A DNA stretch of 64,000 nt. Source: Ilex aquifolium (Eukaryota > Streptophyta > Magnoliopsida > Aquifoliales > Aquifoliaceae). The DNA lies in contig OX637392.1 in the NCBI GenBank assembly GCA_951799425.1, forward strand, positions 55,504,093 through 55,568,092. The letters run 5' to 3'. Position 1 is the first letter of the stretch, and each line of letters opens with the position of its first letter. Shown here in pieces: positions 1-64,000 of this stretch. A model generated the notes under the pieces. It did no database searches, was not told the DNA's origin, and was given only the letters and a program-made list of their open reading frames with translations. The translations under genes were made by a program, and so were the position numbers.

Positions 1-1966
1 TTACGAGCTTTTCAAGCAAGTAAAAATCAACATCCCACTTCTGGATGCAATCCAACAGGTTCCAGCTTATGCCAAGTTTCTAAAAGACTTGTGCACAGTC
101 AAAAGAAGCCAAAATGTTCAAAAAAGAGCCTTCCTCACAGAGCAAGCCAGTGCCCTACTTCAACACAAAATCCCTCCAAAGTGCGAAGATCCAGGGTGCC
201 CCACTGTGTCATGTGTCATTGGAAATTTCAAAATTGAGCAAGCATTGTTAGACCTTGGAGCTAGTGTCAACTTACTTCCTTTCTCTGTCTACCAGCAGTT
301 GGGTTTAGGTGAACTGAAACCCACTTGCACCACACTCCAATTGGCAGATAGATCTGTAAAAATTCCTAGGGGTATTGTTGAAGATGTACTTGTCCAAGTG
401 GATAATTTTGTCTTCCCTGTAGACTTCATTGTTCTAGATACTCATCCAGAAGTTCATTCAGAAACTCCAATTCCTGTCATTCTTGGTCGACCTTTTCTAG
501 CAACCTCCAATGCACTAATCAATTGCAGGAATGGTATTATGAAATTGACTTTTGGGGATATGACTCTCGAAATGAACGTCTTTGACATTGCAAAACACCC
601 AAGAGAGTACGAGGAGGTAGGAGAAATAAATTCCATTGAGTCATTGATACAAGCACATCTGAATGACTCATTCTGTGAGGATCTTAGTGAATCAACTTTG
701 TCAAAATCTGACTCATCTGACTCTCTGGAACAAAACTCCATTGAGTGCCCTACCTTCAATGTGGGGACATGGGCTCCTAAATTTGAAGAAATTTCATCAA
801 GTGGTACCAAACCACTATCTTCAAGTGACAGGCCACCAAAGCCTGAACTGAAACCGCTCCCATCTGATCTCAAGTATGCATTTTTAGGTGAGGATAAATC
901 TTACCCAGTGGTAATTTCTTCAAAAATCACAGACTTGCAAGAAGCTCAATTAATTGAAGTTCTTAAAAGTCACAAAAGCACCATTGGGTGGACCATCGCT
1001 GATTTGAAAGGTATTAGCCCGTTAATTTGTAATCATGCCATATACCTTGAAGAGGACTCAAAACCCTCTCGTCAAATGCAGCGACGATTGAATCCTCACA
1101 TGAAAGAGGTTGTGAGACTGGAAGTGCTCAAACTCCTGGATGCAGGGATAATTTTTCCTATCTCCGATAGCAAATGGGTTAGTCCAACCCAAGTTGTACC
1201 AAAGAAATCTGGAGTCACAGTAGTCAAAAATGATGCAAATGAACTCGTGCCAACACGAGTCGTCACAGGATGGCGAATGTGCATTGACTATTGAAAACTC
1301 AATCTGGTGACTAGAAAAGACCATTTTCCTCTTCCCTTCCTTGACCAAGTCCTCGAGAGAATAGCAGGCCCTGAATTTTACTGTTTCCTGGATGGGTATT
1401 CCGGATACAATCAAATTGAGATAGCTCTGAATGACCAAGAAAAGACCACATTCACATGTCCATTTGGCACCTTTGCATTCAAAAGGATGCCATTCGGACT
1501 TTGTAACGCTCCTGCAACATTTCAAAGATGTATGCTGAGCTTGTTCAGTGACATGGTCGAAAAATTTTTGGAAATCTTCATGGATGATTTCTCGGTATAT
1601 GGTGACTCATTTGATTTGTGTCTAGCTAACCTAGAAAAAGTTTTGATGAGATGCAAAGAGGCAAATCTGGTGCTTAACTGGGAGAAATGTCATTTCATGG
1701 TGAATCAAGGCATTGTCTTGGGTCACATTGTGTCGTCTGAAGGCATGAAAGTTGATAAAGCAAAAATTGATTTGATAAGAAATCTTCCTGCTCCTAGGGT
1801 TGTAAAGGATGTTCGATCATTCTTAGGTCATGCAGGATTCTACAGAAGGTTCATAAAAGACTTCAGCACCATAGCAAAACCTATGTGTCATCTTTTGAGT
1901 CAGGACGTCATTTTCGACTGGAATGAAGTGTGCCAAAAATCATTACTAGTCCCTAGTAATAAATAA
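1..1966 (+). pseudogene. pol: Left-arm pol fragment: protease and reverse transcriptase, broken
   Basis: This is one frame from the window edge to 1939 that then runs through nine foreign codons to a stop at 1964-1966. It encodes the end of gag, the aspartic protease (DLGAS at 251-265) and the reverse transcriptase with its FMDD catalytic motif at 1578-1589. A TGA at 1292-1294 interrupts the RT; the right-arm copy has CGA there, so this is a C-to-T change at a CpG. At 1939 the homology to RT/RNase H stops abruptly and segment X begins. Gag and the 5' LTR would lie outside the window. The copy cannot make full Pol. Confidence in identity is high. Confidence 0.93.
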
Positions 1967-2904
1967 CAGCATAACAAAATCACTTTCGTAGATAACACGA
2001 TTGCATTTAGCATATGCAATAAGCCGTTAAACCCCTAGGTGATTCCTAGTGGACGAGTTTTGTCTCGTGAAGGTTTTCAGTGAAGCTACCTACAAACTCC
2101 ATTTGAAAAAATGTGTATATGCTTTAGCACCATGATAGTTGAGACGCCGAATTTTTTTTTTTTTAGCAAAATAGAACACTTCTCTGTCATTGGTACGTAA
2201 TATATGCAAAAATAAACACTTGTTATATTGGTATTTGAAATTCCCTATGTAGTTAGAATGATCATTCTAGCAACAAGAATTGTTATATAAGAAACACTCC
2301 ATTTTACTACCTTCCATGGATAGCTTCGATTTCACAAACCTCTCGTAGAATGCTCTCAGCAAAAGTTCACTCCGATTATAGTGACTTAAATCTCTCACGG
2401 GGCATGTGATCAGAAGGTGGCCAATCGAAAAATCACATGCACAATTAGGAAGGGAGTGAAGTTTAAGGAAACAAACTAATCATGTTTGGCATAATCTCAT
2501 GAAGGAATATTGATGCAATTTAAAGAAATACTATTTACCATACCCCAATTTTGATTGACAACACACGCATGTAACAGACTTGAGATCAATTAGGGCTTTT
2601 CATAGGTTGTAGCGTGGCCAGAGGTCAGTGGCTAATGAAATGACGTCAATGATTTTCAAAAGCTATCCTTTCATTCTGTAATGTAACACACTTCTTTCTA
2701 GCTTTTCGACATTTTGCCCAGAAATGATTTCTTTTTTTTTTTTTCATTTGTTCCCATTGATTCTCCTTGTCATCGAAAAGTAATCTCCACAGTTTTCCCC
2801 ATTTCTTTGCATTTCTGTGTCATATTGATTTATAAGAATGTGCAAGAAAATTAGATAGCAATGGTGTGTCCAGTATGTTTTCTTGTGGCTTGGTAAATAT
2901 TTGG
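1940..2904 (+). other. Segment X (left copy), non-coding insert replacing RNase H
   Basis: About 965 bp with no sustained reading frame lies exactly between the RT end (…CQK) and the last part of RNase H ([13 protein letters not shown] begins about 2903). Relative to related Pol proteins roughly 100 codons of RNase H are missing, so X replaces sequence and is not a clean insertion. The same segment occurs inverted at 8328-9292. It holds poly-T tracts and a TTGAGACGCCG motif near 2140 that resembles the GAGACGCCAT motif ending the 3' repeats at 5638-7752. X may therefore derive from the retroelement's own 3' untranslated region; this is inference. Confidence 0.7.
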
Positions 2905-4528
2905 TTCTTCTGTTACTGTATTTACTGACCATGCAGCACTGAAATTTTTGCTTACAAAAAAAGATGCCAAACCAAGACTCTTGAGATGGATCCTTTTACT
3001 CCAAGAATTTGACTTAGTCATTAAGGACAAAAAGGGTGTGGAAAATGTGGTGGCAGATCATCTGTCAAGATTAACTTATGAATTTCATGAGGATGGACTG
3101 CCAATCAATGAAAAATTCCCCGATGAACAACTATTCAGGATTGATGAGACCCCATGGTACGCTGATATTGCTAATTTCATTGCTACCGGAACACTTCCTC
3201 CATTTTTCACTCCCATGGACAAAAAGAAGTTTCTGAGGGAGGTCCGCAATTTCTTTTGGGAAGATCCCTACGTATTCAAGTACTGTAAGGATCAGATCAT
3301 AAGACGTTGCATCCCCGCTCAGGAAAGTAGACAGGTAATAACATTTTGTCATTCAGAAGCATGCGGTGGTCATTTTTCATCTCGAAAAACCGCTGCAAAA
3401 ATCTTGCAGTGTGGATTTTACTGGCCCACACTTTTCCAAGATGTCCATGCTTTTTGCGTAACTTGCGATAGATGTCAAAGGTTGGGAAACATTTCAAAAA
3501 GAAACATGATGCCCTTAAACCCAATTTTGGTGATCGAAATTTTTGACTGTTGGGGTATCGATTTTATGGGACCATTTCCCTCCTCCTTTGGCTATCTATA
3601 CATTTTAGTAGCCATAGACTATGTATCCAAATGGGTTGAAGCAATTCCATGCCGAAATAATGATCATCAAACGGTGATCAAGTTTTTAAAAGAAAATATT
3701 TTATCTCGGTTTGGAATTCCAAAATCCATTATAAGTGATGGGGGTGCTCATTTTTGCAATCGTCCCTTCTGGAATTTAATGAAAAAATACTTGATTTTTC
3801 ACAAAATTGTAACCCCTTATCATCCACAGACCAGTGGACAAGCTGAGTTAGCTAATCGGGAGATCAAATTAATTTTGGAAAAAACGGTGAACCCAAATCG
3901 CAAAGATTGGTCATTAAGACTAACTGATGCGCTCTGGGCATACCGAACTGCTTTTAAAACAATTTTGGGCATGTCTCCCTATCGATTAGTCTATGGAAAG
4001 CCATGTCACTTGCCTGTGGAATTGGAACATAGGGCATACTGGGCTATTAAAGCAATGAATTTTGACTTAGACAAGGCTGGACTGTCACGGAAGCTTCAGA
4101 TTAATGAATTGGAGGAATTGAGAAATGAAGCATATGAAAATGCTAAGATTGCAAAAACCAGGATGAAAATTTTTCATGACAAGAACATAGTGCGAAAATC
4201 TTTTGAACCTGATCAAAAGGTTCTACTTTTCAATTCGAGACTTCGCCTATTTCCTGGTAAGTTGAAATCAAGATGGACTGGACCATACATTGTTAAAAAG
4301 GTATTTGAACATGGGGCAGTGGAAGTGGAGAACCCATCAAACGGTAACATTTTTACCGTCAATGGTCAGCGATTAAAACCCTTTGTGGAGAATTTTGTCC
4401 AAAATATGGAGACCATTTTTTTAATGGATCCAGAAAGTATCTCCGGAAATCACTCCGGAGATTACGCTTGCCGACACAAAAAAGGGTCGAGTCAATCAGA
4501 CACCCGACACGATGGACTGCCTTTATAA
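2905..4528 (+). CDS. pol (int): RNase H remnant plus intact retroviral-type integrase
   Basis: The frame is open from the junction with X to a stop at 4526-4528; the first ATG is at 2948. It opens with the end of RNase H ([18 protein letters not shown]). The zinc-binding HHCC domain follows ([10 protein letters not shown] ... CVTCDRCQ, about 3350-3480). The DDE core comes next: first Asp in [10 protein letters not shown], second in [10 protein letters not shown], Glu in [12 protein letters not shown] chromo-less C-terminal GPY-type region with RWTGPY sits near 4270. All catalytic residues are present. The protein would insert element cDNA. Without the RT part in frame it is a fragment, but it shows no stops or frameshifts, so it has been under constraint until recently. 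Confidence 0.9.
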
Positions 4529-4640
4529 GGCCCCCATCGTTTTTTTTTTCTTTTTTCTTTTCCCCACCGCCTTTACTCTTTTCTTTTCTTTTTCTTCTCT
4601 TTTCTTCTTCTTCTCCACTGCATCTGGTCTTCTGTACCAC
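4515..4640 (+). promoter_or_regulatory. TATA-like box and CT-rich leader of accessory module A
   Basis: The sequence TGCCTTTATAAGGCCCCC at about 4517 is followed by over 100 bases of almost pure C/T before the first small ORF. The same order (TGCCTTTATTAGGCC and a CT-rich leader) precedes module B at about 6178. A TATA-like motif with a pyrimidine leader could mark an internal promoter for the accessory ORFs. The match between copies is seen directly; promoter function is inferred. Confidence 0.4.
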
Positions 4641-4661
4641 GATCCAACCCATAACAGTACC

Positions 4662-4808
4662 ATGTCTGCATTTTTCGATGACCCTATCCTCCTTCTCATG
4701 ATCTACATTTGTTTGTATTATTTACTTATGGCTGTTCTTCTTCGGGCCGCACTGATGATCAAGGGTTTTTGTCCCAATGAAAACCCAGACCACCCCAAAG
4801 ATGCTTAA
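4662..4808 (+). CDS. Small one-helix membrane protein of accessory module A (48 aa)
   Basis: The family is not recognised. The ATG at 4662 opens 48 codons: a short acidic start (DDP at residues 6-8), one strongly hydrophobic stretch of about 25 residues containing CLYYLL, a basic step (MIKGF) and a polar tail with NPDHP. The start was chosen because the homologous ORF at 6339-6470 begins at the same place relative to DDP, although a longer frame opens at 4512. The protein would be a single-pass membrane peptide. It lies 134 bp after the integrase stop and upstream of the zinc-finger ORF. Conservation of DDP, CLY, GF and NPD between copies that differ outside the frame supports coding. Function is unknown. 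Confidence 0.5.
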   Translation: MSAFFDDPILLLMIYICLYYLLMAVLLRAALMIKGFCPNENPDHPKDA

Positions 4809-4895
4809 TCTCTGTTTTTTTTGGTATAGGTCATCGGCGATTGAACAGATCTCTACAGTTAACTGCGTATTCAAGCTCTACAAACCGAAAAACTC

Positions 4896-4935
4896 GAAAC
4901 ATTGGGGACAATGTTCAGTCTAGGTTGGGGGGTGA
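4896..4935 (+). promoter_or_regulatory. CATTGGGGACAATG motif and G-rich purine tract
   Basis: GAAACATTGGGGACAATG is followed by a short run ending GGTTGGGGGGTGAGA. I recall this pair as common downstream of pol in Athila-like elements, where purine runs prime plus-strand cDNA. No LTR follows here, so it may be an internal or relic polypurine tract. The conserved motif is seen; priming function is inferred. Confidence 0.4.
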
Positions 4936-5128
4936 GATCTACAGTTTACAGTAGTTGATCTGCGCAGGTTGAACCCGTAAAATTTTCTGTAAATTTTTTT
5001 TGTTTTTATTGTTGTATCTGTTCAGATTATGTACCTTGTATTAATGATAATATCTGTGGGTCAGTTTTGATCGTCTTTGTGACTGGAAGACGTAAAAGAA
5101 CCAGATAGTGGGTTATAAAGTAGCAATC

Positions 5129-5539
5129 ATGGATGTAAATCTTTTTTGGTTTAGTCTAGGAGTCCTACGTACTTTTCCATCTGATGTACATACCATGATC
5201 ATGAGAAAAGCAAGATTAGTAAGGAAGGCTGAAATCAAATAAAAACAAGCGAAACCCCTCTGTGGCCGAAGTAGTTATTCTAAACGTCGTCGTGCTACAC
5301 GACTTGGTGCCTGTAAACAGTGTGGCAGATACTTTCATGAGAAAAGATACAACAAATGTTCTGAACCAATTTCCGGTCGCGTAACCGATCGATTAAACTG
5401 GATAGTGAATGGGCTGAGTAAGGATTACCCTGATACGCCATGCTATTCCGGTACTGTGCTTAACCGATTTATGAGAGAGGAAGTTGGGAGAGTTACTGGT
5501 TGTCCATTTTACACAGATACGGAGGGGGAATCGGATTGA
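5129..5539 (+). pseudogene. Viral NABP-like zinc-finger ORF, copy A, one in-frame stop
   Basis: This is homologous to the ORF at 7011-7436 along its whole length. From the ATG at 5129 the frame holds 136 codons to the TGA at 5537-5539, with no frameshift but one internal TAA at 5240-5242 (codon 38). An arginine-rich stretch (SKRRRATR) is followed by Cys-X2-Cys-X4-His-X6-Cys, all preserved, as is the C-terminal block DRLNWIV and GLSKDYPDTP. A single nonsense change in an otherwise intact frame points to recent inactivation, or to a short 37-residue product. Its resemblance to flexuous-virus cysteine-rich proteins is described at copy B. Confidence 0.65.
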
Positions 5540-6338
5540 CCTCTGTGGAAAAGTGTACTGAGGTTGGGAATGAAAGCTGAAGGTTCGAGTCTGTAAAAAA
5601 TTGTTCTGTACAAACTCTTTTGACTAAAATGAAAACATGGGCAGAGTAAGTAACATCCCGAACTACCAACTAACAGTGTAGGTAGAGATTTGTTCTGAGA
5701 CGCCATGACTTTTGGCTTAAGATTGTTTATTTTGATTCCTTTTAGTATGCATAATGTAGTGTAGAAAAAATTTTAATTTTTGATTCGATGTTCGAACGTT
5801 ACAACACGTTTGAACGTTTTTGCTAAAATCCTTCTACAATAGTGTACAGTTGCTTTTATTTATTAATGTTCTTTTTAATGCATGTCACTTTCTTTTGTTG
5901 TATAGTTTTGTTGTTCCTAGTTTCAGATATCGGTGCATGAGTCAAAGCTCAAGTGCGAGGTGTTCTCTTACCCTACTCATTTTTATTACTATGCACCATT
6001 ATTGCGCCTGCTGCCATTATTGCGCCTGCCGACACTGCCGAAAAAAAAAAAAAAAAAAAAAGGGGGCGGGCCTCCCACTGCCTTTCTTCTTCTTTTTTCT
6101 TTTCTTCTGCCTGTCAGCTTCTGCCGACACTTTCTTATCTTAAAAGGTGAAAAAAAAAAAAAAAAAATCTGAGGAATGCCTTTATTAGGCCTTCCACCTT
6201 TTTCTTTTTCTTCCACCATCACCGGTTTTGGTTCCCCCCTTTCTCTTTCCCTTTTCTTCTTCTCCTTCTTTTTCTTCTCTTCTTCTTCGTCGTCGTTCTT
6301 TCTGTTCTCTGTAAAAACAACTCACCCCCTGTAAATCC

Positions 6339-6470
6339 ATGACCATATACGCCGACGATCCAGTCTTTTGTTTAATAATTTGTCTTATATGTTTGTATTT
6401 GTACCTGGGTGCTCTTTTTGTTCTCACACTTAGGATGAGGGGTTTCCAGAGAAACCCAGATATTCCTTGA
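6339..6470 (+). CDS. Small one-helix membrane protein of accessory module B (43 aa)
   Basis: This is the counterpart of the 48-residue ORF at 4662. The ATG at 6339 opens 43 codons with DDP at residues 6-8, a Cys/Leu-rich hydrophobic helix (residues about 9-31, including CLICLYLYL), a basic LRMRGF junction and a short NPDIP tail. The frame is intact. Shortly downstream (about 6490-6500) a pyrimidine-rich TTGTTTGTAG looks like a splice acceptor, and the same place in copy A has TTTTTTGGTATAG. The pair may therefore be joined to downstream sequence by splicing. The family is not recognised; a membrane-anchored accessory role is inferred only from hydrophobicity. Confidence 0.5.
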   Translation: MTIYADDPVFCLIICLICLYLYLGALFVLTLRMRGFQRNPDIP

Positions 6471-7010
6471 GTTGAGTAATTGTTGTATTTTGTTTGTAGG
6501 TTTCGGCAGATGAACAGATCTGTACCTTACAACCTTATCTCCACTAGCCCACTAGTGCTAGTGTTGTAAGTATTGCTTGTTTGTAATTTCATTTATATAT
6601 ATATTTGAAATTTGATATCTACAGCTTGTGATTCTCATGGCTATTTGTCTTTATAAAATTCCTTGTGAATTTGCTATGCCCTCCAATGACTATGCTGTAA
6701 TTGCTGTTACAGTAAGATCTGATAATTTGCCAAATAATCCCCCTAAATCCTTTGTATTCTGGGTTTATTCCTTCTTCGTTAATTTGTTTGTTTCATCCTA
6801 AATCTTCTTCCTTCCGCTTGTATTTTGATATACTTTCTCTAGTTTCGTATTTGTAATTTTAGTTTTAGATCTAAAAAAAAAAAAAAAAATTTATTTTTAT
6901 TCTGGATTGCGTTTTTTTTTTTTTTTAGTATTTGTACCTGTATTTCATGATCACATCGGATGCAGCTTCAACTGTCTTTGTGACTGGCAGACGTTAAAGA
7001 ACCAGATAGA

Positions 7011-7436
7011 ATGTCTTTAGTCTTAGCAAGCATGGATCCTAAACTTTTTTGGTTTAGTCTAGGAGTTCTACGCATTTTCCCATCTGATGTGCATGCTGTG
7101 ATAATGAGAAAAACAAGGGATGTGAGAAAAATTGAGATCCGAGAGAAACAACAACAACCATTGTGTGGCAGAAGCAATTTTGCTAAACGTCGTCGTTCCA
7201 AACGACTGGGTGCTTGTTACCATTGTGGCAGGATATTTCATATGAAAAAACATAATCAGTGTTCTGAACCAATTTCGGGTCGTGCAACCGATCGATTAAA
7301 CTGGATAGTGTATGGGCTGAGTAAGGATTATCCTGACACACCATCTTATGCCAGTCCGGGACTTACAAGTTATGTGCGACAAGAAGTTGGAAGGGTCACT
7401 GATAATGACATAGATCCAAGCGATGACTCGGATTAG
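7011..7436 (+). CDS. Basic zinc-finger protein resembling flexuous-virus NABP, copy B (141 aa)
   Basis: The open frame has 141 codons; the second Met (residue 8, nt 7032) aligns with the start of copy A and may be the true one. Seen features are an N-terminal SLGVL segment, an arginine-rich patch (KRRRSKR, residues 59-65), then Cys69-X2-Cys72-X4-His77-X6-Cys84, a conserved middle (DRLNWIVYGLSKDYP) and an acidic tail. The order basic patch, LGxC, CGR is what I know from the cysteine-rich nucleic-acid-binding proteins of carlaviruses and vitiviruses, which bind RNA and often counter silencing. It could instead be a retroelement zinc knuckle, but the Cys/His spacing is not the gag CX2CX4HX4C. 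It sits downstream of integrase and a membrane ORF. Homology to the viral family is a hypothesis. Confidence 0.55.
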   Translation: MSLVLASMDPKLFWFSLGVLRIFPSDVHAVIMRKTRDVRKIEIREKQQQPLCGRSNFAKRRRSKRLGACYHCGRIFHMKKHNQCSEPISGRATDRLNWIVYGLSKDYPDTPSYASPGLTSYVRQEVGRVTDNDIDPSDDSD

Positions 7437-7547
7437 ATTTTGACTATAAAGACAAAGCTGTGGAAAAATGTGTTTTGGAATGAAGGTTAAGGGTCTGAAC
7501 TCTTTTGTAAAATAGTTTTGTACAAAGTCTTGTTGTTGAAATAAAAA

Positions 7548-7811
7548 TGTGGGCCGAGTAAGGAACGTCCCGAACTACCAACTAACAGTGTAGGTAGGGA
7601 TTTGATCCTGAGACGCCATAAATTTCCAAGTTCAAGTTGTGCATTTTATCTTCTTTCAATTTTCATAGATAAATGAGTATGTGGGCTGAGTAAGGAATGT
7701 CCTAAAATGCCAACCTGTAGTGTGGGTAGGGATTTTATCCTGAGACGCCATAGTTTTTCAAGTTTAATTGGTGCATCTAGTCTTCTTTCAATTTTCATAG
7801 ATAAATGAGTA
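7548..7811 (+). repeat. Two tandem copies of a 131-bp 3' repeat, with a third at 5636-5706
   Basis: The unit begins TGGGC(C/T)GAGTAAGGAA, carries GTGTAGGTAGGGAT and ends TCCTGAGACGCCAT followed by a T-rich half ending TTCATAGATAAATGAGTATG. It occurs at about 7550-7680 and 7681-7811; the first half also follows copy A at 5638-5706. Each follows a zinc-finger ORF, so it looks like a 3' untranslated repeat. Regulatory function is unknown. Confidence 0.7.
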
Positions 7812-8327
7812 TGTTTATAATTTTGAATTTTATTTCTTCTTCTTTAAAAAAAAAAAAAAAAAACTCACTTCCTTGAAAAATAGTATTTTCTCTATGCTTA
7901 AATGTCAAATGTATATTGCTATTTGTTATTCTTAAGGTACAGAATGACCAGACTCGAAAATAGAATTGGTATATAACCGACATTCCATGAAAAACCTGAC
8001 ATTACCAGTGGAGATGATAAAGAATACCATGGTAAGTTTTGAGCCTTATCATACTTTTGAGAGATAATTAATATTTATTCAAGTAAGGTCTTTCACTCTC
8101 TATTTTTGAATAATCTCATTAAATTTGCTTTGATTGATGCAATTAAGGTAATCTGTTGACATATCCCCAAGAAATCTGTTCATACGACACATACATGTTC
8201 ACATACTTGAGAAAGGATTTTAGGCCATCTTTGATTTGATATTGAGCCTTAGCCATTTTTTCTGCAAAATTATTTCCCTAGTCAGCCATGTTTGAGCCCT
8301 CAATGTATGATTTCTTCTTTGATAAAC
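7812..8327. other. Unassigned non-coding part of the element centre
   Basis: No credible gene is visible. The stretch is A/T-rich with an 18-base poly-A at about 7847 and then ordinary mixed sequence up to the right-arm boundary at 8328. Read on the minus strand it continues directly from segment X and may be 3' untranslated sequence of the right-arm element. I see no LTR end in it. Confidence 0.4.
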
Positions 8328-9292
8328 CCAAATATTTACCAAGCCACAAGAAAACATACTGGACACACCATTGCTATCTAATTTTCTTGCACATTCTTAT
8401 AAATCAATATGACACAGAAATGCAAAGAAATGGGGAAAACTGTGGAGATTACTTTTCGATGACAAGGAGAATCAATGGGAACAAATGAAAAAAAAAAAAA
8501 GAAATCATTTCTGGGCAAAATGTCGAAAAGCTAGAAAGAAGTGTGTTACATTACAGAATGAAAGGATAGCTTTTGAAAATCATTGACGTCATTTCATTAG
8601 CCACTGACCTCTGGCCACGCTACAACCTATGAAAAGCCCTAATTGATCTCAAGTCTGTTACATGCGTGTGTTGTCAATCAAAATTGGGGTATGGTAAATA
8701 GTATTTCTTTAAATTGCATCAATATTCCTTCATGAGATTATGCCAAACATGATTAGTTTGTTTCCTTAAACTTCACTCCCTTCCTAATTGTGCATGTGAT
8801 TTTTCGATTGGCCACCTTCTGATCACATGCCCCGTGAGAGATTTAAGTCACTATAATCGGAGTGAACTTTTGCTGAGAGCATTCTACGAGAGGTTTGTGA
8901 AATCGAAGCTATCCATGGAAGGTAGTAAAATAGAGTGTTTCTTATATAACAATTCTTGTTGCTAGAATGATCATTCTAACTACATAGGGAATTTCAAATA
9001 CCAATATAACAAGTGTTTATTTTTGCATATATTACGTACCAATGACAGAGAAGTGTTCTATTTTGCTAAAAAAAAAAAAATTCGGCGTCTCAACTATCAT
9101 GGTGCTAAAGCATATACACATTTTTTCAAATGGAGTTTGTAGGTAGCTTCACTGAAAACCTTCACGAGACAAAACTCGTCCACTAGGAATCACCTAGGGG
9201 TTTAACGGCTTATTGCATATGCTAAATGCAATCGTGTTATCTACGAAAGTGATTTTGTTATGCTGTTATTTATTACTAGGGACTAGTAATGA
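8328..9292 (-). other. Segment X (right copy)
   Basis: This is the reverse complement of 1940-2904, including the exact junction with the reverse transcriptase (mirror position 9293) and the short-range poly-A/T differences expected of old homopolymers. At its inner end the two copies share AAATATTTGG and then diverge. Left continues into RNase H; right continues into unrelated A/T-rich DNA. Substitutions are few. Confidence 0.8.
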
Positions 9293-12200
9293 TTTTTGGC
9301 ACGCTTCATTCCAGTCGAAAATGACGTCCTGACTCAAAAGATGACACATAGGTTTTGCTATGGTGCTGAAGTCTTTTATGAACCTTCTGTAGAATCCTGC
9401 ATGACCTAAGAATGATCGAACATCCTTTACAACCCTAGGAGCAGGAAGATTTCTTATCAAATCAATTTTTGCTTTATCAACTTTCATGCCTTCAGACGAC
9501 ACAATGTGACCCAAGACAATGCCTTGATTCACCATGAAATGACATTTCTCCCAGTTAAGCACCAGATTTGCCTCTTTGCATCTCATCAAAACTTTTTCTA
9601 GGTTAGCTAGACACAAATCAAATGAGTCACCATATACCGAGAAATCATCCATGAAGATTTCCAAAAATTTTTCGACCATGTCACTGAACAAGCTCAGCAT
9701 ACATCTTTGAAATGTTGCAGGAGCGTTACAAAGTCCGAATGGCATCCTTTTGAATGCAAAGGTGCCAAATGGACATGTGAATGTGGTCTTTTCTTGGTCA
9801 TTCAGAGCTATCTCAATTTGATTGTATCCGGAATACCCATCCAGGAAACAGTAAAATTCAGGGCCTGCTATTCTCTCGAGGACTTGGTCAAGGAAGGGAA
9901 GAGGAAAATGGTCTTTTCTAGTCACCAGATTGAGTTTTCGATAGTCAATGCACATTCGCCATCCTGTGACGACTCGTGTTGGCACGAGTTCATTTGCATC
10001 ATTTTTTACTACTGTGACTCCAGATTTCTTTGGTACAACTTGGGTTGGACTAACCCATTTGCTATCGGAGATAGGAAAAATTATCCCTGCATCCAGGAGT
10101 TTGAGCACTTCCAGTCTCACAACCTCTTTCATGTGAGGATTCAATCGTCGCTGCATTTGACGAGAGGGTTTTGAGTCCTCTTCAAGGTATATGGCATGAT
10201 TACAAATTAACGGGCTAATACCTTTCAAATCAGCGATGGTCCACCCAATGGTGCTTTTGTGACTTTTAAGAACTTCAATTAATTGAGCTTCTTGCAAGTC
10301 TGTGATTTTTGAAGAAATTACCACTGGGTAAGATTTATCCTCACCTAAAAATGCATACTTGAGATCAGATGGGAGCGGTTTCAGTTCAGGCTTTGGTGGC
10401 CTGTCACTTGAAGATAGTGGTTTGGTACCACTTGATGAAATTTCTTCAAATTTAGGAGCCCATGTCCCCACATTGAAGGTAGGGCACTCAATGGAGTTTT
10501 GTTCCAGAGAGTCAGATGAGTCAGATTTTGACAAAGTTGATTCACTAAGATCCTCACAGAATGAGTCATTCAGATGTGCTTGTATCAATGACTCAATGGA
10601 ATTTATTTCTCCTACCTCCTCGTACTCTCTTGGGTGTTTTGCAATGTCAAAGACGTTCATTTCGAGAGTCATATCCCCAAAAGTCAATTTCATAATACCA
10701 TTCCTGCAATTGATTAGTGCATTGGAGGTTGCTAGAAAAGGTCGACCAAGAATGACAGGAATTGGAGTTTCTGAATGAACTTCTGGATGAGTATCTAGAA
10801 CAATGAAGTCTACAGGGAAGACAAAATTATCCACTTGGACAAGTACATCTTCAACAATACCCCTAGGAATTTTTACAGATCTATCTGCCAATTGGAGTGT
10901 GGTGCAAGTGGGTTTCAGTTCACCTAAACCCAACTGCTGGTAGACAGAGAAAGGAAGTAAGTTGACACTAGCTCCAAGGTCTAACAATGCTTGCTCAATT
11001 TTGAAATTTTCAATGACACATGACACAGTGGGGCACCCTGGATCTTCGCACTTTGGAGGGATTTTGTGTTGAAGTAGGGCACTGGCTTGCTCTGTGAGGA
11101 AGGCTCTTTTTTGAACATTTTGGCTTCTTTTGACTGTGCACAAGTCTTTTAGAAACTTGGCATAAGCTGGAACCTGTTGGATTGCATCCAGAAGTGGGAT
11201 GTTGATTTTTACTTGCTTGAAAAGCTCGTAAATTTCAGACTGATTGTTTGCTTTCTGTATGCTCTTGAGTCTATGAGGGAAAGGAGCAGGAATAGAACAC
11301 GAGGGTTCTTCTTCCCTTGATGGCTCTGGTTCTTGTTCAATCATGGGATCACAGTCATTTTTTGTTGCAAGTTCTGGCTCACTTAATGGGTTGGCTGGAA
11401 TTGAGTCTGGTTTTGGGTCTGGAATTAGCATGTTTCTGATGGACTTGTCAATCTTTTTGCCACTTCTCAATGTGGTGACAATTTTGGCTTGGTCTTGTGG
11501 AGTTTCCATAGTTGATGGATTTCCCACCTGAAATTGGCCTTGTGGAGGCTTTGGTTGGGCAGGAAATTTTCCCTTCTCATGTGTGCTCATGGACTGGGTC
11601 AGCTTTTGAATGTGGCCTTTGAGATCCTCAAAAGATTGTGTGGTCTGGGCCTTGAAATCAATAAAAGCCTGAGTAGAACTATTGTTATAGCTCATTTGGG
11701 TTTGCATGAATTGATTCAATGTATCTTCAAGGCTCCTTTTGTGTGGTGGTTGATATGGAGGATATTGTGGAGGTACTTGAGGTGGATGTGGTGGCCCTTG
11801 TTGATGAGGATATTGTGGAGGTCCTTGAGGTGGTTGTTGTGGACCTTGTTGCTGATTCATGGGGGTTGGTTGTGTGTTTCTCCAACTGAAATTTGGGCGG
11901 TTCCGCCACCCTGGATTGTATGTTTCAGAGTATGGGTTGGAGTAAGGCTTGTTGAAATTGGAAATGACATTTGTTTGTTCCAACAAAACTTCTTTGAATG
12001 CCGGTATGGTCGGGCATTCCCCAGTAGGATGCCTTGTTAGCGCACAAATCCCACACACTTGTTCTGTGGGAGGGACAACATCAACTTGATGGACCTTTTT
12101 CATCTCTAAAGCTTCAAGCTTTCGAGACAAAGTGGACATTTTTGCTCTAAGATCATCATCTTCTCTCAAGACATACTTACCCCCTTGGAAAGTAGGTGGT

Positions 12201-13009
12201 TTGGCTTCTACAGTGGTAGGAGATGCTGAGTCCCACATTTGAGAACTGTCAGATATGGTATCAAAAAAATTAAATGCGTCCTCCGAACTTTTTCCCATGA
12301 ACTCTCCTTGAGCCATCATTTCGACAAACTGTCGTAACCTAGTGGGCAAGGAATCATAGAAAAAACCTGCCAAAGTCCAATTTTCAAAAGCATGGTGTGG
12401 ACAAGATTGGAGAAGATCTTTGAATCTCTCCCAGCTTTGATAAAAAGTTTCCCCTTCTTTGACCGAAAAATTCATGATTTGTCTTTTGAGTGTATTAGTG
12501 CGGTGCAGAGGAAAGAATTTTCTGAAAAATTCATTCTGTAGAGCCTGCCAATTAGGGATTGAAAGAGATTTTAAAGAATGTAACCATTGTTTGGCTTTAT
12601 CCCTCAAAGAGAAAGAAAACAATTTCATTTTTGTCAATTCAGAATTGTCTTGAAATGTTCCACACACTTCTTCGAAGTCTTTGATATGCAGATACGGATT
12701 TTCTGCATCCAATCCATGAAACACGGGCAATAACTGCACTGTCCCCGACTTTACAGTAAAGAGGGGAGCATTTTCAGGAAAAATAAAACAAGAGGGGACA
12801 CTATTCCTTGTGGGATGTAAGTAATCTCGCAATGTTCGAATGTTGGGTACTTCCCCCTCTCTCACATGATCTTCACCCTGCCTATCAATATTTGCCATAT
12901 TGAAGTTACAAGAGTCGGCTTCTGATTTGGGTGAAGGTGGTTCAAGTTGATTTACAGACCCAGAAGATTCAGCAGGCAAATTTGGATAGAGGCGATTGGT
13001 GTCAGTCAT
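9266..13009 (-). CDS. gag-pol: Athila gag-protease-reverse transcriptase polyprotein, 3' truncated
   Basis: The 1247-codon frame runs from the ATG at 13009 (MTDTNRLYPN; an upstream in-frame ATG at 13087 lies in the A/T leader) to a stop inside segment X. In order it shows a retrotransposon gag capsid (about 12800-12300; LFSFSLRDKAKQWL), a gag CCHC knuckle CX2CX4HX4C at 12014-12055, a Pro/Gln-rich linker, an aspartic protease (DLGAS at 10967-10981) and a reverse transcriptase with FMDD at 9643-9654. RNase H is cut off after CQK at 9293 and integrase is absent on this strand. The frame has no internal stops, unlike the left arm. It could make capsid, protease and RT but needs integrase in trans. 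The same position in the left arm differs by G/E and A/V changes. Confidence 0.93.
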   Translation of the reverse strand: MTDTNRLYPNLPAESSGSVNQLEPPSPKSEADSCNFNMANIDRQGEDHVREGEVPNIRTLRDYLHPTRNSVPSCFIFPENAPLFTVKSGTVQLLPVFHGLDAENPYLHIKDFEEVCGTFQDNSELTKMKLFSFSLRDKAKQWLHSLKSLSIPNWQALQNEFFRKFFPLHRTNTLKRQIMNFSVKEGETFYQSWERFKDLLQSCPHHAFENWTLAGFFYDSLPTRLRQFVEMMAQGEFMGKSSEDAFNFFDTISDSSQMWDSASPTTVEAKPPTFQGGKYVLREDDDLRAKMSTLSRKLEALEMKKVHQVDVVPPTEQVCGICALTRHPTGECPTIPAFKEVLLEQTNVISNFNKPYSNPYSETYNPGWRNRPNFSWRNTQPTPMNQQQGPQQPPQGPPQYPHQQGPPHPPQVPPQYPPYQPPHKRSLEDTLNQFMQTQMSYNNSSTQAFIDFKAQTTQSFEDLKGHIQKLTQSMSTHEKGKFPAQPKPPQGQFQVGNPSTMETPQDQAKIVTTLRSGKKIDKSIRNMLIPDPKPDSIPANPLSEPELATKNDCDPMIEQEPEPSREEEPSCSIPAPFPHRLKSIQKANNQSEIYELFKQVKINIPLLDAIQQVPAYAKFLKDLCTVKRSQNVQKRAFLTEQASALLQHKIPPKCEDPGCPTVSCVIENFKIEQALLDLGASVNLLPFSVYQQLGLGELKPTCTTLQLADRSVKIPRGIVEDVLVQVDNFVFPVDFIVLDTHPEVHSETPIPVILGRPFLATSNALINCRNGIMKLTFGDMTLEMNVFDIAKHPREYEEVGEINSIESLIQAHLNDSFCEDLSESTLSKSDSSDSLEQNSIECPTFNVGTWAPKFEEISSSGTKPLSSSDRPPKPELKPLPSDLKYAFLGEDKSYPVVISSKITDLQEAQLIEVLKSHKSTIGWTIADLKGISPLICNHAIYLEEDSKPSRQMQRRLNPHMKEVVRLEVLKLLDAGIIFPISDSKWVSPTQVVPKKSGVTVVKNDANELVPTRVVTGWRMCIDYRKLNLVTRKDHFPLPFLDQVLERIAGPEFYCFLDGYSGYNQIEIALNDQEKTTFTCPFGTFAFKRMPFGLCNAPATFQRCMLSLFSDMVEKFLEIFMDDFSVYGDSFDLCLANLEKVLMRCKEANLVLNWEKCHFMVNQGIVLGHIVSSEGMKVDKAKIDLIRNLPAPRVVKDVRSFLGHAGFYRRFIKDFSTIAKPMCHLLSQDVIFDWNEACQKSLLVPSNK
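11740..11880 (-). repeat. Pro/Gln/His-rich coding repeat in gag linker
   Basis: Imperfect repeats of QQGPQQPPQGPPQYP type in the gag-protease linker are encoded by GGTGG/TTG-rich codons. Low-complexity linkers of this sort are usual in Athila gag and need not be conserved. The antisense frames here are artefacts. Confidence 0.6.
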
Positions 13010-13116
13010 AAAAAAAAAAAAAAAATTATTCACAATAAGGCAAAAATATACACAAAAAGAGAGGTTTTTTTTTTTTTTTTTTTTCACCTTTTTCTAAAAA
13101 GAGCACCTTTTATGAT

Positions 13117-13134
13117 TCCCCGGCAACGGCGCCA
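13117..13134 (-). other. Primer binding site, tRNA-Asp
   Basis: The plus strand reads TCCCCGGCAACGGCGCCA, the last 18 bases of plant tRNA-Asp(GUC) including CCA. The element RNA (minus strand) therefore carries the complementary TGGCGCCGTTGCCGGGGA six bases inside the LTR end at 13141. This is the minus-strand primer site used by Athila elements. It fixes element direction and the LTR inner boundary. Confidence 0.9.
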
Positions 13135-14054
13135 AAAACTTGGCTTGATCCGAAATGTGTACACCCAAGTGCAGGCGGTCAAGTTGTAGTAATAATCTGG
13201 TTTGAGTCCAGAGTCGAATCCTCAGGGAACTATGGTTGGTGTTCTTTGAAGTAAATAGTGAGAAAGACTTGTAACTGGAAATATTATGATTTTGAAGTTG
13301 TGGGAAGTTTTGGATAGAATGTAAAATTCTTTCCAATGGGTATTTTTCTAGACAAAATATAAGATGATTAAATGTAACAAACACTCTTTGGTTCGGGAAT
13401 CAGAATATGTAGTTGATTATCCGGTGCATTATGTTTATGCTTTATAACTCAATTAACTCCCGTGTCAACGGCAAATTAATCGGAAGATAGGAATGAAGTG
13501 CAATAATGGTGGACATTGAAAGTTTGTCATGAAGAGTTAGTTAGGGTACTTGCCTTGAATCAATGGATCTTTCCATGTAGGAGTCATCCATTTATCATAG
13601 AAAGATCCGTTGATTATACAAAGTACCTTTACTTTGCTAGGTGCAATCAATCACCCAAAAATCAAGTGGAGTATAGAACATTTAAGCATAAAGGTGATAC
13701 ACAAACATAATGTCCGGATTAATCTTTTACATATCTATCATCCCTTCCCAAAGAGTGAATGAGGACTACTCACCCTTCATAGCTATGGTAAAGCTAGAAT
13801 GATGAATGGTACTCATCCCCAAAAGGTGTTACAAAGTAAAATGTTCAAGCACTAGAAGTGAAATGCTTTAAAGTAAAATAGCTAAACAAGGAGCCGATCT
13901 TCGACAAAGAATGAGTGAATCATGTTCCACCCTTCACGGCTTTGGTAAAGCTCTAGAAAAGTGGAAGAGTTTCACTCCTCTAAGGGGAAGAAGGAAGCTC
14001 CAACAATGGAAGTAAAAGAAAACAATACTTAAATTAAAAGAAAGCAATAAATAC

Positions 14055-14250
14055 TTGGTGTTTAATCCACAACCAAGAGATGATAATACATAAAAGAAAA
14101 CAACAACTTCTTGGTGTTTAATCCACAACCAAGATATAATAAAAACATAAAAGAAAACAATAACTTCTTGGTGTTTAATTCACAACCAAGATCTAATAAA
14201 AAGAAAACAACAACTTCTTGGTGTTTAATTCACAACCAAGATCTAATAAA
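14055..14250 (-). repeat. Tandem repeat around ACTTCTTGGTGTTTAAT in the LTR
   Basis: Four imperfect units of about 55 bp repeat the phrases TTGGTGTTTAATxCACAACCAAGA and AAAGAAAACAA. They lie within the transcribed part of the LTR, downstream of the TATA box. Confidence 0.7.
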
Positions 14251-14411
14251 AAGAAAACAATAACTCAAGAAAATAAATAAAGTAATAATACTTGAAAGAT
14301 GATTCAAGAAAAAGATTCAAGACCTTTGGAGTGTTTTCCACTAGGAAGAAATGTTCTTTACAAGAAAAATGAAACAAGAGAAGGATGCCCATTACAAGCC
14401 CCCAAGGGGGG

Positions 14412-14419
14412 TATTTATA
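14412..14419 (-). promoter_or_regulatory. TATA box of the retroelement LTR
   Basis: TATAAATA on the minus strand is preceded by the U3 repeat array and followed by a G/C-rich stretch (CCCCCCTTGGGGG), the usual layout of a plant LTR promoter. Transcription would run leftward through gag-pol. Confidence 0.7.
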
Positions 14420-14429
14420 GGCATCCAAA

Positions 14430-14610
14430 TTACAAATATCCTAAAAGATATTTATCCTAAAATATATTTAATTACAAATATCCTAAAAGATATTTATCCT
14501 AAAAGATATTTAATTACAAATATCCTAAAAGATATTTATCCTAAAAGATATTTAATTACAAATATCCTAAAATATATTTAAATACAAATATCCTAAAAGA
14601 TATTTATTTA
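14430..14610 (-). repeat. U3 enhancer-like array, 42-bp units with AAATATCT cores
   Basis: Units starting ATTACAAATATCC at 14471, 14513 and 14555 are exactly 42 bp apart. On the minus strand they give six copies of AAATATCT plus two variants, directly upstream of the TATA box. AAATATCT is eight of nine bases of the plant evening element AAAATATCT bound by clock MYB factors. The array is seen; clock or cold control is inference. Confidence 0.7.
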
Positions 14611-14883
14611 CAAATATCAAGAAGATCTTGATTTACACTTTGATCTCCCTTTGTTTTGAGCTTTAATAATTTATACCCTATGCTTTGATAAGTTGCTCTC
14701 CATTCTTTGATAATTGGCTCCCGTCGTTTTGATGCATAAAAACCTGAAAAGAACAACATTCAATGCATTATCCTTAATTCACACATTAACCCTAATTAGA
14801 TTTATTTTGACTATTTTAACTTTATTTAATTACACAATTGACCTTTTAATTTAATTACATTTTGCATTAATTAGGGTTAATCA

Positions 14884-15074
14884 CGTAACATGCACGAGGG
14901 GTGACCAGGAATAGAATATGACATATGTACTGACAAGTTAAACAACTCCTCCCACGTCTCGCAAACTTCGCGAACAAGTTCCGATATATTTGAATTACCA
15001 CCTACTTTGAATATTTTAGTAGCATTACCATATGAACATAACAGCAACACCGTTTCCTCCATTGCCAACAACAT
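14884..15074 (-). pseudogene. Exon resembling MULE transposase N-terminus, cut by the LTR
   Basis: After an acceptor-like TGTTAG the ATG at 15074 opens a frame (residues VLLLCSYG, FKVGGNSNISELVREVCE, LSVHMSYSIPGHPSCMLRD) that ends where the LTR begins. The layout of a short beta-strand start with CSYG, a GG segment and a mid-domain YxIPG resembles the N-terminal domain of plant Mutator-like transposase genes. I am only moderately sure. The frame is open to its last base and in the same orientation as the retroelement. The rest of the gene should lie on the far side of the element, outside the window. Confidence 0.45.
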
Positions 15075-15194
15075 CTAACACTATTAAAATAATAGATACA
15101 ATAAAAAGTCAAATAAAAAACATATATTCAAACAAATAAATACTCACTAAATTTATACTTATTCATTTAGTATGTTAATATGTTAAATGAAACG

Positions 15195-15370
15195 CACCTT
15201 CTAATTCCTGTTCTGATATTGTCAGGCTAAATGCTTCAGTTTTCGCCTGTAAGCTTGCAGATGGAACGAGAAGAAGAGATCGATTAAAAGCTTGAACAAG
15301 AAAATCGCCTTGCAGGATGAAGAAACTCTGGAAATCGTCTTTAAGAAACTCTACTTCATGCACAAATATA
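15195..15370 (-). other. Possible leader exon upstream of the interrupted MULE-like gene
   Basis: On the minus strand an open 60-codon stretch ends in GAATTAGAAG then GTGCG, a plausible splice donor, and lies 120 bp before the acceptor at 15075. It could be a 5' leader or first coding exon. No domain is recognised. Confidence 0.3.
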
Positions 15371-17684
15371 CCAGTGTATATTTATCGGCTTCATGCATAC
15401 AAAAAACAATTCCGGCTTGCAGCTGGATGAAGAAGAAGCATAACTTGTCTCAAGGCTTGAAGAAGGAGCAAAATCGTCTTGCAGAAATATACCAGTGTAT
15501 ATTTTAAATTTGAAATTTGAAATACTTTGAAAATGGTTATATTTCTCTCTCCTTAAAATTAGGATGTATTTAAAACACAAATATAATTTGAAAACTAAAC
15601 ACTTTCCAATAAAATATACACATTCACCAATGGAGGGCAAAAATGTCATAATAAAATCAGAACAATTTAAATTATGTACTTGGGTACAAATAAGTATCAA
15701 AATTAAGCACTTAATAACCCTACAATTTTTTCTGTGTACTTATTGCCAAATAAGTCTAATTTGGTGTACCCCCTTCCAATTTTCCCATTTTTAATTCAAT
15801 AAAAATTTGACAGGTGAATTTTTTTTTATTTTTTTATTTTTACAATTAATGACTACCAATTTAATAAAATTAAAATTTACAGCTCTCAATCAATTTCGAT
15901 AGGATACATATTTTTCTGGGACTTATCCTTAGATTGGCCCATGACTCCTGCTATTTAATGAGTCATGGGTGGAAGAGGCCGCCTATGGCCATTTTTCTTT
16001 TTAAAAGAAATAATGCTAATTTATTACTTTTTAAAAGAATCGATCCCAAAAAAAGTTGAGCACGAGTTGAGCCTGAATAGCTTGACTCGATTATCAGTCT
16101 TATTCATAGACTCCGTAATGAAACTTCGTGCACTAAGATATTTTATATATATTAACTCTTGAATTAATTACTTGAAATTATCTGTCAAAATTGATTATTG
16201 GTTGAGTTTACAGGAACCGGGCTTGGTTTACGAGCCTTTTACGGGTGGGCTTTTTATCGGGCAGAAAAAAGGGGCTATGGGCCACCTCATGTGTAGCCCC
16301 AACCCATGATGAATGGCCTCATGAACGCTGTTTAGTTATATCCCGGAGAAAAATTTTGTTTCAAACTTTCGGTCACTTAAAATCAACATGGATGGTGACT
16401 GCCGAGTGCAGATTCAGATCAAGCTTGAACTCAGTTCATGGGTTGAGCTCAAACTATCAAAAGGTAGGTCAAGTTTAGCTTATGACCTTAATCTAATTCA
16501 AAATTTAAGAGTCCAACAAGAGTTAACGTACGTGGAAAAACAATTATCGGGATAGTCATTACTCAAAAATAGTGTCTATCTCCAATAGTAGCTATCATTC
16601 CCGATAAATTAGTAACTTGACATTCACGTCACCGCTACAACTAGGACTCTGGGCATATAAATTGTAAACTCCTTACATATGGGGGCAGATCTTACACACC
16701 TCACCTTGAGCGTACAATTGCATTCTCTCTCTCTCTCTCTCTCTTGTACTCCCTCATTAATAATAGAGTTCTCCTACCACAATTACCGTCTTCAGTGATT
16801 AGGTCACCCAGACCCAACCACCCAATTTTTGTCTCTTATTCTCAACTGTTTCATTAATTGGTTTACACCTGATTTGATTGTGCATAAATCCACTTTTGTG
16901 CATCATCAGTGACAGTGGGGACCACAAACAATTCGTAATAATAAAACAGAGCCTCTTGTTTGAGCTACTTAAGCTTCTCAGTTAAACAAGCACAATAACA
17001 GTCCAAATTATTTAAACCCAACGGTTTATAATACGATTTAACCTTTTAACCACAACAAACTCATTTAAATTTTAACTTTAAATATTTTAATCACGATAAC
17101 TTATTTAAATTTTAACTTTTAACTTTTAACTTTTAACTTTTAACTTTCTAAGTACAGAAATTTACTTAAATTTTAATTTTTTAATCATAATAATTTAACC
17201 TATACATTAAAAAAAAAAAAACATGTTTTGAACGGGACACGACTAGTGTAATATATTGAGAGCCACAGATAACCTGGCAGCATCCAGGATGGTGATGCTC
17301 AGGCATATCCAACGAGGTGGGTCCCGTGTTAACTGATTAATCTGTAGCAGTTCAAACAAAGGCTAATCTCCAATTTATACCCTATAATATGCACGTAATT
17401 TCTAGTCTAACCATAATAGATTTTTTATTGGACAAAGTTACCCTTTTATTCAAGTCATGTGTTGGTCACCAAAGACTCTTCAGTTATAAGTTTTACCCAA
17501 AAAATATTATAAATATCCAAAAAAATAATCATAATGTATAGTAACAAAGTTATTGCACATGTATTTCGATTTTTAACGGATTCAAATATAGACTACAAAA
17601 TTGAAATTGATTTGATATATTAATAAATTTCAGAATCAAAATTTTAAATTCGGATTTGGATTCGAATCGATTTGATTTATGCTC
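15371..17684. other. Intergenic, no gene seen
   Basis: A/T-rich DNA with short ORFs only. It contains a (CT)10 microsatellite at 16724-16744, six tandem TTTTAAC units at 17110-17147, and poly-A tracts. Confidence 0.6.
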
Positions 17685-17689
17685 TGTTT

Positions 17690-18055
17690 CGTATAATAGA
17701 AAAATGGAAAAATGAAAAGTTGGAAGGATGAAAAGTTGGAGGGATAAATAAAACATCATGTTTGGTAAATAAGGAAAATAGGAAGGATGGAAAAGTGGAT
17801 GAATTAACTTTCTTTCTAACTCACAAAAATCAATCCTTCCAAAATCGGAAAGAAAGTTGATGAAAAGTTAATTATTTGTGTTGAGATGTATCTTATATGT
17901 ATATATATCTTTTGATATATACATAATTAAGCATTTTTATTTTCCATCCATCCTATCAAACACAAATGAAAGAAAGTGTATCATTCATATTTTCCTTCTT
18001 TGAAGGATAGAAAATGTATCCCTCCTACTTTTCATCATTCCTACCAAACGGAGCA
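17690..18055. mobile_element. MITE-like inverted-repeat element (~370 bp)
   Basis: The left end ATGCTCTGTTTCGTATAATAG and the right end read back as ATGCTCCGTTTGGTAGGAAT, so the termini are imperfect inverted repeats. The interior repeats GGAAGGATG and its complement. No coding capacity. A 2-3 bp target duplication cannot be settled. Confidence 0.6.
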
Positions 18056-18292
18056 TTAAATCTGATCGATTGATCTCATATTTAGAAGAAAACTTTTTTA
18101 TTCAACCAAAGAAAAAACCCAAAAAAAAAAAAAAAACACCCAAAAACTCAATTAACTTCATTAGTAAAAGGAAATGGAATTCGCAAACATTACAACCTTA
18201 ATTATGCGACAAAAACCTTTGTATAGATGGTATAATCCTATGTTTACTCTCACAACTTAATATAACTACGTAACAAAAACTTTGTTCCTCAA

Positions 18293-20688
18293 TCACACAA
18301 CTTCAACGGCAGTACGATGCAAATTGGACAAGTTCTCCAGCAAATCCACGGTAAGCATCGATGCCCTCGGCCTAACCGGTCGGCTAGAGTATCCAGTGGC
18401 CGACAACGCCAGTGTAGACGTTGTCCTTTCGCATGTCCGAAGCCATTTAGCCTGCATGTACCCTTGCTTCCTCCATGGAGCCATATGCATTTTGTTCTCC
18501 TTCATGCATTTCTTGGCACTTGAACACAAGATCTTAATTAAAGACACTAATCTTTCGACTTTTCCGACAAATATTTCAGGAAGCCTGCTTATTAGTCGGT
18601 TATATTCTTCGTTTGCTCTAGCCATCTCGAACTCGGCGCGAAAATTCAACTCGATTATCACCCTTATCTCTCCTTTCTTAGAATTGGAATTGTCCACAAC
18701 GTCCAAAAATGTGTGTTCACCTACACATGGATAAACTTCTAAATAAGATAAAAAACTTATTCTATAAATGGAGAATCGTTTTATTCGTAAGATTTTTAGA
18801 TTGATGCTCATAATATAAACTTCGAATGTGCGTAATTACTCAGAAATAACACTTATCGATGGGTAGAACAGTGAAAAAGCACATTGGCATTCCTAGTAAG
18901 AGTGAAAATTCCTAACAATCATTTGACAATGACTATGATAAGTTTTTTTGCACTAGCATATTCGGAATATCATGTACTAAATATTCTATAGTGGTAGGCG
19001 AGAGAAGATAAAAAAATAGCAGGTCCCCCACTATTAGGGGTGTCAATTCATGTCGGGTTCATGTCAAGGCTCATGAAAAATAATTTATTTAATATGTTCT
19101 AAGTGTCAAATATTAGTGTAAACTATTTATTCTGTGTATTTAATAATCGTGTCAATTCTAAAATCGTGTTGTGTCGGGTTCATATCAATGAGTTAGAGTT
19201 GACACCCCTATCCACCACCCATCATACTGATTAAAGAAAGAAAAGAAAGCAAAAAGTTTCCCATGGAAATAAGAAAAATTGGTCCACCCACTATCAAGGC
19301 ACAAGAAAAAAAAAGGGTGGGTTGGGGCTGGTAGAGTGAAGGTGGGGTAGGAAAAGAGAATTTTGTATTTTGTTCTTAATGTTTGGTTAAAGAATAGTCA
19401 ACATAAAGAAGCAGATAATTAACGCGTTAGCTACAACATTGTATGATGGGGCGAAACACACCGCCCCTAATACCCATCGGCCATAGGTGAGTTGGATAGG
19501 AATGAGACACGACACGAGGTTATTTATGATGCATTTGAATTGCCCCTTTGTGTTGGAATAGTTGAAAGTTATCTTTTTTTTGGGTATTTTCTTTTTCTTT
19601 TCAACATCAAGTTGGAACTTAACCGTGCAAGTAGCGAGTAGGCAAATGGTTTAATTTAGTACTTAAAGTCAAGAATCAAAATTTTGTTTTAATGTATAGT
19701 TTCGGTGAACTTGAAAATGAAAACAAGATGGAAATAAAGAAAAATTTGAAAATTTATTTTCGAAACATTGGTCGAAACATATCGAAATATAGGTCAAAAC
19801 CTACCGAAATACCTCGAAACATAAAATTTTTGATATTTAATTAATGATTTATTTCAGTTTCCATAGAAACGAAAACATTTCAAACATTTTGACTGTTTCG
19901 AAACGAAATTTAATTCCTTGCTTAAACTGACTAACTATTCTTTTTTAAGTACCTGATGGAGTTTTTGGTGAGCTCCTCCACTTAGACTTGCAAATGGCAC
20001 TGTTTAAACCGGCGTTTTGAAGACGGCTGCAAACCTCTCTCATAAGACAGTGGCGGCAACCATGAGCAACCGGCGGTCTCCGGCAAGCGCAGACATTCTC
20101 CACCAGTTCCAATTCCTTGATTGCTTCCTTCGTGATGTTTCGAATTCTTGATTCTAAAGAACTAGTCCTGCACAATGTACCCTGCAAAATAGAGGTAACA
20201 CAACAATAAGTTTACTTCTAGCATAGCATGGTAGGACAAATACAAAAAAAAACCTGTACAACCCTCGGCCTGTGTCAGGGGCCGGGGGTCAGAGCAAAGG
20301 AAATTCCCGGGTAAAAATTTTATTCTTCATGATATAGTCAAGATTGATAAAACTTTATAGAATTTATGATGTTTGATGCTTTGTTGAATCAAGGTAATCA
20401 AGCAAATTGTATAAGACTTACTTGTAGAAGTTGGTGTTGTGTCTCCCAGAAGACCTTGTTATCCTCGACACTTCCCAAGTTTTCTATCTCTTCATCTTCG
20501 TCTTGATCCTCATTTTCACCATTACTTTCGTTATTACTGCTTTCGAAAGATCCTTGATGTTCTTCCTCTAGAAACCCAAAAATTGTATCGGACAAATTCA
20601 TAGCAGGGTCTATAGAACTCTCGATTTCACCATCACCCCATGTGAAAATCCGGCGATTCATCGGAATTCTCGCCAGTGCTCCGGCCAT
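18293..20688 (-). CDS. DUF506 (PD-(D/E)XK-like) plant protein, 313 aa, three exons
   Basis: Exons are 20688-20422, 20181-19953 and 18738-18293. Junctions CAA|GTAAGT, GCAG|GG, TCAG|GTACTT and TTTAG|AA keep phase and give 314 codons with stop. Exon 1 is acidic (NGENEDQDEDEE). Exon 2 carries the Cys-rich start CACRRPPVAHGCRHCLMREV and NSAICKSKW. Exon 3 carries IRVIIELNFRAEFEMARANEEY, LPEIFVGK and the strongly conserved MHMAPWRKQGYMQAKWL. This is the DUF506 signature, a plant family with a PD-(D/E)XK nuclease-like fold and mostly unknown biochemistry; some Arabidopsis members act in root-hair growth. The usual acidic DxD position reads ELNF here, so catalysis is doubtful. The second intron holds a small MITE. 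Confidence 0.9.
19033..19211. mobile_element. Small MITE in the DUF506 intron (~179 bp)
   Basis: The left end TAGGGGTGTCAATTCATGTCGG pairs with the right end, which read back is TAGGGGTGTCAACTCTAAC. GTGTCGGGTTCAT occurs near both ends. The termini and size fit a non-autonomous element. It lies in the large intron between exons 2 and 3. Confidence 0.65.
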
Positions 20689-20779
20689 GGCCTGAGTGCA
20701 GGAGAGTCACAGACTCACAACTGTGGTCACTTGTGCTGCTTAAAAAATTTGCAGTGCCAGTAACAACCTTTAGACCTGG

Positions 20780-20787
20780 TTTATATA
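20780..20787 (-). promoter_or_regulatory. TATA box of the DUF506 gene
   Basis: TATATAAA on the minus strand, 92 bp upstream of the start codon, preceded by mixed sequence. This is the only good TATA match close to the gene. Promoter role is inferred from position. Confidence 0.55.
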
Positions 20788-21438
20788 CAAAGAAAAGATA
20801 GGCAAATGGTGGGACCCACTTGGGACCATAATTGGGACCCACTTTTCCTACGTGGACGAACAAATCTTCAAGCACATGAGGGCTGTCCTGTTGTTCAAGT
20901 GGCATACAACTATTGGATGATGAACAATCATACAGTCCAATATGGTGGATCAGCCAGCAAGGATCCACGTTAGTGTAGGGTCCAATTATTTGATCATATG
21001 GATATACTCGATCGAATATGCTAATATTAAATTTATTAATATTTAATTTAATGATTATTTTTTGTTATCTAAATCCTAATCTGGTGGATAGTGGGCCCCA
21101 CACCAATGTGGGTGACAACATAAATGACACGTAGAAGAATCAGAGAGGTTGATTCTTGGTTTATCCAATTGGGTGGGGCCCTACTTGCTTGATAGCCCAA
21201 CCAAACGCGGCGTCTTGCCCATGGTTTTTCTGTATGGGATAGTTGGAGGAAACTGCCATTAAAAAATGGGAGATATTGAGTACAATAAGGGGCATTTTGG
21301 TCATTATATTGAATATATTATAATGATTTTTTGGTCGATTTCAAATCGAATGAGAAAAATTAAATAAACGTGTGTTAAAAAAATGCCACTTGCCATAGCC
21401 ATCGAAGATGCCAGGCAACAGCCAGAAATGACTAATAG

Positions 21439-24400
21439 TAATAGGTGAATGTATTGAAATCAGTCTTATCAGAACCGGCTCGGATCAAATCACTTTTTTA
21501 ACATTGTATTATACTTTTTAATTGATGAAAATGTGATATGTGTATTTTTTTATTGTTTTATTATTTTTTTTCAATCAATATTTCATGTCATTCAATTCAA
21601 AATTGATGACGGATATTAATGACGATACAATACTTGTTTCGATATTGTTGTTTCTTAACCTACGGTGTTAAATTGAACTCCATGCACACATAAGTGAGAA
21701 TCGTGTAATTTGGATTTGTTGGGAATCGTAAAACATATTGTGGAAGCGTAAAATTAAAGACATGTCTTATTCGCTTTAATCTTAAAAATCGTTTGAGGAT
21801 ATTCCACTTATCTTAGAATCCAAATCAACGTATTTTCTTTAATTGCCCGAGCAGCATGGTGTTGTTACATAAGACGGATCAACACCAGATTTTCTACATC
21901 ACAAAAACCTTACAAATGTTAGGTAGGGAGAGAGAGAAGCGAGTAAGAGAGTTTTAACGTTAGGATAAATTATCAATGATACCTCATCTGTTGCATTGCT
22001 TTGGGTTTATATATACAACTAACGAGTGTCATCAAAAGACACATCCTATAGTGACATGTATTTTGGGTGGTAAAGAATACCTCCAAAAGATATGTTCATT
22101 TGGACATTCTTTAATTTGGATTGACCTATCATAGGCGCCCCGGTTTGAGTCCATGATTCAATCAATATCTATCATGATTCAATCAAGTCACATCACAAGG
22201 GAGTTAATATAGATAATGTTGGCCGAATCATGACCATACACTCTTTATCGTTGCGATTGTATAAGGAATTTCATCCTTTGGGTAGTCGTTTAGACCCACC
22301 CAAAAAAAAAACAACATTATGATTGCAATATTTTTCATACATTCTGATACAATCAGTATTGTACAACAAGGGTATGTTTATTAGGGGGATTGATATTCAT
22401 GAGATTGGTTAATGTATTCTATATACTTTTAATATTGAGAGGAGTTAATACCGATAATAAAAATGAATGCAATCTCATTTTATATTTGTTTGAATAATAT
22501 GTTTTATTGTGGGACCCATCAAAAAACATATATTTTGTCGTATCTCATATAACAAATAGACATTTTTGCCTCCAATATCATCCATTCCATTCCTTGGAAG
22601 GGATAGTATAGTAATTAGGCTGCCTTCTACCTTCGGTGTCCCTTCTCCCGCCTTTTAATACCACTTCCCAGGTGGTATTAGATATACCCATGTAGATGGG
22701 TTTAGCACCAATGTTTATTCCGAGTTGGTATTAGGATCCGAAAATTAGTATTTTACTAAAAATGGTTAATAAACAAAGTATATGGGAGACTCATGTATTA
22801 ATAAATATTGTCATACCTCTTTATATCCCACTTATCCTCCAAACAAATACACCCAAAGAGAATGGCTTTGACATTTTGAGTTACATGGTTGATCAACATG
22901 GGATTATAAATTCGTTGATTATAGCTTGACAATGAATTTATAGACGGGTTCAAATTGAACTTAGGTTGAGAATGTTATAACTTACATTAAATTCTAATTG
23001 ACTTTTCAATCCGTCCAACCCACCAAAAGTGCACCCCCTTGTACATTATGGTGCTGCACAGGTACACATACATACAAAAATAGGAGAAAAGAGATCCTAT
23101 AATTTACAGGTAGAAAGTGGTTTGACTCAAAAGGCAAATCCACCACAAAGGTCTGTTTATTTTAACTCCTTGGTAAACTTTCCACCTTGTTTGGTATCTT
23201 TGTTGGTATGCCAGTAAAGAAGATTGATTGTTTTATTAGTTGAGGTGCGTGTAAATTTGTTTGAACACATTTGATTGTTAAATAAAAAAAAAAAATTGCG
23301 GTATTAATAACATAATAATCAAAGGCCACCCACGACACTATTGAAGAAGTGCTTGTTACTAGCAAGACACCAACAAGTGGGTCATGCTTAATTCTGGCTC
23401 AAAACCACTCCAACGGAATGAAAATTGATAACCTTATAATCATTCCTAATTGTACTCTTGGTTGGACTTGTTCTACCACTAGTTTGGTAGTTGTCAATTA
23501 TGTGTATTCTTCCTCTACGCGACAACATCAATGTTTTAAAGTAATAGATATTATGTAAACTAGATTAAATAACATAATGAGTAATTAATGACTAATAGCT
23601 TGATTGATTATATAGAGAAACACTATAGTATCTTTTATACAGTTAGTCTCATTTATTGTAAAGGGTTGTAATTAGTCTTTTTTTTTTGTTTTTTATTTGT
23701 ATACTTTATACTTATCGACGCTTGATAATTTTTCTATTTTATGAATCTTGAAGTATCAAATACAATGCCGTAAATTTAAATATATTATTTTATTTTTATT
23801 GATTTAGAGAAAAAAATTTAAAGTTTCTGATTAAAGTGCCCCACCCTAAACAGAATTTTTGGCTGCCACTGCTATCATGGTTTAAAGTTACAAAAATCAC
23901 ATCTCCATATACGAGGTTAAAGCATAGTACAATTGCCTCTCCCTAAATCTTGCAATGGTAGGAGCCTCAAGCAATGTCTTTTTTATGTTTATATTGCATT
24001 CTCAACATGCTTAGTTTTTCCTTGAACTTCTTGAGTCATGAAAACAGACATTTCTTTATGCATAATTTCAGAGTTTTTATGTTCAGCATTGATCACTTTC
24101 CTCTACAATAGTTCAAGACTTGGTCTAAGATGAAGATTTAAACTTGGTAGAAATTATATAAATGTCTCACCCTTTTTTTAGTCAAACCAAACAAGATTTA
24201 GAATTTACAAAGGAAATTAAACAATGGAGGTCGGCCTTAGAGTGATGACAAATGATCGTCATAAGTTTGAATCCGAACAGAACTTCATCAAGTAATAAAA
24301 AAGAGTGCATAGGCTACCTCATAGTATATTTTCTCTCGACACAATTTCATTAATGTTTTAGCCTTATCCAGACGCATCATCACAAAAAATATTTGTTTAT

Positions 24401-26270
24401 ACTTCAAAAATATGGTCCAAAATGTGATGATAATCTGATTGATACAACTGTTAATTGGGATTTTCTTAGAAACCAAACAGCTCTTGTGCTGTCCTCTCTC
24501 ATATCATGGTCATTGGTCACACCTCTGATAGATTTGCTGTTTTAATCTATCACTTTAATCTGTGATGGGGGTGATTATTTTTTGTTGGTATAGTCAAAAG
24601 TACCTAGAAGTTAGAATATCTATGACAACAACACACAGTAGGTTTAAGTCAAAACCCACTACTAGGGGATAAGAACATCATCAGATAAGAACACAAATGT
24701 CGTAACGAATACACAAAAATTTTGATTAGGAATTTTTGTGTTTCACACAATACGAGTTCGAGACAAAACAAACTCCAAAACCACAGGATCAATTGACACG
24801 AGTAGTAAATGGTTTGTTCTAATGTTAAATAGAATAAATTAGTTTTGGCACTATAAACTCATTTACCTTGAAATATAAGATGTAGTAGCGTTTGGTAACA
24901 TGGTGTTTGTGTTTTTTTGCTAAAAAAAAAAACAATAACGCGTTCGGAATGTGTTTCCGCTTTTTTTTTACTGCCCCATTTTGAAAACAAGGCCAAAATA
25001 TGAAAACATTAAAAAAAAAAAAACACGCGCGCCTCAACCCCACCCTTTAATGAGGTCTTACCTTCAAATCTTGTTAATACCAAAATTTAGGACTTTTAGT
25101 TGGAAGTATTAAAACCATTTTCCTTTCTTTTCTTCTCTTTCTCTTTCTCTCTCTCGCTCTCTGGTTTCTCTCTTCTGAAACCGAAGCCGAAGACGAAGGT
25201 AAGACCTCTGTCTCTCTGTCTAATCCTCTCTCTCGGTGGTTTCTCTCTTCTGAAACCGAAGCCAAAGACGAAGAAATCGAAGACGAAACCCACTTTGTCT
25301 CTCTCGCTCGTTTCCCTATTTTTCCTTAATTTTATATCATATATACATAGATCTATGTATATATATACATATATAGACATAAATTGGGTTGTGCGTTTGG
25401 ATTGGGGGTGGGTTTCGGTGATTGCATTGGGGTTGGGTTTCGGTGTTTGTGGTGGTGGATGTGGTGATGGGTTTCAGTGGTAAGGTTTCGGTGGTGGTGG
25501 GGGTGGGTTTCGATGGTGGGGTTGGGTGGTCAGTGGGGTTGGGTGGTAGTTTTGAGTGGTCGGTGGGGTTGGGTGGTGGGGTTTGGGTGGTGAATTTTTG
25601 ATATAATAACAAACAGATTTTTTATTTTTGTTTTTATAATTTTTTAAATTTAAAGGACTATCAAATATGTTTTATATTTTTAATTTTTATCACAAAAAAA
25701 AAAAAAAAAACTTAGTTCTGTTTTTTTAATAAAAAAAAAAACATAAAAACGAAAATATTACCAAAAACACCAATTGTTTTATGTTGTTTTATTTTATTTA
25801 TCCATTGAAATAGTACCATACTAATTACTGTGGAATTAAATATTTTGATTTGATTTTGCTAGAATTTGGATCATGAAATATTTTTAACTCAAATGAGAGT
25901 TATGTGTAGCATTTTTGATTGAGAAAAAATGTCATCTTTGTAGCTTTTGTTTGCGGGTTAGATAAAAATAACACGAGTTGAAAATGACACGAATTTAAAA
26001 TGATATGATTCGAACATGATACAACACGACTTGACTAATTTCTGTACACCCATTTAGAGCAAAGTCTAGAAGACATAAATGATAAACAATTTTAAACTTA
26101 TTTTGGAGAAATCGACTCTCAGACTAAAACTCACAAAGTATTATGGACGAACACTTGACATGACTCTAAATCCAATTTCTAGAATTGAAAATATGAAGTA
26201 TGTGATAAGAGTGGGTGAAAATGATAGCAAAAGTTTCAATGTTTTATTCATGCTTCTATGTATATCTAAT
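21439..26270. repeat. Tandem segmental duplication, unit 1 (full length)
   Basis: The unit starts AATAGGTGAATGTATTGAAATC and returns to the same words at 26268, where unit 2 begins. No convincing gene is present; the small frames in it are not conserved across units. It contains a truncated SINE tail near 23220-23292 and a GCGTTTGGTAAC transposon at 24888-25770. Compared with units 2 and 3 it lacks about 260 bp (present at 28968-29225), probably by deletion between short TTTTA repeats. Confidence 0.9.
24888..25770. mobile_element. GCGTTTGGTAAC-type DNA transposon, non-autonomous
   Basis: The left end GCGTTTGGTAACATGGTGTTT and the right end (read back, best preserved in unit 3 as GATGCGTTTGGTAATGTTTTC) are inverted repeats. 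The interior has two 75-bp CT-rich repeats with CTTCTGAAACCGAAGCC, a palindrome ACATAGATCTATGT and a GGTGGT-rich tract. Complete copies are here and at 33438-35421; unit 2 has only the left end. No transposase frame is seen. Confidence 0.7.
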
Positions 26271-27273
26271 AGGTGAATGTATTGAAATCAGTCTTATCAG
26301 AAACGGCTCGGATCAAATCACTTTTTCAACATTGTATTATACTTTTTAATCGATGAAAATGTGATATGTGTATTTTTTTATTGTTTTCTTATTTGTTTTC
26401 AATCAATTTTTCATATCATTCAATTCAAAATTGATGACCGATATCAATGACGGTACAATACTGATTTCGATATTGTTGTTTCTTAACCTATGATGTTAAA
26501 TTAGACTTCATGGACACAACAGTGAGAATCGTATAATTTGGATTTGTTGGGAATCGTAGGATTAAAGACATACTTTATTCTCTTTAATCCTAAAAATCGT
26601 TTGAGGATATTCCACGTACTTTAGAATACAAATCAACGTCTTTTCTTTAATTGCTCAAGCAGTATGGTGTTGCAACATAAGATTAATCAACACCAGATTT
26701 TTCACAGCATAAAAACCTTACAAATGTTATGTAAGGAGAGAGAGAAGCGAGTAAGAGAGTTTTAACATTAGGATGAATTATCAATGATAGCTCATCTATT
26801 GGATTGTCTTGGGTTTATATAAGCAATCAATGAGTGTCATCAAAAGACATATCCTATAAAGACATGTCTGTTAATATTTAATAGACATGTATTTTAGGTG
26901 GTAAAGAACACATTCAAAAGATATGTCCTTTTGGACATTCTTTAATTTGAGTTGACCCGCCATAAACGCTTTGGTTTGGGTTCATGACCCAACCAATATC
27001 TAACAAGATTCAATCGAGTCACATCACAAGGGAGTTAATGTAGATAATGTTGGCCGAATCATGACCATACACTCTTTATCGTTGCGATTGTATTAGGAAT
27101 TTCATCCTTTGGGTAGTCGTTTATACCCACCAAAAAAAAAAAACATTATGAAGGGTGGTTTGAATTCTAGAAACCTTTATTAATTACTTCTCTCTTCCTA
27201 AGACATTATGTCAGTACTTAATCAGTATTGTACAACAAGGGGTATGTTTATTAGGGGGATTGATATTCATGAG

Positions 27274-27812
27274 CAGGGCGGAGCCATCATTTCACATTAG
27301 AGGGGGCAAATTATGATCGAAAAAAATTTCAGCTCATTCATCGGTTTATCGAAAGCACCATTAAATTTTTAACTTAAACAAAATATAAATAAAAAATCAT
27401 AAAATAACCTATGTTTAGTACATTTCAACTCAATCACATTCTAAAATAGAAGACGTTATTTCAAATCTTAAAATTTGTACATAATGAATTGATGATAAAC
27501 TAAATTAATCTTAAAATCATATTATCCGTGATAAAATTATTATTCATTTTATGCTGAGAAATCTAGTTGAAATCATCATTTACTTTGTTGGTGTACTCGA
27601 TCCATAAACTAAAACATTAATTTTTTTTTTGAGGGGTAATGGGTCACTAACTTATCAAAAATTGAAAAAAAAACTAGGACTATTGTAAACATTTCCAAAA
27701 ATTAAGGGGGGCAAATGTATTAAAATAACCAAAATTATTATCCTTAACAATAGGATTCAAAAAGTCATGGGGGGCAAATGCCCACCCTCCTTCCTATGTG
27801 GCTCCGCCCTTG
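27274..27812. mobile_element. Non-autonomous hAT element, 539 bp
   Basis: The element begins CAGGGCGGAGCCA and its other end read back is CAAGGGCGGAGCCA. It is flanked by the direct 8-bp duplication TTCATGAG (27266-27273 and 27813-27820). The matching place in unit 1 (about 22396) has a single TTCATGAG and no insert, a true empty site. CAGGG termini and 8-bp duplications define hAT. No coding capacity. Confidence 0.92.
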
Positions 27813-28649
27813 TTCATGAGATTGTTTAATGTATTTTATACACTTCAATATTGAGGGAAGTTAATACCGATAATAAAAATGAATACAATCTCATTTCATA
27901 TTTGTTTGAACAATATGTTTTATTGTGAGACCTAACAAAAAACATCTATTCTGTCGTATCTCATATAACAAATAGACATTTTTGTCTCTAATACCATCCA
28001 TTCTATTCCTTGGAAGGGGTAGTATAGTAATTACGCTGCCTTCTACTGTCGGTGCCCCTTCTCCCGCCTTTTAATACCACTTCCCAGGCGGTATTAGATA
28101 TACCCATGTAGATGGATTTAGCACCAATGTTTATACCGAGTTGGTATTAGGATCTAAAAATTAGTATTTTTACTAAAAATGGTTAATAAACAAAGTATAT
28201 GAGAGACTCATGTATTAATAAATATTGTCATACCTTTTTATATCCCACTTATCCTCCAAACAAACACACCCAAAGAGAATGGCTTTGACGTTTTGAGTTA
28301 CATTGTTGATCAACATGGGATTATAAATTCGTTGATTATAGCTTGACAATGAATTTATAGACGGGTTCAAATTGAACTTAGATCGAGAATGTTATAACTT
28401 ACATTAAATTCTAATTGACTTTTCAATCCGTCCAACCCACCAAAAGTGCACCCCCTTGTACATTATGGTGCTGCACAGGTACACCTACATACAAAAATAG
28501 GAGAAAAGAGATCCTATAATTTACAGGTAGAAAGTGGTTTGACTCAAAAGACAAATCCACCACAAAGGTCTGTTTACTTTAACTCCTTGGTAAACTTTCC
28601 ACCTTGTTTGGTATCTTTGTTGGTATTTCTGTAAAGAAGATTGATTGTT

Positions 28650-28712
28650 TTATTAGTCGAAGTGCGTGTAAATTTGTCTAGACATTTTTAACTGTTAAAT
28701 AAAAAAAAAAGA
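28650..28712 (+). repeat. Truncated SINE 3' tail shared by the duplicated units
   Basis: TTAGTCGAAGTGCGTGTAA followed by a short C/A-rich part and AACTGTTAAAT then poly-A matches the last 70 bp of the SINE at 52218-52434. Copies also occur at 23225-23292 and (without tail) 31545-31585. The internal promoter part is absent. Confidence 0.6.
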
Positions 28713-31700
28713 TTGCGGTATTAATAACATAATAAATCAAAGGTCACCCACAACACTATTGAAGAAGTGCTTGTTACTAGCAAGACACCAACAAGTGGGT
28801 CATGCTTAATTCTGACTCAAAACCACTCCAATGGAATGAAAATTGATAACCTGTAATCCTTCCTAATTATACTCTTGGTTGGACTTGTTCTACCACTAGT
28901 TTGGGAGTTGTCAATTATGTGTACCAAAAAAAAATATTCTTCCTCGACGCGACAACATCAATGTTTTATTGTGACTTGACTATCATGCAGTGGTGGTGCC
29001 ACACGAGGACCAGGAGCGCGGGCTTATCCTGAATATTTTTTTTATAAAAAATATCACTTATATATATTTAAAATTATTATAAGTATACTTAAATGTGTCT
29101 ATTGTATTATTTTGTATTCTATCAATTGGTATAGTCATATAACTAAATAATTATGAATTTTTGGACACCATTTGAACACTTTATGGATATATCTAAATAA
29201 ATCTTTGGCATGTCGAACTCATTTTTAAAGTTATAAATATTATGAAAACTAGATTAAATAACATAATGAATAATTAATGACTAATAGCTTGATTGATTAA
29301 TATAGAGAAACACTATAGTAATTTTTATACAGTTAGTCTCATTTATTGTAAAGGGCTGTAATTAATCTTTTTTTTTTTGTTTTTTATTTGTATACGTTAT
29401 ATTTATCGACGCTTGATAATTTTTCTATTTTATGAATCTTGAAGTATCAAATACAATGCCGTAAATTTAAATACATTATTTTATTTTTATTGATTGAGAG
29501 AAAAAAAATTAAAATTTCTGATTAAAGTGTCCACCCTAAACAGAATTTTTGGCTGCCACTGCTATCACGGTTTGAAGTTACGAAAATCACATCTCCATAT
29601 ATGAGGTTAAAGCATAGTACAATTGCCTCTCCCTAAATCTTGCAATGGTAGGAGCCTCAAGCAATGTCTTTTTTATGCTTATATTACATTCTCAACATGC
29701 TTAGTTTTTCCTTGAACTTCTTGAGTCATGAAAACAGACATTTCTTTATGCATAATTTCAGAGTTTTTATGTTCAGCATTGATCACTTTCCTCTACAATA
29801 GTTCAAGACTTGGTCTAAGATGAAGATTTAAACTTGGTAGAAATTATATAAATGTCTCACCCTTTTTTTAGTCAAACCAAACAAGATTTAGAATTTACAA
29901 AGGAAATTAAACAATGGAGGTCGGCCTTAGAGTGATGACAAATGATCGTCATAAGTTTGAATCCGAACAGAACTTCATCAAGTAATAAAAAAGAGTGCAT
30001 AGGCTACCTCATAGTATATTTTCTCTCGACACAATTTCATTAATGTTTTAGCCTTATCCAGACGCATCATCACAAAAAATATTTGTTTATACTTCAAAAA
30101 TATGGTCCAAAATGTGATGATAATCTGATTGATACAACTGTTAATTGGGATTTTCTTAGAAACCAAACAGCTCTTGTGCTGTCCTCTCTCATATCATGGT
30201 CATTGGTCACACCTCTGATAGATTTGCTGTTTTAATCTATCACTTTAATCTGTGATGGGGGTGATTATTTTTTGTTGGTATAGTCAAAAGTACCTAGAAG
30301 TTAGAATATCTATGACAACAACACACAGTAGGTTTAAGTCAAAACCCACTACTAGGGGATAAGAACATCATCAGATAAGAACACAAATGTCGTAACGAAT
30401 ACACAAAAATTTTGATTAGGAATTTTTGTGTTTCACACAATACGAGTTCGAGACAAAACAAACTCCAAAACCACAGGATCAATTGACACGAGTAGTAAAT
30501 GGTTTGTTCTAATGTTAAATAGAATAAATTAGTTTTGGCACTATAAACTCATTTACCTTGAAATATAAGATATAGTAGCGTTTGGTAACATGGTGTTTGT
30601 GTTTTTTTTTTTCATTTTTTGCTAAAAAAAAAAAAAAATAACGCGTTTGAAATGTGTTTCCGTTTTTTTTTTTTGCCCCATTTTGAAAATAAGGCCAAAA
30701 TATGAAAACATCAAAAAGAATGTTTTTGAAAACATCAAAAAAAAAAAAAAATGAAAATGAATGCAATCTCATTTCATATTTGTTTGAGCAATATGTTTTA
30801 TTGTGGGACCCACAAAAAAAATCTATTATGTCGTATCTCATATAACAAATAGACATTTTTGCCTCCAATACCATCCATTCCATTCCTTGGAAGGGATAGT
30901 ATAGTAATTACGCTGTCTTCTACCGTCGGTGCCCCTTCTCCCGCCTTTTAATACCACTTCTCAGACGGTATTAGATATACCCATGTAGATGGATTTAGCA
31001 CTAATGTTTATAGCACTAATGTTTATACCGAGTTGGTATTAGGATCCAAAAATTAGTATTTTATTAAAAATGGTTAATAAACAAAGTATATGTGAGACTC
31101 ATGTACTAATAAATACTGTCCTACCTCTTTATATCCCACTTATCCTCCAAACAAACACACCCAAAGAGAATGGCTTTGACGTTTTGAGTTACATGGTTGA
31201 TCAACATGGAATTATAAATTCGTTGATTATAGCTTGACAATGAATTTATAGACGGGTTCAAATTGAACTTAGATCAAGAATGTTATAACTTACGTTAAAT
31301 TCTAATTGACTTTTCAATCCGTCCAACCTACCCAAAGTGCACCCCCTTGTACATTATGGTGCTGCACAGGTACACATACATACAAAAATAGGAGAAAAGA
31401 GATCCTATAATTTACAGGTAGCTAGAAAGTGGTTTGACTCAAAAGACAAATCCACCACAAAGGTCTGTTTACTTTAACTCCTTGGTAAACTTTCCACCTT
31501 GTTTGATATCTTTGTTGGTATGCCTGTAAAGAATATTGATTGTTTTATTAGTCGAGGTGCGTGTAAGTTTGTCTGAACACATTTGAAGAAATGTTTGTTA
31601 CTAACAAGACACCAACAAGTGGGTCGTGCTTAATTCTGACTCAAAACCACTCCAATGGAATGAAAATTGATAACCTATAATCATTCCTAATTGTACTCTT

Positions 31701-33575
31701 GGTTGGACTTGTTCTACCACTAGTTTCTTAGTTATCAATTATGTGCACCTTTATGCTCAAAAAAATAAAAATTATGTGTACCTTGTATTCTTTTTCGACA
31801 CGACAACATCAATGTTTTATTGTGATTTGACTATCATGCAGTGGTGGAGCCACACGAGGACCAAGGGCGCGGGCTTATCCTGAATATTTTTTTTTATATA
31901 AAAAATATCACTTATATATATTTAAAATTATTATAATTATACTTAAATGTGTCTATTGTATTATTTTGTATTCTATCAATTAGTATAGTCATATAACAAA
32001 ATCATTATGAATTTTTGGACACCCTTTGAACATTTTATGGATAAATCTAAATAAATCTTTGACATGTCGGACTCATTTTTAAAGTAATAGATATTATGAA
32101 AACTAGATTAAATAACATAATGACTAATAGCTTGATTGATTATATAGAGAAAGACTATAGTATCTTTTATACGTACAGTTAGTCTCATTTATTGTAAAAG
32201 GTTGTAATTAGTCTTTTTTTGTTTTTTTGTTTTTTTTTTTTGTATACGTTATATTTATCAACGCTTGATAATTTTTCTATTTTATGAATCTTGAAGTATC
32301 AAATACAATGTCGTAAATTTAAATATATTATTTTATTTTTATTGATCGAGAGAAAAAAACTTAAAGTTTTTGATTAAAGTGCCCACCCTAAACAGAATTT
32401 CTGGCTGCCACTGCTATCACGGTTTGAAGTTACGAAAATCACATCTCCATATATGAGGTTAAAGCATAGTACAATTGCCTCTCCCTAAATCTTGCAATGG
32501 TAGGAGCCTCAAGCTATGTCTTTTTTATGTTTATATTGCATTCTCAACATGCTTAGTTTTTCCCTTTAACTTCTTGAGTCATGAAAACAGACATTTCTTT
32601 ATGCATAATTTCAGAGTTTTTATGTTCAGCATTGATCACTTTCCTCTACAATAGTTCAAGACTTAGTCTAAGATGAAGATTTAAACTTGGTATAAATTAT
32701 ATAAATGTCTCACCCTTTTTCAGTCAAACTAAACAAGATTTAGAATTTACAAAGGAAAGTAAAAAATGGAGGTTGGCCTTAGAGTGATGGCAAATGATCG
32801 TCGTAAGTTTGAATCCGAACAGAACTTCATCAAGTAATAAAAAAGAGTGCATAGGCTACCTCCTAGTATATTTTCTCTCGACACAATTTCATTAATGTTT
32901 TAGCCTTATCCAGACGCATCATCACAAAAAATATTTGTTTAAACTTCAAAAAATATGGTCCAAAATGTGATGATAATCTGATTGATACAACTGTTAATTT
33001 GGATTTTCTAGGAAACCAAACAGCTCTTGTGCTGTCCTTTCTCATATCATGGTCACACCTCTGATAGATTTGCTGTTTTAATCTATCACTTTAATTTGTG
33101 ATGGGGGTGATTATTTTTTGTTGGTATAGTCAAAAGTAACTAGAAGTTAGATGCTGAATATTAGAGTATCTATGACAACAACACACAGTAGGTTTAAATC
33201 AAAACCTACTACTAGGGGATAAGAACATCATCAGATAAGAACACAAATATCGTAACGAATACACAAAAATTTTGATTAGGAATTTTTGTGTTTCACACAA
33301 TACGAGTTCGAGACGAAACAAACTCCAAAACCACAGGATCAATTGACACGAGTAGTAAATGGTTTGTTCTAATGTTAAATAGAATAAATTAGTTTTGGCA
33401 CTATAAACTCATTTACCTTGAAATATAAGACGTAGTAGCGTTTGGTAACATGGTGTTTGTGTTTTTTTTTTTTGTTTTTTTTTCATTTTTTGCTAAAAAA
33501 AAAAAACAATAACGCGTTTGGAATGTGTTTCCGTTTTTTTTTACTGCCCCATTTTGAAAACAAGGCAAAAATTAA

Positions 33576-34731
33576 GGGGTCGTTTGGTAACGTTTTTGTT
33601 TTCGTGTCTTGAAAAAAATTAAAAACAGAGATAATTTTTGTCTTTGTTTTGTGATAAACACTAAAACAGAAAATATGTTTGGGAGTCGTTTTTGTCTATC
33701 AAATTATGAGAATAAAAACAAAAAATATGTTTGGTAACTATTTCAAATTTTATCTTAAATATATTTGGTATCCTAACTATTTCAAATTCCCCTTTTGGTG
33801 ATGGGAATCAAAGATTAGCTCATTGCTTTGCTTCCCAGTGACAACCTGGTCTTCTTCCTCGCAGTGGAGGTAATGGCCACAGGGACCATTGTAATTACAC
33901 ATTTTGTTGGACTCCAAAATGGTTCTACACCTAACACCACTACTATACCCTATATGCCAACCACTTAACAGAACCCAAACCATCACGTGAGGTGGAATAA
34001 GTTCCACCTTCATTTCCCAAATCTACTTTGGAGGAACTAACACCAGATGCAATAAATTCAGAAGTCAAATTTGAAGCAATCCTATCGACATGCTTTTCAT
34101 TCAAAGATGGCTTGAAGACAATCACCTCATCCTCTTCTTCACCTTCTATGCACAAATCTGTGTATAGATGCACAGATTTGTGCATATATACACAGGATCT
34201 GTGAATATATATGTACAGATCTGTGTATATATATACAGATCTGTGCATATATACACATGATCTGTGCATATATATGCACAACTTTGAGTTTCATAGAGAA
34301 GAGGGAGAAAGGAGAGAGGAGAGAGAGAGGCAACGATGGGGAGGAGAGAGGCAGCGATGAGGGTTCTTCTGGTCGCTGATACAGAGAAAGGAGAGAGGAG
34401 GGAGAGAGGAGAGAGACGGAGAGAGAAGCGATGGGAGGAGAGAGAGATGAAATGGGTTTTTATACCTCAACACAAAAAAGCCTTGTTTTGTTGTTAAGAG
34501 GAGTCGAAGTCCGGATCTCATTAATTCCTATGCCTTTTGCGCGTGTTGTCTTTGTTTTTGGTGTTTCCTGGAACATCTTTTTTTTGTTCCCATTTTTTTG
34601 TCTTTGTTTTCAAACTACTAATATAAAACAAAAACAAAAACAGTACCCAAACATGTTTTTGTTTTCATTTTTGATAAAAATTGAAAACAAAAACACAAAA
34701 CACAAAACAAAGACAGTTACCAAACAGGCCC
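33576..34731. mobile_element. PIF/Harbinger-type element, 1156 bp, nested
   Basis: Termini GGGGTCGTTTGGTAAC and, read back from the right, GGGCCTGTTTGGTAAC are flanked by TAA on both sides (33573-33575, 34732-34734). The 3-bp TAA duplication and GGG..GTTTGGT ends fit Tourist/PIF elements. It lies inside the older GCGTTTGGTAAC element of unit 3 and is absent from units 1 and 2. The interior has a palindromic AGATCTGTG array and a GAGA-rich part. Confidence 0.8.
34145..34285. repeat. Palindromic CAGATCTGTG/ATATATAC array
   Basis: About six alternations of CAGATCTGTG-like palindromes with ATATATACAC linkers, each 22-28 bp. The array can fold into hairpins at every repeat. It lies in the centre of the nested transposon; related single palindromes (ACATAGATCTATGT) sit at 25350 and 35090. 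Confidence 0.7.
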
Positions 34732-35923
34732 TAAAACATCAAAAATGATGTTTTTGAAAACATCAAAAAAAAAACACGCGCGCGCCTCAACCCCACCCTT
34801 TAATGAGGTCTTACCTTCGAATCTTGTTAATACCAAAATTTAGAACTTTTAGTTGGAAGTATAAAAACCATTTTCCTTTCTTTTCTTCTCTCTCTCTCTC
34901 TCTCTGGTTTCTCTCTTCTGAAACCGAAGCCGAAGATGAAGGTAAGACCTCTGTCTAATCCTCTCTCTCGCTGGTTTCTTTCTTCTGAAACCGAAGCCAA
35001 AGACGAAGAAATCGAAGACGAAACCCACTTTGTTTCTCTCGCTCGTTTCCCTATTTTTCCTTAATTTTATATTATATATACATAGATCTATGTGTATATA
35101 TACATATATTGACATAAATTGAGTTGTGGGTTTCGGTGTTTGTGGTGGTGGATGTGGTGATGGGTTTCAGTGGTAAGGTTTCGGTGGTGGGGTTGGGTGG
35201 TAGTTTTGAGTGGTCAGTGGGGTTGGCTGGTGGAGTTTGGGTGGTGAATTTTTGGTATAATACCAAATAGGTTTTTTATTTTTGTTTTCACAATTTTTTA
35301 AATTTAAATGACTACCAAATATGTTTTATATTTTTAATTTTTATCACAAAAAATAAAATAAAACTTTGTTCTGTTTTTTTTATAAAAAAAAAAACATAAA
35401 AACGAAAACATTACCAAACGCATCAATTGTTTTATGTTATTTTATTTTATTTATCCATTCAAATAGTACTATACTAATTACTGTGGAATTAAATATTTTG
35501 ATTTCATTTTGCTAGAATTTGGATCATGAAATATTTTTAACTCAAATGAGAGTTATGTGTAGCGTTTTTGATTGAGAAAAAATGTCATCTTTGTAGCTTT
35601 TGTTTGCGGGTTAGATAAAAATAACACAAGTTGAATATGACACGAATTTAAAATGATATGATTCGAACATGATACAACACGACTTGACTAATTTATGTAC
35701 ACCCATTTAGAGCAAAGTCTAGAAGACATAAATGATAAACAATTTTAAACTTATTTGGGAGAAATCGACTCTCAGACTAAAACCCGCAAAGTATTACAGA
35801 TGAACACTTGACATGACTCTAAATCCAATTTCTAGAATTGAAAATATGAAGTATGTGATAAGAGTGGGTGAAAATGATAGCAAAAGTTTCAATGTTTTAT
35901 TCATGCTTCTGTGTATATCTAAT

Positions 35924-36559
35924 ACAGATGCCACAAACTAGTTGTGTTCTGTGTTTTAATAATTATAGTTGGACCCCCACTAGATAAGCCAAGCTAAAGA
36001 ATTCAAAGTAGGTATGAGGACTTATGCTGTGGACATGGACACTAAAGTGACATGTATTGCTACTTAAAAGTATCAAGATATTAGTTTATGTTTTGTAACT
36101 TTACTTCAATGGAGATCCAAAGAAAATATCTTCCATAGAATACCTAAAATTTTGTCTTGAATAGCAAAGATTAATCGAGTAATTAAACAAAAGGAAGATG
36201 TAAATCTCTACGTCTTCGGTTCTAGTTCACCTGTTTGCATAAAATTAAGATTTCATCGATAAACGGATGACCTAATTTACTTGTTGGCGGATCAAAAACT
36301 GCTACTTTTCCCTATTTCACATGTTTTGTTGCTCTTTCTTTTGGGTTAGCTCTTCTTGAGAAACATTCTTGAGTAAGATCAATTAAAAAACTTAAAGGAG
36401 AAAGTGTCATATTTTGTTGATTGTTTGTTTTAAAGTTTGTATTACAGCTATAAGTACAAAAAATGTGTGAGTGATTGTTTCTTTTTGAGGTTTGCATTTC
36501 AACTAAGCACATAAAATGTGTGGTTTAGCCAGTTCTCTGTTCCCAAAAATTATTTAAGT
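35924..36559. other. Intergenic, no gene seen
   Basis: Unique A/T-rich DNA after the end of the tandem block. No extended reading frame or RNA gene is recognisable. Confidence 0.6.
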
Positions 36560-37066
36560 TGATAATCTGTCTTGTTTGGTTTACATGTCAGAAACTGTTT
36601 TTCTGTTTTTAGAAACAGTTTTTGGGAGAAAAACTGTTTGACCAGTTTTTTTTTGTTTTTGTTTTATAAAAATTGAGAACAAAAAGTGGGTACATTTAAA
36701 GAACAAGTTATGACTGTTTTTTGTGTATTTTTTGAAACAACATTCCAGAATTTAGAAAACGCCACCACCACCAGACTCCCACCACTACTACCACCACCAC
36801 ACTTCCACCACCACTCACGTCCACCACCACAACCACACTTCCACAACCATCATCACATTTTCACCACCACTACATTTTTATTTTAATTATTTTCTGAGCT
36901 ATTGTCCAAATAAGTTTTATTGTTTTCTATTATGTAGAACTATTTTTAAAATTATATAACCAAACAAATTGTGCGACACAAAAAAAATATCAAACAAATT
37001 TTCTAAAACTCTTCCCAAAAATAGTTTTCGGATACTATTTTTAAAGACTCAAACCAAACAGTGCCT
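36560..37066. mobile_element. MITE-like element with CCACCA tract (~500 bp)
   Basis: Left end CTTGTTTGGTTTACATGTC and right end (read back CACTGTTTGGTTTGAGTC) form imperfect inverted termini. The centre is a CCACCACC low-complexity stretch at 36765-36870. Frames through that stretch are artefacts. Confidence 0.55.
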
Positions 37067-37565
37067 TAGATTTTCTAGGAGAAAATAGAGTTTTTATTAT
37101 TATGGGCACAAATAATTTACAAATATCATTTTACACTTAAGGAGAAGAAGAAAAAAAAAAGACTATTCTGTCTTAACTCGCATTTGTTAGGGTCCATTGT
37201 AATTTGACGACCTGTTTTTAGTGATAATATGGAGTCTTACAGAGATAATATAATAGTAAATTAGGCTAGGATCTCTCATTTGGTGTGTAAAACTAATTTT
37301 AGTCCTACCAAATTTTTAGTATAAACAAAATCCTCTGATTTTTTAAAAAACTTGCATGCAGTCCCTGTGTTGGTGGAATGTTAAAAGATTGGTTAGTTAC
37401 TGATTTTCATTACCCATTTTGCTCTCATCGTATGATTCTAGCCTAAAAATATAGTTAGTTTCTTTCTTTCTTTCTTTTTTCTGTTTGTTATTGAGATTTT
37501 TGCAGTATTGTCTATAAGTTTTGAAATTCAAACTCGCGAACCAAGCAATTTGGACATTATGATGA

Positions 37566-37668
37566 TGTCTGACGATCTGTATTTTGGTGTACCTGTCTGA
37601 CGATCTGTGTTTTAGTGTACTTGTCTGACGATCTGTGTTTTAGTGTACTTGTCTGACGATCTGTGTTT
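37566..37668 (+). repeat. 28-bp minisatellite, about 3.7 copies
   Basis: TGTCTGACGATCTGT starts at 37566, 37594, 37622 and 37650, exactly 28 bp apart, with spacer GTTTTAGTGTACT. A further partial copy is near 37708. Confidence 0.9.
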
Positions 37669-38029
37669 ATAAATAAAAATATATATTAACGATCTTTATT
37701 TTAGTGTACCTGTCTGACGATTATTGTATAAATGTTATTTTTTATATTTTTTATTATGTACCTGTTATTTTTTATTTTTTTTATTGTGTATCTGTTATTT
37801 TTTTGGCTCAAAGGTATATATATATTTTTTTAATTGTGTACTTGGTTTTTTTTTTTAGTGTATATGTCTTAAGATTTATATTTATAAATAAAAATATACA
37901 TTATGATGACGTAACTTTTAAAGATAAGCGTTTAAATTAGTTAATAACATTGTCGTTATTTTTTACTTTGAATTTTCAACAAGGGCATAATCTAGAAGAA
38001 TTTTTGAAATCGTATTGGGCTCAGAGACA

Positions 38030-38560
38030 AGTATCCGATTCCAAATCCCTCACATCTTCAGGCTTTTTGAGAGATAATTGGGCTGTATTTATGGGCTTTT
38101 TTGAGAGAGAATTGGACCGACTGGCCACTGTTTTCGCCTTTTTCCTTGGTCTTATCTTTAGATCTCCCTTTCTGTTGATCCAAGAAAGGTTCAATCAAAG
38201 AATATAGTAATATCCAGAACTGGTGCTCAAGAGAAGGGTTTCAAACCTCTGAAAGGCGAGGCGGATTCGAAGAAGAAAGAGAGAGGCCTGTCCACAAGCT
38301 TGATGTTCTAAAAGCCTAGGATCAGAGTCTTTCGCCCTAGAAGTTGTCACTTTATTTTCATGACAATTCGATTCAAACTTGACAATCAATTAAGAAAGAG
38401 CTACCCGAGCTCAAGAGACAGCTTTGACTCTCTCCCACGGGTTCTGAGAAGAGCTGGCTTGTAAAGAGAAGTTGAATCATAAAGATTGAGACTATACTAA
38501 CTGGGTTCGGGTAGCTCCTTTTAGGATGAGGGTACGACCCGGTAGTCCCAACTCTTGTAA
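38030..38560. other. Possible organelle-derived (mitochondrial) insertion
   Basis: About 530 bp with higher G/C, no long A/T runs and phrases such as GAAAGGCGAGGCGG and CCACGGGTTCTGAGAAG that look like plant mitochondrial spacer DNA, ending abruptly in A/T-rich sequence. A 60-codon open stretch crosses 38030-38207 without similarity that I recognise. Origin is a guess from composition. Confidence 0.3.
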
Positions 38561-38684
38561 TTCGGTATATAAATTTTCATACCTTCACTATGGGATCGGG
38601 AACAAAATGATAACTGAACTATCCTCGAAGAGCAATGTAACATTGATTTTATATATAATGCTAGAAGGTACTTCAAATCTTTTA

Positions 38685-39504
38685 GGGAAAATTATACTTA
38701 AACCTCTTGAAGTTTGTCACTTAATCACTCAAACCTCTTGACATTTAAAATATTACACACAGACCCCCTGAAATTTGTATGCGGCCACGCGCATAACACT
38801 TAGACTCCTGTTGTAAATATATCCGTTAATAAATTACAATTAGACCCCTCTGAAACTTGTAGGTATATAATACTTAGACCCTTTAAGTTTAAAATATTAT
38901 ACTTAGACCAAAAATACTTCAATCAAAGATAGAATATCAAATATTTTAAATTTTACAACCAAAATTCATGTTCTATTATATAATTTATTAAAATAAAATT
39001 AAAAAAATAAAAATTTTAATTTTTTCTTAGAAAATCGTAATTAGTATACAATTATACTATCTATTAGAATAAAACAAAAAAAAAAAATCAAACAACGGGT
39101 CTAAGTCATTCATAATAGAACTTAAATTTTAATTCCAATAGACAATATAATTATATACTAATTACGATTTTTTAAGAAAAATTGAATTTTTATTTTTGAT
39201 TTTATTTTAATAAAAGATACAATAGAACATAAATTTTAATTGTAAAATTTAAAATATTTGATACTTTATCTTTGATTGAAGTATTTTTGATCTAAGTATA
39301 ATATTTTAAATTTATGGGGTCTAAGTAATATATGTTTACAAATTTTAGGGGGTCTGAGTGTAATTTATTAACGGATATATTTACCGCAGGAGTCTAAGTG
39401 TTACGCGTGTACAAACTTCGGAGAGTCTGTGTGTAATATTTTAAATGTAAAAGAGTCTAAGTGATTAAGGAACAAATTTCAGGAAGTCTGAGTGTAATTC
39501 TCCC
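38685..39504. mobile_element. Mutator-type foldback MITE, 820 bp
   Basis: The two halves are long imperfect inverted repeats (about 380 bp each), starting GGGAAAATTATACTTAAACC on the left and GGGAGAATTACACTCAGAC when read from the right. Both halves carry the AACGGATATATTTAC-type block. Perfect 9-bp direct duplications AATCTTTTA flank it (38676-38684, 39505-39513). Long termini with a 9-bp duplication are typical of Mutator-like elements. No coding capacity. Confidence 0.9.
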
Positions 39505-39513
39505 AATCTTTTA

Positions 39514-41031
39514 TAAAGCAGACAAGCAAGCATTTATCTGGTGGGACTCAGTTGAATTAACTTAACCACAATTAAAGAAATGTAACATTGAGAAGATCCA
39601 AGTCCGTATGTTACTGGGCCTGCGTAATGATCTAAAATTATGAGTCTTGGCATTCTCTCTAGTATTACTATACTTAGTTTTCTTTAAAGGCATATTACCT
39701 TCTCCCTCTTTTTTTGGTACATAAATAAATATATAAATAGATCATTCCACATATTTGTCAAAGAGAACGTTGTCTCGCATTACCATAAGACTATCTACGA
39801 GTAACCTCGCCCATCTTTCGTAGTTCTCTCTGAACATTTTTTATATAACGAAAGATGACCGACTCTTCGATTTCATGAAAAGGCTCTAACCGGTGCCAAA
39901 ATGTCCAAGATTTATGGGCCGCACAGGCAGTTAGCCAGCTAGATTGAAAGTACTTAGCCGGGGGGAGTCGAGACCGCATTTATGTCGAAGCCAAAATTAA
40001 GGTTTCATCGTTTATTTTGGACTCTGAAGAGTAGGTTTAGTCTCACCAAACTGTCATAATTGTAGAGATTTGAACCCAAATATTGAGTGAGGATATCTTA
40101 GTTCTTACCCACTAGACCAACTACTTGGTGGTTTACCTTTTATTTGTTGGTGGAAAACTCATTTCTATTATAGTTATGAGTAAAAAAAAAGCGCAAAAAG
40201 CTAATGAATGCAATGGATGGAGTTGTGGTTAGAAGTTAGAACAATGGCCTCACAATGCCAATGCATGTACCAAAAATGTTGGTGTTTGAGGCACACTCAT
40301 TACCAGAAAATAGTTTGTCTGGCTTTTGAAGGTAAATGATGTTTTCTAACAAACTCCTCACCTAAAAACCATCATTTTAGAGTACCCTTTTCCCCCCAAT
40401 CAAGCATGATGATGCCAAAGCAAGATTTTTGAACAAGGACAGAGCATTCCTACTCCAGTGACAACTCTCTATGTAAATCACGTGGAAATTATTGCAAAAA
40501 TAACAATACAGAATGAAAGTTTATGGCAAAACAATCCTACTACTCACTCAACATAGACGGTCTAAGCCTAGATAAAAGAGGAGGGTTGTATTAGGTAGAT
40601 GACAGCCAGTATAAAACTCATCAGATCAAACATGTCCAAAGAATGGCAAAACAATCCACATATCAATAATGAATTAAGGCTTAATTTTCCACTAGTACAT
40701 CAAAGATCTTATTTATGTACACCAACATGCCTAATTATGTTTCTCACAAGCAAAAAATCAAAAAAAAAAGAAAAAGAAAAAAGAAATAACAGATAGTTTT
40801 CTCAACAATATCCAACCCAATGAATATGAATTAAGGTATAAATAAAGTACAAATATTGAAACAAAACCTTTCCCACTTAATCCTAAGAAAATTGCACATG
40901 AACCTCACTTGCTCCAACATCTGCACTTTGATTCCCAAGCATGTTTGACCCTGAAATTGGGTTTGAATTCAGTGATCAAAATTGGCACAACACAAGCAAC
41001 AAAACCATTGGTCATCATAGTTGGCAGAGAA
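39514..41031. other. Intergenic, 3' flank of the lectin kinase
   Basis: No recognisable gene. A 62-codon frame on the minus strand at 39979-39791 (higher G/C than its surroundings; residues RLPPAKYFQSSWLTACAAHK) is unassigned and may be a relic or organelle-derived piece. Confidence 0.45.
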
Positions 41032-43083
41032 TCACCTACCCTGAACTGCAGTATTGGACCAAGAAAGTGACATGGAAGAAGACAATCCCTCTCTGATTTC
41101 TGCAAATGTTGGGTGTAACCCATGGCTAAAACTCCCATATTGGGACCAAAGTTCCCTAGATTTCATCTTGTCAAGGAGGTAGATATCCATGTCCTCACCT
41201 TCCGATTCATCAATCTCATTCTTGCCTTGTAAGGCTTTTACTACTTGTCTCATTGTTGGCCTAGCGCGAGGGTCTGGATACGCACATAACAAGCCTAAAT
41301 GAAGCAATGTCTCCACTTCCTCTGCTTGGAAACCTCCATTAGCCCTCAACCGCTCATCAAGAGCATTAAGTAATTCTCCTTGCCCCATTAGTTGCCAAAC
41401 CCAATCTACCAAAGGTGGTTTGCCTTCCTCAATTGGCCTCCTACCACACATGACCTCTAAAATCAGGACCCCAAAACCAACTACATCGGTCTGTGATGAT
41501 GCACGGCCACTTCTAATCACTTCTGGTGCCAAGTACCCTACAGTTCCAACTACACGAGTCGTGCTAGCAACCTCACCATGCCCATGCATTCTGGCTAACC
41601 CAAAATCCCCCAACCTTGCATTCATTTCTTTGTCAAGTAATACATTGCTGGCCTTAATGTCCCTATGTAGGACTTTGGACTCCCACCCTTCATGCAAGTA
41701 CAAGACCCCAGAAGCCACATCTTTCAAAATTCTAATTCTTTCTTCACAACTCAACTTCTTGCTTTCATCACATTCAAATACCCTCTTATCCAAACTACCA
41801 TTTTCCATATAGTCATAAACCAAAATTAGGCTACCTTTCTCCTTCTTACACCAACCTCTTAAACCCACCAAATTTCTATGCTTTAGCCTTCCAAGGCTTG
41901 AAATCTCTGCCAAGAATTCCCTCACTCCTTCACTGTTCTCATGTGAAATGCGCTTCACCGCAACTTCTGCCCCTCCTGGCAATACCCCTTTATAAACCTT
42001 CCCATTCCCTCCTATTCCAATCACATTTTCATCAGAAAAACTCTTTGTTGCCCCATCAATTTCTTGGTAAGTAATTCTGTGTGGCCAATACTCCAATTCC
42101 CACTCTTCCATTTCCTCTCTCTCCCTTTTTCTTCTTCTATTCCTCTTAATCAAACACATAGAAACTACAGAACACACAACAACAATAAAGAAAAATCCCA
42201 CAGCCATGACTGCAATAAATCCTTCTGATCGATAAACCGGACTCTTTGGAAGCTCAAACGATGGCAAACCCTTGGTAATTAATGCTTCACTTAACGAAAA
42301 ATTCGAATTACTATAACTCCAACCCAAGATTTTGTGACTTTGAACCAAAACCCCAGTAGCCGCAGTAAACCCAACATACATTTCATCCTCAAAAACTTGA
42401 GAGAGATTAAGTGAAACATTCAATAATGGCCTGCTAGGCTTTCTCATCCCAACTGGCGCCATAGTAACATTGAGATGAAAATCTGCATAATCAATCCAAA
42501 CTTGATAGTTTTTGCCATTGTTCAGCTTCAATTTCTTGAAAGAATTCCGATTATCAGGCCAATACCCAGCCTCATGAGCACTCGTAGATGTTAATGAATT
42601 CACATCAATCCCAACATGATTGTTATTGATATCTCTGAATTCTTGATTATCAAAAACATCAAACTCAATACCCAAAACATGGTTATTTTGATCCCCATCG
42701 TTCGTAAGATTAAACAGACCCAAATGCTGAGATGGTTCGACACCTTCAATACCTGTATGAGGAACAAACAGGAAAACTAATCCATGCCCAGGAAGGCGAT
42801 TCCTATAAGGAGCCATAACAAAAATGAAAGAGGTTGAAAAGGGTAATACATAGGACGAATTTGGGTTTTTTGTGGGGATTTTTGAAGGGTATAGAGCTCG
42901 GCCGACTGTCAAATTTGAGGAGTTTGTTAGAGAGAGAAAACCAGATTCGATTGTGGCGTTGCCGTAGAGAGATATAGTGGAGGAATTGAAGCCGTTGCTG
43001 ACGAAGTCGATGGCGGAAATGGATTGGAGAGATGAAAGTATCAGTAGTAGGTGTAGGAGAAGAGGTTGTGGATGGTTCTTCAT
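41032..43083 (-). CDS. L-type lectin receptor kinase, LecRK-VII-like (683 aa)
   Basis: Single-exon gene encoding a plasma-membrane receptor kinase that would sense extracellular ligands and phosphorylate Ser/Thr targets. Seen features are a signal peptide (residues 1-24), a legume-lectin domain (25-261, with GHGLVFLF and GIEFDVFDNQ), a linker, a transmembrane helix (about 289-312) followed by KRNRRRKR, and a kinase domain (about 349-620). Kinase motifs are intact: glycine loop GIGGNGKVY 356-364, Lys377, HRD 473-475, DFG 493-495 and an APE-type APEV. The C-terminal tail (621-683) is Ser-rich. Length and the wording SSYVLPFSTSFIFVMAPY match the LecRK-VII clade. Intronless structure is normal for this family. 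An upstream ORF overlaps the start codon. Confidence 0.95.
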   Translation of the reverse strand: MKNHPQPLLLHLLLILSSLQSISAIDFVSNGFNSSTISLYGNATIESGFLSLTNSSNLTVGRALYPSKIPTKNPNSSYVLPFSTSFIFVMAPYRNRLPGHGLVFLFVPHTGIEGVEPSQHLGLFNLTNDGDQNNHVLGIEFDVFDNQEFRDINNNHVGIDVNSLTSTSAHEAGYWPDNRNSFKKLKLNNGKNYQVWIDYADFHLNVTMAPVGMRKPSRPLLNVSLNLSQVFEDEMYVGFTAATGVLVQSHKILGWSYSNSNFSLSEALITKGLPSFELPKSPVYRSEGFIAVMAVGFFFIVVVCSVVSMCLIKRNRRRKREREEMEEWELEYWPHRITYQEIDGATKSFSDENVIGIGGNGKVYKGVLPGGAEVAVKRISHENSEGVREFLAEISSLGRLKHRNLVGLRGWCKKEKGSLILVYDYMENGSLDKRVFECDESKKLSCEERIRILKDVASGVLYLHEGWESKVLHRDIKASNVLLDKEMNARLGDFGLARMHGHGEVASTTRVVGTVGYLAPEVIRSGRASSQTDVVGFGVLILEVMCGRRPIEEGKPPLVDWVWQLMGQGELLNALDERLRANGGFQAEEVETLLHLGLLCAYPDPRARPTMRQVVKALQGKNEIDESEGEDMDIYLLDKMKSRELWSQYGSFSHGLHPTFAEIREGLSSSMSLSWSNTAVQGR

Positions 43084-43115
43084 TGCAGGAGAGATGAGAG
43101 AGAAAGGTCTGTCAT
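43080..43115 (-). promoter_or_regulatory. Upstream ORF overlapping the LecRK start (ATGA)
   Basis: An ATG at 43115 opens 11 codons that end in the TGA at 43082-43080, sharing bases with the main ATG at 43083-43081. Translation would have to pass by leaky scanning or restart, so it may lower LecRK output. The leader is otherwise CT-rich (minus strand). Confidence 0.55.
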
Positions 43116-44437
43116 GGAGGAGATGTTGCAGAGTTGAGCAAACGGGACTATTTGAGAAGGAGAGAGAGGTGGAAAGAGCGATAACGTTTGATGCTTGAAA
43201 GGTTGAAAATAATTTTAGTCAACTTTGTGGCTTCTCGGGATTACGCTTTTACCCTTGTCGTCTAATTTAATCACAGAAATGGTATATGTTTATTTATTTA
43301 TTTATCATTTTTTGAGTTATTATCAAAGAACGAATGGACTCGACTCGACTGATATGATCACTAGCTTCATGTTCCGTATCAATGTTCCTCTTTGCGTATT
43401 TGTGTGTGATATTTATTCATCGAAATGGTAGCATTTTATTTGGAATATTAGAAAAATGGTGAGACATTATAATGTATGAAGTCTCATTTGCACATCATCA
43501 GAATTCAAAATAAATCGAGGATTTATAGCTAGTTCATTTGCTATCATAATTTTCTAATCATATATAAATTACTTCATGCAGAATTGTAGGCTTTTCTTAC
43601 TAGTAGATATGAAATTAAAATAATATTTACAGGAATCATGAATCTCCTCCCCGGTCTGATTAAAGACAAACCATGTATAGTGGAATTAAGGTATTTATGA
43701 GAAAAAAATTCCTTATGACTTGACCCCAGAAGATTGTCTAAATTTGAACGCATACATCATGTATTGGTATATGCATAAAAATATACCAACTTTTAAAAAA
43801 AAAAAAAATCTGTTAAGAAGACACGATAATTTTTTAACCAAAAGAAAAGAAGATTAAGAAAATCCATTTGAATAAAAAAAATAGAATTTTGAAAGTCAAG
43901 AACAAATGATTATAAAAGAAGAATTATACTGGGTATTTTTTTAAAAAAAAAAAACGAAACGGTAGAAATTGTATTAATAAGATAAATCTGAAAGAAGATA
44001 TGACACTAAGAATTCTCGTGTCATCTCTTTCCAAACATCATCATTCTCATAACATCTAGACTTTCAAGCCAACTAATGAGCTACGCAATTTCTTAAATGC
44101 CTAACATTAAACAATGAAGAAAAAATAAACAATCGAATAATACATTGACCATCCCTACAATGGAGCCCAAAGAAGAAAAATCCTTAGAATTATTACCCAA
44201 CACCAAGTATTTGCAACATCTTACCATAAACGACCAAAAAAAAAGGACAAAAAGATTTACTCCAAAGTGTAAAAACAATTAATATTGATGTATGAAATTA
44301 TAAAAGGGTATTTTGGTCATTTCCCTCAATGAACAAGGAAAGTTTCTCCTCAAGAAGGAAGAATCGAGAAGAGGTTAGAAAAGCCAAGCTGGCGGCTAAC
44401 GACCTTTTAACACAGCTGTTTTTGTACGGAGGTACCC
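43116..44437. other. LecRK upstream region, no gene seen
   Basis: A/T-rich. The first 100 bp upstream of the gene is a CT-rich leader on the minus strand. No clear TATA box was fixed. The rest has no feature I can support. Confidence 0.5.
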
Positions 44438-45330
44438 AATGGTATGCTGTCCTGAAATTCTTGTATGTCAGTATGACTAAGCACATGACATTATCAGAAC
44501 TAGGAATGCATTATTTTTTTTTTTTGATAATTTATACTTAGATCCCCATAATTATGTCTATTGCTTCACATTTGCCTTCTAAACTTTCTGTTTTCTTATC
44601 CTTGCACTTTAAATTCATTTGAGATGTCAATGATAGCTATTGTGGATAGAGTTACCAATTAGGGATGGCGGTGGATAGGAGAAAAATGGATATTCGTTTA
44701 AACCCGCTCTATTTAGATCGAAAATGGATCAAATATATTGAACGATGGACGTATACGAAAATACTCGTATAAACTCATACGAGAATGGATGCGAAGATGG
44801 ACTGAAACTTATCTCAGTCCCGCCCCATCCCCACTAAACCCGATAGCTTTTTATATAATGAGGTTCCCATAAGTAGATTTTTTAGGATAAATCTATTTTT
44901 TCCAACAGATCTAGAGTTTTTTTTAGCATTGATCTATTTTTTTCCCCACATACCTAGTGTTTTTCTTCACATATCTGGCCTTTTTGGCATAGATCTATTT
45001 TCTTGTGTAAAGACTTAGCATGAAGGCAGGGGCGGAGGCAGGGACAGGCATGGGTGGTGAAAGAGGGGACGAGGATTATAATTTATCCGCGGAGCAGGAA
45101 TAAGGATTAAAACTTATCCCATTAACAGAGGTGAACCGAGAGTGGACAAACTTTTTTGAAGCTGGTACGGGAGTGAAAACTACTCCCTCGCCCCAGTCCA
45201 CTGTCATTCCTATATTAATGGTATGCTGCCACAAATTCTTTTATGTCAATATGACTTGGCACATGGCACTATTAGAACTATGGGATTTTTTATTTTTATT
45301 TATGAATAAATTACAGTTAGACTCCTTAAA
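44438..45330. repeat. Direct repeat pair flanking a hAT-like MITE
   Basis: About 105 bp starting AATGGTATGCTG occurs at 44438-44545 and again at 45216-45330, about 80 percent alike. Between them lies an element (about 44661-45211) with ends AGGGATGGCGGTGGATAGG and, read back, AGGAATGACAGTGGACTGG, a terminus type common in plant hAT MITEs. Confidence 0.6.
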
Positions 45331-45776
45331 TCTCATATGGGATCACATTACATGCGAAAATTTGCAACGACAATTCCCTTAAGAACAAAATGCTTAGTCT
45401 GTTTTTTCACACTGCACATTAAATTATTAGTTTGAGTTTCACATTGCCTCGTTATATCGATTTTTGTTCAATTGCTCCAACAAATCAGTATAGACATGGG
45501 ACCCAAGAATGTTATTATTGACAGAAGATGGTTGAAAAGTCTTCCAAAAAAATATCAATATTGGATCCTTTGACTGCAACAAATTGTATTCACAATACTT
45601 AAATGTGTGATGTGAGGAGAGTGGACTTTGTTCATTTGTGAACGTAATGTATGACTTTTGCATGGTCTAGCTTTATAACAAAGTCAAGCTTACATATGAG
45701 AGAGAATAACTATGATATATATATATTGGTTCAACAGTTAGGGATGTTTGGGCTAATTCACTTGTATCTTGATTAA

Positions 45777-46075
45777 TTATCTCTCCGCTCTATGGATTAA
45801 GTCTCCTAGGGGTCCGGGAGTAACGGCCCCGGGAAAAATTTTTGAGCCCGTTTTGTAGCCCTGTGCGCTGGAATCATTATTTTGGGTGATTAGGGTTCTT
45901 GTTTGATGTACTACTGGCCGCTCTGTACTCATTCTTGAATATAGTGAAATTCCTGCAGTTTCGTGAACGTAAGCGAATTGTCGAACCACGTAAATATTGT
46001 TTTGTGCGTGTGATTGTTTTTCTTAAGCGTGTGTTTTCTCTATTTTTGTTTCTCGCAGGTTTGAGAATTTCGTGA
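45777..46075 (+). mobile_element. Ty1/copia-like LTR remnant
   Basis: The run GAATATAGTGAAATTCCTGC, TTCGTGAACGTAAGCGAATTG and CGAACCACGTAAAT, followed by T-rich sequence, is the familiar 3' part of many plant copia LTRs. No internal region or second LTR is present. Ends are approximate. Confidence 0.6.
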
Positions 46076-48035
46076 AAATTTCCCTTCAAGAGAGAGAGAG
46101 AGTTGCTTAGCTGCCAATTTGATAGAAGTCACTTGAAGCAATCAGTCTGGAACTTTGATTACAAGAGCTACTAACAGTGTTTTTGCTTCAATTCTTCCAT
46201 ATAGTTATGTAGGGAGTGCTGACTTTGGATGAAGATTGTAGGTTGAATACATTTTTTTTTTTCAATTCTAATGTAGAGCACTAACCAAATTAAGCCCTCC
46301 CTAATGACGAGGATCAATCATCCCTTGTTCCTAACAAAGAAATCTTGTCTCTCTAACTCCTAATCTTTAGTCGAGGTTTAGAAATTTTGATCACCCCATT
46401 GAACTCTACTTTCATAGTCAAGTTCACTATATCATATACTTGTGTTTAATCCGTGCGATGTACGAGATTTATGTCTCATCTCATCCCACAATTTTCATTC
46501 CATCCTCTCCCGACCCTATTCTGTTGAAAGAAAATAGAAGGGGAAGGAAAGTTGAGAAATTTAAAAATTGAGAAGTTAAAAGAATAAAGATGATGTAATA
46601 CAACCCAATAATATAAGAATTTTTGATAAATGAAGTCAAATTTTAATTGGACAAACAAATGGAAGTATAATAAAAAATAAAAAAAAAATTTACTTTTTCG
46701 GTACCTTTTTGTGTTTCTTGGATGCCAACATGGTCAATGGGTACAAATAACATGATTAATGGGTACTGTAAATAAAAAAATAAAAAAAAAGTAATCCTAT
46801 TTGGACCTAAAACTCTGACCTAATTTGCTGACATAATGACGTGGCTTCAGTGGAACCATTGGATCAACACCAAGTTTCAATGTTTGATGGAGCCCACAGT
46901 CAATCCAAAAGTCATAGTGAATTAGGTCAGTAAATTAGGTTCTAATAGTATTGCTTTAAAAAAAATAGTTATTTAATGAGTGTTGTAGACAAAAAATAAT
47001 TATTTTATAATTTTTTAAATAGTATTATATAAATTATTGTATAATTAAATAATTTTTTATTGACACAAATACGACACGCACCGAAAATAACACAACACAA
47101 AAATAATAATACACGAAAATAACACGACCCGACACCATAAAAAAATGTTAAGAAAAATATGGAGTGATGGGGTGCCACATCAACGACATTCTCACTTATA
47201 CATTATCATGCAAAAATGGTAGAATTAATCAAATAAAAGAATTATTTGTTTAATTCTCTTGAACGTTGCACTATCTTTTCAAGACAATGATAGTTCAATG
47301 GTATCTGGTAGTGATTTCATAACTAATGTTATGTGACATGTTTCGCCAGATTCCACAGAATGTTATTTTTATCAAATAATATTTATCTCCAAATTTCACA
47401 TATTTTTAATCGTCAAATTCCATTAATATTATGTGTAATTAACAGTACCTGTACGATGTACAAATATTTACGTACCCGTTTCGTACACTCTCTCTCAACC
47501 CAAACATCCCCAACCCACCCCACCCCACCCCCCCGCACCGTACCCGACCTTCCTCCATCCCCATCCCCATTTTCCTTTTTTTTTTTTCTGTAAAAAATAT
47601 CTTATACATCGCACAGGGCCGTGTTTACATTAATTCTATATCGACATTTACATATAAAAAGGTGCAAACTTGTAATATAAACAGAGCAATTAAGTAGCAC
47701 TTTCTCATTCCCAACTTGGTTGCAAACTGATATGCTTCTTCTTCTGTATAACAATCGAAGTTCTTCTAAGACGTTACTGAAATTACTTCATTCAGTATGA
47801 AACGTATTAGTTAATCCTAAAGTTATTCAAATCCCACTTCTTATAAAAGACCGAAAAAAAGCTGAATTCATTGAATACTTTTTTTCAAAAATGGGTTTAT
47901 TTTATAACCTTGCTATTTAATACTTTTGCTTCTTTTTTTTTTTTTTTTTTTTTTCTGGTTCAAAGTAAGAAAGGGAGAGGGACGATCAGTAGGTGAGGGT
48001 TCCCCCACTATAGAATGTCCAGTTTGAATCATAGC
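46076..48035. other. Intergenic, with C-rich tract
   Basis: No gene seen. 47505-47575 is strongly C-rich (repeated CCCCACCCCA and CCATCCCCAT), giving a G-rich minus strand able in principle to form a G-quadruplex. A long poly-T lies at 47932-47954. Confidence 0.55.
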
Positions 48036-48039
48036 TACT

Positions 48040-48836
48040 GATGATGTCTCGGAATTAATCGCCCAGGCCCAGCCTGATATGGCTCTGTTGGGTTTTACGG
48101 GGTAGGCTTAAGAAAACTAAGGTTATGCAATGCAGGACAAATAATGTAAGTGGTTCACCCTAGTCGATGGACTTGGGCTACATCCACTGTAATGGAGGCT
48201 CTTGCTCCTTTATGAAATGTATTGATCTCAAATGGTTATAAGAAAATTACAGGCGCAGGGCCGTTATGGATCCTTTCTTAACTGGATATTCAGGAATCAA
48301 GGGCAAAAATACCAGAAAGAAGGTTAGGAAGAAGGCTCAGGAGTCGATCCCCCCTCCTTGCTTCTACTGTTCTATTTATATCGTGCCCATCCCTAGGGTT
48401 TTTTGCTCTTCTTCTTCCTTTTCTTAATCTTGTGGGGACCTTTCGTCCTTTCTCTGCAAGTCTTTATGTCCGCCGGCGGTACTGTGCCCACGATCATCTT
48501 GGTTCGTTCGGCACTACTTCTCTCTGCCTTTTGCAGGGTGTAACTCTGAGGAATCAGAGCCGGTTCTCTTTGTCCTTAGAGCACGTGGCGTAATAGAGCT
48601 CATCTTAGGTTGTGGGTCGAGAATAGGATCAGGGCTGGGTTGTTGGCTCTTTGGTCTCTTAGGCCCCCTATTCTCGATGTGGGCTGGCTGTGGACCATTT
48701 CTTTTGAGCTTCGAAGTCCACATTCAGGATTTTCAGGGTGTATTGGGCTCGGCTATCATGGCGGCCCAGACCCAAAAACCTATCCTCATCAGCTACTAAT
48801 GCAGAAGGACAATCTGTTACTATAACATCATCAAAG
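48040..48836. mobile_element. Probable LTR fragment
   Basis: A G/C-richer block bounded by TGATGATG and CATCATCA, with GGTTCACCCTAGTCGATGGAC and CCACTGTAATGGAGGCTCTTG, phrases usual in plant LTRs. No target duplication was found and no internal coding region is attached. Possibly a solo LTR. Confidence 0.35.
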
Positions 48837-51026
48837 TTAAGTAACAAACCACGCTATTCCCGTGAACAAAATTTCGCTTGATAATTGATGCATTAATAGA
48901 AGAGAGAACCATTTTTGTAGGGATGCATTGCAAACCATTTTTTTTTTCTCGATTACTATATACTTGGGATGGAAAGTCAATAAAGAATTGAAAAAGGATA
49001 AATCGTGCATTGAAATATTGAGAGAACCGGAGTCTTTTTAAATTTTGATGTGCTTAGAATTAGTTTCAATATAAATCACTTAATTAAGCTCGATTGTCGA
49101 ATTTAGATTATTGTTCATTATGTATCTTTAGAAACTATTTTTTTTTTCCTCAACTCAACTTGCCTTAGATGGCCCCAACATGGGTTCCCCTAACTAGATA
49201 TGCATTTTAAAAATTCTATTGGGAATTGCATATTCCCTTCAAGGCGTGTTTGGCAAAATTTTTTGGATTGTATAAGACAGGAATTATAAATCCAATTCTT
49301 GGTTATCCGGTCCAACATGATGGGTTATAAATTGGAACAATACTATGTAACTCAAATTTGCAACTCAAATTTATATATCAAATGAAAGGGACCATTGAAT
49401 CAGTGAGTCTCATTTTAACCAATCCATTGTTTGGAATGGGAGATGTGGGGGCCATTGAACTCTTTTTTTGTTGATTTTACCATCATACCCCCAATACTAA
49501 TTCAATTCATGTTTTTTCTGTTCAATGCAGGGGTATTAAAGTAATTTAGTTCCTTATCCGGTTGGTGGGGAATAAGTGGACCCTGGAATTGAATTGGGAT
49601 TTGATGGGCCCCAACATGGGGTACACCAAAAAGTAATAGCTAATGGTTATACATGCCAATATGTCACCTTCTACCATGTGCCACCCCCTTTTAGGCTGAC
49701 TCAAGTTAATTTGAGATCTAAAATGACAATATTAAAAGAAGTTTTTTTTTATTTTTAATATAAATTTAAAAAAATTAATATATTATTAATTTATTATGTG
49801 AGAGAGAGACAGAAAAATGACGTGTTAGTATTGTCGAAAAAAATATTTTAATTTTAATTTTTTGTTTTTTACCGAAGAGATAGTCTAATTTTAACTTTTT
49901 TTGATATATTTTTTACTTATTTTTACAAAGAGAGAGTGAGTAGGGGTAAATATAAATTGATTTTTTAGTACTTTTATTTTTTCAATTTATAATTTTTAGA
50001 TTTCTAATGTTATGGATTAGATCATAGACTTAAATTATTATAATAAATTTTTTTGATTGTATTTAATTTTTTAAAGCTTAAGATAGAAGGTTTTTTTTTT
50101 TTTTTTTTAATACTGTTGAGCTGCCCTGCCCCTTTCATGAAATAATGATTTTTATTCTTGTTATACATGCACGTCAAGCAACTTGGAAAATAAATTGGCA
50201 CACAATTTTAGAATTTTATTGAGTCATCATTGTTTTGATGGTTACCTCGAAAACCCGAAAACAATAGGTAATGAACCATGGGAAAATGATGGGATAGGGA
50301 CAAAAAATAGATGATAATCTTTTGACAAGAGACGAATTTGACATAAAATTTATAGGTTAGAGTTGAATAGTTATTGACACTAATTCGAATAGAGAATGAC
50401 TCGCTAATAAAAATAATAAGTGAGTTAGGTTGGTATCAATTACAAATAATTTAATTTTAACACGACAAACCCATACAATTGGCGTTGTAAGTGAAAGTTT
50501 CATTTTTCTTACTTTTTGATCAATTTTAGCCAAAAATCTTGTAAAACTTGAGGATCGAGTTTTTTATTTGATTTTACTTGTTTTTGGTATTATTGGACAG
50601 AATTATTGCTATTTTTTCACGCTTAATTTTTCAGAATATGATTATGAGCTGTACAATGATTAATATTTTTTAAGTTTACAAGCTTGGTTGGGAGAGAGAG
50701 AGAGGGTTCCCTACTTTCAGAATTTCGATTTACATGTCATATGTGTCAATCCGATTACTTAGACGACTAATAAATATATTAAATTAGAGCTGATTAGTAC
50801 GTGACATGAATTGAATTAAATATGAAACGACATGACGCAATTGATGCCTGTAACAATTTTTTATGATGTTTTCAGCTTTAATATTTGTTGCAAAAACAAA
50901 AAGAAAAATTTTGATTTTTATTCTCTTCTTATGAATCATTTTCTGGCACATAGATTATTCTCCTGGAAATCATTGAGAATAGGACAATTAACTAGATTTG
51001 GTGCATGCCGGCACAATAATGTAAAT
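48837..51026. other. Intergenic, no gene seen
   Basis: A/T-rich with poly-T tracts at 49740 and 50090. No reading frame or RNA gene can be supported. Confidence 0.55.
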
Positions 51027-51689
51027 AGTAAATTACACATATGATCCTTAAATTATGATTTTTGTGTCAATTAAACTCTTAATTTTTGTTTTTGTCAATT
51101 GAACTTCTAAACTCTCTAATTGTATCGATTGAACCTTTTTGTCGATTGGTTATGGATATGTTGCTCATCTTCTTCTCACTCGTCTGATTCAAAGCTTTCA
51201 GACTCTAGTTCCGAGATCTCAAGATAGCATAAGTCCTTTGTGTTGTACTTGTATGAGAACATCACAAAAAGACAATGGTTGATTACTGTCTTCCTTTGAT
51301 TGCTTCCATGGTCCAGGACTCTTCCCAAGGTCCGACTAACGAAATTTCAGATCAAGAAATGTCACCTAAAGCACACCTTCAAAGTTGGACTTGAAACACG
51401 CCTTCAAAACTCACCTTTCTTGAACCCACCGCCCTTTTGTTAGGTTTTTTAACAGAAAGCGATAAAGTGTGTTCCTCACGTGACACAAAATGGTGGGAAT
51501 AAACTATACATATGACATTTTGTCTTTTTGTGCTATATGGTTGTGTGAGTGGCACAGTCTAACAAAGGTAGATAAAAAGACTCAATTGACACAATTAGAG
51601 AGTTCAGAAGTTCAATTGACAAAAAAAAAATAAAAATGAACTTAATTGACACAAAAGTCATATTTTAAGGACCATATATATAATTTACT
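51027..51689. mobile_element. Foldback MITE (~663 bp)
   Basis: The first 100 bp (AGTAAATTACACATATGATCC … CTAACTCTCTAATTG-type) are repeated inverted at the right end, which read back starts AGTAAATTATATATATGGTCC. Non-coding. The design parallels the element at 38685 but the sequence differs. Confidence 0.7.
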
Positions 51690-52217
51690 CTAATTAAAAA
51701 GCAAAACCTAGACATACATTGGTTATGACATTAATCAACGAATTATTAATGGTGAGATCTTCCATCATAAATTTTAGTTTTTTTAAAATAAATTCAATAA
51801 CATATTGTCTGTCGTTTGCTGAAGGATAATCTATATAATAAGGAAGCTAGGCATTTGAATTTTATCCCCACATATATTTTTTTCGTTCATTCCTATCACA
51901 AGTTAAATCATTTAATTTTTGATTAATTTGTGGCTCAATATAAGTTTATTTCGAACATTGTTAATAGCGTACATATGTTGATGTTTTTTTTGAGGTAATG
52001 TATTTTGACAAAATTTTATTGATTTTTGTTTTATAAAATAATGGGTAGAAATTAAAGAAAGAGAAAGAAAGAAATTATTATTTAATATAGTAAGATTAAT
52101 TTTTTTGAACACTCTGATTTTATATTGCTCCGTAACTTTAAACACGAGTTATTACTAGGGTTTATATAATAAAATAGAGCGTTTTTTAAACCTTCAAACT
52201 TATATAGATCAACTTTA

Positions 52218-52434
52218 AGAGATAGCTCAATTGGTAATAGAGGTGAGCTGTAAATCTAAACGTCTTGAATTCGAATCTTTGAGATAAGGTCACGCCATGA
52301 AAGAATTATCCCTTATGAATACCCTAATTCCGGCGTGACTGACCAGCTTTTCACTGGATCGGGGAGGAGATTAATCGAGGTGCGCGTAAGTTGACTCGAA
52401 CACTCTTGACCATTAAATTAAAAAAAAAAAAAAA
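52218..52434 (+). mobile_element. tRNA-derived SINE (Au-like)
   Basis: An A box (TAGCTCAATTGGTAATAG, about 52223) and a B box (TTGAATTCGAATC, about 52265) sit at tRNA spacing, followed by a body with TTCACTGGATCGGGGAGG and a 3' end ATTAATCGAGGTGCGCGTAA, then A14. Partly matching ACTTAT(A/C)TAG flanks may be target duplications. The tail is shared with the truncated copies in the tandem units. Transcription by RNA polymerase III is expected for the family. Confidence 0.8.
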
Positions 52435-53468
52435 CTTATCTAGAGCTAAATTTATATACTAGATAACACTTAAATTTTTCGAATATGATATATCATTAAA
52501 AAAAATAATAAATGGTGACGTCATTTATCTCTATTAATGACGTTATAAATAAATTGACAAATGGCCTCCAGAACGCCACAGATAGCACCAGCAGTATACC
52601 ACCATCTGATAAATGCCGGCTAGGAGGGTAAAGGTTGCAGTCTGGAATAAAACGCAATCGGCGCACGTTAGCCCGCGTGTATTTTTCAAAACAGGATTTA
52701 TTACAAAACAGGAATATTTCCAAGTACACATGTAACAATATAAATACTTTTGAGAAATTTGACAAATGTATCCCAACATAAAAATTTTCAAAATACAAGG
52801 ATTCGGAAGCCGTGATCTCAGATTTGTTCCCAAAATTCTTTGGATTCCACAGAATATTAGAATCCAATTCCACAAAACCCCTCTGGATTTTTGAGCTCAT
52901 TATTTTCACTCCCCCTATTTTTGATCTGTGAGTGCATTTTTAAGATTATTTTTGGGAACTGAGCTTCAGTTAGATACTGGGTTTTGATTGGTGTATTGAA
53001 ATTAGTAGTGGGTTTTGATTGGTTGATTGAATGAAGTTTGTTTTTTTTTTTCTCGTTATGATGCTTCTTGTTTTCGTTGTATAGTTTGATGTGTACATTG
53101 TTTGGGGAGAGAGTTTTTTTCAAGTTGTTTGTATTTGTACTTCTGGTTTTTGTTTTTCATTTGCTATAAAGAAGAGAAGTTTTTGTTGAAGTTTGCTATA
53201 GAAAGGAGAATCTTTATGGGTTTTTTTTTAGCTGTTTTAAACTTAATGATGGTGATATATGATTTAGTAGGTTGGTGTCATTTCATTGATAGTGGAAAAT
53301 GAAGATTTTTTTTTTCTCACTTTGGGGGTAATTTGGTGATCTGGGTCTGAAATTTGGAGTGAATTTAGTTGATATTCCATTTGGTGTTTTTATAACTTTA
53401 AGGGCTTAATTGTTGAACTGTGTCTGAATTCAGGAGGTGAATTTAGAGCAATAAACAGTGGGGTGTGG
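52435..53468. other. MUCI70 upstream region and leader
   Basis: The TATA-like AATATAAATAC at 52737-52747 is the best promoter candidate. AATTCAG at 53427-53433 looks like a splice acceptor, so the leader probably contains an intron. A 137-codon minus-strand frame here has no recognisable domain and was not called. Confidence 0.4.
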
Positions 53469-53507
53469 ATGAGAGAGAAAATTGAGGCATTGGAGGGACA
53501 ACAATGA
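53469..53507 (+). promoter_or_regulatory. Upstream ORF overlapping the MUCI70 start (ATGA)
   Basis: An ATG at 53469 opens 12 codons ending in the TGA at 53505-53507, which overlaps the main ATG at 53504-53506. This may reduce or regulate translation through restart. Confidence 0.55.
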
Positions 53508-56500
53508 CTACTGTGTCATTGGGTCTACGTTCTTCAGGAAGTAATGGATCACTACAACAACAGCAAATTCAGAACGGTGTGGTGACAATCCAGACGACGC
53601 CCCCTGTCGCTAATCGTAAGGCTTCTAAGATGTTGAAAGATAAGGAGAGGTTGTTTCACTGGATCTGCAAGTTCGCCCCTCGCAAGAAGTTTGGCATGCT
53701 GCTCTTGTGTGTAGTTTCAGCTTTGGTTTTCGTACTGGTGTTGTCTATTGGCAAAGAAGGTCTGGTTTCCAATCTTTTATCTCTGTTCTTTATTTACTGC
53801 ATTGTCTGATTGTAGCTTAGCTGACACCCTCACCCCTAACACACACAGATAGGCAAATGTATAGTATGATTACTTTTGACAAGTAAGTCAATGGAAGACC
53901 AGACTCTTATACTAAATGGCGGTGGTTGTTAATCTTGTTTTCTACAGCATTCAATTATGTTTATTTTCTGGATGTATGAATGCATGTGTTTAAGGTTCAT
54001 TGTATGAGTGTGTGTGTGTGCATTACTCTTAACTTTGCAGAACTTGCTGAGAGATAAGTGGCCTACCATCTGGTGTCTCATTGCATAATGGTCATGGTGA
54101 TTAAACCTACTAAATGTGGATCTTGATTGTATTAATGTGGAATGTTGTGTCAAATACCGTCCTTTTGTACTCTGCCCCATGTTGGGTCAAGTTGGTTTGG
54201 TCATGGGAATTTCCGGATTAGGTTTGCCTTTAATTAATTGCAATAGTGATCAATTTTAATCTTCGTGTGTATGCAGTTATACGAATGTGTATTTTAGTTG
54301 TACATGACCTATCTGAGTTGTGAATGTTGATCAGTACTGTTGACTTGATTGAGTAAATATTTGTTGTGTTTTGGCTTGTTTGCAGGTGAAGATGCACAAG
54401 GCGGTATGCAAAACATCAGTTTTAACAGCAGTATATCCCATTTATCTTGGCCCCCATATGGGGAAGAAGTAAACGATGAAGACTTTTTTTCTTCTGAACC
54501 AAATGATGTGGGAGAAAATGCAAGCATAGCCCAGCCTCCGCCTCCTCAAGCATATTTTTTGGGATATACCCTTCCTCCTGGGAATCCATGTCAAAGTTTC
54601 TCATTGCCTCCCCCACCAGCGGATAAAAAAAAGACAGGACCACGTCGTAAGTTTGAGTTTTCATCAATTGCTTTGCCAATCATTATTCCCCTTTGTTGTT
54701 GCTGCTGACGTTCACGCACTTATAGTTATAAATAGGTCTAGACTCTTTAGAAACCATGTTGTTCTTTTTTCGATTCTGGGAAATTTGATTTTATGACTAG
54801 AGTATTAATTTTGCTAAATTTTCTTGCTTTTTCGCTGTTTCAGCATGTCCAGTATGTTATCTTCCTGTAGAAGAAGCTATCGCCTTGATGCCAAACTTCC
54901 CATCATTTTCTCCTGTGCTTAAAAATTTGACCTATATTCATGAAGAAAATTTAACTAGAAGTGAGTTTGGAGGCTCAGATTTCGGGGGATATCCTTCGTT
55001 GGTGCAGAGGAGTGATTCTTACAATATAAGAGAGTCAATGAGCGTGCACTGCGGGTATGATGATTTTTACTACGCCAAGTTTAGCTGAATATACATTTTC
55101 CAACTGGTGGTCACTTTCTTGAAAAACATTCTTGCTCCATGATTTCCTCTTTCAAATCATTCACTTGTAATTACGTGCAATGGGTTCTTAATGCTTCTTG
55201 CTAGTTTTGTTTGGTGTTTTTTGACTGGCACATATCCACGTTAATAGATTTGTCAGAGGAGCTAAGCCCGGACATCAGACAGGGTTTGACATTGATGATT
55301 CTGACCTTTCTGAGATGGAAACATGTCAGGGTGTGGTTGTTGCATCAGCAATATTTGGTAATGTTCTTTCTAAATGCCTTGTATACCTTGTTCCCATGTT
55401 TGAGTTTGTGGATTAATAGTATAATAAATGCATTACTGATTAGGGGCCTTTGATTTAATACGACAACCAAGGAACATCAGTGAACATGCCAGGAAAAATG
55501 TCTGCTTCTATATGTTTGTGGATGAAGAGACGGAAGCATTTTTAAGAAATTCTGGTGATCTGGACAGTAGCAAGAAAAATGGGTTGTGGAGAATTGTTGT
55601 CATCTACAACCTACCTTACACTGATCCAAGACGCAATGGGAAGGTAAATGTTTCCAATTTTAGTTGGCTTAGGGGTAGTCACTAGTCAGTATGCTAGATG
55701 ACCACAGTAGACGACCCAGTATGTGAAGTTGTCTAATATATTCCGTTTATCTTGTATAAGATCATTGCATGAAGCAATGGTTATTTCACTATGGCACCAT
55801 GCTATTGAGGACGTATATTTTCCACATAATCAGAAAATTATGGAGTTGAACATAGACATGTTGCCTCATTATCTCTCGTTATAGGCACTTCCTATTTCGT
55901 ATCTGCTGATAGCTTTCTGCTACTTATTTAGAGTTACAAAGTTTCCCAAGTATTATATTTCAATAGGAGAACTTGGTTTTTGGTTATGCTTGCAGCAATA
56001 TTAGCTGATGAATATAGAACAGATCAAAAGAAAAAGAGAACAGTAACCCACTGTTTGATGCTGCCTTGATATTTAATCTCAATATCAACATGGTCTATTG
56101 TCTTTAACAATGCGAATATTAGTTAGTGTTTTAAAATCTTCTGACCTTGGTAGTGCCTTGGCTGTGGCAGGTTCCAAAGCTTCTATTTCATCGGCTTTTC
56201 CCCAATGCCCGTTATTCTTTATGGATTGATGGAAAACTTGAGCTCGTTGTGGATCCGTATCAAATACTTGAAAGGTACCTCTTTCTTTATTCTTTGTTCA
56301 TTTTCTTTCTTTTTTTCTTTATTCTTTGTTCATTTTCTTTTTAATTTCTTTTACTCATAAAAGGTATCGAAGTTTGATGAAAATTCATGTGAAAACTCTG
56401 CAATCACCTCTTTGATGATACTTGATCTGTTAAGCTAACACCAGGAATTTGCCCCTTAGCATGAGTAGATTTTCATAATATCACTCATTGTGCCCTTTAA

Positions 56501-59500
56501 TGCAAGAAAAGAAATAGTTGTCAGGGAAGTATATTTAATAAGGAAGTAGTAGGAGTACTAGCTCTACTTATTGCAAATCTGTTCAAATATGCCTATATTA
56601 TTTGTGGAGCTTCATTGTCTAATTTGTGCGATTAAGAAATCAAATCTCATCCCCTGGGCCATGCATATTGTATTTACTATTTTTGTCTTCCTTTTCTTTT
56701 TATTGAACTAGCTCTATCATTAGGTGGATTTCTTGTCCACCGCCTTGTACCTTTTCCTTTATTTAACGACAAGAATTCTTGTTTCCTATCAGCAATGCAA
56801 ATTGTATTTACACATAAATTATAAGTGACTAGTACAAGTTCATAAACTACTGACAATCATAGTTATTAGTATTTTACGATACGTCATGATACACCTGAAA
56901 AACAATACGTGTCGTGTCTCTGTATCGTTTTTTGTACCGTATTGTACGATAGGTGAAGATTTTGTTTTCTAATTTTTTTTGGTTTTAAGGGCTGAAATGA
57001 CATCGTTTTATCCCACGACTTATTTTTTAATCACTAGCCAGTGCAACGACGTCATTTCAGTGGCTATGGTTTAACAAAAAACATAAAGTCTGTTGTTAAT
57101 GTTGTTCAATTGAATTCAAAATTCCTGATTAATTTTAATGTTGTTCAAGCAGTTTATGTTAGAAGTTTGAATTAGAGGTCTTTGCATTTTGATATTATTG
57201 AACAATATTGAGAACTTTAATAGTTGGTGGAATATTAATGAAATGCTATGTTATTATGAGTCTATGATTTTGTTTACAAAGGTATATATATTTTATTAAT
57301 AATTATTTAAGGTTGTGCGTATCTTACGATACACGATACGATACGATACACAATATTTTTAAAAAATTATACGTCTTCTGATATGCGATTTGACAACTAA
57401 GCTGCCAATTGCAAGCATATAGGCCATTAAAATTAGTGCATTGTCAGAAATTCGGACTGTTATGCTGTGAACTCCACGTTATTCTTTGCTTGTGTCATAC
57501 ACGTGGAAGTCAGGCTTTACAGACCAAAATGCTACCTTTGCAAACTTAGCAATGAACAAGTGAAGTAGGTTGACATAAGCCAAGGAGCATACTTCGTATT
57601 TATTCTGGCCGATGGGAAGTTGGTTGCAACTAATTCTTGAACCATGGAAACAAGGTTCTAGGAATCAAACTTGTACAAAGAAAGTTTAGTTCTGTCTAAC
57701 TAACCGGTCAAATGCTTGTACTTCTGGTGACATTGCATCTCAGATTTGATTCTATTCTTCATCTAAAGAAGGTGCCTTAGGGTAGAATGTTTTGTCAATC
57801 TGCATTATTCATCATTATTGTAAATTTATCTTCTTTTTCCCCTTTAGGCCCTTTTTTTTTTCCCGCTTGCTTGCTTCTTTCATGTTGCTTGGAAGGAAAA
57901 ATTATGTTCTTCCCATCTAGAATCATTCTGTGAGTTGAATATAATTAGATGTCATTCACTATTACTTTTTCTAGCTTCATTTATGTGGAAGTTTCCTCTT
58001 TTTATATGATTCATCATAGTTCAACATGATAGAGAGAAAAAAAAAAAACTATTCTGGCTTAAACCATCTGGAGGAGCTATTTCCTGAATCAGTGGTTACT
58101 TTTGTTGGGCTAGTATGTTTCACTTTTGGTTTTAACCCAGGCAAAAAAAGAAAAGAAAATGGTGCAAAACATTGTTGAGCTATGGTTTCTGGCATATCTA
58201 ATTGAAATTAAATGGTTGGAGCCCACATGTGGAGTTTGATCATTCTGCGAACATAGTTTTATCTGCACTTCTGCAAGCCAGCACCTTGTGTAGGTGGGCC
58301 TTAAGTCTGTTCTTTCTTCTCGAGAAGAGTTATGTTGAGCTGAAGTTTTCTACCTGTTATCCAGGTTTTTGTGGCGGCAAAATGTCAGTTTCGCAATATC
58401 TAGGCATTATAAGCGCTTTGATGTGTTTGTAGAAGCAGAGGCTAATAAGGCTGCTGGGAAGTATGTTAATGCCTCCATCAACTTCCAGGTTGAGTTTTAT
58501 AAAAGGGAGGGTTTAACCCCATATTCTGAAGCTAAGCTTCCCATTACAAGTGGTATGAGCGTGATTTTTTATATTTCTTCCTTTGTTGTTTGTTGGGACA
58601 AGGCTTTGTTGAGTTGTAGTTGATTTCTTCCTTTGTTGTTGTTGTGTTATTTTCTTCTCTTTCACTTATCATACAGGTTTGTTATATGACTTGGATGCAG
58701 ATGTTCCTGAAGGATGTGTAATAATAAGGGAGCACACTCCTATCTCCAACCTTTTTACTTGTCTATGGTTCAATGAAGTGGACCGTTTTACTTCCAGAGA
58801 TCAGATTAGCTTTTCCATTGTACGGGATAAGATCAGGTCAAAGACAAATTGGACCATCAACATGTTTTTGGATTGCGAAAGACGCAACTTTGTACTTCAG
58901 GTAATCATTTTATTTTTTGTTAATGTTAGCTTTTATACTGCTAAAATTCAAGAAATTAGATGCTCTTCTTATCTTCCTTTTGTCCCCATTTTTCCGGTAA
59001 AAAAATATTTTTTCATAAAAGTTTCGAGAACTGTGGGGGTGATCTATGTTGATTTCAGCACAACCTTTCTAATACTTCTGTATGTTGTGCCAAAGTGATC
59101 ACTGCATGGCTTGTGCTTAATGCTTATATGCCAAATTATATATTTTTTCCACTTTTGGCTTTGGTGACTGGATTAGTGCTCCTAATGTATGATGAACATT
59201 CTAAGCTCTTCTGGATTTTTACAAGGATTAAGTTCCATATTTGTATGTGCGTGTGTGCACGCACGAGCGTGTGTAATTATATTGCCACTTTGTAATTGCA
59301 TGCAGGGGTACCATAGAGATGTGCTGGAACATTGGGCTCCTCCTCCTCCGCCCGGTGCTATAGCTGTTCTCCATCCTCCCCCCGGTGCTATAGCTGTTCG
59401 CCATCCTCCCCCGGGTGCTATAGCTGTTCGCCATCCTCCCTCGGGTGCTATAGCTGTTCGCCATCCTCCACCATCTTTGATAGATTCACCACCACATAAA

Positions 59501-59635
59501 ACATCACCCAACATTTTATTAGACAGTATAGTTAGTATCCCAATCAAAAAGATCCCAGCAAAGCGTGGTAAAGACAAGAAACCCAGTTCAAAGCGTCACC
59601 GGAAAGTCACCCTTGGTAGTAGAGATATCAGTTAA
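53504..59635 (+). CDS. MUCI70-like: MUCI70-like DUF616 glycosyltransferase, 619 aa, nine exons
   Basis: Exons: 53504-53759, 54386-54646, 54844-55054, 55248-55357, 55444-55643, 56171-56274, 58365-58552, 58701-58900, 59306-59635. All nine are in phase with GT/AG borders and sum to 620 codons. The product is a type II Golgi membrane protein: cytosolic head, transmembrane helix at about 63-83, a Pro-rich stem, then the DUF616 catalytic domain. Diagnostic runs are ESMSVHCG, TGFDIDDSDL, FYMFVDEETE, LLFHRLFPNARYSLWID, VDPYQILER, AISRHYKRFDVFVEAEANK and LFTCLWFNEVDRFTSRDQ. In Arabidopsis MUCI70 is a probable hexosyltransferase for pectin in seed mucilage and walls. The C-terminus carries four decapeptide repeats. 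Intron 6 (2.1 kb) is enlarged by a MITE-like insert. Confidence 0.93.
56868..57406. mobile_element. MITE-like insert in MUCI70 intron 6
   Basis: A stretch with CATAGTTATTAGTATTTTACGATACG on the left and, read back from the right, CTTAGTTGTCAAATCGCATATC. ACGATAC motifs recur near both ends. Ends are approximate. Confidence 0.45.
59354..59473 (+). repeat. Coding 30-bp tandem repeat in MUCI70 (PPPGAIAVRH x4)
   Basis: GGTGCTATAGCTGTTC begins at 59354, 59384, 59414 and 59444. Each 30-bp unit encodes ten residues, so copy-number change keeps the frame. It lies after the conserved domain, in the last exon. Confidence 0.92.
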
Positions 59636-60370
59636 AAATAAAAACTGTCTAGCCAAATTTTTTCTTTCCTTCCCTGTTTCAAAATTATTAATTACAGGGT
59701 TGGGAATAGTGGAAGATGAGTATTGTTGTAGTTTTCCACACACACACACACCATCTTCTTTTTTTTTTTTTTTTTTGGGGGGGGGGGGGGGGGTTTGTTT
59801 ACCAAAATTTTCTATTTTTTATTGTATATATGAGTTCCCAATAATTTTCATGTGGGTTGCTACCATTCCTCACAGGTGGTAACCCATCTTCTTGTCATAC
59901 CATCATAGTAACAATACTGTATTGGAACTCATTGTTCAATTGTTAATGTCAGTGCTCTGCTATCAATGAAAATGTTGTTGAAATTACAGATATTTTGTTC
60001 ATTTCCCCTGTTACTTTTGTACAATCTTTCATCTTCTTGAAGTTCCTTGGGAATATTGTTAACACCGTTTTGAGAGCATCCACACGGATTGGTTCAATAG
60101 TCGAGTAAAGGTAAAGTGTGAATCTTTTTAAAAAAAATTAACAATGGCACGGTGTAAAGCCACGGATCTCGATTTCGAATCTAACTGCATGAAATTTGTG
60201 TTCAACTAATACACATGGTTTACGGATGATTGTGTGCAGCCGAGGTTCGGGGTGGTCATTATGATGGGAACAATTTTTCCTTGCCCAAAAACTAATTAAG
60301 AAGAGAATGCAGCTAAAACTTAACTTGATATAAAACTATAGTTTAACAACATTCATATGACTTATATATT
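59636..60370. other. Convergent 3' region of MUCI70 and lipoxygenase
   Basis: Contains (CA)n at 59739-59751, T18 then G17 at 59759-59793, and at about 60100-60250 a piece with a B-box-like GATTTCGAATCTAA that may be a degraded SINE. No gene is seen; both genes' polyadenylation sites should lie here. Confidence 0.55.
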
Positions 60371-63300
60371 TTACACTGTTATACTATTAGGCACACCTCT
60401 GCCAGTAACCCCAGGCCCTGAGCTAGGTATGAGAAGCTCATATGGTGCAATTCCAGCACCACATCTATTTCTAAGGCTTGGATCAGAGTTCCTTCTTTCA
60501 ATCTCCTTTTCTATCTTCTTAATCTCCACTGAAAATTTATAGAATGCCTCAAGGATTATGGGGTCGCCTGACCATGTCGCTAAGTCGTGTCTCTGTCCAA
60601 TATATTCCTCATCGCTCGAGTGTGCTGAGATTATGTCAATAACAGCCATAAACTTTGTTGCTTGGGACAAAGTTGGCAAGGATAGTAAGAAGTACCCATG
60701 GGGATCTGCAAGAAAATCTGCATACTCAGGATCATGATCTTCGGGTATTAATCTCCGCATCAATGGTGGCCGAGTTGGGACATAACCGCCATAAGGGTAC
60801 TGCCCGAAATTGAGTGCAGCATGTTGTGCAGAAGTAAGCCATATGAGGGTGGTGAGAATGCTAGTAAGATCATCTGCATTAGAGACTTTAGGCCACCATG
60901 TAGCTTGACAACAATCAGCATGGCCTACATTGATGGACTCATTGTACCAGGCCAGAAGCTCAATGTCTTCTTGCACCAACCTTGCCTCTGGGTAGTAGTA
61001 ATTCACATATGTTCGAATCACCCTGTTGATCGCGGACCAAATAAGTAGTCCATCATTAGCATAAGGGTAGTCCTCGATGAGCAGTCTCAGCCCATGGGGC
61101 AGTGTTGGATCAGGTAGCGCCACCCCTCTACACCAAAAATTTGAATCATACGTGAGGTGGCTATGAAAATATGTGAATTGCTGAGAATAAGAAGAATTCT
61201 GAGACAAACCTTCGTATTAGGTCTGCAGGAAGCCCCTCCATATCAAAGCGCCACCAATCACGGTAGGCTGCACAGCTGATCTCCATGCAGTATTTGCCTG
61301 GAGTAAAGGCCGACTCAATGACTCCTCCTGCATTAATGAGATCCTTGCGTGCCATGGCATTGATCTCCAACGTATAACGCATATGGGGATCAAGAAGCTT
61401 GAAGACAGGATGCATCACGCTCAACTGTCGATGAGCAGATATGATGAATGGTTCCATGCATGCATGAGTCCGCAACCTGTTGATCAGTCCAATTTTTCCC
61501 TTATAAGAACTTTATTTTTAATTTCGTTCATTAAGCTTACTTGACAATTGAATCTCACTGTATAAGTGATAGCTAAAGACTAGAATCACTCTAATCAAGG
61601 ACAGTTCTATGAATTTATCATAGGGATGGATTTTAGATCTTAAAAAAGTTTGAGGTGGAGAAGGGGTAAGCTTATAGTTTGGATATTCAGGGGCAATCGC
61701 CCCTCCCCATATCAACCATTGACTCTATCTAGGCACAATGTAGTGTTTTGTGACTCACTTAGTTTGACTAAGATTGGTTTAAAGTTTAGCACAATATTCA
61801 GAAGAAGATCAAACATACCAATGATGAACAAGTTGGTGTACTCCTGCATCATTGGAGCAGACATGAGCTTTGCCCAGTTGCCACAGCCAATTGGTTGTGG
61901 CATCAACAGGAGGGCTGAGAACTCGCTTGGACGAACAATTTGAATCTGCAGGTGGAAGACTCAGCTCGATTGCAATTGGCTTCAAAGTTCCTATTGGTGT
62001 CAGGAAGAAGAGAGTACGGGTTGCATAGGCTCTACGACCATCAAGAGCATTTATCCGGTCCAGAAATGGAAGGTATGCATCATGATAATCCAGCAAGAAC
62101 AACTGGTTCGCATCTATTGCCTGAAAAATGACGTAGGTTTATGTAAGATATCCAGAAGCATATAATTCATGTATGAGTGGTGTATATTGTGATGTTACAA
62201 TATGTTTATTTCCCAGCTAAGAGAGAGCCTTTGATGTGCAGGGGTTTGTCTCCAGTTTCCCTCTCCCAACAGTACTGTCCATCTCTCTTTCTACTACTTT
62301 CTACGCCCCACTCCACATCCTTTGTGATTTAGAAACTTTCGAAAAATTCTAAGAAGTATCCAACTACTAATTAGCATACTTTGCACATTGTGCCACGATA
62401 TCTGATTAGTAATAAGGTCCCTTACTGAACTTAATTTTTTCTCTGAGAGTCTAAATTACCTCTTTCATGTGCACAAGTAGTATAACTGCCTGCATTTTCT
62501 TACCTCTTGTATGGACAGTCCATTGAGATGGCCTATGATGTGTTCTTCTCTGAGAGCTGATTCTGGTGGACCATAGACTGCTGGATCAAGTTTGCTTACT
62601 GGAGGAAAAACCTTGAGAAAAATAATTCGTTTTCATCATTCGAGTTTTTATAAAAGAGAATCATTAACTATTCTTAAAATCAATAGTACATATACAAAAT
62701 GTTAATCTCTTCATTCACACCAACCTTCAGCTTCTCTATGCTTAGAGGGTTTATGCCTGCAACAGCTTGACGACCAAATTCATCATCTCGTAAGCAGCAT
62801 GATGTGTCCCCTGGGAGTAAATGAAGTTTGTCAGACAGGTATGAAATGAGTTCAATTTACATAGATTATTTAAGAATTTTTTAACATGATAAATTGTTTT
62901 TAATGACTTCTGATTTTTCAATGGCCCCTATTACTGTTCTTCATTTCATGATGCTGAATTTCTATGCTTCTACTGAGATGTTAGTATATTTTTCCCTTGT
63001 TCTGTTTATTGCATTTCTAACTTACCATGAGGGAAAGTATGGAAAAAACCGAGATTGATTCTTTTAGGCTTTAGCAGGTCTGCCACTCTAGTATATCTTA
63101 AAATCTGGTCAGATGGATATGCTAACAGCCTAACAGAGTTACCAACTGAGGGGAAGTAATAGTAGATATCGTTAAGTTATAACCTCGAGATCCGGCAGAG
63201 AACCCTTATCAGAGAGATGGAATCACATTATGGAGCAGTTCCTTACTAGTAATAACAAAAACAAGCTTGACTAACCACTTACCAGAGAGATTTTTTGGAG

Positions 63301-63612
63301 GATCAAACTTGAGCAGCTCTTCCATGGACTCTTGAAATTTGCTGAAAACCTTTGGCAATGGAAGATTATTCAGAAGTTGTTTCTGTGACTTCATATCGAG
63401 AGGCTTATTTCTGTAAATATTCTCAACGTCAGAGAACCCTTTGAAAACATCATTTTCCATGGGAAGGGTAGCCTTTAAAGATGGAATCACATTACGGAGC
63501 AGTCCCTTCAACTTTGCTACTGAAAAATCTTCGCGTTTTGCGTCTTCCAGTGCTTCATCTCTAGGCACATACATTGGTATCAACTTATTCACTGGGCTCT
63601 CTGCGTATATGT
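60371..63612 (-). CDS. LOX6-like: 13-lipoxygenase, LOX6-like, 3' six exons (5' part outside)
   Basis: Exons, in coding order: 63612-63283, 62810-62725, 62611-62504, 62120-61819, 61476-61210, 61127-60371, in phase throughout (about 616 codons). The start, transit peptide and PLAT domain lie beyond 64000. Family role: oxygenation of linolenic acid at carbon 13 in plastids, feeding jasmonate and volatile synthesis. Seen motifs include VYVPRDE-type [36 protein letters not shown] (both iron-binding His of the first pair span the exon junction), [10 protein letters not shown], and [17 protein letters not shown] (third His and Asn). The last residues are NSITV, where plant LOX normally ends in Ile. 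The wording [17 protein letters not shown] and GLLIWSAI fit the LOX6 clade; the sub-clade call is less sure. Confidence 0.92.
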
Positions 63613-64000
63613 CTGAGGCAAATTATGTACATCAATGCTCTTGTCAATCGATTGTCAACCATATCTTGGCATAAAAAAGTAATTCAATTAACTGATCTTT
63701 CTCAAAATCGGCCCGAGTTTTTTTATCAGAAAATTTGCTCAAGTTCAGTCCTGACAATGATTAATAGTTAAGACGCCAATGCATATATCCCTGCATGTGA
63801 TCCTAATATATGAACTCTCCTTCATGAAGTCATGCAGCGCCTCCTTGATCTAGCCCCTCAATTTAAGTCCAACTAAAGGTGAACTTTAAGAATTTATTTA
63901 GAGTTAAAAATAATTAAAAAGTTGCATGTAATGAGGTTCTTTCATTAAGTCTAGATCATGGAGGGGATGCACTAAGAAAAGTATTAGCTCTAGGAGTTCT
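63613..64000. other. Lipoxygenase intron, running off the window
   Basis: Begins with the acceptor (minus strand CCTCAG) upstream of exon 63612. No further LOX exon is recognisable before the window edge. Confidence 0.5.

What the first reader, a model, noticed from the sequence alone, without database searches (positions are those of the whole stretch)
5129..7436. Virus-like nucleic-acid-binding protein gene carried inside a retrotransposon
Two homologous ORFs downstream of an Athila integrase encode a basic patch (KRRRSKR) and Cys-X2-Cys-X4-His-X6-Cys in the order LGxC…CGR. That arrangement matches the cysteine-rich NABPs of carla-/vitivirus-type RNA viruses, which act in RNA binding and silencing suppression. 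The frame is preserved between copies whose non-coding flanks have diverged. If homology is real, a retrotransposon has acquired a possible silencing suppressor from an RNA virus. I cannot tell whether this has been described.
Basis: partly seen in the sequence, partly recalled or inferred. Interest (0 to 1): 0.92.

Follow-up and report, generated by a model that had tools for sequence, protein, structure and literature searches.

The report
Virus-type gene inside plant retrotransposon family
A very common jumping element in this plant genome carries two copies of a gene otherwise known from plant RNA viruses, where its relatives bind RNA and can block the host's RNA-silencing defence; natural selection has kept the gene, so the element probably uses it.

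Summary
The homology is real. The product of window 7032-7436 scores above Pfam cut-offs for Viral_NABP (PF05515; E 1.1e-12 with the 141-aa start, 3.9e-12 for 134 aa) and Carla_C4; no zf-CCHC model matched. Apart from unnamed plant/metagenome ORFs, its relatives are flexivirus NABPs. The gene belongs to an Athila-like Ty3/gypsy LTR element: gag-pol, integrase, small membrane peptide, NABP1, NABP2, PPT, LTR. In the window's own 800-Mb genome 150 of 150 scored NABP2 matches (top-ranked, so biased) are open at 98-100% identity. A second family carries a diverged NABP beside an 82%-identical integrase. Between subfamilies dN/dS is about 0.25, ML omega 0.237: purifying selection. The window's NABP1 has a stop, but 9 of 10 fetched full copies are open. 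'Diverged flanks' holds only beyond about 60 bp upstream. Untested: RNA binding, silencing suppression, expression. Direction of transfer is unresolved: related ORFs occur in Populus, Xanthoceras and Orobanche and the tree is unrooted. Ten open-access searches found no report of it; subscription papers, preprints and supplements were not seen.

The parts
7032..7436 (+). NABP2, intact 134-aa gene (alternative upstream ATG at 7011)
   Evidence: Pfam PF05515 E 3.9e-12 and PF01623 1.1e-5 for the 134-aa form, 1.1e-12 and 1.2e-5 for the 141-aa form; 150 of 150 scored genomic matches open
5129..5539 (+). NABP1, 136-codon paralogue; this copy broken by TAA at codon 38 (5240-5242)
   Evidence: open in 9 of 10 full-length NABP1 among L009-L020; open copy L009 hits PF05515 8.1e-11
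4662..4808 (+). TM1, 48-aa hydrophobic (single membrane span) peptide upstream of NABP1; the ORF opens at 4512
   Evidence: TM1-TM2 dN/dS 0.37; no Pfam match for the 4512-4805 ORF
6339..6470 (+). TM2, 43-aa homologue of TM1 upstream of NABP2
2948..4528 (+). integrase ORF
   Evidence: Pfam rve 1.5e-15, Integrase_H2C2 8.1e-13
9266..13087 (-). gag-protease-RT ORF of the inverted half of the element
   Evidence: Pfam Retrotrans_gag 3.5e-16, Asp_protease_2 3.6e-5, RVT_1 4.9e-26
13117..13134 (-). primer-binding site TGGCGCCGTTGCCGGGGA (complementarity to tRNA-Asp is recalled, not tested)
13141..14885 (-). 5' LTR of the inverted half (about 1.75 kb), homologous to the 3' LTRs of fetched copies; boundaries set by comparison with them
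7600..8327 (+). 3' tail without long ORF, follows NABP2 in 12 of 12 loci L009-L020
8328..9284 (+). last internal segment before PPT and 3' LTR in normal copies; here joined to inverted RT, and duplicated in reverse at 1948-2904

Best explanation
NABP1 and NABP2 are resident accessory genes of an Athila-like Ty3/gypsy LTR retrotransposon, in the place where other such elements have an env-like gene. They are true homologues of the nucleic-acid-binding (cysteine-rich) proteins of flexiviruses: predicted N-terminal helices, a basic KRRRxKR patch, one CCHC-type zinc motif and a conserved DRLxWIxxGxSK segment. They are under purifying selection, and each is preceded by a small membrane peptide, so the pair was probably duplicated as a module. 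Inferred: the element RNA expresses them (by splicing or downstream initiation); the basic patch and zinc motif bind RNA; and, as for viral relatives, this blunts host RNA silencing of the element. Shown: homology, position, copy number, constraint. Inferred: expression, binding, suppression. Not resolved: whether an RNA virus gave the gene to the element.
For: Pfam hits above cut-off for NABP2, NABP1, family B and a diverged NABP1-type copy. Profile search: Grapevine virus A RNA-binding protein E 2.2e-7, Carrot vitivirus 1 7.3e-3; hhalign probability 98.1, 73 columns; BLASTP 44% over 63. Foldseek/BFVD: 21 of the top 24 hits bear flexivirus names, best E 1.4e-4, 32% over 129 columns. LTR architecture in insertions with different flanks. 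Copy number. dN/dS between subfamilies 0.25-0.27, within NABP1 0.21, within B 0.25; omega 0.237. NABP dN between families A and B 0.38 against 0.116-0.118 for integrase: fast-evolving but constrained. Viral relatives: GVA p10 binds RNA through its arginine-rich motif and suppresses silencing (PMC9104223, passages); several flexivirus CRPs are silencing suppressors (PMC12172455, passages).
Against: No expression or activity data. AlphaFold model weak (pLDDT 69.3, pTM 0.36); Foldseek TM-scores 0.19-0.34 in the top 24, two hits at E<=0.001. CVB p12 is called only a weak suppressor and also a transcription factor. Among young NABP2 copies dN/dS is 0.46 (dS 0.019). Immediate flanks are as conserved as the ORF. 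Integrase without internal stop in 6 of 10 of the same loci, so openness of NABP alone is no sign of special upkeep.
Confidence: 0.55

Rival explanations
1. Same gene and homology, different job: a nucleic-acid chaperone, nuclear import/export factor or activator of LTR transcription rather than a silencing suppressor.
For: A flexivirus relative (CVB p12) acts as a transcription factor (PMC12172455 passages). Basic patch plus zinc motif suits nuclear nucleic-acid work (inference).
Against: NABP changes about three times faster than integrase in amino acids, more like a host-facing protein; viral relatives repeatedly act on silencing. The gag-pol ORF has a CCHC-like string by eye (CGICALTRHPTGEC), though no zf-CCHC Pfam match, so a second chaperone may not be needed.
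Confidence: 0.3
2. Reverse direction: the gene was native to plant retroelements (or plants) and RNA viruses took their NABP from them.
For: Non-viral NABP-like ORFs form three separated groups (Athila type, 129-138 aa, 182 aa) and the two viral rows fall among them in an unrooted tree. Populus, Xanthoceras and Orobanche assemblies carry the 182-aa type.
Against: Only two viral sequences could be placed, with long branches flagged by the program. Viral NABPs occur in many flexivirus genera (titles), an equally wide spread.
Confidence: 0.35
3. Chance: convergent zinc knuckle plus basic patch, no common ancestry with viral NABPs.
For: Short protein; weak ribosomal eL37/eL43 look-alikes exist (E 0.13 and above; 0.094).
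Against: Curated cut-offs exceeded over 98-109 residues, not only the knuckle; hhalign probability 98.1 with a collinear DRLxW/F...ETP segment; no zf-CCHC hit.
Confidence: 0.03
4. Passive passenger: a viral cDNA insertion carried along without function.
For: The window's NABP1 has a stop; NABP2-NABP2 dN/dS 0.46 among young copies.
Against: dN/dS about 0.25 over dS 0.8-1.5 and presence in two families whose integrases differ by 18%; two diverged paralogues both mostly open.
Confidence: 0.04

Closest known systems
Viral_NABP / Carla_C4 proteins of flexiviruses (vitivirus p10, carlavirus CRP, trichovirus/prunevirus NABP)
   Same: [quoted passage not shown] collinear match over about 100 residues; above Pfam cut-offs
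   Different: Carried by an LTR retrotransposon, two paralogues per element, no virus genes seen beside it; GVA p10 spacing is C-X-C-X4-H-X4-C against C-X2-C-X4-H-X6-C here
Sense additional ORFs (aORF-3S / env-like) of Athila and other plant LTR retrotransposons (PMC7264820, parts 1-2 of 3 read)
   Same: Between pol and 3' LTR, sense strand, kept in most fetched copies; a small membrane peptide is present
   Different: No large env-like ORF; has an identifiable viral homologue, whereas that review notes a lack of similarity to other TEs or viruses (said there of antisense aORFs)
Insect retroelements with viral SF1 helicase domains (PMC6338049 passages; PMC4686597 and PMC5563155 search listing only)
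   Same: Retroelement carrying a protein of plus-strand RNA virus type, with proposed silencing-suppressor use
   Different: Other protein, other hosts, fused to the element polyprotein rather than a separate gene
Orchid Ty3/gypsy elements with an AlkB m6A demethylase (PMC9289625, section 12 read plus passages)
   Same: Plant gypsy element with an added RNA-acting gene of a kind also found in flexiviruses
   Different: Different gene. That screen of 121 angiosperm genomes names nine of its 15 extra domains in the section read and NABP is not among them (figures and supplements not seen)

Membership tests
Pfam Viral_NABP PF05515 | Whole-protein score above curated cut-off (23 bits) | tested here: met
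   48.9 bits (141 aa) and 47.1 (134 aa) NABP2; 42.7 NABP1, 46.1 family B, 35.8 L046; 150 of 150 scored genomic matches over cut-off, 3 with an internal stop
Pfam Carla_C4 PF01623 | Score above cut-off (20.9 bits) | tested here: met
   25.6 and 25.7 bits; 25.2-26.7 for three further element copies
Flexivirus NABP (functional sense) | RNA binding / silencing suppression | not testable with these tools
   no experiment possible; inferred from homology
LTR retrotransposon, Ty3/gypsy order | LTRs, PBS, gag, PR-RT-INT order, PPT | tested here: met
   Pfam gag, PR, RT, integrase; order and 3' LTR in fetched copies; PBS in the window and PPT in seven loci. No single fetched stretch spans a whole element, and both LTRs of one copy were not compared
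Athila lineage | Lineage by RT/INT phylogeny against reference elements | not tested
Athila env-like gene | Large env-like/ATHILA ORF between pol and 3' LTR | tested here: not met
   window copy only: no ORF over 141 aa between integrase end and 8400, none of 90 aa or more from 8400 to the RT ORF at 9266; ORF 4512-4808 has no Pfam match
Retroviral zinc knuckle (zf-CCHC) | Match to the zf-CCHC model | tested here: not met
   absent from the Pfam list at E<=10; only zf-C2HC_2 at 0.035, below its cut-off
Endogenous viral element of a flexivirus | Lone virus insertion outside a retroelement, or other virus genes beside it | tested here: not met
   for the window gene: inside the LTR element. For the genome: 6 of 150 scored matches to the Grapevine virus A protein were fetched, and all 6 lie beside integrase, tail or LTR pieces of this element type; the other 144 were not inspected

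The most novel reading that the evidence does not exclude
A whole clade of plant gypsy retrotransposons encodes its own RNA-silencing suppressor, homologous to the flexivirus NABP, kept as a duplicated two-gene module and amplified to hundreds of copies; gene exchange linked these retroelements and plus-strand RNA viruses in one direction or the other.
Probability: 0.4. Interest if true: 0.92.

Novelty: new variant of a known kind. Interest (0 to 1): 0.76.

Why it matters
Plant transposons are held down by small-RNA silencing, and whether they carry anti-silencing genes is an open question (general knowledge). Here is a defined, selected gene whose viral homologues include reported suppressors, so the idea can be tested directly. 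It also ties retroelements to the origin of a flexivirus pathogenicity factor, and it means that plant-genome ORFs matching viral NABP may be retrotransposon genes rather than virus remnants or contamination.

Tried and rejected
Rejected: chance zinc knuckle; retroviral-type knuckle; single degenerate virus insertion; NABP1 as a pseudogene fixed in the family; structured RNA in the conserved flanks (z-scores -1.59 to 0.04 for five stretches; five Rfam matches at E<=1, all below their gathering scores). 'The two copies come from two elements' was rejected: 10 of 12 fetched loci L009-L020 hold both in one element.

Led nowhere: four viral-contig scans found no relative; one genome-contig scan none; phage records none; solved structures only weak eL37/eL43. 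More viral NABP sequences could not be obtained, so direction of transfer could not be tested. Neighbourhoods of the metagenome and Populus/Orobanche/Xanthoceras proteins could not be read, so whether those ORFs lie in retroelements is unknown. Ten paper searches were answered (two were about the viral proteins), and no listing or passage that I saw reports NABP in a plant retroelement; subscription papers, preprints and supplements were not searched, and most listed papers were not opened.

Dropped rows: dN/dS used only complete open ORFs found by motif and start pattern (52 ORFs, 32 different); broken copies, the window NABP1 and the open L018 NABP1 (missed by the start pattern) are not in it.

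Full report
OBSERVATION. The window holds an integrase ORF (2948-4528; Pfam rve and Integrase_H2C2) followed by two homologous units (5129-5539 and 7032-7436; 664-column repeat at 75.9%). The first is broken by TAA at codon 38 in this copy. The flanks next to the ORFs are about 80% identical in aligned columns, slightly more than the ORFs (75%); only the region beyond about 60 bp upstream has lost similarity (45%).

HOMOLOGY. Pfam-A: Viral_NABP E 1.1e-12 (residues 5-113 of the 141-aa form) and Carla_C4 1.2e-5, both above curated cut-offs; no zf-CCHC at E<=10. The paralogue NABP1 (L009), a second-family copy (L031) and a diverged NABP1-type copy (L046) also pass. A database search found ten proteins at 64-89% identity. 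A profile search gave 29, among them Grapevine virus A RNA-binding protein (E 2.2e-7) and Carrot vitivirus 1 (7.3e-3). Profile-profile comparison with these two viral proteins: probability 98.1 over 73 columns, covering basic patch, zinc motif and the following DRLxWI...ETP segment. AlphaFold gave a low-confidence model (pLDDT 69.3, pTM 0.36). Foldseek against viral models returned 38 hits; of the top 24, 21 bear flexivirus names (family assignment recalled), two have no name and one is Citrus tristeza virus p23. Only two pass E 0.001 (a prunevirus 1.4e-4, Cherry mottle leaf virus 8.4e-4), TM-scores are low, and ranks 25-38 are unrelated viruses or unnamed at E 3.7-9.7. The alignment behind the model included the two viral proteins, so this supports but is not independent.

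WHERE IT SITS. Twelve longer stretches of the window's own genome, picked from the list, show the layout: integrase, 43-48-aa hydrophobic peptide, NABP1, spacer, peptide, NABP2, tail, a roughly 957-bp last segment, GGTTGGGGGG tract, LTR of about 1.75-1.9 kb. Integrase and NABP1 lie upstream of NABP2 in 10 of the 12; L010 begins at NABP2 and L017 holds four tandem NABP2 modules. Of seven loci whose LTR ends were read, six have different DNA beyond the LTR and the seventh, L009, continues into the next element: independent insertions. The window copy is rearranged: 1-2904 and 8328-11231 are an inverted duplication, and about 255 bp of the RT-integrase interval are missing (43 nt against 298 in L014).

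HOW COMMON. The genome search scores only the 150 best candidates. NABP2: 150 of 150 open, 98-100% identity, 4096 candidates. A second type, 73-86% identical to P0011: 150 scored; many are open, the frequent single stop at query residue 135 is that family's own end (its complete ORFs are 134 aa), and some have further stops. PF05515: 150 of 150 over cut-off, 3 with an internal stop; 0 of 14 control genomes rang, but the controls are unnamed and may hold no plant. Top ranking biases these towards open copies. NABP1 was not selected for in L009-L020: 9 of 10 full copies run open from ATG to codon 136. In the same loci integrase has no stop in 6 of 10 matches, 4 of 7 full-length; it is four times longer, so this is no evidence that NABP is better kept.

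SELECTION. From 52 complete open ORFs (32 different): NABP1-NABP2 dS 0.80, dN 0.21, ratio 0.27; NABP1-B and NABP2-B 0.25 at dS about 1.5; within NABP1 0.21; within B 0.25; within the young NABP2 set 0.46 at dS 0.019. Codon-model omega 0.237. Codon-position differences for one NABP1/NABP2 pair are 32/22/49 of 134 each. Family B lies downstream of an integrase 82% identical to the window's in 2 of its 12 loci (L030, L038); in 6 others a gag-pol piece lies upstream instead, i.e. pol-deleted derivatives; 4 show neither. Integrase dN between A and B is 0.116-0.118 with saturated dS against 0.38 for NABP: NABP changes about three times faster. The membrane peptide looks constrained too: ten pairwise ratios, eight of 0.37-0.54, one 0.76, one 0.21.

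RELATIVES AND DIRECTION. The third profile search found 511 proteins at E<=1 (120 listed), including a 182-aa type in Populus, Xanthoceras and Orobanche assemblies annotated only as hypothetical. Its query alignment already held two viral and one 182-aa row. The own genome has no close copy of the 182-aa type: best matches to P0095 are 31-37% over the core, and the eight fetched are NABP1-type. The tree of 39 rows separates Athila-type NABPs (94/94), the 182-aa group (100/100), a 129-138-aa group (96/85) and the two viruses (98/94). It is unrooted, warns of long branches and cannot say who gave the gene to whom. NABP2 groups with P0001/P0003 and NABP1 with P0008, so the duplication is older than the split from those sources, whose species are unknown. 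The Grapevine virus A protein gave 150 scored matches in the own genome; the six fetched lie beside pieces of this same element type; the other 144 were not inspected.

MECHANISM. Shown: homologous gene, element location, amplification, constraint. Inferred: RNA binding by basic patch and zinc motif, and suppression of RNA silencing, from viral relatives: GVA p10 is described as RNA-binding and silencing-suppressing (PMC9104223, passages), several flexivirus CRPs as suppressors, CVB p12 as weak suppressor and transcription factor (PMC12172455, passages). A chaperone or LTR-activator role is the main rival. Nothing here shows that the gene is transcribed.

KNOWN OR NEW. [quoted passage not shown] A domain screen of 121 angiosperm genomes does not name it in section 12, and a term search of its main text found no NABP or Carla (PMC9289625). 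The Retand survey (PMC11963269), the sunflower study (PMC11728184), the plant EVE study (PMC3136472; it reports a flexivirus replicase-like sequence in cucumber) and a TE/viral-domain study (PMC12062965) were seen as passages only and show none. Viral helicases in insect retroelements are a precedent (PMC6338049, passages). The novelty claim rests on these open-access looks alone.

Noticed in passing
window 1-2904 and 8328-11231: Inverted duplication at 99.8% inside one retroelement: RT joined to the reversed last internal segment, about 255 bp before integrase lost; could be aberrant self-integration or an assembly artefact.
   Followed up: partly
G000:C2:23936061-23960542: Seventeen NABP matches at about 1518-bp spacing: a satellite-like tandem array made from an NABP module.
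   Followed up: no
L017:1192-8896: Four NABP2-tail modules in tandem, period about 2134-2139 bp, none with an internal stop.
   Followed up: partly
L050:1564-1932: An NABP2 gene carrying the NABP1-type stretch SSYSKRRRATRLG: a mosaic, suggesting exchange between the paralogues.
   Followed up: no
L029, L031, L036, L037, L039, L040: Second-family copies with a gag-pol piece upstream of NABP in place of integrase: pol-deleted derivatives that keep the NABP ORF.
   Followed up: partly
window 4662-4808 and 6339-6470: Unnamed 43-48-aa hydrophobic peptide precedes each NABP; homologues precede NABP1-type genes in L043, L045 and L046.
   Followed up: partly
window 41032-43083 (-): 683-aa ORF of L-type lectin receptor kinase type (Lectin_legB plus protein kinase).
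   Followed up: no
window 21439-35630: Locally duplicated blocks of direct repeats, two to three copies, mostly 87-100% and some 68-73% identical, not identified.
   Followed up: no
window 38685-39504: Nested inverted repeats forming a large palindrome (I2-I5), possibly a foldback element.
   Followed up: no
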